A stretch of DNA of 64,000 bases from the NCBI GenBank assembly GCA_947561585.1, contig CANNZV010001853.1, positions 163,922 through 227,921 on the forward strand, in the 5' to 3' direction. Below the pieces are notes generated by a model, which was not told the DNA's origin, did no database searches, and saw nothing but the letters and a program-made list of their open reading frames with translations. The stretch comes from Caprella mutica (lineage: Eukaryota; Arthropoda; Malacostraca; Amphipoda; Caprellidae). Positions 1 through 64,000 of the stretch are shown here, in pieces (position 1 is the first letter of the stretch; each line of letters starts with the position of its first letter). The position numbers and the translations under genes are program-made.

Positions 1-1346
1 ATCTATCAACAATAAGGGATCTATCTGCAGCAAAGGATCTATCTACAGCAAAGGATCTATCTTCAGCAAAGGATCTATCTACAGCAAAGTGATCTATCTA
101 CAGAAAGGGATCTATCTACAGCAAAGAATCTATCTACACTGAAGGATCTTTCTACAGCGAAAGATCTTTCTACAGCAGAGGATTTTTCTACAGCAAAGGA
201 TCTATCTACAGCAAAGGATCTATTTACAGTATGGGATCTATCTACAACAACGGTTTTATCTACAATAAAAGATCTATCTACAGAAAAGGATCTATCTACA
301 GCGTAGAATCTATCTAAAGCAAAGGATCCATCTACAGCAAAGGATCTATCTACAGTAAAGGATCTATCTACTGCAAAGGAACTGTCTACAGCAAAGGATC
401 TATCTACAACAAAGAATCTATCTACACCAAAGGATCAATCTACAGCAAATGATCTATCTACAGTAAAGGGACTACATACAGCAAAGGATCCATCTACAGT
501 CAAGGATCTATCAACAGCAAAGGATCAATCTATAGCAAAAGATCTATTTACAACAAAATGTCTATCCACAGCAAAAAATCTATCTACAGCGAAGGATCTA
601 TCTACAGGAAAGGATCTATCTACAGCAAAGGATCTATTTACAGTAAAGGAGCTATCTACAGCAAAAGATCTATCAACACTGAGGGATCTCTCTACAGCAT
701 AGGACCTATCTACAGTAAAGGATCTATCTACCTCATATGATCAATCCACAGCAAGAGATCTATCTACAGCAAAGGATCTATTTACAGAAAAGGAGCTATC
801 TACAGCAAAAGATCTATCTACAATAAGGGATCTATCTTCAGCAAAGGATATATCTACAGCAAATGATCTATCTTCAGCAAATGTTCTTTCTACAGCATAA
901 GATCTATCGACAGCAAAGGATCTATCTACAATAAGTGATCTATCTACATCAAAGGATCTATCTACAGCAAAAGATCTATCTACAACAAATGATCAATCTA
1001 CAGCAAAGGATATATCTACAGTAAAGGATCTCTATACAGCCAAAGGATCCATTTACAGCAAAGGACCTATCTACAGTAAGGGATCTATTTACAGCGAAGG
1101 ATCAATCTACAGAAAATGATCTATCAACAGCAAAGGATCTATCTACAGCATAGAATCTATCTACAGCAATGGATCTATCTACAGTAAAAGATCTTTTTGC
1201 AGCAAAGGATAAATCTACAGCAAAGGATCTTTTTACAGCGAAGGATCGATCTACAGCAAAGGATCCATCTACAGCAAAGGATCTATTTACAGCAAAGGAT
1301 CTATCTACACCAAAGGATCTATCTAAAGTCAAGGATTTATCTACTG
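1..1346. repeat. 18-bp minisatellite array, left of the retroelement
   Basis: Head-to-tail copies of GGATCTATCTACAGCAAA with substitutions and occasional 1-bp indels fill this stretch from the first base, so the array starts outside the window. Variant landmarks seen here (the CAACAACGG block near 245, the ACCTCATATGATC variant near 730, the CTCTATACAGCC variant near 1030) recur many times to the right of the retroelement, so this is the same array interrupted by an insertion. Open frames here read as hexapeptide repeats and show nothing like a gene. An apparent open frame at 1197-1478 starts in satellite and runs into the retroelement tail, so it is a chance chimera. Confidence 0.97.
1334..1346. 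repeat. Target-site duplication, left copy
   Basis: GATTTATCTACTG directly precedes the first non-satellite base. The same 13 bases resume at 4806. Undisturbed satellite elsewhere (for example near 8076-8110 and 10267-10300) reads GTCAAGGATTTATCTACTG followed by CAAAGGATCTCTC, which is exactly what results when the insert and one copy of these 13 bases are removed. Confidence 0.85.
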
Positions 1347-1382
1347 ATTGAAGAAAATAGAGGACTCCTTGGTTGCTACATT
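1347..1382 (-). other. 36-bp asymmetric 3' tail of the Penelope-like element
   Basis: These bases lie between the target-site duplication and the point (1383) where the left arm begins to match the right arm in inverse orientation. The right arm ends at 4805 with the same terminal sequence and goes straight into satellite without this tail. A short extension present at only one end has been described for Penelope elements, so I read it as part of the element and not as foreign filler. Confidence 0.6.
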
Positions 1383-2407
1383 ATGTTTAGGGTGAAGAAC
1401 TCAACAAGAAGTAGTTTGAATTTTCCCAAGCTTTCAGAATCCTTCGTGGTTTCCGTCTTCAGTGGTAACATTTATTAAAATACAAGCGACTTATAATCTA
1501 CCTACTAGTAATCATGATACATATCCTAACTTCTATTTTTTTATACATTTCAATTTTAATTTTTAACTATCTTATTAACTATAGGAACTATTTACTAAGG
1601 GACTTCCTATGCTCTATTTAAAGTGTCATCCTACCCATGCGTATAATAAGATTCTAATTTCCTCCTATTAAAAGTATGTTGACATTGTTACAATATTCTA
1701 ACATTATCAAAATCTAAACAATGGCCTGTATCTCTATTATGTTAATATATCTATGACTATTCTACTCTCTTAAGTACATTAGATTTATGTTCTTTAATTC
1801 TATCACCTAACATTCTACCTGTTTCTCCTACGTATTTACTATCACAATCCTAACAATCTATCTAGTATACTACATTAATTTTACATTTTTTCTCTAATCT
1901 ATCTTTTACTCTTATAACCTAATTGCCTATAGTATTAGTGGATCTATTACTCAATACAATGTCAAATGGTTTCAATATTTTTTAAACTCGTTCACTTGTT
2001 CTTTTTATGTATGGGGCTACTATGTATCTCTTATTGCTGTTCTCTTCTTCTCTTCTTTCTGGTTGTTATTCGTTTTGTAGGGCAATTCTCTTCTTATTTA
2101 TAACTCTATTAATTATTTAGTGTTAGATCTCGTCTTATTTCATCTTAATCGTCTTCTAAATGTGATTGGCTGCAAATTTTGAAAGCCCTGGATACTAATG
2201 AGTTTATCACACTGATTTTCTAAGTTTTTGAATTGTAGCTACTATAATTTAAATATTTTCCGGTATTTGAGGGTTTTCGGTATATTGTGAAATCTATTTA
2301 TCCACATTCTTTTTTCATGAGTTTGATATCCAGAAAAGCTAATTTGTTGTCCTCTTCTATTTCCTACGTGAATTGAATATGTTGGTTGATACTATTAATG
2401 AATGTAA
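1383..2407 (-). repeat. Left inverted arm of the Penelope-like element
   Basis: This arm is the reverse complement of 3765-4805, with scattered substitutions. It is about 16 bp shorter overall, mainly because of a 17-bp deletion near 2109. It holds the C-terminal end of the RT, the linker, the endonuclease and the 3' untranslated end. Substitutions between the arms show that they have diverged since they were joined. Examples are TAG here against TTG in the right arm near 2364, CGA against TGA in the YRKPSN segment, and GAACAT against GGATAT in the endonuclease. Confidence 0.93.
1550..2110 (-). pseudogene. GIY-YIG endonuclease part of the Penelope-like ORF (frame-shifted from the RT)
   Basis: Nicking endonuclease domain of the retroelement, expected to cut target DNA and prime reverse transcription. 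On the minus strand the frame runs without TGA to a TGA at 1550-1552. The GIY part reads VVY at 1865-1873. It is followed by a Cys-x-x-Cys knuckle (DC-x-DC, where x is a TAG codon), then YVGETGRML (YVGE at 1822-1833) and RIKEH at 1787-1801, which keeps the Arg and Glu expected in the GIY-YIG core. The downstream part contains a HNRDTGHCLDFDN stretch and LNR...VP, typical of Penelope C-termini. Fourteen in-frame TAA/TAG codons occur, all suiting glutamine. A 17-bp deletion near 2109, relative to the right arm, throws this domain out of frame with the RT, so the fused protein cannot be made without frameshifting. Confidence 0.85.
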
Positions 2408-3770
2408 ATAATGACTCTTTTCTATTTCCTGGAATGATGACTAAACAATCATCAACGTATCTTTTCCACAGTAATATTTCGCATGGAGGATTAGATAGAA
2501 TTTGTTTTTCTATGTTTTACATCACCATCTCAGCGATGACGGCTGATATTGGTGATCCCATGGGAGTTCCCTTTATCTGTTTGTATATGTCATTATTGTA
2601 TTGGAAGAAATTGGAATCAATACAAATTTTGACTAAATTCATTATGTCTTCTTTCTCGAGATTAGTCCAAGTATGAATTTCGTCATCCAATTCTATTGCT
2701 TCTGCTACGCACTACAATGCAAAATCTTAAGGAATGCAGGTAAATAGACTTTTTACATCATAAGAGACTAAAATGTTATCTTCCGGGACAATCATATTTT
2801 CCAACACTTCTTTAGCTTGGTAGGAATTTTTTAATTTCTATGGTGCTTTATCCGTTATTGGAGTAAGTAATTTCGACATAAATTTTGCTAGTTCATATGT
2901 AGGACTGTCTATGAATGACACTATTGGTCTAATTGGATTATCTACTTTATGCGTTTTTATATTGGCTTAAAATCTAGGAGTAATAGTTTTATTACAATAT
3001 AATTTCTTGTAGGTTTCATCATCTATTTTTTTATTATCTTTTAATTTCTTTAGTAGATAGTTCAGTTTGTTCTTCAAAGTATTCGTAGGATTTGATGATA
3101 ATTTAGAATAAGTACTAGTTTAGTTCAGATGATGTAGTACTTTATCATTATATTCAATTTAATCTGTAATTACTAAAGCATTTCCTTTATCAACTTTAGT
3201 TATTTTTATAGTTTGATCATTTTTTATAGTTTTCAATGTATCTTTTTCTCTATTTGTCAAGTTCAATTATTTTGCATTGCACATAGATATCTGAATAGCA
3301 TTTACTACATTTTACTTAACTTGTGGTTTGTCTCGATAAGATATGTCACGGCAATTTTCGATAGCTCCATCAACAGAAGCAGTAAGGGTCAGAATATCCC
3401 ATTTTGAGTGTCCTGTGTTGAAGTTAGATCCTTTCGACAATACATTTATTTGTTCTTGAGTTACTAATTTACTTGACAGATTAATCACGGCAGATCTATT
3501 CTAACGAACATTGTTGTTAATCCTAGCAATATTTAGATTTTCTAAATATTCATACTTTTCTATCAGTCGTATCTTCTCTTAAGACATTTTCCTGGTGTGT
3601 TTATCATTCGCGGTTTCAATTAGTCTTTACATCAATTCATTACTCAATATTCCAGTCAGTTTACATTTCAGTTGGTGTATTTTATTCTTGTACTCATGAA
3701 TCCTTTTATGATTATCACTAATGAAGAACTTTAAGCACATCTTTGGGAGAGTAATTTAAAAGTATTACAT
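2111..3770 (-). pseudogene. Penelope-like reverse transcriptase (open if TAA/TAG = Gln)
   Basis: RNA-dependent DNA polymerase of the element. On the minus strand, about 550 codons stay in one frame. Motifs in order are NLSSKLVT (about 3459-3482), KGNA (3177-3188), RPIVS followed by SPTYELAKF (about 2880-2930), YDVKSLFT with the motif-A aspartate (2739-2762), GTPMGSP (PMGSP at 2550-2564), and WKRYVDD (YVDD at 2448-2459) with the two catalytic aspartates. Next comes the AFLDIKL...YRKPSNTGKY connection typical of Penelope RTs. In the standard code the frame has 18 stops, all TAA or TAG and none TGA; about a dozen CAA/CAG codons are also used. If TAA/TAG are read as Gln, an ORF runs from ATG at 3770 to TGA at 1995. 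That ATG lies just inside the inverted-arm junction, and a TGA sits directly upstream, so the true N-terminus is probably lost. Past about 2110 the frame is shifted by a 17-bp deletion and the last residues are not native. Confidence 0.9.
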
Positions 3771-4805
3771 TCATTAATAGTATCAACCAACATATTCAAT
3801 TCACGTTGGAAATAGAAGAGGACAACAAATTAGCTTTTCTGGATATTAAACTCATGAAAAAAGAATGTGGATAAATAGATTTCACAATATACTGAAAACC
3901 CTCAAATACCGGAAAATATTTAGATTATAGTAGCTACAATTCAAAAACTTAGAAAATCAGTGTGATAAACTCATTAGTATCCAGGGCTTTCAAATTTGCA
4001 GCCAATCACATTTAGAAGACGAATTAGATGAAATAAGACGAGATCTAACACAAAATAATTATCCGAAAAGAGAAATTAATAGAGTTATAAATAAGAAGAG
4101 AATTGCCCTACAAAACGAATAACAACCAGAAAGAAGAGAAGAAGAGAACAGCAATAAGAGATACATAGTAGCCCCATACATAAAAAGAACAAGTGAACGA
4201 GTTTAAAGAATATTGAAACCATTTAACATTGTATTGAGTAATAGATCCACTAATACTATAGGCAATTAGGTTATAAGAGTAAAAGATAGATTAGAGAAAG
4301 AATGTAAAATTAATGTAGTATACTAGATAGATTGTTAGGATTGTGATAGTAAATACGTAGGAGAAACAGGTAGAATGTTAGGTGATAGAATTAAAGGATA
4401 TAAATCTAATGTACTTAAGAGAGTAGAATAGTCATAGATATATTAACATAATAGAGATACAGGCCATTGTTTAGATTTTGATAATGTTAGGATATTGTAA
4501 CAATGTCAACATACTTTTAATAGGAGGAAATTAGAATCATATTATACGCATGGGTAGGATGACACTTTAAATAGAGCATAGGAAGTCCCTTAGTAAATAG
4601 TTCCTATAGTTAATAAGATAGTTAAAAATTAAAATTGAAATGTATAAAAAAATTGAAGTTAGGATATGTATCATGATTACGAGTAGGTAGATTATAAGTC
4701 GCTGGTATTTTATTAATGTTAACCCTGAAGACGGAAACCACGAAGGATTCTGAAAGCTTGGGAAAACTCAAAACTACTTCTTGTTGAGTACTTCACCCTA
4801 AACAT
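3765..4805 (+). repeat. Right inverted arm of the Penelope-like element
   Basis: This arm is the inverted counterpart of 1383-2407. It begins at the codons just after the YVDD region of the RT and runs to the element's end at 4805. The arm joins the core at about 3765, where the minus-strand RT frame also begins, giving a head-to-head junction of a longer and a 5'-truncated copy. It lacks the 36-bp tail found at the other end. Confidence 0.93.
3768..4638 (+). pseudogene. 5'-truncated Penelope-like copy: RT C-terminus plus GIY-YIG endonuclease
   Basis: The plus-strand frame begins with the RT tail (INSINQHIQFTLEIEEDNK, then LAFLDIKL). It has a TGA at 3893-3895, where the other copy has CGA (Arg). 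It then loses one A in an A-run near 3992-3996, which shifts the frame. From about 4012 the endonuclease frame is open, read with TAA/TAG as Gln, to a TGA at 4636-4638, the same terminator as in the left arm. The linker missing from the left arm is intact here. VVY is at 4315-4323, then the Cys-x-x-Cys knuckle, and YVGE at 4354-4365. The RIKEH segment has become RIKGY, so the presumed catalytic glutamate is gone. It cannot make an active enzyme. Confidence 0.85.
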
Positions 4806-4818
4806 GATTTATCTACTG
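4806..4818. repeat. Target-site duplication, right copy
   Basis: GATTTATCTACTG follows the last retroelement base and continues as normal satellite (CAAAGGATCTCTCTAC). It matches the 13 bases at 1334-1346. The flanking bases differ on both sides, so the length is exactly 13. Confidence 0.85.
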
Positions 4819-7800
4819 CAAAGGATCTCTCTACAGCAAAGGATCTATCTACAGCAAAGGATCTATTTACAGCGAAGGATCTATCTACAACAAAGGATCT
4901 ATCTACAGCAAAGGATCTATCTACAGCAAAGGATCTATCTACAGCAAAGGATCTATCTACAGTCAAGGATTTATCTACTGCAAAGGATCTCTCTACAGCA
5001 AAGGATCAATCTACATTTAAGGATCTATCTTAAGCAAAGTATTTATCTACAGCAAATTATCTGTCTACACCAAAGAATCTTTCTACAGCGCAAGATCTGT
5101 CAACAGCAAAGGATCAATCTATAGCAAAAGATCCATTCACAACAAAAGTTCTATCTACAGCAAAGGATCTATCTACAGAAAAGGATCTATCTTCAGCAAA
5201 GGATCTATCTACAGTAAAGTGATCTATCTACAGTAAGGGATCTATCTACAGCAAAGAATCTATCTACACTATAGGATCTTTCTACAGCGAAAGATCTTTC
5301 TACAGCAGATGATCTTTCTACAGCAAAGGATCTATCTACAGCAAAGGATCTATTTACAGTATGGGATCTATCTACAACAACGGTTTTATCTACAATAAAA
5401 GATCTATCTACAGAAAAGGATCTATCTAAAGCGAAGAATCTATCTAAAGCAAAGGATCCATCTACAGCAAAGGATCTATCTACAGTAAAGGATCTATCTA
5501 CTGCAAAGGAACTGTCTACAGCAAAGGATCTATCTACAACAAAGAATCTATCTACAGCAAAGAATCTATGTTCAGCAAATAATCTATCTACAGCAAATGA
5601 TCTATCTACAGCAAAGGATAAATCTACAGCAAAGGATCAATCTACAGCAAATAATCTATCTACAGTAAAGGGATTTTATACAGCAAAGGATCTATCTACA
5701 GCAAAGGATCTATCTACAACAAAGGATCTATCTACAGTAAAGGATCTATCTACAACAACCGATTTATCTACAGCAAAGGATCTATCTACAGCAAAGGATC
5801 CATCTACAGCAAAAGATCTATCTACAGTAAAGGATCTATCTACTGCAAAGGATCTGTCTTCAGCAAAGGATCTATCTACAACAAAGAAACTATTTACAAC
5901 AAAGAATCCATGTTCAGCAAATGATCTATCTACAGCAAATGATCTATCTACAGCAAAGGATCAATCTACAGCAAAGGATCAATCTACAGCAAATAATCTA
6001 TCTACATTAAGGGACTATATACAACAAAGGATCCATCTAAAGTTGAGGATCTATCAACAGCAAAGGATCAATTTATAACAAAAGATCTATTTATAACAAA
6101 AGTTCTATCTACAGCAAAGAATCTATCTACAGCAAAGGATCTATCTACAGGAAAGGATCTATCTACAGCAAAGGATTTACAGTAAAGGAGCTATCTACAG
6201 CAAGAGATCTATCAACAATGAAGGATCTATCTTCAGCAAAGGATCTATCTACATCAAAGGATCTATCCTCAGAAAAGTATCTTAATAAAGCATAGGATCT
6301 ATGTACAGTAATGGATCTATCTACTGCATAGGATACATCTACTGCAAAGAATCTATCTACAGCAAAGAATCTATCTTCAGCAAAGAATCTATCTACAGCA
6401 AAGGATCTATCTACAGCAAAGGATCTGTTCTACAGCAAAGGATCTATCTACAGCAAAGGATCTATCTACAGTCATGGATTTATCTACTGCAAAGGATCTC
6501 TCTACAGCATAGGATCAATCTAAAGTTAAGGATCTACCTTAAGCAAAGGATCTATCAACAGCAAAGGATCTATCTAAAGCCAATGATCTATCTACAACAA
6601 AGGATCTATTTGCAACAGCAGCACTTTATACAGCAAAGGATCTATCTACAGCAAAGGATCTATCTTCGGCAAAGTGATCTATCTTCAGTAAGGGATCTAT
6701 CTACAGCAAAGAATCTGTCTTCACCAAAGGATCTTTCTATAACGCAGGATCTGTCAACAGCAAAGGATCAATCTATAGCAAAAGATCTATTTACAACAAA
6801 AGTTCAATCTACAGCAAAAAATCTATCTACAGCAAAGGATCTATCTACAGCAAATGATCTAACTACAGGAAAGGATCTATCTAAAGCAAAGGATCTATTA
6901 ACAGTAAAGGAGCTATCTACAGCAAAAGATCTATCTACAGTGGGGGATCGATCTACAGCAAAGGATCTATCTACAGCAAAGTGTTCCATCTACAGCAGAG
7001 GATCTATCTACAGCAAAGGATCTATTTACAGCAGAAGATCTTTTTACAGCAGAGGATCTATTTACAGCAGAAGATCTTTCTAAAGCAGAGGATCTTTCTA
7101 CGGCAAATGATCTATCTACAGCAAAGGATCTATTTACAGAAAAGGATCTATCTACAGCAAATTATCTATCTACAACGAACGATTTATCTACAGCAAAGGA
7201 TCTATCTACATATAAGGATCCATCTACAGCAAAGGATCTATCTACAGTAAAAGTTCTATCTACAGCAAAGGACCTATCTACAGTAAAGGATCTATCTACC
7301 TCATATGATCAATCCACAGCAAGGGATCTATCTACAGCAAAGGATCTATTTACAGTAAAGGAGCTCTCTACAGCAAAAGATCTATCTACAATAAGGGATC
7401 TATCTTCAGCAAAGGATATATCTACATCAAATGATCTATCTTCAGCAAAGGTTCTCTCTAAAGCATAAGATCTATCGACAGTAAAGGATCTATCTACAAT
7501 AAGTGATCTATCAACATCAAAGGATCTATCTACAGCAAAAGATCTATCTACAGCAAATGATCAATCTACAGCAAAGGATATATCTACAGTAAAGGAACTC
7601 TATACAGCCAAAGGATCCATTTACAGCAAATGACCTATCTACAGTAAGGGATCTATTTACAGCGAAGGATCAATCTACAGCAAATGATCTATCTACAGCA
7701 GAGGATCTATCTACAGCATAGGATCTATCTACAGCAATGGATCTATCTACAGTAAAAGATCTTTTTGCAGCAAAGGATAAATCTACAGCAAAGGATCTTT

Positions 7801-9100
7801 TTACAGCGAAGGATCGATCTACAGCAAAGGATCCATCTACAGCAAAGGATCCATCTACAGCAAAGGATCTATCTACAGAAAAGGATCTATCTACAGCAAA
7901 GGATCTATCTACAGTCAAGGATTTCTCTGCTGCAAAGGATCTCTCTACAGCAAAGGATCTATCTACAGCAAAGGATCTATTTACAGCGAAGGATCTATCT
8001 ACAACAAAGGATCTATCTACAGCAAAGAATCTATCTACAGCAAAGGATCTATCTACAGCAAAGGATCTATCTACAGTCAAGGATTTATCTACTGCAAAGG
8101 ATCTCTCAACAGCAAAGGATCAATCTACATTTAAGGATCTATCTTAAGCAAAGGATTTATCTACAGCAAAGGATCTATCTACAGCAAAGTGATCTATCTT
8201 CAGTAAGGGATCTATCTACAGCAAATTATCTGTCTACACCAAAGGATCTTTCTACACCGCAGGATCTGTCAACAGCAAAGGATAAATCTATAGCAAAAGA
8301 TCTATTTACAACAAAAGTTCTATCTAAAGCAAAGGATCTATCTACAGCAAAGGATCTATTTACAGTAAAGAAGCTATCTACAGCAAAAGATCTATCAACA
8401 ATGAGGGATCTATCTGCAGCAAAGGATCTATCTACAGCAAAGGATCTATCTTCAGCAAAGGATCTATCTACAGCAAAGTGATCTATCTACAGAAAGGGAT
8501 CTATCTACAGCAAAGAATCTATCTACACTGAAGGATCTTTCTACAGCGAAAGATCTTTCAACAGCAGAGGATCTTTCTACAGCAAAGGATCTATCTACAG
8601 CAAAGGATCTATTTACAGTATGGGATCTATCTACAACAACGGATTATCTACAATAAAAGATCTATCTACAGAAAAGGATCTATCTACAGCGAAGAATCTA
8701 TCTAAAGCAAAGGATCCATCTACAGCATAGAGCAAAGGATCTATCTACAGTAAAGGATCAATCTACAGCAAATGATCTATCTACAGTAAAGGGACTACAT
8801 ACAGCAAAGGATCTATATACACCAAAGGATCAATCTACAGCAAATGATCTATCTACAGTAAAGGGACTACATACAGCAAAGGATCCATCTACAGTCAAGG
8901 ATCTATCAACAGCAAAGGATCAATCTATAGCAAAAGATCTATTTACAACAAAAGTTCTATCTACAGCAAAAAATCTATCTACAGCAAAGGATCTATCTAC
9001 AGGAAAGGATCTATCTACAGCAAAGGATCTATTTACAGTAAAGGAGCTATCTACAGCAAAAGATCTATCAACACTGAGGGATCTATCTACAGCAAAGGAC
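4819..9100. repeat. 18-bp minisatellite, divergent segment
   Basis: Continuous 18-bp monomers with no gene. This part shares landmark variants with the rest of the array but is not part of a near-identical long duplication that I could see. It includes the longest single open frame in the satellite (6301-7083). That frame passes through the SKGSIY, QQRIYL and DLSTAK hexapeptide phases where 17- and 19-bp monomers shift the register, which argues against a selected protein. Variants present include TGATCTATCTTCAGTAAGG near 6675 and 8190, GCAACAGCAGCACTTTATAC near 6611, and the CTCTATACAGCC variant near 7600. Confidence 0.95.
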
Positions 9101-10972
9101 CTATCTACAGTAAAGGATCTATCTACCTCATATGATCAATCCACAGCAAGAGATCTATCTACAGCAAAGGATCTATTTACAGTAAAGGAGCTATCTACTG
9201 CAAAAGATCTATCTACAATAAGGGATCTATCTTCAGCAAAGGATATATCTACAGCAAATGATCTATCTTCAGCAAATGTTCTTTCTACAGCATAAAATCA
9301 ATCGACAGCAAAGGATCTATCTACAATAAGTGATCTATCAACATCAAAGGATCTATCTACAGCAAAAGATCTATCTACAGCAAATGATCAATCTACAGCA
9401 AAGGATATATCTACAGTAAAGGAACTCTATACTGCCAAAGGATCCATTTACAGCATAGGACCTATCTACAGTAAGGGATCTATTTACAGCGAAGGATCAA
9501 TCTACAGCAAATGATCTATCTACAGCAAAGGATCTATCTACAGCATAGAATCTATCTACAGCAATGGATTTATCTACAGTAAAAGATCTTTTTGCAGCAA
9601 AGGATAAATCTACAGCAAAGGATCTTTTTACAGCGAAGGATCGATCTACAGCAAAGGATCCATCTACAGCAAAGGATCCATCTACAGCAAAGGATCTATC
9701 CACAGAAAAGGATCTATCTACAGCAAAGGATCTATCTACAGTCAAGAATTTCTCTACTGCAAAGGATCTCTCTACAGCAAGGGATCTATCTACAGCAAAG
9801 GATCTATTTACAGTAAAGGAGCTCTCTACAGCAAAAGATCTATCTACAATAAGGGATCTATCTTCAGCAAAGGATATATCTACAGCAAATGATCTATCTT
9901 CAGCAAAGGTTCTTTCTACAGCATAAGATCTATCGACAGTAAAGGATCTATCTACAATAAGTGATCTATCAACATCAAAGGATCTATCTACAGCAAAAGA
10001 TCTATCTACAGCAAGTGATCAATCTACAGCAAAGGATATATCTACAGTAAAGGAACTCTATACAGCCAAAGGATCCATTTACAGCAATGGATCAATCTAC
10101 AGTAAAAGATCTTTTTGCAGCAAAGGATAAATCTACAGCAAAGGATCTTTTTACAGCGAAGGATCGATCTATAGCAAAGGATCCATCTACAGCAAAGGAT
10201 CCATCTACAGCAAAGGATCTATCTACAGCAAAGGATCTATCTACAGCAAAGGATCTATCTACAGTCAAGGATTTATCTACTGCAAAGGATCTCTCTACAG
10301 CAAAGGATCTATCTACAACAAAGGATCTATCTACAGCAAAGAATCTATCTACAGCAAAGGATCTATCTACAGCAAAGGATCTATCTACAGTCAAAGATTT
10401 ATCTACTGCAAAGGATCTCTCTACAGCAAAGGATCTCTCTACAGCAAAGGATCAATCTACATTTAAGGATCTATTTTAAGCAAAGGATTTATCTACAGCA
10501 AAGGATCTATCTACAGCAAAGTGATCTATCTTCAGTAAGGGATCTATCTACAGCAAATTATCTGTCTACACCAAAGGATCTTTCTACAGCGCAGGATCTG
10601 TCAACAGCAAAGGATAAATCTATAGCAAAAGATCTATTTACAACAAAAGTTCTATCTACAGCAAAGGATCTATTTACAGTAAAGAAGCTATCTACAGCAA
10701 AAGATCTATCAACAATAAGGGATCTATCTGCAGCAAAGGATCTATCTACAGCAAAGTGATCTATCTACAGAAAGGGATCTATCTACAGCAAAGAATCTAT
10801 CTAAACTGAAGGATCTTTCTGCAGCGAAAGATCTTTCTACAGCAGAGGATCTTTCTACAGCAAAGGATCTATCTACAGCAAAGGATCTATTTTCAGTATG
10901 GCATCTATCTACAACAACGGTTTTATCTACAATAAAAGATCTATCTACAAGAAAGGATCTATCTACAGCGAA

Positions 10973-12628
10973 GAATCTATCTAAAGCAAAGGATCCATCT
11001 ACAGCAAAGGATCTATCTACAGTAAAGGATCTATCTACTGCAAAGGAACTGTCTACAGCAAAGGATCTATCTACAACAAAGAATCTATCTACAGCAAAGG
11101 ATCAATCTACAGCAAATGATCTATCTACAGTAAAGGGACTACATACAGCAAAGGATCCATCTACAGTCAAGGATCTATCAACAGCAAAGGATCAATCTAT
11201 AGCAAAAGATCTATTTACAACAAAAGTTCTATCTACAGCAAAAAATCTATCTACAGCAAAGGATCTATCTACAGGAAAGGATCTATCTACAGCAAAGGAT
11301 CTATTTACAGTAAAGGAGCTATCTACAGCAAAAGATCTATCAACACTGAGGGATCTATCTGCAGCAAAGGATCTATCTACAGCAAAGGATCTATTTTCAG
11401 CAAAGGATCTTTATACAGCATAGGATATATGTACAATAATGGATCTATCTACTGCATAGGATACATATACTGCAAAGAATCTATCTACAGCAAAGAATCT
11501 ATCTTCAGCAAAGAATCTATCAACAGAAAAGGATCTATCTACAACAAAGGATCTATCTACAGCAATGGATCAATCTACAGCAAAGGATTTTTCTACAGTA
11601 AAAGAACTATCTACAGCAAAGGATCCATCTACAGAAAGGATTTATCTACAGCAAAGGATCCATCTACAGCAAAGGATCTATCTCAGCAAAGGATCTTTCT
11701 ACAGAATAGGATCTATCTACAGCAAAGGATCTATCCACAATATGTGATCTATTCACAGCAAAAGATCTATCTACAGCAAAGGATCTATCTACAGCAAATG
11801 ATCAATCTATAGCAAAGGATATATCTACAGTAAAGGAACTCTATACAGCCATAGGATCCATTTACAGCAAAGGATCTATCTACAACAAAGGATCTATCTA
11901 CAGCAAAGGATCTATTTATAGCAGAGAATCTTTCTACAGCAAAAGATCTACTACAGCAAAGGATCTATCTTCAGCAAAGGATCTATTTACAGCAAAAGAT
12001 CAATCCAAAGCAAAGGACCTATCTACAGCAAAGGATCTATCTATAGTCAAGGATTTATCTACTGCAAAGGATCTCTCTACAACAAAGGATCTATCTACAG
12101 TCAAGGATTTATCTACTGCAAAGGATCTCTCTACAGCAAAGGATCAATCTACATTTAAGGATCTATCTTAAGCAAAGGTTTTATCTACAGCAAAGGATCT
12201 ATCTACAGCAAAGTGATCTATCTTCAGTAAAGGATCTATCTACAACTAATTATCTGTCCACACCAAAGGATCTTTCTACAGCGCAGGATCTGTCAACAGC
12301 AAAGGATCAATCTATAGCAAAAGATCTATTTACAACAAAAGTTCTATTTACAGCAAAGGATCTATCTACAGCAAAGGATCTATCTTCAGCAAAAGATCTA
12401 TCTACAGCAAAGTGATCTATCTACAGTAAGGGATCTATCTACAGCAAAGAATCTATCTACACTATAGGATCTTTCAAAAGCGAAAGATCTTTCTACAGCA
12501 GAGGATCTTCCTACAGCAAAGGATCTATCTACAGCAAAGGATCTATTTACAGTATGGGATCTATCTACAACAACGGTTTTATCTACAATAAAAGATCTAT
12601 CTACAGAAAAGGATCTATCTACAGCGAG
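10973..12628. repeat. 1656-bp higher-order repeat, copy 1
   Basis: This block matches 12629-14284 at an offset of 1656 bp, exactly 92 monomers. Diagnostic variants inside are GTACAATAATGG with ACTGCATAGGATACATATAC, the 17-bp monomer ATCTATCTCAGCAAAGG, CACAATATGTGATC and AGATCTACTACAGC. Identity falls to the left of 10973, where related but diverged monomers continue. Confidence 0.88.
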
Positions 12629-14284
12629 GAATCTATCTAAAGCAAAGGATCCATCTACAGCAAAGGATCTATCTACAGTAAAGGATCTATCTACTGCAAA
12701 GGAACTGTCTACAGCAAAGGATCTATCTACAACAAAGAATCTATCTACAGCAAAGGATCAATCTACAGCAAATGATCTATCTACAGTAAAGGGACTACAT
12801 ACAGCAAAGGATCCATCTACAGTCAAGGATCTATCAACAGCAAAGGATCAATCTAGGGCAAAAGATCTATTTACAACAAAAGTTCTATCTACAGCAAAAA
12901 ATCTATCTACAGCAAAGGATCTATCTACAGGAAAGGATCTATCTACAGCAAAGGATCTATTTACAGTAAAGGAGCTATCTACAGCAAAAGATCTATCAAC
13001 ACTGAGGGATCTATCTGCAGCAAAGGATCTATCTACAGCAAAGGATCTATTTTCAGCAAAGGATCTTTATACAGCATAGGATATATGTACAATAATGGAT
13101 CTATCTACTGCATAGGATACATATACTGCAAAGAATCTATCTACAGCAAAGAATCTATCTTCAGCAAAGAATCTATCAACAGAAAAGGATCTATCTACAA
13201 CAAAGGATCTATCTACAGCAATGGATCAATCTACAGCAAAGGATTTTTCTACAGTAAAAGAACTATCTACAGCAAAGGATCCATCTACAGAAAGGATTTA
13301 TCTACAGCAAAGGATCCATCTACAGCAAAGGATCTATCTCAGCAAAGGATCTTTCTACAGAATAGGATCTATCTACAGCAAAGGATCTATCCACAATATG
13401 TGATCTATTCACAGCAAAAGATCTATCTACAGCAAAGGATCTATCTACAGCAAATGATCAATCTATAGCAAAGGATATATCTACAGTAAAGGAACTCTAT
13501 ACAGCCATAGGATCCATTTACAGCAAAGGATCTATCTACAACAAAGGATCTATCTACAGCAAAGGATCTATTTATAGCAGAGAATCTTTCTACAGCAAAA
13601 GATCTACTACAGCAAAGGATCTATCTTCAGCAAAGGATCTATTTACAGCAAAAGATCAATCCAAAGCAAAGGACCTATCTACAGCAAAGGATCTATCTAT
13701 AGTCAAGGATTTATCTACTGCAAAGGATCTCTCTACAACAAAGGATCTATCTACAGTCAAGGATTTATCTACTGCAAAGGATCTCTCTACAGCAAAGGAT
13801 CAATCTACATTTAAGGATCTATCTTAAGCAAAGGTTTTATCTACAGCAAAGGATCTATCTACAGCAAAGTGATCTATCTTCAGTAAAGGATCTATCTACA
13901 ACTAATTATCTGTCCACACCAAAGGATCTTTCTACAGCGCAGGATCTGTCAACAGCAAAGGATCAATCTATAGCAAAAGATCTATTTACAACAAAAGTTC
14001 TATTTACAGCAAAGGATCTATCTACAGCAAAGGATCTATCTTCAGCAAAAGATCTATCTACAGCAAAGTGATCTATCTACAGTAAGGGATCTATCTACAG
14101 CAAAGAATCTATCTACACTATAGGATCTTTCAAAAGCGAAAGATCTTTCTACAGCAGAGGATCTTCCTACAGCAAAGGATCTATCTACAGCAAAGGATCT
14201 ATTTACAGTATGGGATCTATCTACAACAACGGTTTTATCTACAATAAAAGATCTATCTACAGAAAAGGATCTATCTACAGCGAG
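12629..14284. repeat. 1656-bp higher-order repeat, copy 2
   Basis: Tandem partner of 10973-12628; the match continues to about 14411. Differences are few, for example CTAGGGC near 12852 where copy 1 has CTATAGC near 11196. Confidence 0.88.
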
Positions 14285-17200
14285 GAATCTATCTAAAGCA
14301 AAGGATCCATCTACAGCAAAGGATCTATCTACAGTAAAGGATCTATCTACTGCAAAGGAACTGTCTACAGCAAAGGATCTATCTACAACAAAGAATCTAT
14401 CTACAGCAAAGAATCTATGTTCAGCAAATAATCTATCTACAGCAAATGATCTATCTTCAGCAAAGGATCAATCTACAGCAAAGGATCAATCTACAGCAAA
14501 TAATCTATCTACAGTAAAGGGACTATATACAGCAAAGGATCTATCTACAGCAAAGGATCTATCTACAACAAAGGATCTATCAACAGTAAAGGATCTATTT
14601 ACAACAAAGGATCTATCTACAACAACCGATTTATCTACAGCAAAGGATCTATCTACAGCAAAGGATCCATCTACAGCAACGGATCTATCTACAGTAAAGG
14701 ATATATCTACTGCAAAGGATCTGTCTTCAGCAAAGGATCTATCTACAACAAAGAAACTATTCACAACAAAGAATCCATGTTCAGCAAATAATCTATCTAC
14801 AGCAAATGATCTATCTACAGCAAAGGATCAATCTACAGCAAAGGATCAATCTACAGCAAATAATCTATCAACAGTAAAGGGACTATATACAACAAAGGAT
14901 CCATCTAAAGTTGAGGATCTACCAACAGCAAAGGATCAATCTATTACGAAAGATCTATTAACAACAAAAGTTCTATCTTTAGCAAAGAATCTATCTACAG
15001 CAGAGAATCTATCTACAGGAAAGGATCTATCTACAGCAAAGGATCTATTTACAGTAAAGGAGCTATCTACAGCAAGAGATCTATCAATAATGAAGGATCT
15101 ATCTTCAGCAAAGGATCTATCTACATCAAAGGATCTATCCTCAGAAAAGTATCTTATTACAGCATAGGATCTATGTACAGTAATGGATCTATCTACTGCA
15201 TAGGATACATCTACTGCAAAGAATCTATCTACAGCAAAGAATCTATCTTCAGCAAAGAATCTATCTATAGCAAAGGATCTATTTACAGCAAAGGATCTGT
15301 TCTACCGCAAAGGATCTATCTACAGCAAAGGATATATCTACAGTCAAGGATTTATCTACTGCAAAGGATCTCTCAACAGCATAGGATCAATCTAAAGTTA
15401 AGGATCTACCTTAAGCAAAGGATCTATCAACAATAAAGGATCTATCTTAAGTCAATGATCTATCTACAACAAAGGATCTATTTGCAACAGCAGAACTTTA
15501 TACAGCAAAGGATCTATCAACAGCAAAGGATCTATCTACAGCAAAGTGATCTATCTTCAGTAAGGGATCTATCTACAGCAAAGAATCTGTCTTCACCAAA
15601 GGATCTTTCTACAACGCAGGATCTGTCAACAGCAAACGATCAATCTATAGCAAAAGATCTATTTACAACAAAAGTTCAATCTACAGCAAAAAATCTATCT
15701 ACAGCAAAGGATCTATCAACAGCAAAGGATCTATCTACAGGAAAGGATCTATCTAAAGCAAAGGATCTATCTACAGCAAAGTGATCTATCTACAGTGTGG
15801 GATCGATCTACAGCGAATGATCCATCTACAGCAAAGTTTTCTATCTACAGCAGAGGATCTATCTACAGCAAAGGATCTATTTACAGCAGAAGATCTTTCT
15901 ACAGCAGAGGATCTTTCTACGGCAAATGATCTATCTACAGCAAAGGATCTATTTACAGAATGGGATCTATCTACAGCAACTGTTTTATCTACAATAAAAG
16001 ATCTATCTACAGAAAAGGATCTATTTACAGAAAAGGATCTATCTACAGTAAAGGATTTATCTACAGCAAATTATCTATCTACAACGAACGATTTATCTAC
16101 AGCAAAGGATCTATCTACATATAAGGATCCATCTACACTCTACAGCAAAGGATCTATCTACAGTAAAGGATCTATCTACAGCAAAGGACCTATCTACAGT
16201 AAAGGATCTATCTACCTCATATGATCAATCCACAGCAAGGGATCTATCTACAGCAAAGGATCTATTTACAGTAAAGGAGCTATCTACAGCAAAAGATCTA
16301 TCTACAATAAGGGATCTATCTTCAGCAAAAGATATATCTACAGCAAATGATCTGTCTACACCAAAGGATCTTTCTACAGCGCAGGATCTGTCAACAGCAA
16401 AGGATAAATCTATAGCAAAAGATCTATTTACAACAAAAGTTCTATTTACAGCAATGGATCTATCTACAGCAAAGGATCTATTTACAGTAAAGGATCTATC
16501 TTCACTAAAGGATCTATCTACAGCAAAGTGATCTATCTACAGTAAGGGATCTATCTACAGCAAAGAATCTATCTACACTATAGGATCTTTCTACAGCGAA
16601 AGATCTTTCTACAGCAGAGGATCTTTCTAAAGCAAAGGATCTATCTAGAGCAAAGGATCTATTTACAGTATGGGATCTATCTACAACAACGGTTTTATCT
16701 ACAATAAAAGATCTATCTACACAAAAGGATCTATCCACAGCGAAGAATCTATTTAAAGCAAAGGATCCATCTACAGCAAAGGATCTATCTACAGTGAAGG
16801 ATCTATCTACTGCAAAGGAACTGTCTACAGCAAAGGATCTATCTACAACTAAGAATCTATTTACAGCAAAGGATCAATCTACAGCAAATGATCTATCTAA
16901 AGCAAAGGGACTACATACAGCAAAGGATCTATCTACAGTTAAGGATCTATCAACAGCAAAGGATCAATCTATAGCAAAAGATCTATTTACAACAAAAGTT
17001 CTATCTACAGCAAAAAATCTATCTACAGCAAAGGATCTATCTACAGGAAAGGATCTATCTACAGCAAAGGATCTATTTACAGTAAAGGAGCTATCTACAG
17101 CAAAAAATCTATCTACAGCAAAGGATTTATCTACAGGAAAGGATCTATCTACAGCAAAGGATCTATTTACAGTAAAGGAGCTATCTACAGCAAAAGATCT

Positions 17201-20153
17201 ATCAACACTGAGGGATCTATCTGCAGCAAAGGATCTATCTGCAGCAAAGGATCTATTTTCAGCAAAGGATATATCTACAGCAAATGATCTATCTTCAGCA
17301 AAGGTTCTTTCTACAGCATAAGATCTATCGACAGTAAAGGATCTATCTATAATAAGGGATCTATCTTCAGCAAAGGATCAATCTACAGCAAAGGATCAAT
17401 CTACAGCAAATAATCTATCAACAGTAAAGGGACTATATACAACAAAGGATCCATCTAAAGTTGAGGATCTATCAACAGCAAAGGATCAATCTATTAAAAA
17501 AGATCTATTAACAACAAAAGTTCTATCTATAGCAAAGAATCTATCTACAGCAGAGAATCTATCTACAGCAAAAGATCTATCTACAGCAAATGATCAATTT
17601 ACAGCAAAGGATATATCTACAGTAAAGGAACTCTATACAGCCAAAGGATCCATTTACAGCAATGGATCTATCTACAGTAAAAGATCTTTTTGCAGCAAAG
17701 GATAAATCTACAGCGAAGGATCTTTTTAAAGCTAAGGATCGATCTACAGCAAAGGATCCATCTACAGCAAAGGATCCATCTACAGCAAAGGATCTATCTA
17801 CAGCAAAGGATCTATCTACAGCAAAGGATCTATCTACAGTCAAGGATTTATCTACTGCAAAGGATCTCTCTACAGCAAAGGATCAATCTACATTTAAGGA
17901 TCTATTTTAAGCAATGGATTTATCTACAGTAAAGGATCTATCTACAGCAAAGGGATCTATCTTCAGTAAGGGATCTATCTACAGCAAATTATCTGTCTAC
18001 ACCAAAGGATCTTTCTACAGCGCAGGATCTGTCAACAGCAAAGGATAAATCTATAGCAAAAGATCTATCAACAATAAGGGATCTATCTGCAGCAAAGGAT
18101 CTATCTACAGCAAAGGATCTATCTTCAGCAAAGGATCAATCTACAGCAAAGTGATCTATCTACAGAAAGGGATCTATCTACAGCAAAGAATCTATCTACA
18201 CTGAAGGATCTTTCTACAGCGAAAGATCTTTCTACAGCAGAGGATCTTTCTACAGCAAAGGATCTATCTACAGCAAAGGATCTATCTACAGTAAAGGATC
18301 TATCTACCTCATATGATCAATCCACAGCAAGAGATCTATCTACAGCAAAGGATCTATTTACAGTAAAGGAGCTATCTACTGCAAAAGATCTATCTACAAT
18401 AAGGGATCTATCTTCAGCAAAGGATATATCTACAGCAAATGATCTATCTTCAGCAAATGTTCTTTCTACAGCATAAAATCAATCGACAGCAAAGGATCTA
18501 TCTACAATAAGTGATCTATCAACATCAAAGGATCTATCTACAGCAAAAGATCTATCTACAGCAAATGATCAATCTACAGCAAAGGATATATCTACAGTAA
18601 AGGAACTCTATACTGCCAAAGGATCCATTTACAGCATAGGACCTATCTACAGTAAGGGATCTATTTACAGCGAAGGATCAATCTACAGCAAATGATCTAT
18701 CTACAGCAAAGGATCTATCTACAGCATAGAATCTATCTACAGCAATGGATTTATCTACAGTAAAAGATCTTTTTGCAGCAAAGGATAAATCTACAGCAAA
18801 GGATCTTTTTACAGCGAAGGATCGATCTACAGCAAAGGATCCATCTACAGCAAAGGATCCATCTACAGCAAAGGATCTATCCACAGAAAAGGATCTATCT
18901 ACAGCAAAGGATCTATCTACAGTCAAGAATTTCTCTACTGCAAAGGATCTCTCTACAGCAAGGGATCTATCTACAGCAAAGGATCTATTTACAGTAAAGG
19001 AGCTCTCTACAGCAAAAGATCTATCTACAATAAGGGATCTATCTTCAGCAAAGGATATATCTACAGCAAATGATCTATCTTCAGCAAAGGTTCTTTCTAC
19101 AGCATAAGATCTATCGACAGTAAAGGATCTATCTACAATAAGTGATCTATCAACATCAAAGGATCTATCTACAGCAAAAGATCTATCTACAGCAAGTGAT
19201 CAATCTACAGCAAAGGATATATCTACAGTAAAGGAACTCTATACAGCCAAAGGATCCATTTACAGCAATGGATCAATCTACAGTAAAAGATCTTTTTGCA
19301 GCAAAGGATAAATCTACAGCAAAGGATCTTTTTACAGCGAAGGATCGATCTATAGCAAAGGATCCATCTACAGCAAAGGATCCATCTACAGCAAAGGATC
19401 TATCTACAGCAAAGGATCTATCTACAGCAAAGGATCTATCTACAGTCAAGGATTTATCTACTGCAAAGGATCTCTCTACAGCAAAGGATCTATCTACAAC
19501 AAAGGATCTATCTACAGCAAAGAATCTATCTACAGCAAAGGATCTATCTACAGCAAAGGATCTATCTACAGTCAAAGATTTATCTACTGCAAAGGATCTC
19601 TCTACAGCAAAGGATCTCTCTACAGCAAAGGATCAATCTACATTTAAGGATCTATTTTAAGCAAAGGATTTATCTACAGCAAAGGATCTATCTACAGCAA
19701 AGTGATCTATCTTCAGTAAGGGATCTATCTACAGCAAATTATCTGTCTACACCAAAGGATCTTTCTACAGCGCAGGATCTGTCAACAGCAAAGGATAAAT
19801 CTATAGCAAAAGATCTATTTACAACAAAAGTTCTATCTACAGCAAAGGATCTATTTACAGTAAAGAAGCTATCTACAGCAAAAGATCTATCAACAATAAG
19901 GGATCTATCTGCAGCAAAGGATCTATCTACAGCAAAGTGATCTATCTACAGAAAGGGATCTATCTACAGCAAAGAATCTATCTAAACTGAAGGATCTTTC
20001 TGCAGCGAAAGATCTTTCTACAGCAGAGGATCTTTCTACAGCAAAGGATCTATCTACAGCAAAGGATCTATTTTCAGTATGGCATCTATCTACAACAACG
20101 GTTTTATCTACAATAAAAGATCTATCTACAAGAAAGGATCTATCTACAGCGAA

Positions 20154-21809
20154 GAATCTATCTAAAGCAAAGGATCCATCTACAGCAAAGGATCTATCTA
20201 CAGTAAAGGATCTATCTACTGCAAAGGAACTGTCTACAGCAAAGGATCTATCTACAACAAAGAATCTATCTACAGCAAAGGATCAATCTACAGCAAATGA
20301 TCTATCTACAGTAAAGGGACTACATACAGCAAAGGATCCATCTACAGTCAAGGATCTATCAACAGCAAAGGATCAATCTATAGCAAAAGATCTATTTACA
20401 ACAAAAGTTCTATCTACAGCAAAAAATCTATCTACAGCAAAGGATCTATCTACAGGAAAGGATCTATCTACAGCAAAGGATCTATTTACAGTAAAGGAGC
20501 TATCTACAGCAAAAGATCTATCAACACTGAGGGATCTATCTGCAGCAAAGGATCTATCTACAGCAAAGGATCTATTTTCAGCAAAGGATCTTTATACAGC
20601 ATAGGATATATGTACAATAATGGATCTATCTACTGCATAGGATACATATACTGCAAAGAATCTATCTACAGCAAAGAATCTATCTTCAGCAAAGAATCTA
20701 TCAACAGAAAAGGATCTATCTACAACAAAGGATCTATCTACAGCAATGGATCAATCTACAGCAAAGGATTTTTCTACAGTAAAAGAACTATCTACAGCAA
20801 AGGATCCATCTACAGAAAGGATTTATCTACAGCAAAGGATCCATCTACAGCAAAGGATCTATCTCAGCAAAGGATCTTTCTACAGAATAGGATCTATCTA
20901 CAGCAAAGGATCTATCCACAATATGTGATCTATTCACAGCAAAAGATCTATCTACAGCAAAGGATCTATCTACAGCAAATGATCAATCTATAGCAAAGGA
21001 TATATCTACAGTAAAGGAACTCTATACAGCCATAGGATCCATTTACAGCAAAGGATCTATCTACAACAAAGGATCTATCTACAGCAAAGGATCTATTTAT
21101 AGCAGAGAATCTTTCTACAGCAAAAGATCTACTACAGCAAAGGATCTATCTTCAGCAAAGGATCTATTTACAGCAAAAGATCAATCCAAAGCAAAGGACC
21201 TATCTACAGCAAAGGATCTATCTATAGTCAAGGATTTATCTACTGCAAAGGATCTCTCTACAACAAAGGATCTATCTACAGTCAAGGATTTATCTACTGC
21301 AAAGGATCTCTCTACAGCAAAGGATCAATCTACATTTAAGGATCTATCTTAAGCAAAGGTTTTATCTACAGCAAAGGATCTATCTACAGCAAAGTGATCT
21401 ATCTTCAGTAAAGGATCTATCTACAACTAATTATCTGTCCACACCAAAGGATCTTTCTACAGCGCAGGATCTGTCAACAGCAAAGGATCAATCTATAGCA
21501 AAAGATCTATTTACAACAAAAGTTCTATTTACAGCAAAGGATCTATCTACAGCAAAGGATCTATCTTCAGCAAAAGATCTATCTACAGCAAAGTGATCTA
21601 TCTACAGTAAGGGATCTATCTACAGCAAAGAATCTATCTACACTATAGGATCTTTCAAAAGCGAAAGATCTTTCTACAGCAGAGGATCTTCCTACAGCAA
21701 AGGATCTATCTACAGCAAAGGATCTATTTACAGTATGGGATCTATCTACAACAACGGTTTTATCTACAATAAAAGATCTATCTACAGAAAAGGATCTATC
21801 TACAGCGAG
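20154..21809. repeat. 1656-bp higher-order repeat, copy 3
   Basis: Equivalent of copy 1, displaced by 9181 bp as part of the larger duplication. It carries the same landmark variants in the same order. Confidence 0.87.
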
Positions 21810-23465
21810 GAATCTATCTAAAGCAAAGGATCCATCTACAGCAAAGGATCTATCTACAGTAAAGGATCTATCTACTGCAAAGGAACTGTCTACAGCAAAG
21901 GATCTATCTACAACAAAGAATCTATCTACAGCAAAGGATCAATCTACAGCAAATGATCTATCTACAGTAAAGGGACTACATACAGCAAAGGATCCATCTA
22001 CAGTCAAGGATCTATCAACAGCAAAGGATCAATCTAGGGCAAAAGATCTATTTACAACAAAAGTTCTATCTACAGCAAAAAATCTATCTACAGCAAAGGA
22101 TCTATCTACAGGAAAGGATCTATCTACAGCAAAGGATCTATTTACAGTAAAGGAGCTATCTACAGCAAAAGATCTATCAACACTGAGGGATCTATCTGCA
22201 GCAAAGGATCTATCTACAGCAAAGGATCTATTTTCAGCAAAGGATCTTTATACAGCATAGGATATATGTACAATAATGGATCTATCTACTGCATAGGATA
22301 CATATACTGCAAAGAATCTATCTACAGCAAAGAATCTATCTTCAGCAAAGAATCTATCAACAGAAAAGGATCTATCTACAACAAAGGATCTATCTACAGC
22401 AATGGATCAATCTACAGCAAAGGATTTTTCTACAGTAAAAGAACTATCTACAGCAAAGGATCCATCTACAGAAAGGATTTATCTACAGCAAAGGATCCAT
22501 CTACAGCAAAGGATCTATCTCAGCAAAGGATCTTTCTACAGAATAGGATCTATCTACAGCAAAGGATCTATCCACAATATGTGATCTATTCACAGCAAAA
22601 GATCTATCTACAGCAAAGGATCTATCTACAGCAAATGATCAATCTATAGCAAAGGATATATCTACAGTAAAGGAACTCTATACAGCCATAGGATCCATTT
22701 ACAGCAAAGGATCTATCTACAACAAAGGATCTATCTACAGCAAAGGATCTATTTATAGCAGAGAATCTTTCTACAGCAAAAGATCTACTACAGCAAAGGA
22801 TCTATCTTCAGCAAAGGATCTATTTACAGCAAAAGATCAATCCAAAGCAAAGGACCTATCTACAGCAAAGGATCTATCTATAGTCAAGGATTTATCTACT
22901 GCAAAGGATCTCTCTACAACAAAGGATCTATCTACAGTCAAGGATTTATCTACTGCAAAGGATCTCTCTACAGCAAAGGATCAATCTACATTTAAGGATC
23001 TATCTTAAGCAAAGGTTTTATCTACAGCAAAGGATCTATCTACAGCAAAGTGATCTATCTTCAGTAAAGGATCTATCTACAACTAATTATCTGTCCACAC
23101 CAAAGGATCTTTCTACAGCGCAGGATCTGTCAACAGCAAAGGATCAATCTATAGCAAAAGATCTATTTACAACAAAAGTTCTATTTACAGCAAAGGATCT
23201 ATCTACAGCAAAGGATCTATCTTCAGCAAAAGATCTATCTACAGCAAAGTGATCTATCTACAGTAAGGGATCTATCTACAGCAAAGAATCTATCTACACT
23301 ATAGGATCTTTCAAAAGCGAAAGATCTTTCTACAGCAGAGGATCTTCCTACAGCAAAGGATCTATCTACAGCAAAGGATCTATTTACAGTATGGGATCTA
23401 TCTACAACAACGGTTTTATCTACAATAAAAGATCTATCTACAGAAAAGGATCTATCTACAGCGAG
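21810..23465. repeat. 1656-bp higher-order repeat, copy 4
   Basis: Equivalent of copy 2, displaced by 9181 bp. It keeps the CTAGGGC variant of copy 2 (near 22033), which confirms that the 1656-bp pair existed before the 9181-bp duplication. Confidence 0.87.
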
Positions 23466-26400
23466 GAATCTATCTAAAGCAAAGGATCCATCTACAGCAA
23501 AGGATCTATCTACAGTAAAGGATCTATCTACTGCAAAGGAACTGTCTACAGCAAAGGATCTATCTACAACAAAGAATCTATCTACAGCAAAGAATCTATG
23601 TTCAGCAAATAATCTATCTACAGCAAATGATCTATCTTCAGCAAAGGATCAATCTACAGCAAAGGATCAATCTACAGCAAATAATCTATCTACAGTAAAG
23701 GGACTATATACAGCAAAGGATCTATCTACAGCAAAGGATCTATCTACAACAAAGGATCTATCAACAGTAAAGGATCTATTTACAACAAAGGATCTATCTA
23801 CAACAACCGATTTATCTACAGCAAAGGATCTATCTACAGCAAAGGATCCATCTACAGCAACGGATCTATCTACAGTAAAGGATATATCTACTGCAAAGGA
23901 TCTGTCTTCAGCAAAGGATCTATCTACAACAAAGAAACTATTCACAACAAAGAATCCATGTTCAGCAAATAATCTATCTACAGCAAATGATCTATCTACA
24001 GCAAAGGATCAATCTACAGCAAAGGATCAATCTACAGCAAATAATCTATCAACAGTAAAGGGACTATATACAACAAAGGATCCATCTAAAGTTGAGGATC
24101 TACCAACAGCAAAGGATCAATCTATTACGAAAGATCTATTAACAACAAAAGTTCTATCTTTAGCAAAGAATCTATCTACAGCAGAGAATCTATCTACAGG
24201 AAAGGATCTATCTACAGCAAAGGATCTATTTACAGTAAAGGAGCTATCTACAGCAAGAGATCTATCAATAATGAAGGATCTATCTTCAGCAAAGGATCTA
24301 TCTACATCAAAGGATCTATCCTCAGAAAAGTATCTTATTACAGCATAGGATCTATGTACAGTAATGGATCTATCTACTGCATAGGATACATCTACTGCAA
24401 AGAATCTATCTACAGCAAAGAATCTATCTTCAGCAAAGAATCTATCTATAGCAAAGGATCTATTTACAGCAAAGGATCTGTTCTACCGCAAAGGATCTAT
24501 CTACAGCAAAGGATATATCTACAGTCAAGGATTTATCTACTGCAAAGGATCTCTCAACAGCATAGGATCAATCTAAAGTTAAGGATCTACCTTAAGCAAA
24601 GGATCTATCAACAATAAAGGATCTATCTTAAGCCAATGATCTATCTACAACAAAGGATCTATTTGCAACAGCAGAACTTTATACAGCAAAGGATCTATCA
24701 ACAGCAAAGGATCTATCTACAGCAAAGTGATCTATCTTCAGTAAGGGATCTATCTACAGCAAAGAATCTGTCTTCACCAAAGGATCTTTCTACAACGCAG
24801 GATCTGTCAACAGCAAACGATCAATCTATAGCAAAAGATCTATTTACAACAAAAGTTCAATCTACAGCAAAAAATCTATCTACAGCAAAGGATCTATCAA
24901 CAGCAAAGGATCTATCTACAGGAAAGGATCTATCTAAAGCAAAGGATCTATCTACAGCAAAGTGATCTATCTACAGTGTGGGATCGATCTACAGCGAATG
25001 ATCCATCTACAGCAAAGTTTTCTATCTACAGCAGAGGATCTATCTACAGCAAAGGATCTATTTACAGCAGAAGATCTTTCTACAGCAGAGGATCTTTCTA
25101 CGGCAAATGATCTATCTACAGCAAAGGATCTATTTACAGAATGGGATCTATCTACAGCAACTGTTTTATCTACAATAAAAGATCTATCTACAGAAAAGGA
25201 TCTATTTACAGAAAAGGATCTATCTACAGTAAAGGATTTATCTACAGCAAATTATCTATCTACAACGAACGATTTATCTACAGCAAAGGATCTATCTACA
25301 TATAAGGATCCATCTACACTCTACAGCAAAGGATCTATCTACAGTAAAGGATCTATCTACAGCAAAGGACCTATCTACAGTAAAGGATCTATCTACCTCA
25401 TATGATCAATCCACAGCAAGGGATCTATCTACAGCAAAGGATCTATTTACAGTAAAGGAGCTATCTACAGCAAAAGATCTATCTACAATAAGGGATCTAT
25501 CTTCAGCAAAAGATATATCTACAGCAAATGATCTGTCTACACCAAAGGATCTTTCTACAGCGCAGGATCTGTCAACAGCAAAGGATAAATCTATAGCAAA
25601 AGATCTATTTACAACAAAAGTTCTATTTACAGCAATGGATCTATCTACAGCAAAGGATCTATTTACAGTAAAGGATCTATCTTCACTAAAGGATCTATCT
25701 ACAGCAAAGTGATCTATCTACAGTAAGGGATCTATCTACAGCAAAGAATCTATCTACACTATAGGATCTTTCTACAGCGAAAGATCTTTCTACAGCAGAG
25801 GATCTTTCTAAAGCAAAGGATCTATCTAGAGCAAAGGATCTATTTACAGTATGGGATCTATCTACAACAACGGTTTTATCTACAATAAAAGATCTATCTA
25901 CACAAAAGGATCTATCCACAGCGAAGAATCTATTTAAAGCAAAGGATCCATCTACAGCAAAGGATCTATCTACAGTGAAGGATCTATCTACTGCAAAGGA
26001 ACTGTCTACAGCAAAGGATCTATCTACAACTAAGAATCTATTTACAGCAAAGGATCAATCTACAGCAAATGATCTATCTAAAGCAAAGGGACTACATACA
26101 GCAAAGGATCTATCTACAGTTAAGGATCTATCAACAGCAAAGGATCAATCTATAGCAAAAGATCTATTTACAACAAAAGTTCTATCTACAGCAAAAAATC
26201 TATCTACAGCAAAGGATCTATCTACAGGAAAGGATCTATCTACAGCAAAGGATCTATTTACAGTAAAGGAGCTATCTACAGCAAAAAATCTATCTACAGC
26301 AAAGGATTTATCTACAGGAAAGGATCTATCTACAGCAAAGGATCTATTTACAGTAAAGGAGCTATCTACAGCAAAAGATCTATCAACACTGAGGGATCTA

Positions 26401-27462
26401 TCTGCAGCAAAGGATCTATCTGCAGCAAAGGATCTATTTTCAGCAAAGGATATATCTACAGCAAATGATCTATCTTCAGCAAAGGTTCTTTCTACAGCAT
26501 AAGATCTATCGACAGTAAAGGATCTATCTATAATAAGGGATCTATCTTCAGCAAAGGATCAATCTACAGCAAAGGATCAATCTACAGCAAATAATCTATC
26601 AACAGTAAAGGGACTATATACAACAAAGGATCCATCTAAAGTTGAGGATCTATCAACAGCAAAGGATCAATCTATTAAAAAAGATCTATTAACAACAAAA
26701 GTTCTATCTATAGCAAAGAATCTATCTACAGCAGAGAATCTATCTACAGCAAAAGATCTATCTACAGCAAATGATCAATTTACAGCAAAGGATATATCTA
26801 CAGTAAAGGAACTCTATACAGCCAAAGGATCCATTTACAGCAATGGATCTATCTACAGTAAAAGATCTTTTTGCAGCAAAGGATAAATCTACAGCGAAGG
26901 ATCTTTTTAAAGCTAAGGATCGATCTACAGCAAAGGATCCATCTACAGCAAAGGATCCATCTACAGCAAAGGATCTATCTACAGCAAAGGATCTATCTAC
27001 AGCAAAGGATCTATCTACAGTCAAGGATTTATCTACTGCAAAGGATCTCTCTACAGCAAAGGATCAATCTACATTTAAGGATCTATTTTAAGCAATGGAT
27101 TTATCTACAGTAAAGGATCTATCTACAGCAAAGGGATCTATCTTCAGTAAGGGATCTATCTACAGCAAATTATCTGTCTACACCAAAGGATCTTTCTACA
27201 GCGCAGGATCTGTCAACAGCAAAGGATAAATCTATAGCAAAAGATCTATCAACAATAAGGGATCTATCTGCAGCAAAGGATCTATCTACAGCAAAGGATC
27301 TATCTTCAGCAAAGGATCAATCTACAGCAAAGTGATCTATCTACAGAAAGGGATCTATCTACAGCAAAGAATCTATCTACACTGAAGGATCTTTCTACAG
27401 CGAAAGATCTTTCTACAGCAGAGGATCTTTCTACAGCAAAGGATCTATCTACAGCAAAGGAT

Positions 27463-30120
27463 CTATTTTCAGTATGGCATCTATCTACAACAACGGTTTT
27501 ATCTACAATAAAAGATCTATCTACAAAAATGGATCTATCTACAGCGGAGAATCTATCTAAAGCAAAGGATCCATCTACAGCAAAGGATCTATCTACAGTA
27601 AAGGATCTATCTACTGCAAAGGAACTGTCTACAGCAAAGGATCTATCTACAACAAAGAATCTATCTACAGCAAAGGATCAATCTACAGCAAATGATCTAT
27701 CTACAGAAAAGGGACTACATACAGCAAAGGATCCATCTACAGTCAAGGATCTATCAACAGCAAAGGATCAATCTATAGCAAAAGATCTATTTACAACAAA
27801 AGTTCTATCTACAGCAAAAAATCTATCTACAGCAAAGGATATATCTACAGGAAAGGATCTATCTACAGCAAAGGATCTATTTACAGTAAAGGAGCTATCT
27901 ACAGCAAAAGATCTATCAACACTGAGGGATCTATCTGCAGCAAAGGATCTATCTACAGCAAAGGATCTATTTTCAGCAAAGGATCTTTATACAGCATAGG
28001 ATCTATGTACAATAATGGATCTATCTACTGCATAGGATACATATACTGCAAAGAATCTATCTACAGCAAAGAATATATCTTCAGCAAAGAATCTATCAAC
28101 AGAAAAGGATCTATCTACAACAAAGGATCTATCTACAGCAATGGATCAATCTACAGCAAAGGATTTTTCTACAGTAAAAGAACTATCTACAGCAAAGGAT
28201 CCATCTACAGAAAGGATTTATCTACAGCAAAGGATCCATCTACAGCAAAGGATCTATCTCAGCAAAGGATCTTTCTACAGAATAGGATCTATCTACAGCA
28301 AAGGATCTATCCACAATATGTGATCTATTCACAGCAAAAGATCTATCTACAGCAAAGGATCTATCTACAGCAAATGATCAATCTATAGCAAAGGATATAT
28401 CTACAGTAAAGGAACTCTATACAGCCATAGGTTCCATTTACAGCAAAGGATCTATCTACAACAAGGGATCTATCTACAGCAAAGGATCCATTTATAGCAG
28501 AGAATCTTTCTACAGCAAAAGATCTACTACAGCAAAGGATCTATCTTCAGCAAAGGATCTATTTACAGCAAAGGATCTATCCAAAGCAAAGGACCTATCT
28601 ACAGCAAAGGATCTATCTATAGTCAAGGATTTATCTACTGCAAAGGATCTCTCTACAACAAAGGATCTATCTACAGTCAAGGATTTATCTACTGCAAAGG
28701 ATCTCTCTACAGCAAAGGATCAATCTACATTTAAGGATCTATCTTAAGCAAAGGTTTTATCTACAGCAAAGGATCTATCTACAGCAAAGTGATCTATCTT
28801 CAGTAAAGGATCTATCTACAACAAATTATCTGTCCACACCAAAGGATCTTTCTACAGCGCAGGATCTGTCAACAGCAAAGGATCAATCTATAGCAAAAGA
28901 TCTATTTACAACAAAAGTTCTATTTACAGCAAAGGATCTATCTACAGCAAAGGATCTATCTTCAGCAAAAGATCTATCTACAGCAAAGTGATCAATCTAC
29001 AGTAAGGGATCTATCTACAGCAAAGAATCTATCTATACTATAGGATCTTTCAAAAGCGAAAGATCTTTCTACAGCAGAGGATCTTTCTACAGCAAAGGAT
29101 CTATCTACAGCAAAAGATCTATTTACAGTATGGGATCTATCTACAACAACGGTTTTATCTACAATAAAAGATCTATCTACAGAAAAGGATCTATCTACAG
29201 AAAAGGATCTATCTACAGCGAGGAATCTATCTAAAGCAAAGGATCCATCTACAGCAAATAATCTATCTACAGCAAATGATCTATCTTCAGCAAAGGATCA
29301 ATCTACAGCAAAGGATCAATCTACAGCAAATTATCTATCTACAGTAAAGGGACTATATACAGCAAAGGATCTATCTACAGCAAAGGATCTATCTAAAACA
29401 AAGGATCTATCAACAGTAAAGGATCTATTTACAACAAAGGATCTATCTACAACAACCGATTCATCTACAGCAAAGGATCTATCTACAGCAAAGGATCCAT
29501 CTACAGCAACGGATCTATCTACAGTAAAGGATATATCTACTGCAAAGGATCTGTCTTCAGCAAAGGATCTATCTACAACAAAGAAACTATTCACAACAAA
29601 GAATCCATGTTCAGCAAATAATCTATCTACAGCAAATGATCTATCTACAGCAAAGGATCAATCTACAGCAAAGGATCAATCTACAGCAAATAATCTATCA
29701 ACAGTAAAGGGACTGTATACAACAAAGGATCCATCTAAAGTTGAGGATCTATCAACAGCAAAGGATCAATCTATTACAAAAGATCTATTAACAACAAAAG
29801 TTCTATCTATAGCAAAGAATCTATCTACAGCAGAGAATCTATCTACAGGAAAGGATCTATCTACAGCAAAGGATCTATTTACAGTAAAGGAGCTATCTAC
29901 AGCAAGAGATCTATCAATAATGAAGGATCTATCTTCAGCAAAGGATCTATCTAAATCAAAGGATCTATCCTCAGCAAAGTATCTTAATACAGCATAGGAT
30001 CTATGTACAGTAATGGATCTATCTACTGCATAGGATACATCTACTGCAAAGAATCTATCTACAGCAAAGAATCTATCTTCAGCAAAGAATCTATCTACAG
30101 CAAAGGATCTATTTACAGCA
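27463..30120. repeat. 18-bp minisatellite segment between large duplications
   Basis: Satellite only. It contains a fifth 1656-type block, then monomers resembling 14400-15170 (GTTCAGCAAATAATC, ACAACAACCGATT, AAGTTGAGGATC variants). No gene is seen. Confidence 0.92.
27549..29222. repeat. 1656-bp type higher-order repeat, copy 5 (one extra monomer)
   Basis: Same order of landmarks as the other copies (GTACAATAATGG, the CTATCTCAGC short monomer, CACAATATGTGATC). It is 1674 bp long because of an extra 18-bp AGAAAAGGATCTATCTAC unit near 29190. It shows more substitutions than copies 1 to 4. Confidence 0.8.
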
Positions 30121-33100
30121 AAGGATCTATCTACAGCAAAGTGATCTATCTTCAGTAAGGGATCTATCTACAGCAAAGAATCTGTCTTCACCAAAGGATC
30201 TTTCTACAACGCAGGATCTGTCAACAGCAAACGATCAATCTATAGCAAAAGATCTATTTACAACAAAAGTTCAATCTACAGCAAAAAATCAATCTACAGC
30301 AAAGGATCTATCTACAGCAAAGGATCTATCTACAGCAAAGGATCTATCTACAGGAAAGGATCTATCTAAAGCAAAGGATCTATTAACAATAAAGGAGCTA
30401 TCTACAGCAAAAGATCTATCAACAATTAGGGATCTATCTGCAGCAAAGAATCTATCTACAGCAAAGGATCTATCTTCAGCAAAGGATCTATCTACAGCAA
30501 AGTGATATATCTACAGTGTGGGATCGATCTACAGCGAATGATCCATCTACAGCAAAGTTTTCTATCTACAGCAGAGGATCTATCTACAGCAAAGGATCTA
30601 TTTACAGCAGAAGATCTTACTACAGCAGAGGATCTTTCTACGGCAAATGATCTATCTACAGCAAAGGATCTATTTACAGAATGGGATCTATCTACAGCAA
30701 ATGTTTTATCTACAATAAAAGATCTATCTACAGAAAAGGATCTATTTACAGAAAAGGATCTATCTACAGTAAAGGATTTATCTACAGCAAATTATCTATC
30801 TACAACGAACGATTTATCTACAGCAAAGGATCTATCTACATATAAGGATCCATCTACACTCTACAGCAAAGGATCTATCTACAGTAAAGGATCTATCTAC
30901 AGCAAAGGACCTATCTACAGTAAAGGATCTATCTACCTCATATGATCAATCCACAGCAAGGGATCTATCTACAGCAAAGGATCTATTTACAGTAAAGGAG
31001 CTATCTACAGCAAAAGATCTATCTACAATAAGGGATCTATCTTCAGCAAAAGATATATCTACAGCAAATGATCTGTCTACACCAAAGGATCTTTCTACAG
31101 CTCAGGATCTGTCAACAGCAAAGGATAAATCTATAGCAAAAGATCTATTTACAACAAAAGTTCTATTTACAGCAATGGATCTATCTACAGCAAAGGATCT
31201 ATTTACAGTAAAGGATCTATCTTCAGCAAAGGATCTATCTACAGCAAAGTGATCTATCTACAGTAAGGGATCTATCTACAGCAAAGAATCTATCTACTCT
31301 ATAGGATCTTTCTACAGCGAAAGATCTTTCTACAGCAGAGGATCTTTCTAAAGCAAAGGATCTATCTACAGCAAAGGATCTATTTACAGTATGGGATCTA
31401 TCTACAACAACGGTTTTATCTTCAATAAAAGATCTATCTACACAAAAGGATCTATCCACAGCGAAGAATCTATTTAAAGCAAAGGATCCATCTACAGCGA
31501 AGGATCTATCTACAGTGAAGGATCTATCTACTGCAGAGGAACTGTCTACAGCAAAGGATCTATCTACAACAAAGAATCTATTTACAGCAAAGGATCAATC
31601 TACAGCAAATGATCTATCTACAGCAAAGGGACTACATACAGCAAAGGATCTATCTACAGTTAAGGATCTATCAACAGCAAAGGATCAATCTATAGCAAAA
31701 GATCTATTTACAACAAAAGTTCTATCTACAGCAAAAAATCTATCTACAGCAAAGGATCTATCTACAGGAAAGGATCTATCTACAGCAAAGGATCTATTTA
31801 CAGTAAAAGAGCTATCTACAGCAAAAGATCTATCAACACTAAGGGATCCATCTGCAGCAAAAGATCTATCTGCAGCAAAGGATCTATTTTCAGCAAAGGA
31901 TATATCTACAGCAAATGATCTATCTTCAGCAAAGGTTCTTTCTACAGCATAAGATCTATCGACAGTAAAGGATCTATCTACAATAAGGGATCTATCTTCA
32001 GCAAAGGATATATCTACAGCAAATGATCTATCTTCAGCAAAGGTTCTTTCTACAGCATAAGATCTATCGACAGTAAAGGATCTATCTACAATAAGTGATC
32101 TATCAACATCAAAGGATCTATCTACAGCAAAAGATCTATCTACAGCAAATGATCAATTTACAGCAAAGGATATATCTACAGTAAAGGAACTCTATACAGC
32201 CAAAGGATCCATTTACAACAATGGATCTATCTACAGTAAAAGATCTTTTTGCAGCAAAGGATAAATCTACAGCAAAGGATCTTTTTACAGCTAAGGATCG
32301 ATCTACAGCAAAGGATCCATCTACAGCAAAGGATCCATCTACAGCAAAGGATCTATCTACAGTCAAGGATTTATCTACTGCAAAGGATCTCTCTACAGCA
32401 AAGGATCTATCTACAGCAAAGGATCTATTTACAGCGAAGGATCTATCTACAACAAAAGATCTATCTACAGCAAAGAATCTATCTACAGCAAAGGATCTAT
32501 CTACAGCAAAGGATCTATCTACAGTCAAGGATTTATCTACTGCAAAGGATCTCTCTACAGCAAAGGATCAATCTACATTTAAGGATCTATCTTAAGCAAA
32601 GGATTTATCTACAGCAAAGGATCTATCTACAGCAAAGTGATCTATCTTCAGTAAGGGATCTATCTACAGCAAATTATCTGTCTACCCCAAAGGATCTTTC
32701 TACAGCGCAGGATCTGTCAACAGCAAAGGATAAATCTATAGCAAAAGATCTATTTACAACAAAAGTTCTATCTACAGCAAAGGATCTATCTACAGCAAAG
32801 GATCTATTTACAGTAAAGAAGCTATCTACAGCAAAAGATCTATCAACAATAAGGGATCTATCTGCAGCAAAGGATCTATCTTCAGCAAAGGATCTATCTA
32901 CAGCAAAGTGATCTATCTACAGAAAGGGATCTATTTACAGCAAAGAATCTATCTACACTGAAGGATCTTTCTACAGCGAAAGATCTTTCTACAGCAGAGG
33001 ATCTTTCTACAGCAAAGGATCTATCTACAGCAAAGGATCTATTTACAGTATGGCATCTATCTACAACAACGGTTTTATCTACAATAAAAGATCTATATAC

Positions 33101-33227
33101 AAAAAAGGATCTATCAACAGCGAAGAATCTATCTAAAGCAAAGGATCCATCTACAGCAAAGGATCTATCTATAGTGAAGGATCTATCTACTGCAAAGGAA
33201 CTGTCTACAGCAAAGGATCTATCTACA
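30121..33227. repeat. 3107-bp higher-order repeat (3740-bp period), copy 1
   Basis: This segment matches 33861-36967 at a constant offset of 3740 bp. Matched landmarks include CAGTGTGGGATCG near 30514 and 34254, the CTACACTCTACAGC short monomer near 30853 and 34593, and ACCTCATATGATC near 30935 and 34675. A few substitutions distinguish the copies, for example ATGTTTTATC here against CTGTTTTATC in the other copy. Confidence 0.88.
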
Positions 33228-33860
33228 GCAAAGGATCCATCTACAGCAACGGATCTATCTACAGTAAAGGATATATCTACTGCAAAGGATCTGTCTTCAG
33301 CAAAGGATCTATCTACAACAAAGAAACTATTCACAACAAAGAATCCATGTTCAGCAAATAATCTATCTACAGCAAATGATCTATCTACAGCAAAGGATCA
33401 ATCTACAGCAAAGGATCAATCTACAGCAAATAATCTATCAACAGTAAAGGGACTATATACAACAAAGGATCCATCTAAAGTTGAGGATCTATCAACAGCA
33501 AAGGATCAATCTATTACAAAAGATCTATTAACAACAAAAGTTCTATCTATAGCAAAGAATCTATCTACAACAGAGAATCTATCTACAGGAAAGGATCTAT
33601 CTACAGCAAAGGATCTATTTACAGTAAAGGAGCTATCTACAGCAAGAGATCTATCAATAATGAAGGATCTATCTTCAGCAAAGGATCTATCTAAATCAAA
33701 GGATCTATCCTCAGCAAAGTATCTTAATACAGCATAGGATCTATCATAATCAAAGGATCTATCTACAGCAAAGGATCTATCTAAATCCAATGATCTATCT
33801 ACAACAAAAAATCTATTTACAATAGCAGAACTTTATACAGCAAAGGATCTATCTACAGCG
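33228..33860. repeat. 18-bp minisatellite spacer between the 3.1-kb repeats
   Basis: About 630 bp of satellite that is not part of the 3740-bp offset match. It resembles the AAGTTGAGGATC...GATCTATCAATAATGAAGG stretch found near 14900-15100. No gene is seen. Confidence 0.88.
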
Positions 33861-36800
33861 AAGGATCTATCTACAGCAAAGTGATCTATCTTCAGTAAGG
33901 GATCTATCTACAGCAAAGAATCTGTCTTCACCAAAGGATCTTTCTACAACGCAGGATCTGTCAACAGCAAACGATCAATCTATAGCAAAAGATCTATTTA
34001 CAACAAAAGTTCAATCTACAGCAAAAAATCAATCTACAGCAAAGGATCTATCTACAGCAAAGGATCTATCTACAGCAAAGGATCTATCTACAGGAAAGGA
34101 TCTATCTAAAGCAAAGGATCTATTAACAATAAAGGAGCTATCTACAGCAAAAGATCTATCAACAATTAGGGATCTATCTGCAGCAAAGAATCTATCTACA
34201 GCAAAGGATCTATCTTCAGCAAAGGATCTATCTACAGCAAAGTGATATATCTACAGTGTGGGATCGATCTACAGCGAATGATCCATCTACAGCAAAGTTT
34301 TCTATCAACAGCAGAGGATCTATCTACAGCAAAGGATCTATTTACAGCAGAAGATCTTTCTACAGCAGAGGATCTTTCTACGGCAAATGATCTATCTACA
34401 GCAAAGGATCTATTTACAGAATGGGATCTATCTACAGCAACTGTTTTATCTACAATAAAAGATCTATCTACAGAAAAGGATCTATTTACAGAAAAGGATC
34501 TATCTACAGTAAAGGATTTATCTACAGCAAATTATCTATCTACAACGAACGATTTATCTACAGCAAAGGATCTATCTACATATAAGGATCCATCTACACT
34601 CTACAGCAAAGGATCTATCTACAGTAAAGGATCTATCTACAGCAAAGGACCTATCTACAGTAAAGGATCTATCTACCTCATATGATCAATCCACAGCAAG
34701 GGATCTATCTACAGCAAAGGATCTATTTACAGTAAAGGAGCTATCTACAGCAAAAGATCTATCTACAATAAGGGATCTATCTTCAGCAAAAGATATATCT
34801 ACAGCAAATGATCTGTCTACACCAAAGGATCTTTCTACAGCTCAGGATCTGTCAACAGCAAAGGATAAATCTATAGCAAAAGATCTATTTACAACAAAAG
34901 TTCTATTTACAGCAATGGATCTATCTACAGCAAAGGATCTATTTACAGTAAAGGATCTATCTTCAGCAAAGGATCTATCTACAGCAAAGTGATCTATCTA
35001 CAGTAAGGGATCTATCTACAGCAAAGAATCTATCTACTCTATAGGATCTTTCTACAGCGAAAGATCTTTCTACAGCAGAGGATCTTTCTAAAGCAAAGGA
35101 TCTATCTACAGCAAAGGATCTATTTACAGTATGGGATCTATCTACAACAACGGTTTTATCTTCAATAAAAGATCTATCTACACAAAAGGATCTATCCACA
35201 GCGAAGAATCTATTTAAAGCAAAGGATCCATCTACAGCAAAGGATCTATCTACAGTGAAGGATCTATCTACTGCAGAGGAACTGTCTACAGCAAAGGATC
35301 TATCTACAACAGAGAATCTATTTACAGCAAAGGATCAATCTACAGCAAATGATCTATCTACAGCAAAGGGACTACATACAGCAAAGGATCTATCTACAGT
35401 TAAGGATCTATCAACAGCAAAGGATCAATCTATAGCAAAAGATCTATTTACAACAAAAGTTCTATCTACAGCAAAAAATCTATCTACAGCAAAGGATCTA
35501 TCTACAGGAAAGGATCTATCTACAGCAAAGGATCTATTTACAGTAAAAGAGCTATCTACAGCAAAAGATCTATCAACACTAAGGGATCCATCTGCAGCAA
35601 AAGATCTATCTGCAGCAAAGGATCTATTTTCAGCAAAGGATATATCTACAGCAAATGATCTATCTTCAGCAAAGGTTCTTTCTACAGCATAAGATCTATC
35701 GACAGTAAAGGATCTATCTACAATAAGGGATCTATCTTCAGCAAAGGATATATCTACAGCAAATGATCTATCTTCAGCAAAGGTTCTTTCTACAGCATAA
35801 GATCTATCGACAGTAAAGGATCTATCTACAATAAGTGATCTATCAACATCAAAGGATCTATCTACAGCAAATGATCTATCTACAGCAAATGATCAATTTA
35901 CAGCAAAGGATATATCTACAGTAAAGGAACTCTATACAGCCAAAGGATCCATTTACAACAATGGATCTATCTACAGTAAAAGATCTTTTTGCAGCAAAGG
36001 ATAAATCTACAGCAAAGGATCTTTTTACAGCTAAGGATCGATCTACAGCAAAGGATCCATCTACAGCAAAGGATCCATCTACAGCAAAGGATCTATCTAC
36101 AGTCAAGGATTTATCTACTGCAAAGGATCTCTCTACAGCAAAGGATCTATCTACAGCAAAGGATCTATTTACAGCGAAGGATCTATCTACAACAAAAGAT
36201 CTATCTACAGCAAAGAATCTATCTACAGCAAAGGATCTATCTACAGCAAAGGATCTATCTACAGTCAAGGATTTATCTACTGCAAAGGATCTCTCTACAG
36301 CAAAGGATCAATCTACATTTAAGGATCTATCTTAAGCAAAGGATTTATCTACAGCAAAGGATCTATCTACAGCAAAGTGATCTATCTTCAGTAAGGGATC
36401 TATCTACAGCAAATTATCTGTCTACCCCAAAGGATCTTTCTACAGCGCAGGATCTGTCAACAGCAAAGGATAAATCTATAGCAAAAGATCTATTTACAAC
36501 AAAAGTTCTATCTACAGCAAAGGATCTATCTACAGCAAAGGATCTATTTACAGTAAAGAAGCTATCTACAGCGAAAGATCTATCAACAATAAGGGATCTA
36601 TCTGCAGCAAAGGATCTATCTTCAGCAAAGGATCTATCTACAGCAAAGTGATCTATCTACAGAAAGGGATCTATTTACAGCAAAGAATCTATCTACACTG
36701 AAGGATCTTTCTACAGCGAAAGATCTTTCTACAGCAGAGGATCTTTCTACAGCAAAGGATCTATCTACAGCAAAGGATCTATTTACAGTATGGCATCTAT

Positions 36801-36967
36801 CTACAACAACGGTTTTATCTACAATAAAAGATCTATATACAAAAAAGGATCTATCAACAGCGAAGAATCTATCTAAAGCAAAGGATCCATCTACAGCAAA
36901 GGATCTATCTATAGTGAAGGATCTATCTACTGCAAAGGAACTGTCTACAGCAAAGGATCTATCTACA
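33861..36967. repeat. 3107-bp higher-order repeat (3740-bp period), copy 2
   Basis: Second copy of 30121-33227. The match stops at 36968, where this copy continues into a 1656-type block and the first copy continues into a different satellite subtype. The abrupt switch marks a recombination or duplication breakpoint. Confidence 0.88.
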
Positions 36968-38520
36968 ACAAAGAATCTATCTACAGCAAAGGATCAATCT
37001 ACAGCAAATGATCTATCTACAGTAAAGGGACTACATACAGCAAAGGATCCATCTACAGTCAAGGATCTATCAACAGCAAAGGATCAATCTATAGCAAAAG
37101 ATCTATTTACAACAAAAGTTCTATCTACAGCAAAAAATCTATCTACAGCAAAAGATCTATCTACAGGAATGGATCTATCTACAGCAAAGGATCTATTTAC
37201 AGTAAAGGAGCTATCTACAGCAAAAGATCTATCAACACTGAGGGATCTATCTGCAGCAAAAGATCTATCTACAGCAAAGGATCTATTTTCAGCAAAGGAT
37301 CTTTATACAGCATAGGATCTATGTACAATAATGGATCTATCTACTGCATAGGATACATATACTGCAAAGAATCTATCTACAGCAAAGAATCTATCTTCAG
37401 CAAAGAATCTATCAACAGAAAAGGATCTATCTACAACAAAGGATCTATCTACAGCAATGGATCAATCTACAGCAAAGGATTTTTCTACAGTAAAAGAATT
37501 ATCTACAGCAAAGGATCCATCTACAGAAAGGATTTATCTACAGCAAAGGATCCATCTACAGCAAAGGATCTATCTCAGCAAAGGATCTTTCTACAGAATA
37601 GGATCTATCTACAGCAAAGGATCTATCCACAATATGTGATCTATTCACAGCAAAAGATCTATCTACAGCAAAGGATCTATCTACAGCAAATGATCAATCT
37701 ATAGCAAAGGATATATCTACAGTAAAGGAACTCTATACAGCCATAGGATCCATTTACAGCAAAGGATCTATCTACAACAAAGGATCTATCTACAGCAAAG
37801 GATCTATTTATAGCAGAGAATCTTTCTACAGCAAAAGATCTACTACAGCAAAGGATCTATCTTCAGCAAAGGATCTATTTACAGCAAAGGATCTATCCAA
37901 AGCAAAGGACCTATCTACAGCAAAGGATCTATCTACAGTCAAGGATTTATCTACTGCAAAGGATCTCTCTACAACAAAGGATCTATCTACAGTCAAGGAT
38001 TTATCTACTGCAAAGGATCTCTCTACAGCAAAGGATCAATCTACATTTAAGGATCTATCTTAAGCTAAGGTTTTATATACAGCAAAGGATCTATCTACAG
38101 CAAAGTGATCTATCTTCAGTAAAGGATCTATCTACAACAAATTATCTGTCCACACCAAAGGATCTTTCTACAGCGCAGGATCTGTCAACAGCAAAGGATC
38201 AATCTATAGCAAAAGATCTATTTACAACAAAAGTTCTATTTACAGCAAAGGATCTATCTACAGCAAAGGATCTATCTTCAGCAAAAGATCTATCTACAGC
38301 AAAGTGATCTATCTACAGTAAGGGATCGATCTACAGCAAAGAATCTATCTACACTATAGGATCTTTCTACAGCGAAAGATCTTTCTACAGCAGAGGATCT
38401 TTCTACAGCAAAGGATCTATCTACAGCAAAGGATCTATTTACAGTATGGGATCTATCTACAACAACGGTTTTATCTACAATAAAGGATCTATCTACAGAA
38501 AAGGATCTATCTACAGCGAG
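36865..38520. repeat. 1656-bp higher-order repeat, copy 6
   Basis: Runs from the GCGAAGAATC landmark near 36860 to the GCGAGGAATC landmark near 38516, again 1656 bp. It holds the same ordered variants as copies 1 to 4. Confidence 0.83.
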
Positions 38521-40239
38521 GAATCTATCTAAAGCAAAGGATCCATCTACAGCAAAGGATCTATCTACAGTAAAGGATCTATCTACTGCAAAGGAACTGT
38601 CTACAGCAAAGGATTCATCTACAACAAAGAATCTATCTACAGCAAAGAATCTATGTTCAGCAAATAATCTATCTACAGCAAATGATCTATCTTCAGAAAA
38701 TGATCAATCTGCAGCAAAGGATCAATCTACAGCAAATAATCTATCTACAGTAAAGGGACTATATACAGCAAAGGATCTATCTACAGCAAAGGATCTATCT
38801 ACAACAAAGAATCTATCTACAGTAAAGGATCTATTTACAACAAAGGATCTATCTACAACAACCGATTTATCTACAGCAAAGGATCTATGTACAGCAAAGG
38901 ATCCATCTACAGCAACGGATCTATCTACAGTTAAGGATATATCTACTGCAAAGGATCTGTCTTCAGCAAAGGATCTATCTACAACAAAGAAACTATTCAC
39001 AACAAAGAATCCATGTTCAGCAAATAATCTATCTACAGCAAATGATCTATCTACAGCAAAGGATCAATCTACAGCAAAGGATCAATCTACAGCAAATAAT
39101 CTATCTACAGTACAGGGACTATATACAACAAAGGATCCATCTAAAGTTGAGGATCTATCAACAGCAAAGGATCAATCTATTACAAAAGATCTATTAACAA
39201 CAAAAGTTCTATCTATAGCAAAGAATCTATCTACAGCAGAGAATCTATCTACAGGAAAGGATCTATCTACATCAAAGGATCTATTTACAGTAAAGGAGCT
39301 ATCTACAGCAAGAGATCTATCAATAATGAAGGATCTATCTTCAGCAAAGGATCTATCTACATCAAAGGATCTATCCTCAGCAAAGTATCTTAATACAGCA
39401 TAGGATCTATGTACAGTAATGGATCTATCTACTGCATAGGATACATCTACTGCAAAGAATCTATCTACAGCAAAGAATCTATCTTCAGCAAAGAATCTAT
39501 CTACAGCAAAGGATCTATTTACAGCAAAGGATCTGTTCTACAGCAAAGAATCTATCTACAGCAAAGGATGTATCTACAGTCAAGGATTTATCTACTGCAA
39601 AGGATCTCTCAACAGCATAGGATCAATCTAAAGTTAAGGATCTACCTTAAGCAAGGGATCTATCAACAGCAAAGGATCTATCTAAAGCCAATGATCAATC
39701 TATAGCAAAGGATATATCTACAGTAAAGGAACTCAATACAGCCATAGGATATATTTACAGCAAAGGATCTATCTACAACAAAGGATCTATCTACAGCAAA
39801 GGATCTATCTACAGCAAAGGATCTATCTACAACAAAGGATCTATCTACAATAAAGGATCTATCTACAACAAAGGATCTATCTACAACAACCGATTTATCT
39901 ACAGCAAAGGATCTATCTACAGCAAAGGATCCATCTACAGCAAAGGATCTATCTACAGTTAAGGATCTATCTACTGCAAAGGATCTGTCTTCAGCAAAGG
40001 ATCTATCTACAACATAGAAACTATTTACAACAAAGAATCCATGTTCAGCAAATAATCTATCTACAGCAAATGATCTATCTACAGCAAAGGATCAATCTAC
40101 AGCAAAGGATCAATCTACAGCAAATAATCTATCTACAGTAATGGGACTATATACAACAAAGGATCCATCTAAAGTTGAGGATCTATCAACAGCAGAAGAT
40201 CAATCTATAACAAAAGATCTATTTATAACAAAAGTTCTA
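38521..40239. repeat. 18-bp minisatellite segment
   Basis: Satellite only, with the GTTCAGCAAATAATC, ACAACAACCGATT and AAGTTGAGGATC variant series present twice (about 38650-39200 and 39880-40200). No gene is seen. Confidence 0.9.
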
Positions 40240-41932
40240 TCTACAGCAAAGAATCTATCTACAGCAAAGGATCTATCTACAGGAAAGGATCTATCTACAG
40301 CAAAGGATTTACAGTAAAGGAGCTATCTACAGCAAGAGATCTATCAACAATGAAGGATCTATCTTCAGCAAAGGATCTATCTACATCAAAGGATCTATCC
40401 TCAGCAAAGTATCTTAATACAGCATAGGATCTATGTACAGTAATGGATCTATCTACTGCATAGGATACATCTACTGCAAAGAATCTATCTACAGCAAAGA
40501 ATCTATCTTCAGCAAAGAATCTATCTACAGCAAAGAATCTATCTACAGCAAAGGATCTGTTCTACAGAAAAGGATCTATCTACAGCAAAGGATCTATCTA
40601 CAGTCAAGGATTTATCTACTGCAAAGGATCTCTCTACAGCATAGGATCAATCTAAAGTTAAGGATCTACCTTAAGCAAGGGATCTATCAACAGCAAAGGA
40701 TCTATCTAAAGCCAATGATCTATCTACAACAAAGGATCTATTTGCAACAGCAGAACTTTATACAGCAAAGGATCTATCTACAGCAAAGGATCTATCTTCA
40801 GCAAAGTGATCTATCTTCAGTAAGGGATCTATCTACAGCAAAGAATCTGTCTTCACCGAAGGATCTTTCTACAACGCAGGATCTGTCAACAGCAAAGGAT
40901 CAATCTATAGCAAAAGATCTATTTACAACAAAAGTTCAATCTACAGCAAAAAATCTATCTACAGCAAAGGATCTATCTACAGCAAAGGATCTATCTACAG
41001 GAAAGGATCTATCTAAAGCAAAGGATCTATTTACAGTAAAGGAGCTATCTACAGCGAAAGATTTATCAACAATAAGGGATCTATCTGCAGCAAAGAATCC
41101 ATATACAGCAAAGGATCTATCTTCAGCAAAGGATCTATCTACAGCAAAGTGATCTATCTACAGTGGGGGATCGATCTACAGCAAATGATCTATCTACAGC
41201 AAAGTGTTCCATCTACAGCAGAGGATCTATCTACAGCAAAGGATCTATTTACAGCAGAAGATCTTTCTACAGCAGAGGATCTATTTACAGTAGAAAATCT
41301 TTCTACAGCAGAGGATCTTTCTACGGCAAATGATCTATCTACAGCAAAGAATCTATTTACAGAATGGGATCTATCTACAGCAACTGTTTTATCTACAATA
41401 AAAGATCTATCTGCAGAAAAGGATCTATCTACAGCAAATTATCTATCTACAACGAACGATTTATCTACAGCAAAGGATCTATCTACATATTAGGATCCAT
41501 CTACAGCAAATGATCTATCTACAGTAAAAGTTCTATCTACAGCAAAGGACCTATCCACAGTAAAGGATCGATCTACCTCATATGATCAATCCACAGCAAG
41601 GGATCTATCTACAGCAAAGGATCTATTTACAGTAAAGGAGCTCTCTACAGCAAAAGATCTATCTACAATAAGGGATCTATCTTCAGCAAAGGATATATCT
41701 ACAGCAAATGATCTATCTTCAGCAAAGGTTCTTTCTACAGCATAAGATCTATCGACAGTAAAGGATCTATCTACAATAAGTGATCTATCAACATCAAAGG
41801 ATCTATCTACAGCAAAAGATCTATCTACAGCAAAGGATCCATCTACAGCAAAGGATTTATCTACAGCAAAGGATCCATCTACAGCAAAGGATCTATCTCA
41901 GCAAAGGATCTTTCTACAGAATAGGATCTATC
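40240..41932. repeat. 1.69-kb higher-order repeat (1746-bp period), copy 1
   Basis: Matches 41986-43678 at an offset of 1746 bp (97 monomers). Landmarks are the 14-bp monomer GGATTTACAGTAAAGG, GTACAGTAATGG, GCAACAGCAGAAC and CAGTGGGGGATCG. A TAGGATCC here near 41492 is AAGGATCC in the second copy. Confidence 0.85.
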
Positions 41933-41985
41933 TACAGCAAAAAAATCTATCCACAATATGTGATCTATTCACAGCAAAAGATCTA

Positions 41986-43678
41986 TCTACAGCAAAGAAT
42001 CTATCTACAGCAAAGGATCTATCTACAGGAAAGGATCTATCTACAGCAAAGGATTTACAGTAAAGGAGCTATCTACAGCAAGAGATCTATCAACAATGAA
42101 GGATCTATCTTCAGCAAAGGATCTATCTACATCAAAGGATCTATCCTCAGCAAAGTATCTTAATACAGCATAGGATCTATGTACAGTAATGGATCTATCT
42201 ACTGCATAGGATACATCTACTGCAAAGAATCTATCTACAGCAAAGAATCTATCTTCAGCAAAGAATCTATCTACAGCAAAGGATCTATCTACAGCAAAGG
42301 ATCTGTTCTACAGAAAAGGATCTATCTACAGCAAAGGATCTATCTACAGTCAAGGATTTATCTACTGCAAAGGATCTCTCTACAGCATAGGATCAATCTA
42401 AAGTTAAGGATCTACCTTAAGCAAGGGATCTATCAACAGCAAAGGATCTATCTAAAGCCAATGATCTATCTACAACAAAGGATCTATTTGCAACAGCAGA
42501 ACTTTATACAGCAAAGGATCTATCTACAGCAAAGGATCTATCTTCAGCAAAGTGATCTATCTTCAGTAAGGGATCTATCTACAGCAAAGAATCTGTCTTC
42601 ACCGAAGGATCTTTCTACAACGCAGGATCTGTCAACAGCAAAGGATCAATCTATAGCAAAAGATCTATTTACAACAAAAGTTCAATCTACAGAAAAAAAT
42701 CTATCTACAGCAAAGGATCTATCTACAGCAAAGGATCTATCTACAGGAAAGGATCTATCTAAAGCAAAGGATCTATTAACAGTAAAGGAGCTATCTACAG
42801 CAAAAGATTTATCAACAATAAGGGATCTATCTGCAGCAAAGAATCCATATACAGCAAAGGATCTATCTTCAGCAAAGGATCTATCTACAGCAAAGTGATC
42901 TATCTATAGTGGGGGATCGATCTACAGCAAATGATCTATCTACAGCAAAGTGTTCCATCTACAGCAGAGGATCTATCTACAGCAAAGGATCTATTTACAG
43001 CAGAAGATCTTTCTACAGCAGAGGATCTATTTACAGTAGAAAATCTTTCTACAGCAGAGGATCTTTCTACGGCAAATGATCTATCTACAGCAAAGAATCT
43101 ATTTACAGAATGGGATCTATCTACAGCAACTGTTTTATCTACAATAAAAGATCTATCTGCAGAAAAGGATCTATCTTCAGCAAATTATCTATCTACAACG
43201 AACGATTTATCTACAGCAAAGGATCTATCTACATATAAGGATCCATCTACAGCAAATGATCTATCTACAGTAAAAGTTCTATCTACAGCAAAGGACCTAT
43301 CTACAGTAAAGGATCTATCTACCTCATATGATCAATCCACAGCAAGAGATCTATCTACAGCAAAGGATCTATTTACAGTAAAGGAGCTCTCTACAGCAAA
43401 AGATCTATCTACAATAAGGGATCTATCTTCAGCAAAGGATATATCTACAGCAAATGATCTATCTTCAGCAAAGGTTCTTTCTACAGCATAAGATCTATCG
43501 ACAGTAAAGGATCTATCTACAATAAGTGATCTATCAACATCAAAGGATCTATCTACAGCAAAAGATCTATCTACAGCAAAGGATCCATCTACAGCAAAGG
43601 ATTTATCTACAGCAAAGGATCCATCTACAGCAAAGGATCTATCTCAGCAAAGGATCTTTCTACAGAATAGGATCTATC
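41986..43678. repeat. 1.69-kb higher-order repeat (1746-bp period), copy 2
   Basis: Tandem partner of 40240-41932. More diverged relatives of the same block lie near 45200-46790, 56390-57770 and 59350-60720, recognised by the ordered GTACAGTAATGG, GCAACAGCAGAAC and CAGTGGGGGATCG landmarks. Confidence 0.85.
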
Positions 43679-46600
43679 TACAGCAAAGGATATATCTACA
43701 GTAAAGGAACTCTATACAGCCATAGGATCCATTTACAGCAAAGGATCTATCTACAACAAAGGTTCTATCTACAGCAAAGGATCTATTTATAGCAGAGAAT
43801 CTTTCTACAGCAAAAGATCTACTACAGCAAAGGATCTATCTATAACAAAGGTTCTATCTACAGCAAAGGATCTATTTATAGCAGAGAATCTTTCTACAGC
43901 AAAAGATCTACTACAGCAAAGGATCTATCTTCAGCAAAGGATCTATTTACAGCAAAGGATCTATCTAAAACAAAGGACCTATCTACAGCAAGGGATCTAT
44001 TTACAGCGAAGGATCAATCTACAACAAAGGATCTATCTACAGCAAAGGATCAATCTACAACAAAGGATCTATCTACAGTAAAGGATCTATCTACAGCAAA
44101 GGATCTATCTACAGCAAAGGATCTTTCTACAGTCAAGGATTTATCTACTGCAAAGGATCTCTCTACAGCAAAGGATCAATTTACATTTAAGGATCTATCT
44201 CAAGCAAAAGATTTATCTACAGCAAAGGATCTATCTACAGCAAAGTGATCTATCTACAGCAAAGTGATCTATCTACAGTAAGGGATCTATCTACAGCAAA
44301 GAATCTTTCTACACTATAGGATCTTTCTACAGCGAAAGATCTATCTACAGCAAAGGATCTATTTACAGTATGGGATCTATCCACAACAACGGTTTTATCT
44401 ACAATAAAAGATCTATCTACAGAAAAGGATCTATCTACAGCGAAGAATCTATCTAAAGCAAAGGATCCATCTACAGCAAAGAATCTATCTACAGTAAAGG
44501 ATCTATCTACTGCAAAGGAACTGTCTACAGCAAAGGATCTATCTACAGCAAAGAATCTATCTACAGCAAAGAATCTATGTTCAGCAAATAATCTATCTAC
44601 AGCAAATGATCTATCTACAGCAAAGGATAAATCTACAGCAAAGAATCAATCTACAGCAAATAATCTATCTACAGTAAAGGGACTATGTACAGCAAAGGAT
44701 CTATCTACAGCAAAGGATCTATCTACAACAAAGGATCAATCTACAGTAAAGGATCTATCTACAACAAAGGATCTATCTACAACAACCGATTTATCTACAG
44801 CAAAGGATCTATCTACAGCAAAGGATCCATCTACAGCCAAGGATCTATCTACAGTAAAGGATCTATCTACTGCAAAGGATCTGCCTTCAGCAAAGGATCT
44901 ATCTACAACAAAGAAACTATTTACAACAAAGAATCCATGTTCAGCAAATAATCTATCTACAGCAAATGATCTATCTACAGCAAAGGATCAATCTACAGCA
45001 AAGGATCAATCTACAGCAAATAATCTATCTACAGTAAAGGGACTATATACAACAAAGGATCCATCTAAAGTTGAGGATCTATCAACAGCAAAGGATCAAT
45101 CTATAACAAAAGATCTATTTATAACAAAAGTTCAATCTACAGCAAAGAATCTATCTACAGCAAAGGATCTATCTACAGGAAAGGATCTATCTACAGCAAA
45201 GGATTTACAGTAAAGGAGCTATCTACAGCAAGAGATCTATCAACAATGAAGGATCTATCTTCAGCAAAGGATCTATCTACATCAAAGGATCTATCCTCAG
45301 CAAAGTATCTTAATACAGCATAGGATCTATGTACAGTAATGGATCTATCTACTGCATAGGATACATCTACTGCAAAGAATCTATCTACAGCAAAGAATCT
45401 ATCTTCAGCAAAGAATCTATCTACAGCAAAGGATCTATCTACAGTCAAGGATTTATCTACTGCAAAGGATCTCTCAACAGCATAGGATCAATCTAAAGTT
45501 AAGGATCTACCTTAAGCAAGGGATCTATCAACAGCAAAGGATCTATCTAAAGCCAATGATCTATCTACAACAAAGGATCTATTTGTAACAGCAGAACTTT
45601 ATACAGCAAAGGATCTATCTACAGCAAAGGATCTATCTTCAGCAAAGTGATCTATCTTCAGTAAGGGATCTATCTACAGCAAAGAATCTGTCTTCACCAA
45701 AGGATCTTTCTACAACGCAGGATCTGTCAACAGCAAAGGATCAATCTAAAGCAAAAGATCTATTTACAACAAAAGTTCAATCTACAGAAAAAAATCTATC
45801 TACAGCAAAGGATCTATCTACAGTAAAGGATCTATCTACAGGAAAGGATCTATCTAAAGCAAAGGATCTATTAACAGTAAAGGAGCTATCTACAGCAAAA
45901 GATTTATCAACAATAAGGGATCTATCTGCAGCAAAGAATCCATCTACAGCAAAGGATCTATCTTCAGCAAAGGATCTATCTACAGCAAAGTGATCTATCT
46001 ACAGTGGGGGATCGATCTACAGCAAATGATCTATCTACAGCAAAGTGTTCCATCTACAGCAGAGGATCTATCTACAGCAAAGGATCTATTCACAGCAGAA
46101 GATCTTTCTACAGCAGAGGATCTATTTACAGTAGAAAATCTTTCTACAGCAGAGGATCATTCTACGGCAAATGATCTATCTACAGCAAAGAATCTATTTA
46201 CAGAATTGGATCTATCTACAGCAACTGTTTTATCTACAATAAAAGATCTATCTGCAGAAAAGGATCTATCTACAGCAAATTATCTATCTACAACGAACGA
46301 TTTATCTACAGCAAAGGATCTATCTACATATAAGGATCCATCTACAGCAAATGATCTATCTACAGTAAAAATTCTATCTACAGCAAAGGACCTATCTACA
46401 GTAAAGGATCTATCTACCTCATAATGATCAATCCACAGCAAGGGATCTATCTACAGCAAAGGATCTATTTACAGTAAAGGAGCTCTCTACAGCAAAAGAT
46501 CTATCTACAATAGGGGATCTATCTTCAGCAAAGGATATATCTACAGCAAATGATCTATCTTCAGCAAAGGTTCTTTCTACAGCATAAGATCTATCGACAG

Positions 46601-49600
46601 TAAAGGATCTATCTACAATAAGTGATCTATCAACATCAAAGGATCTATCTACAGCAAAAGATCTATCTACAGCAAAGGATCCATCTACAGCAAAGGATTT
46701 ATCTACAGCAAAGGATCCATCTACAGCAAAGGATCTATCTCAGCAAAGGATCTTTCTACAGAATAGGATCTATCTACAGCAAAGGATCTATCCACAATAT
46801 GTGATCTATTCACAGCAAAAGATCTATCTACAGCAAAGGATCTATCTACAGCAAATGATCAATCTATAGCAAAGGATATATCTACAGTAAAGGAACTCTA
46901 TACAGCCATAGGATCCATTTACAGCAAAGGATATATCTACAGTAAAGGAACTCTATACAGCCATAGGATCCATTTACAGCAAAGGATCTATCTACAACAA
47001 AGGTTCTATCTACAGCAAAGGATCTATTTATAGCAGAGAATCTTTCAACAGCAAAAGATCTACTACAGCAAAGGATCTATCTTCAGCAAAGGATCTATTT
47101 ACAGCAAAGGATCTATCTAAAACAAAGGACCTATCTACAGCAAGGGATCTTTCTACAGTCAAGGATTTATCTACTGCAAAGGATCTCTCTACAGCAAAGG
47201 ATCAATCTACATTTAAGGATCTATCTCAAGCAAAAGATTTATCTACAGCAAAGGATCTATCTACAGCAAAGTGATCTATCTACAGCAAAGTGATTTATCT
47301 ACAGTAAGGGATCTATCTACAGCAAAGAATCTTTCTACACTATAGGATCTTTCTACAGCGAAAGATCTTTCTACAGCAGAGGATCTTTCTACAGCAAAGG
47401 ATCTATCTACAGCAAAGGATCTATTTACAGTATGGGATCTATCTACAACAACGGTTTTATCTACAATAAAAGATCTATCTACAGAAAAGGATCTATCTAC
47501 AGCGAAAAATCTATCTAAAGCAAAGGATCCATCTACAGCAAAGAATCTATCTACAGTAAAGGATCTATCTACTGCAAAGGAACTGTCTACAGCAAAGGAT
47601 CTATCTACAACAAAGAATCTATCTACAGCAAAGAATCTATGTTCAGCAAATAATCTATCTACAGCAAATGATCTATCTACAGCAAAGGATAAATCTACAG
47701 CAAAGGATCAATCTACAGCAAATAATCTATCTACAGTAAAGGGACCATATACAGCAAAGGATCTATCTACAGCAAAGGATCTATCTACAACAAAGGATCA
47801 ATCTACAGTAAAGGATCTATCTACAACAAAGGATCTATCTACAACAACCAATTTATCTACAGCAAAGGATCTATCTACAGCAAAGGATCCATCTACAGCC
47901 AAGGATCTATCTACAGTAAAGGATCTATCTACTGCAAAGGATTTGTCTTCAGCAAAGGATATATCTACAACAAAGAAACTATTTACAACAAAGAATCCAT
48001 GTTCAGCAAATAATCTATCTACAGCAAATGATCTATCTACAGCAAAGGATCAATCTACAGCAAAGGATCAATCTACAGCAAATAATCTATCTACAGTAAA
48101 GGGACTATATACAACAAAGGATCCATCTAAAGTTGAGGATCTATCAACAGCAAAGGATCAATCTATAACAAAAGATCTATTTATAACAAAAGTTCTATCT
48201 ACAGCAAAGAATCTATCTACAGCAAAGGATCTATCTACAGGAAAGGATCTATCTACAGCAAAGGATTTACAGTAAAGGAGCTATCTACAGCAAGAGATCT
48301 ATCAACAATGAAGGATCTATCTTCAGCAAAGGATCTATTTACAGCAAAGGATCTATCTACAGCAAAGGATCTATCTACAGCAAAGGATCTTTCTACAGTC
48401 AAGGATTTATCTACTGCAAAGGATCTCTCTACAGCAAAGGATCAATCTACATTTAAGGATCTATCTCAAGCAAAAGATTTATCTACAGCAAAGGATCTAT
48501 CTACAGCAAAGTGATCTATCTAAAGCAAAGTGATCTATCTACAGTAAGGGATCTATCTACAGCAAAGAATCTTTCTACACTATAGGATCTTTCTACAGCG
48601 AAAGATCTTTCTACAGCAGAGGATCTTTCTACAGCAAAGGATCTATCTACAGCAAAGGATCTATTTACAGTATGGGATCTATCTACAACAACGGTTTTAT
48701 CTACAATAAAAGATCTATCTACAGAAAAGGATCTATCTACAGCGAAGAATCTATCTAATGCAAAGGATCCATCTACAGCAAAGAATCTATCTACAGTAAA
48801 GGATCTATCTACTGCAAAGGAACTGTCTACAGCAAAGGATCTATCTACAACAAAGAATCTATCTACAGCAAAGAATCTATGTTCAGCAAATAATCTATCT
48901 ACAGCAAATGATCTATCTACAGCAAAGGATAAATCTACAGCAAAGGATCAATCTACAGCAAATAATCTATCTACAGTAAAGGAACTATATACAGCAAAGG
49001 ATCTATCTACAGCAAAGGATCTATCTACAACAAAGGATCTATCTACAACAACCAATTTATCTACAGCAAAGGATCTATCTACAGCAAAGGATCTATCTAC
49101 AACAACCAATTTATCTACAGCAAAGGATCTATCTACAGCAAAGGATCCATCTACAGCCAAGGATCTATCTACAGTAAAGGATCTATCTACTGCAAAGGAT
49201 CTGTCTTCAGCAAAGGATCTATCTACAACAAAGAAACTATTTACAACAAAGAATCCATGTTCAGCAAATAATCTATCTACAGCAAATGATCTATCTACAG
49301 CAAAGGATCAATCTACAGCAAAGGATCAATCTACAGGAAATAATCTATCTACAGTAAAGGGACTATATACAACAAAGGATCCATCTAAAGTTGAGGATCT
49401 ATCAACAGCAAAGGATCAATCTATAACAAAAGATCTATTTATAACAAAAGTTCTATCTACAGCAAAGAATCTATCTACAGCAAAGGATCTATCTACAGGA
49501 AAGGATCTATCTACAGCAAAGGATTTACAGTAAAGGAGCTATCTACAGCAAGAGATCTATCAACAATGAAGGATTTATCTTCAGCAAAGGATCTATCTAC

Positions 49601-50100
49601 ATCAAAGGATCTATCCTCAGCAAAGTATCTTAATACAGCATAGGATCTATGTACAGTAATGGATCTATCTACTGCATAGGATACATCTACTGCAAAGAAT
49701 CTATCTACAGCAAAGAATCTATCTTCAGCAAAGAATCTATCTACAGCAAAAGATCTATCTACAATAAGGGATCTATCTTCAGCAAAGGATATATCTACAG
49801 CAAATGATCTATCTTCAGCAAAGGTTCTTTCTACATCATAAGATCTATCGACAGTAAAGGATCTATCTACAATAAGTGATCTATCAACATCAAAGGATCT
49901 ATCTACAGCAAAAGATCTATCTACAGCAAATGATCAATCTACAGCAAAGGATATATCTACAGTAGAGGAACTCTATACAGCCAAAGGATCCATTTACAGC
50001 AAAGGACCTATCTACAGTAAGGGATCTATTTACAGCGAAGGATCAATCTACAGCAAATGATCTATCTACAGCAAAGGATCTATCTACAGCATAGGATCTA
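43679..50100. repeat. 18-bp minisatellite with repeated ~1-kb blocks
   Basis: A block of about 1 kb starts at a doubled AAAGTGATCTATCTACAGC monomer and ends at GGATTTACAGTAAAGGAGC. It occurs at about 44230-45220, 47260-48280 and 48510-49540, and again near 58350-59370. The copies at 47.3 and 48.5 kb are offset by about 1240 bp. The last of the three gains an internal duplication of the ACAACAACCAATTTATC monomers near 49040 and 49100. Short direct repeats of the CTCTATACAGCCATAGGATCC monomers lie at about 46890-46960. No gene is seen. Confidence 0.85.
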
Positions 50101-50194
50101 TCTAAAGCAATGGATCTATCTACAGTAAAAGATCTTTTTGCAGCAAAGGATAAATCTACAGCAAAGGATCTTTTTACAGCGAAGGATCGATCTA

Positions 50195-50470
50195 CAGCAA
50201 AAAATCTATCAACACTGAGGGATCTATCTTCAGCAAAGGATCTATTTACAGTAAAGGAGCTATCTACAGCAAAAAATCTATCAACACTGAGGGATCCATC
50301 TACAGCAAAGGATCCATCTACAGCAAAGGATCTATTTACAGTAAAGGAGCTATCTACAGCAAAAAATCTATCAACACTGAGGGATCTATCTTCAGCAAAG
50401 GATCTATTTACAGTAAAGGAGCTATCTACAGCAAAAAATCTATCAACACTGAGGGATCTATCTGCAGCAA
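50195..50470. repeat. Four-copy mini higher-order repeat (72/90-bp steps)
   Basis: The variant pair AAAAAATCTATC + AACACTGAGGG recurs at about 50211, 50283, 50373 and 50445, at steps of 72, 90 and 72 bp (4, 5 and 4 monomers). Each copy is linked to GATCTATTTACAGTAAAGG and AGCTATCTACAGC. Two more copies 72 bp apart lie near 60921 and 60993. Confidence 0.85.
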
Positions 50471-53400
50471 AGGATCTATCTACAGCAAAGGATCTATTTT
50501 CGGCAAAGGATCTTTATACAGCATAGGATCTATGTACAATAATGGATCTATCTACTGCATAGGATACATATACTGCAAAGAATCTATCTACAGCAAAGAA
50601 TCTATCTTCAGCAAAGAATCTATCAACAGAAAAGGATCTATCTACAACAAAGGATCTATCTACAGCAATGGATCAATCTACAGCAAAGGATTTATCTACT
50701 GCAAAGGATCTCTCTACAACAAAGGATCTATCTACAGTCAAGGATTTATCCACTGCAAAGGATCTCTCTACAGCAAAGGATCAATCTACATTTAAGGATC
50801 TATCTTAAGCAAAGGTTTTATCTACAGCAAAAGATCTATCTACAACAAAGAAACTATTTACAACAAAGAATCCATGTTCAGCAAATAATCTATCTACATC
50901 AAATGATCTATCTACAGCAAAGGATCAATCTACAGCAAAGGATCAATCTACAGCAAATAATCTATCTACAGTAAAGGGACTATATACAACAAAGGATCCA
51001 CATAAAGTTGAGGATCTATCAACAGCAAAGGATCAATCTATAACAAAAGATCTATTTACAAAAAAAGTTCTATCTATAGCAAAGAATCTATCTACAGCAA
51101 AGGATCTTTCTACAGGAAACGATCTATCTACAGCAAAGGATCTATTTACAGTAAAGGAGCTATCTACAGCAAGAGATCTATCAACAATGAAGGATCTATC
51201 TTCAGCAAAGGATCTACCTACAGCAAAAAATCTATCTTCAGCAAAGAATCTATCTACAGCAAAGGATCTATCTACAGCAAAGGATCTGTTCTACAGCAAA
51301 GGATCTATCTACAGCAAAGGATGTATCTACAGTCAAGGATTTATCTACTGCAAAGGATCTCTCAACAGCATAGGATCAATATAAAGTTAAGAATCTACCT
51401 TAAGCAAAGGATCTATCAACAGCAAAGGATCTATCTAAAGCCAATGATCTATCTACAACAAAGGATCTATTTGCAACAGCAGAACTTTATACAGCAAAGG
51501 ATCTATCTACAGCAAAGGATCTATCTACAGCAAAGTGATCTATCTTCAGTAAGGGATCTATCTACAGCAAAGAATCTCTCTTCACCAAAGGATCTTTCTA
51601 CAACGCAGGATCTGTCAACAGCAAAGGATCAATCTATAGCAAAAGATCTATTTACAACAAAAGTTCAATCCACAGCAAAAAATCTATTTACAACAAAAGT
51701 TCAATCTACAGCAAAAAATCTATCAACAGCAAAGGATCTATCTAAAGCAAAGGATCTATTAACAGTAAAGGAGCTATCTACAGCAAAAGATCTATCAACA
51801 ATAAGGGATCTATCTGCAGCGAAGAGTCTATCTACAGCAAAGGATCTATCTTCAGCAAAGGATCTATCTACAGCAAAGTGATCTGTCTACACCAAAGGAT
51901 CTTTCTACAGCGCAGGATCTGTCAACAGCAAAGGATCAATCTATAGCAAAAAATATATTTACAACGAAAGTTCTATCTACAGCAAAGGATCTATCTACAG
52001 CAAAGGATCTATCTTCAGCGAAGGATCTATCTACAGCAAAGTGATCTATCTACAGTAAGGGATCTATCTACAGCAAAGAATCTATCTACAGTATAGGATC
52101 TTTCTACAGCGAAAGATCTTCCTACAGCAGAGGATCTTTCTACAGCAAAGGATCTATCTACAGCTAAGGATCTATTTACAGTATGGGATCTATCTACAAC
52201 AACGGTTTTATCTACAATAAAAGATCTATCTACAGAAAAGGATCTATCTACAGCGAGGAATCTATCTCCAGTAAAGGATCTATCTACTGCAAAGGAACTG
52301 TCTTCAGCAAGGGATCTATCTACAACGAAGAATTTATCTACAGCAAAGATTCTATGTTCAGCAAAAAATCTATCTACAGCAAAGTGATCTATCTACAGTA
52401 AGGGATCTATCTACAGCAAAGAATCTATCTACACTATAGGATCTTTCTACAGCGAAAGATCTTTCTACAGCAGAGGATCTTTCTACAGCAAAGGATCTAT
52501 CTACAGCAAAGGATCTATTTACAGTATGGGATCTATCTACTGCAAAGGAACTGTCTACAGCAAAGGATCTATCTACAACAAAGAATCTATCTACAGCAAA
52601 GAATCTATGTTCAGCAAATAATCTATCTACAGCAAAGGATCTATCTACAGCAGAGGATCGATCTACAGCAAAGGATCAATCTACAGCAAATAATCTATCT
52701 ACAGTAAAGGGACTATATACAGCAAAGGATCGATCTACAGCAAAGGATCTATCTACAACAAAGGATCTATCTACAGTAAAGGATCTATCTACAACAAAAG
52801 ATCTATCTACTACAACTGATTTATCTACAGCAAAGGATCTATCTACAGCAAAGGATCCATCTACAGCAAAGGATCTATCTACAGTAAAGGATCTATCTAC
52901 TGCAAAGGATCTGTCTTCAGCAAAGGATCTATCTACAACAAAGAAACTATTTACAACAAAGAATCCATGTTCAGCAAATAATCTATCTACAGCAAATGAT
53001 CTATCTACAGCAAAGGATCAATCTACAGCAAAGGATCAATCTACAGAAATAATCTATCTACAGTAAAGGGACTATATACAACAAAGGATCCATCTAAAGT
53101 TGAGGATCTATCAACAGCAAAGGATCAATCTATAACAAAAGATCTATTTACAACAAAAGTTCTATCTATAGCAAAGAATCTATCTACAGCAAAGGATCTA
53201 TCTACAGGAAAGGATCTATCTACAGCAAAGGATCTATTTACAGTAAAGGAGCTATCTACAGCAAGAGATCTATCAATAATGAAGGATCTATCTTCAGCAA
53301 AGGATCTATCTACATCAAAGGATCTATCTACATCAAAGGATCTATCCTCAGCAAAGTATCTTAATACAGCATAGGATCTATGTACAGTAATGGATCTATC

Positions 53401-56400
53401 TACTGCATAGGATACATCTACTGCAAAGAATCTATCTACAGCAAAGAATCTATCTTCAGCAAAGAATCTATCTACAGCAAAGGATCTATTTACAGCAAAG
53501 GATCTGTTCTACAGCAAAGGATCTATCTACAGTAAAGGATGTATCTACAGTCAAGGATTTATCTACTGCAAAGGATCTCTCAACAGCATAGGATCAATCT
53601 AAAATTAATTATCTACCTTAAGCAAAGGATCTATCAACAGTAAAGGATCTATCTTAAGCCAATGATCTATCTACAGCAAAGGATCTATTTGCAACAGCAG
53701 AACTTTATACAGCAAAGGATCTATCAACAGCAAAGGATCCATCTACAGCAAAGTGATCTATCTTCAGTAAGGGATCTATCTACAGCAAAGAATCTGTCAT
53801 CACCAAAGGATCTTTCTACAACGCAGGATCTGTCAACAGCAAAGGATCAATCTATAGCAAAAGATCTATTTACAACAAAAGTTCAATCTACAGCATAAAA
53901 TCTATCTACAGCAAAGGATCTATCTACAGCAACGGATCTATCTACAGGAAAGAATCTATCTAAAGCAAAGGATCTATTAACAATAAAGGAGCTATCTACA
54001 GCAAAAGATCTATCAACAATTAGGGATCTATCTGCAGCAAAGAATCTATCTACAGCAAAGGATCTATCTTCAGCAAAGGATCTATCTACAGCAAAGTGAT
54101 CTATCTACAGTGTGGGATCGATCTACAGCAAATGATCTATCTACAGCAAAGTTTTCTATCTACAGCAGAGGATCTATCTACAGCAAAGGATCTATTTACA
54201 GCAGAAGATCTTTCTACAACAGAGGATCTTTCTACGGCAAATGATCTATCTACAGCGAAGGATCTATTTACAGAATGGGATCTATCTACAGCAACTGTTT
54301 TATCTACAATAAAAGATCTATCTACAGAAAAGGATCTATTTACAGAAAAGGATCTATCTACAGTAAAGGATTTATCTACAGCAAATTATCTATCTACAAC
54401 GAACGATTTATCTACAGCAAAGGATCTATCTACATATAAGGATCCATCTACACTCTACAGCAAAGGATCTATCTACAGTAAAGGATCTATCTACAGCAAA
54501 GGACCTATCTACGGTAAAGGATCTATCTACCTCATATGATCAATCCACAGCAAGGGATCTATCTACAGCAAAGGATCTAATTACAGTAAAGGAGCTATCT
54601 ACAGCAAAAGATCTATCTACAATAAGGGATCTATCTTCAGCAAAAGATATATCTACAGCAAATGATCTGTCTACACCAAAGGATCTTTCTACAGCGCAGG
54701 ATCTGTCAACAGCAAAGGATAAATCTATAACAAAAGATCTATTTACAACAAAAGTTCTATTTACAGCAATGGATCTATCTACAGCAAAGGATCTATTTAC
54801 AGTAAAGGATCTATCTTCAGCAAAGGATCTATCTACAGCAAAGTGATCTATCTACAGTAAGGGATCTTTCTACAGCAAAGAATCTATCTACACTATAGGA
54901 TCTTTCTACAGCGAAAGATCTTTCTACAGCAGAGGATCTTTCTAAAGCAAAGGATCTATCTACAGCAAAGGATCTATTTACAGTATGGGATCTATCTACA
55001 ACAACGGTTTTATCTACAATAAAAGATCTATCTACACAAAAGGATCTATCCACAGCGAAGAATCTATTTAAAGCAAAGGATCCATCTACAGCAAAGGATC
55101 TATCTATAGTGAAGGATCTATCTACTGCAAAGGAACTGTCTACAGCAAAGGATCTATCTACAACAAAGAATCTATCTACAGCAAAGGATCAATCTAGAGC
55201 AAAGTATCTATCTACAGTAAAGGGACTACATAAAGCAAAGGATCTATCTACAGGAAAGGATCTATCTACAGCAAAGGATCTATTTACAGTAAAGGAGCTA
55301 TCTACAGCAAAAGATCTATCAACACTGAGGGATCTATCTGCAGCAAAGGATCTATCTGCAGCAAAGGATCTATTTTCAGCAAAGGATCTTTATACAGCAT
55401 AGGATCTATGTACAATAATGGATCTATCTACTGCATAGGATACATCAACTGCAAAGAATCTATCTACAGCAAAGAATCTATCTTCAGAAAAGAATCTATC
55501 AACGAAAAAGGATCTATCTACAACAAAGGATCTATCTACAGCAATGGATCAATCTACAGCAAAGGATTTTTCTACAGTAAAAGAACCATCTACAGCAAAG
55601 GATCCATCTACAGCAAAGGATTTATCTACAGCAAAGGATCCATCTACAGCAAAGGATCTATCTCAGCAAAGGATCTTTCTACAGAATAGGATCTATCTAC
55701 AGCAAAGGATCTATCCACAATATGTGATCTATTCACAGCAAAAGATCTATCTACAGCAAAGGATCTATCTACAGCAAATGATCAATCTATAGCAAAGGAT
55801 ATATCTACAGTAAAGGAACTCAATACAGCCATAGGATATATTTACAGCAAAGGATCTATCTACAACAAAGGATCTATCTACAGCAATGGATCTATCTACA
55901 GCAAAGGATCTATCTACAACAAAGGATCTATCCACAGTAAAGGATCTATCTACAACAAAGGATCTATCTACAACAACCGATTTATCTACAGCAAAGGATC
56001 TATCTACAGCAAAGGATCCATCTACAGCAAAGGATCTATCTACAGTTAAGGATCTATCTACTGCAAAGGATCTGTCTTCAGCAAAGGATCTATCTACAAC
56101 AAAGAAACTATTTACAACAAAGAATCCATGTTCAGCAAATAATCTATCTACAGCAAATGATCTATCTACAGCAAAGGATCAATCTACAGCAAAGGATCAA
56201 TTTACAGCAAATAATCTATCTACAGTAATGGGACTATATACAACAAAGGATCCATCTAAAGTTGAGGATCTATCAACAGCAGAAGATCAATCTTTAACAA
56301 AAGATCTATTTATAACAAAAGTTCTATCTACAGCAAAGAATCTATCTACAGCAAAGGATCTACCTACAGGAAAGGATCTATCTACAGCAAAGGATTTACA

Positions 56401-59400
56401 GTAAAGGAGCTATCTACAGCAAGAGATCTATAAACAATGAAGGATCTATCTTCAGCAAAGGATCTATCTACATCAAAGGATCTATCCTCAGCAAAGTATC
56501 TTAATACAGCATAGGATCTATGTACAGTAATGGATCTATCTACTGCATAGGATACATCTACTGCAAAGAATCTATCTACAGCAAAGAATCTATCTTCAGC
56601 AAAGAATCTATCTACAGCAAAGGATCTATCTACAGCAAAGGATCTGTTCTACAGAAAAGGATCTATCTACAGCAAAGGATCTATCTACAGTCAAGGATTT
56701 ATCTACTGCAAAGGATCTCTCTACAGCATAGGATCAATCTAAAGTTAAGGATCTACCTTAAGCAAGGGATCTATCAACAGCAAAGGATCTATCTAAAGCC
56801 AATGATCTATCTACAACAAAGGATCTATTTGCAACAGCAGAACTTTATACAGCAAAGGATCTATCTACAGCAAAGGATCTATCTTCAGCAAAATGATCTA
56901 TCTTCAGTAAGGGATCTATCTACAGCAAAGAATCCATATACAGCAAAGGATCTATCTTCAGCAAAGGATCTATCTACAGCAAAGTGATCTATCTACAGTG
57001 GGGGATCGATCTACAGCAAATGATCTATCTACAGCAAAGTGTTCCATCTACAGCAGAGGATCTATCTACAGCAAAGGATCTATTTACAGCAGAAGATCTT
57101 TCTACAGCAGAGGATCTATTTGCAGTAGAAAATCTTTCTACAGCAGAGGATCTTTCTACGGCAAATGATCTATCTACAGCAAAGAATCTATTTACAGAAT
57201 GGGATCTATCTACAGCAACTGTTTTATCTACAATAAAAGATCTATCTGCAGAAAAGGATCTATCTACAGCAAATTATCTATCTACAACGAACGATTTATC
57301 TACAGCAAAGGATCTATCTACATATAAGGATCCATCTACAGCAAATGATCTATCTACAGTAAAAGTTCTATCTACAGCAAAGGACCTATCTACAGTAAAG
57401 GATCTATCTACCTCATATGATCAATCCACAGCAAGGGATCTATCTACAGCAAAGGATCTATTTACAGTAAAGGAGCTCTCTACAGCAAAAGATCTATCTA
57501 CAATAAGGGATCTATCTTCAGCAAAGGATATATCTACAGCAAATGATCTATCTTCAGCAAAGTTTCTTTCTACAGCATAAGATCTATCGACAGTAAAGGA
57601 TCTATCTACAATAAGTGATCTATCAACATCAAAGGATCTATCTACAGCAAAAGATCTATCTACAGCAAAGGATCCATCTACAGCAAAGGATTTATCTACA
57701 GCAAAGGATCCATCTACAGCAAAGGATCTATCTCAGCAAAGGATCTTTTTACAGAATAGGATCTATCTACAGCAAAGGATCTATCCACAATATGTGATCT
57801 ATTCACAGCAAAAGATCTATCTACAGCAAAGGATCTATCTACAGCAAATGATCAATCTATAGCAAAGGATATATCTACAGTAAAGGAACTCTATACAGCC
57901 ATAGGATCCATTTACAGCAAAGGATATATCTACAGTAAAGGAACTCTATACAGCCATAGGATCCATTTACAGCAAAGGATCTATCTACAAACAAGGTTCT
58001 ATCTACAGCAAAGGATCTATTTATAGCAGAGAATCTTTCTACAGCAAGAGATCTACTACAGCAAAGGATCTATCTTCAGCAAAGGATCTATTTACAGCAA
58101 AGGATCTATCTAAAACAAAGGACCTATCTACAGCAAGGGATCTATTTACAGCGAAGGATCAATCTACAACAAAGGATCTATCTACAGCAAAGGATCTATC
58201 TACAGCAAAGGATCTATCTACAGCAAAGGATCTTTCTACAGTCAAGGATTTATCTACTGCAAAGGATCTCTCTACAGCAAAGGATCAATCTACATTTAAG
58301 GATCTATCTCAAGCAAAAGATTTATCTACAGCAAAGGATCTATCTACAGCAAAGTGATCTATCTACAGCAAAGTGATCTATCTACAGTAAGGGATCTATC
58401 TACAGCAAAGAATCTTTGTACACTATAGGATCTTTCTACAGCGAAAGATCTTTCTACAGCAGAGGATCTTTCTACAGCAAAGGATCTATCTACAGCAAAG
58501 GATCTATTTACAGTATGGGATCTATCTACAACAACGGTTTTATCTACAATAAAAGATCTATCTACAGAAAAGGATCTATCTACAGCGAAGAATCTATCTA
58601 AAGCAAAGGATCCATCTACAGCAAAGAATCTATCTACAGTAAAGGATCTATCTACTGCAAAGGAACTGTCTACAGCAAAGGATCTATCTACAACAAAGAA
58701 TCTATCTACAGCAAAGAATCTATGTTCAGCAAATAATCTATCTACAGCAAATGATCTATCTACAGCAAAGGATAAATCTACAGCAAAGGATCAATCTACA
58801 GCAAATAATCTATCTACAGTAAAGGGACTATATACAGCAAAGGATCTATCTACAGCAAAGGATCTATCTACAACAAAGGATCAATCTACAGTAAAGGATC
58901 TATCTACAACAAAGGATCTATCTACAACAACCGATTTATCTACAGCAAAGGATCTATCTACAGCAAAGGATCCATCTACAGCCAAGGATCTATCTACAGT
59001 AAAGGATCTATCTACTGCAAAGGATCTGTCTTCAGCAAAGGATCTATCTACAACAAAGAAACTATTTACAACAAAGAATCCATGTTCAGCAAATAATCTA
59101 TCTACAGCAAATGATCTATCTACAGCAAAGGATCAATCTACAGCAAAGGATCAATCTACTGCAAATAATCTATCTACAGTAAAGGGACTATATACAACAA
59201 AGGATCCATCTAAAGTTGAGGATCTATCAACAGCAAAGGATCAATCTATAACAAAAGATCTATTTATAACAAAAGTTCTATCTACAGCAAAGAATCAATC
59301 TACAGCAAAGGATCTATCTACAGGAAAGGATCTATCTACAGCAAAGGATTTATAGTAAAGGAGCTATCTACAGCAAGAGATCTATCAACAATGAAGGATC

Positions 59401-61795
59401 TATCTTCAGCAAAGGATCTATCTACATCAAAGGATCTATCCTCAGCAAAGTATCTTAATACAGCATAGGAACTATGTACAGTAATGGATCTATCTACTGC
59501 ATAGGATACATCTACTGCAAAGAATCTATCTACAGCAAAGAATCTATCTTCAGCAATGAATCTATCTACAGCAAAGGATCTATCTACAGCAAAGGATCTG
59601 TTCTACAGAAAAGGATCCATCTACAGCAAAGGATCTATCTACAGTCAAGGATTTATCTACTGCAAAGGATCTCTCTACAGCATAGGATCAATCTAAAGTT
59701 AAGGATCTACCTTAAGAAAAGGATCTATCAACAGCAAAGGATCTATCTGAAGCCAATGATCTATCTACAACAAAGGATCTATTTGCAACAGCAGAACTTT
59801 ATACAGCAAAGGATCTATCTACAGCAAAGGATCTATCTTCAGCAAAGTGATCTATCTTCAGTAAGGGATCTATCTACAGCAAAGAATCTGTCTTCACCAA
59901 AGGATCTTTCTACAACGCAGGATCTGTCAACAGCAAAGAATCAATCTATAGCAAAAGATCTATTTACAACAAAAGTTCAATCTACAACAAAAAATCTATC
60001 TACAGCAAAGGATCTATCTACAGCAAAGGATCTATCTACAGGAAAGGATCTATCTAAGGCAAAGGATCTATTAACAGTGAAGGAGCTATCTACAGCAAAA
60101 GATCTATCAACAATAAGGGATCTATCAGCAGCAAAGAATCCATCTACAGCAAAGTGATCTATCTACAGTGGGGGATCGATCTACAGCAAATGATCTATCT
60201 GCAGCAAAGTGTTCCATCTACTGCAGAGGATCTCTCTACAGCAAAGGATCTATTTACAGCAGAAGATCTTTCCACAGCAACTGTTTTATCTACAATAAAA
60301 GATCTATCTGCAGAAAAGGATCTATTTATAGCAAATTATCTATCTACAACGAACGATTCATCTACAGCAAAGGATCTATCTACATATAAGGATCCATCTA
60401 CAGCAAATGATCTATCTACAGTAAAAGTTCTATCTACAGCAAAGGACCTATCTACAGTAAAGGATCTATCTACCTCAAATGATCAATCCACAGCAAGGGA
60501 TCTATCTACAGCAAAGGATCTATTTACAGTTAAGAAGCTCTCTACAGCAAAAGATCTATCTACAATGAGGGATCTATCTTCAGCAAAGGATATATCTACA
60601 GCAAATGATCTATCTTCAGCAAAGGTTCTTTCTACAGCATAAGATCTATCGACAGTAAAGGATCTATCTACAATAATTGATCTATCAACATCAAAGGATC
60701 TATCTACAGCAAAAGATCTATCTACAGCATAGGATCTATCTAAAGCAATGGATCTATCTACAGTAAAAGATCTTTTTGCAGCAAAGGATAAATCTACAGC
60801 AAAGGATCTTTTTACAGCGAAGGATCGATCTACAGCATAGGATCCATCTACAGCAAAGGATCCATCTACAGCAAAGGATCTATTTACAGTAAAGGAGCTA
60901 TCTACAGCAAAAAATCTATCAACACTGAGGGATCTATCTGCAGCAAAGGATCTATTTACAGTAAAGGAGCTATCTACAGCAAAAAATCTATCAACACTGA
61001 GGGATCTATCCGCAGCAAAGGATCTATCTACAGCAAAGGATCTATTTTCAGCAAAGGATCTTTATACAGCTTAGGATCTTTGTACAATAATGGATCTATC
61101 TACTGCATAGGATACATATACTGCAAAGAATCTATCTACAGCAAAGAATCTATCTTCAGCAAAGAATCTATCAACAGAAAAGGATCTATCTACAACAAAG
61201 GATCTATCTACAGCAATGGATCAATCTACAGCAAAGAATTTATCTACTGCAAAGGATCTCTCTACAACAAAGGATCTATCTACAGTCAAGGATTTATCCA
61301 CTGCAAAGGATCTCTCTACAGCAAAGGATCAATCTACATTTAAGGATCTATCTTAAGCAAAGGTTTTATCTACAGCAAGGGATCTATCTACAACAAAGAA
61401 ACTATTTACAACAAAGAATCCATGTTCAGCAAATAATCTATCTACATCAAATGATCTATCTACAGCAAAGGATAAATCTACAGCAAAGGATCTTTCTACA
61501 GGAAACGATCTATCTACAGCAAAGGATCTATTTACAGTAAAGGAGCTATCTACAGCAAGAGATCTATCAACAATGAAGGATCTATCTTCAGCAAAGGATC
61601 TACCTACATCAAAGGATCTATCCTCAGCAAAGTATCTTAATACAGCATAGGATCTATGTACAGTAATGGATCTATCTACTGCATAGGATACATCTACTGC
61701 AAAGAATCTATCTACAGCAAAAAATCTATCTTCAGCATAGAATCTATCTACAGCAAAGGATCTATCTACAGCAAAGGATCTGTTCTACAGCAAAG
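50471..61795. repeat. 18-bp minisatellite, mixed higher-order structure
   Basis: Satellite throughout, with no gene or RNA gene seen. It contains diverged copies of blocks described elsewhere: the GTACAATAATGG block at about 50530, 55405 and 61080; the block with CAGTGTGGGATCG near 54110 (relative of 30514 and 34254); and the block with CAGTGGGGGATCG near 56995 and 60167. A doubled CTCTATACAGCCATAGGATCC set lies near 57890-57970. The segment 51315-52340 is an older relative of the 1011-bp repeat at the right end. Confidence 0.9.
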
Positions 61796-62815
61796 GATCT
61801 ATCTACAGCAAAGGATGTATCTACAGTCAAGGATTTATCTACTGCAAAGGATCTCTCAACAGCATAGGATCAATATAAAGTTAAGAATCTACCTTAAGCA
61901 AAGGATCTATCAACAGCAAAGGATCTATCTAAAGCCAATGATCTATCTACAACAAAGGATCTATTTGCAACAGCAGAATTTTATACAGCAAAGGATTTAT
62001 CTACAGCAAAGGATCTATCTACAGCAAAGTGATCTATCTTCAGTAAGGGATCTATCTACAGCAAAGAATCCCTCTTCACCAAAGGATCTTTCTACAACGC
62101 AGGATCTGTCAACAGCAAAGGATCAATCTATAGCAAAAGATCTATTTACAACAAAAGTTCAATCCACAGCAAAAAATCTATTTACAACAAAAGTTCAATC
62201 TACAGCAAAAAATCTATCTACAGCAAAGGATCTATCTAAAGCAAAGGATCTATTAACAGTAAAGGAGCTATCTACAGCAAAAGATCTATCAACAATAAGG
62301 GATCTATCTGCAGCAAAGAATCTATCTACAGCAAAGGATCTATTTTCAGCAAAGGATCTATCTACAGCAAAGTGATCTGTCTACACCAAAGGATCTTTCT
62401 ACAGCGCAGGATCTGTCAACAGCAAAGGATCAATCTATAGCAAAAGATATATTTACAACGAAAGTTCTATCTACAGCAAAGGATCTATCTACAGCAAAGG
62501 ATCTATCTTCAGCGAAGGATCTATCTACAGCAAAGTGATCTATCTACAGTAAGGGATCTATCTACAGCAAAGAATCTATCTACACTATAGGAGCTTTCTA
62601 CAGCGAAAGATCTTCCTACAGCAGAGGATCTTTCTACAGCAAAGGATCTATCTACAGCTAAGGATCTATTTACAGTATGGGATCTATCTACAATAACGGT
62701 TTTATCTACAATAAAAGATCTATCTACAGAAAAGGATCTATCTACAGCGAGGAATCTATCTGCAGTAAAGGATCTATCTACTGCAAAGGAACTGTCTTCA
62801 GCAAGGGATCTATCT
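61796..62815. repeat. 1011-bp satellite tandem repeat, copy 1
   Basis: Repeats at an offset of 1011 bp, starting near GGATGTATCTACAGTCAAGG (61813 and 62824). I found no difference in the lines compared, including rare variants such as GATCAATATAAAG, GCAGAATTTTATAC, GAATCCCTC and TATAGGAGC. The period is 56 monomers plus 3 bp. Confidence 0.88.
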
Positions 62816-63828
62816 ACAGCAAAGGATGTATCTACAGTCAAGGATTTATCTACTGCAAAGGATCTCTCAACAGCATAGGATCAATATAAAGTTAAGAATC
62901 TACCTTAAGCAAAGGATCTATCAACAGCAAAGGATCTATCTAAAGCCAATGATCTATCTACAACAAAGGATCTATTTGCAACAGCAGAATTTTATACAGC
63001 AAAGGATTTATCTACAGCAAAGGATCTATCTACAGCAAAGTGATCTATCTTCAGTAAGGGATCTATCTACAGCAAAGAATCCCTCTTCACCAAAGGATCT
63101 TTCTACAACGCAGGATCTGTCAACAGCAAAGGATCAATCTATAGCAAAAGATCTATTTACAACAAAAGTTCAATCCACAGCAAAAAATCTATTTACAACA
63201 AAAGTTCAATCTACAGCAAAAAATCTATCTACAGCAAAGGATCTATCTAAAGCAAAGGATCTATTAACAGTAAAGGAGCTATCTACAGCAAAAGATCTAT
63301 CAACAATAAGGGATCTATCTGCAGCAAAGAATCTATCTACAGCAAAGGATCTATTTTCAGCAAAGGATCTATCTACAGCAAAGTGATCTGTCTACACCAA
63401 AGGATCTTTCTACAGCGCAGGATCTGTCAACAGCAAAGGATCAATCTATAGCAAAAGATATATTTACAACGAAAGTTCTATCTACAGCAAAGGATCTATC
63501 TACAGCAAAGGATCTATCTTCAGCGAAGGATCTATCTACAGCAAAGTGATCTATCTACAGTAAGGGATCTATCTACAGCAAAGAATCTATCTACACTATA
63601 GGAGCTTTCTACAGCGAAAGATCTTCCTACAGCAGAGGATCTTTCTACAGCAAAGGATCTATCTACAGCTAAGGATCTATTTACAGTATGGGATCTATCT
63701 ACAATAACGGTTTTATCTACAATAAAAGATCTATCTACAGAAAAGGATCTATCTACAGCGAGGAATCTATCTGCAGTAAAGGATCTATCTACTGCAAAGG
63801 AACTGTCTTCAGCAAGGGATCTATCTAC
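62816..63828. repeat. 1011-bp satellite tandem repeat, copy 2
   Basis: Tandem partner of the preceding repeat. The match stops near 63828, where the sequence changes to CAACGAAGAATC. The rest of the window to 64000 is ordinary 18-bp satellite with no end of the array in sight. Confidence 0.88.
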
Positions 63829-64000
63829 AACGAAGAATCTATCTACAGCAAAGAATCTATGTTCAGCAAATAATCTATCTACAGCAAAGGTTTTATCTAC
63901 AGTAAAGGATCTATCTACAAAAAAGGATCTATCTACAGAAAAGGTTCTATCTACAGCGAAGAATCTATCTACAACAAAGGATCTATCTACAGCAAATGAT
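63829..64000. repeat. 18-bp minisatellite, right edge of window
   Basis: Ordinary 18-bp monomers up to the last base, so the array continues beyond the window. No gene is seen. Confidence 0.95.

Follow-up and report, generated by a model that had tools for sequence, protein, structure and literature searches.

A Penelope-like retrotransposon family with TAA and TAG as glutamine codons in an amphipod genome assembly

Introduction

Why should a retroelement in the genome assembly of the amphipod Caprella mutica hold a long reverse transcriptase (RT) frame that is studded with TAA and TAG codons (TAR) and free of TGA? The first-pass annotation of this locus proposed that TAR is read as glutamine, with TGA as the only stop. 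NCBI code 6, found in ciliates, dasycladaceans and Hexamita, has the same codon meanings and the same sole terminator, TGA; unlike in those organisms, the usage described here is confined to one retroelement family, and the genome's own genes that we examined are standard. A difference in genetic code is generally regarded as an obstacle for mobile elements. A literature search over titles and abstract openings returned no recognised report of a code-crossing retrotransposon of such a kind. Retroelements including Penelope have been studied in Litopenaeus vannamei for horizontal transfer among aquatic species and parasites, and the excerpted text of that study describes no transfer across a genetic-code barrier and makes no mention of ciliates (PMC5055719).

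A retrotransposon written in one code and inserted repeatedly and recently into a genome using another would carry its TAR codons as a tag of origin, so that sequence alone could be used to test from where, in which direction and by what route it was transferred. Standard pipelines would call its copies old pseudogenes, though in several of them the two arms are only about 1% apart. Here, we describe the element and its family, score the meaning of its TAR codons, read the code of the surrounding genome, and weigh the explanations for their coexistence.

Results

Architecture of the locus

The window, meaning the whole stretch of 64,000 nucleotides analysed (bases 163922-227921 of contig C1853, which is 227921 bases long), comes from an assembly of 903 Mb in 7200 contigs. 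It consists of an 18-bp satellite with a single interruption, a Penelope-like element at 1345-4805, with the following features in window positions:

1..1344, no strand: 18-bp satellite array, unit ATCTATCTACAGCAAAGG, left flank of the element
1345..4805, 5'-truncated main copy on the minus strand and inverted partial copy on the plus strand: Penelope-like insertion (satellite ends at 1344 and resumes at 4806)
1550..1552, minus: TGA terminator of the left arm, ending the endonuclease frame
1553..2143, minus: GIY-YIG-type endonuclease (EN) frame of the left arm, in the window's main copy
2110..2120 (approximate, near 2114), minus: 17-base deletion, private among 16 copies, that puts EN out of the RT frame
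2154..3770, minus: RT frame; 17 of its 539 codons are TAA/TAG and none is TGA (code 6)
2967..2969, minus: private nonsense TAA at conserved Tyr codon 268, hence no Gln codon (from the copy and family alignments)
3758..3987, plus: RT tail of the right arm, in the inverted partial copy, with one base missing near 3988
3991..4635, plus: EN frame of the right arm; TAR makes up 14 of its 215 codons
4636..4638, plus: TGA terminator of the right-arm copy, ending its EN frame
4806..64000, no strand: 18-bp satellite array, right flank, running to the contig end (base 227921)

The remaining two minus-strand frames over 3770-1550 hold 19 and 25 TGA. The RT protein matches RVT_1 (PF00078) in Pfam with an E value of 3.7e-11 and has 537 homologues, the best of them 49% identical, which carry PF00078, PF28514 and PF26215; among solved structures, none matched the element's protein. 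The right-arm EN is 36% identical over 204 aa to P0116, a protein annotated with PF01541 (GIY-YIG), and a Pfam scan of the isolated EN piece returned no family at E 0.001.

Much of the first-pass description of these frames stands. It had counted 18 TAR and no TGA in about 550 RT codons, of which the lack of TGA is right and the count is corrected to 17 in 539. The TAR-laden EN frame closing at TGA is confirmed by the 14 TAR of the right arm and by the left-arm stop at 1552-1550, and the right arm does finish at the matching TGA at 4636-4638. Frameshifts, by contrast, had gone unnoticed, namely the 17-base deletion in the minus copy and the base lost in the right arm, and one decay of CGA to TGA did take place, in the right arm, which has TGA at 3893-3895 where the left arm reads CGA.

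The inverted arms are 95.8% identical in a self-BLAST alignment of 1049 bases with 24 mismatches and 4 gap openings, and a second copy of the whole element, 99.9% identical, lies at C1853:151521-154982 within a duplicated stretch. From about 142 kb to its end, C1853 is some 86 kb of 18-bp satellite and inserts. The inserts lie in a duplicated block and comprise two copies of the Penelope-like element and two LTR-type elements. Elsewhere on the contig, at 42087-44457, lies a different tandem repeat, which translates into iterations of the peptide ECPHYNRVSTLQ.

In overall design, the element resembles Penelope/Poseidon-type Penelope-like elements (PLEs) with a GIY-YIG endonuclease, in which RT and then endonuclease occupy one frame, and it shares with PLEs its pseudo-LTRs, 5' truncation, inverted partial copies and a direct 5' partial copy. 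A hammerhead ribozyme is not known to be obligatory in every PLE. Such a ribozyme within the pseudo-LTR has been reported for several PLEs (PMC11167929), and Rfam gave no match to one up to E 1 in the window copy (positions 1300-4900).

A family of TAR-bearing copies

Searching the assembly with the RT protein gave 83 matches, with 80 of 1404 candidates scored, and the counts that follow are lower bounds. The matches divide into 41 rows of 68-97% identity, representing at least about 39 loci including the window's own two and holding 468 TAR against 12 TGA in the RT stretches that matched, and 42 further rows of 43-59% identity, which are standard-code Penelopes (22 of them stop-free, among the matches listed). 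The standard-code Penelopes of the assembly have open frames of 810 aa, and their RT proteins are 52% identical to those of the TAR family. Contig C127, considered as a third TAR lineage, proved to carry a standard-code Penelope with its stops outside the frame.

For comparison we took 16 loci, 15 with TAR and one with the standard code, which together with the window gives 16 TAR copies. These form lineage A (the window, L027, L034 and L042), lineage B (11 copies) and a further single copy, L031. TAR occurs at 61 alignment columns, 44 of them common to two or more copies and 17 private to one. Disabling changes are distributed differently: the shared columns contain 19 frameshifting indels and 5 internal TGA, none of which recurs in a second copy, and an alternative counting that finds 6 internal TGA, partly elsewhere, again places each in one copy.

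The frame also has consistent ends. Among the 13 copies with letters at the terminator column, 12 have TGA (three copies stop short of it); the thirteenth, L030, is a damaged copy with TGC, which counts against the reading of TGA as the stop. In three further copies (L049-L051), upstream sequence extends the frame by 67 codons to an ATG that all three have, with an upstream TGA at a distance of 93-94 codons. We infer that the conserved ATG is the start codon, in which case the frame would run for about 812 codons (67 plus 745 to the terminator), compared with 810 in the standard-code Penelope relatives of the same assembly.

TAR columns prefer glutamine

If TAR codons specify an amino acid, the family alignment should reveal which. 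We masked TAR as X and aligned the protein to 120 homologues, thinned to 52 for RT and 45 for EN, building the profile without the query; 30 TAR columns were scored after one of 31 was dropped for thin coverage. Over these columns glutamine scored 10.7 nats, against 4.3 for histidine and 4.1 for glutamate, so the alignment with Penelope-like proteins that the first-pass annotation had called for comes out in favour of its proposal. Control columns behaved as expected: 19 of 20 CAA/CAG columns gave a glutamine score of 12.1, and sense codons returned their own residue except GCG and GGG, which occur once each, and CGT, which tied. In 20000 random sets of other columns, none matched the glutamine score and one matched its margin. 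Extending the test to 43 columns, the union of those with a TAR majority in lineages A and B, raised glutamine to 18.9, with glutamate at 10.7.

Column by column, glutamine ranks top at 8 of 31 TAR columns, compared with 7 of 20 CAA/CAG columns, and its score falls below zero at codon 268, at RT columns 5, 217 and 469, and at EN column 202. The column of codon 268 reads TAT in 14 of the 16 copies and TAC in one, with tyrosine in 48 of 50 family sequences.

The codons are also used freely. Setting the element apart from known PLEs, TAA and TAG make up 61-72% of glutamine codons, with a TAR share of 0.61 in the window, 0.62 in lineage A, 0.61 in L031, 0.70 in lineage B and 0.72 in L028. In the same sets of copies, T accounts for comparable fractions, 0.67-0.82 of first positions in leucine YTR codons and 0.65-0.71 of third positions in NNY codons. 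The standard-code relative L041 has no TAR among its 30 glutamine codons. The element uses TAR like any regular synonymous codon of a full code; it is not a tolerated rarity.

The TAR-bearing frame evolved under selection

Lineages A and B are separated by a dS of about 0.9 and a dN of about 0.1. Compared by their majority codons at 747 columns, they have a dN/dS ratio of 0.086 (0.074 without the glutamine columns, 0.104 for the endonuclease only), and the differences fall 67/35/221 on codon positions 1/2/3. The low ratio indicates that the protein was kept under selection while carrying more than 20 in-frame TAR codons. TAR is present in both lineages at 24 columns, and TAR and CAR are swapped at 8; the remaining changes at glutamine columns are to L, E, H, N, R, S, W, A, D and Y. 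Within lineage B the differences are far flatter by codon position (1680/1426/1959), as would be expected for copies drifting after insertion.

These comparisons bear on the simplest alternative, that a standard-code element suffered ordinary C-to-T decay at CAA and CAG. The copies are indeed old enough to have acquired private nonsense changes. However, such decay should not spare other codons, and relative to L041, counting both lineages, glutamine columns became TAR 14 times and CAR 9 times, whereas histidine was kept 14 times, changed to TAR 8 times and never to tyrosine, proline was kept 38 times, and no CGA became TGA. Decay confined to CAA and CAG, which the first-pass annotation had named as the alternative, thus fails for want of parallel decay at His, Pro and CGA codons. 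It is further opposed by the 24 TAR columns common to lineages that diverged under purifying selection, by the free synonymous use of TAR, and by the privacy of every frameshift and internal TGA, and we give it practically no credence.

Because the profile columns favour glutamine, TAR and CAR exchange under purifying selection, the TGA terminator is shared and TAR is freely used, the code of the element is one in which TAA and TAG are glutamine and TGA is the sole stop.

The surrounding genome reads the standard code

The proposal that holds for the element does not extend to the genome around it. Among the best 150 of 11994 RVT_1 candidates in the assembly, frames run stop-free for up to 1841 aa and only 4 rows have one stop. 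Contig C1853 itself carries a LINE-type frame of 1149 aa in the standard code, and the frames of its LTR-type element, which we take to be BEL, are likewise standard, with only weak protease and RT matches in Pfam.

Host genes give the same answer. None of the HSP70 candidates scored (53 of 352) is TAR-laden. Three HSP70 matches on C1428 list stops; the two that we read are intact standard frames ending in TAA, their other stops lying outside. Both of these genes (L044 and L045) are diverged and intronless, one being 42-52% identical to its relatives among the matches listed. No TAR-laden tubulin gene was found either (96 candidates scored, giving 80 matches to exons and bacterial-type genes); some tubulin matches list one to five stops and appear to span introns. 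With retroelements, HSP70, tubulin and the closest Penelope relatives all reading standard, and with HSP70 genes ending in TAA, we reject glutamine as the host-wide meaning of TAR; this is the outcome of the host-gene check suggested by the first-pass annotation.

When the assembly was searched with a pattern for glutamine-type anticodon and T arms, 30 of the hits were normal and one had CTA, and a second tRNA-Gln pattern allowing 3 mismatches gave 15 hits, all TTG. The CTA arm lies in GC-rich, apparently bacterial DNA (L046, C8:158700-159000), where ARAGORN calls no tRNA; it resembles bacterial pylT. The two patterns found no tRNA-Gln(YUA) among tRNAs of the searched shape, and the suppressor tRNA-Gln with CUA or UUA anticodon that the first-pass annotation had proposed to look for did not emerge from them. 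Nor does the element appear to bring its own, as ARAGORN found no suppressor tRNA in the window or the 16 loci.

Could the animal nevertheless translate the element, through a suppressor system, for instance in the germ line, that reads UAA and UAG as glutamine, the family then being endogenous and autonomous? Two or more lineages have recently been inserted in this genome, the nearest known relatives are standard-code Penelopes of the same assembly, and the source lineages were selected while TAR-laden, all of which fit. The searches for tRNA-Gln(YUA) speak against it, as do the lack of in-frame TAR in the host genes and other retroelements examined and the two HSP70 genes that stop at TAA. 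The free use of TAR, on a par with any other synonymous codon, is moreover more than weak suppression would permit. We consider this explanation quite unlikely. A retrotransposon family that had moved wholly into a second, hidden nuclear code, used in some cell type of the animal, is in our judgement improbable; should the animal read TAR after all, its use of the code would be of a kind new to animals.

TAR copies and standard-code elements occur on the same contigs

The mixture of codes might instead arise from contamination or misassembly, with the TAR elements residing on contigs of a TAR=Gln organism sampled together with the animal. Bacterial DNA does occur in the assembly, including an alphaproteobacterial dnaK (L043, C2840:14600-16700) whose product is up to 92% identical to DnaK of marine Rhodobacteraceae. 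Yet TAR copies and standard-code retroelement frames lie together on C1853, C280, C709 and C34, and the window copy sits in the same satellite as standard-frame LTR-type elements and was segmentally duplicated with them. On C914, a 4.4-kb flank has a 168-bp repeat in common with C1853, and 3.6 kb on C1352 has nothing in common with it.

Organellar and nuclear markers also fail to reveal a second organism of this kind. In the search for COX1, all 25 candidates were scored and 24 matched. One gene type carries TGA codons, 7 of them, and occurs twice on C5068, and no second type with TGA codons was seen; the 22 other matches, without TGA, look bacterial. Together with the shared contigs and the lack of TAR-laden HSP70 or tubulin genes among the candidates scored, this makes contamination very unlikely.

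Tempo and sources of the insertions

Of 17 stretches, 8 allowed the two arms of one insertion to be compared. Mismatches were 3/332 in L032, 5/571 in L034, 2/358 in L035, 2/147 in L042, 1/81 in L039, 2/53 in L038, 24/1049 in the window and 13/104 in L030; with L030 set apart, the arms of the five copies with at least 140 matched bases differ by 0.6-2.3%. Flanks and inner junctions differ among copies, except that L032 and L035 share both and are counted as one insertion. Judged from these junctions and arms, at least two diverged lineages, as well as L031, were inserted independently in this assembly, and several of the insertions are recent.

What kind of copy gave rise to these insertions? 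Among variants of lineage B, those found in two or more copies have a nonsynonymous to synonymous count of 20:21, against 271:82 for private ones (p 0.0003). With the count restricted to the younger B copies, of which there are eight from seven insertions, it comes to 9:6 against 79:20, a difference that is not significant (p 0.10). The source lineages thus seem to have been selected between insertions, a pattern that favours sources that were functional, as opposed to dead copies mobilised in trans.

This result bears on the possibility that horizontal transfer brought in a few TAR copies, which the animal's standard-code Penelope proteins afterwards amplified in trans. The same genome has Penelopes with 810-aa open frames that might supply the machinery, and in Adineta vaga the excerpted report found pseudo-LTR sequences to be enough for integration in trans (PMC3846280). 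Dead sources, however, should transmit their lesions, yet the 19 frameshifts and 5 internal TGA are all private. The shift of shared B variants towards synonymous change, though not significant in the younger copies, also argues against amplification in trans, as does the identity of only 52% between the TAR and standard RT proteins. We regard it as unlikely.

Discussion

We favour the reading that this retrotransposon was maintained in functional form in an organism with TAR=Gln and has been recently and repeatedly inserted into a standard-code animal genome, and we hold it to be probably correct. The RT-endonuclease protein would be made, and selected, in another organism whose nuclear code reads TAR as glutamine, a ciliate or diplomonad associated with the animal being the likeliest kind of donor. 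Either RNA or RNP of the element or DNA of the donor would repeatedly reach the germ line of the animal, where the copies would be dead on arrival for translation and decay neutrally afterwards. The animal's own Penelope machinery, acting in trans on pseudo-LTR ends, may have assisted.

Several observations weigh against a foreign source. None of the collections tried, bacterial and viral included, yielded a donor genome or TAR-coded relatives, and a search with a 64-residue stretch between two TARs gave no match. The assembly showed neither TAR-laden HSP70 or tubulin nor a second TGA-bearing COX1, about 39 insertions are a lot, and the test of shared against private variants loses significance in the younger B copies.

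The phylogeny would also fit an origin inside the host lineage. The RT tree joins the TAR clade, as sister group, to this assembly's standard-code Penelope together with P0002 (SH-aLRT 92). The tree is biased, since TAR-coded relatives would be absent from a database of standard-code proteins, and under a foreign source the sister position may reflect an exchange that took place earlier between the animal and its associate, or the lack of such relatives in the database.

The contig that carries the TGA-bearing COX1, C5068, is mitochondrial. It is 31,582 bases long with its two COX1 copies (L132 and L133) 15,426 bases apart, and is probably a doubled circle. In its gene order trnL2 lies between cox1 and cox2, a mark of Pancrustacea. 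An annelid host, entertained because of the pylT-like match, was discarded on this crustacean-type order, and the host is probably a marine crustacean. The contig has nad5 on the plus strand and nad4, separate from it, on the minus.
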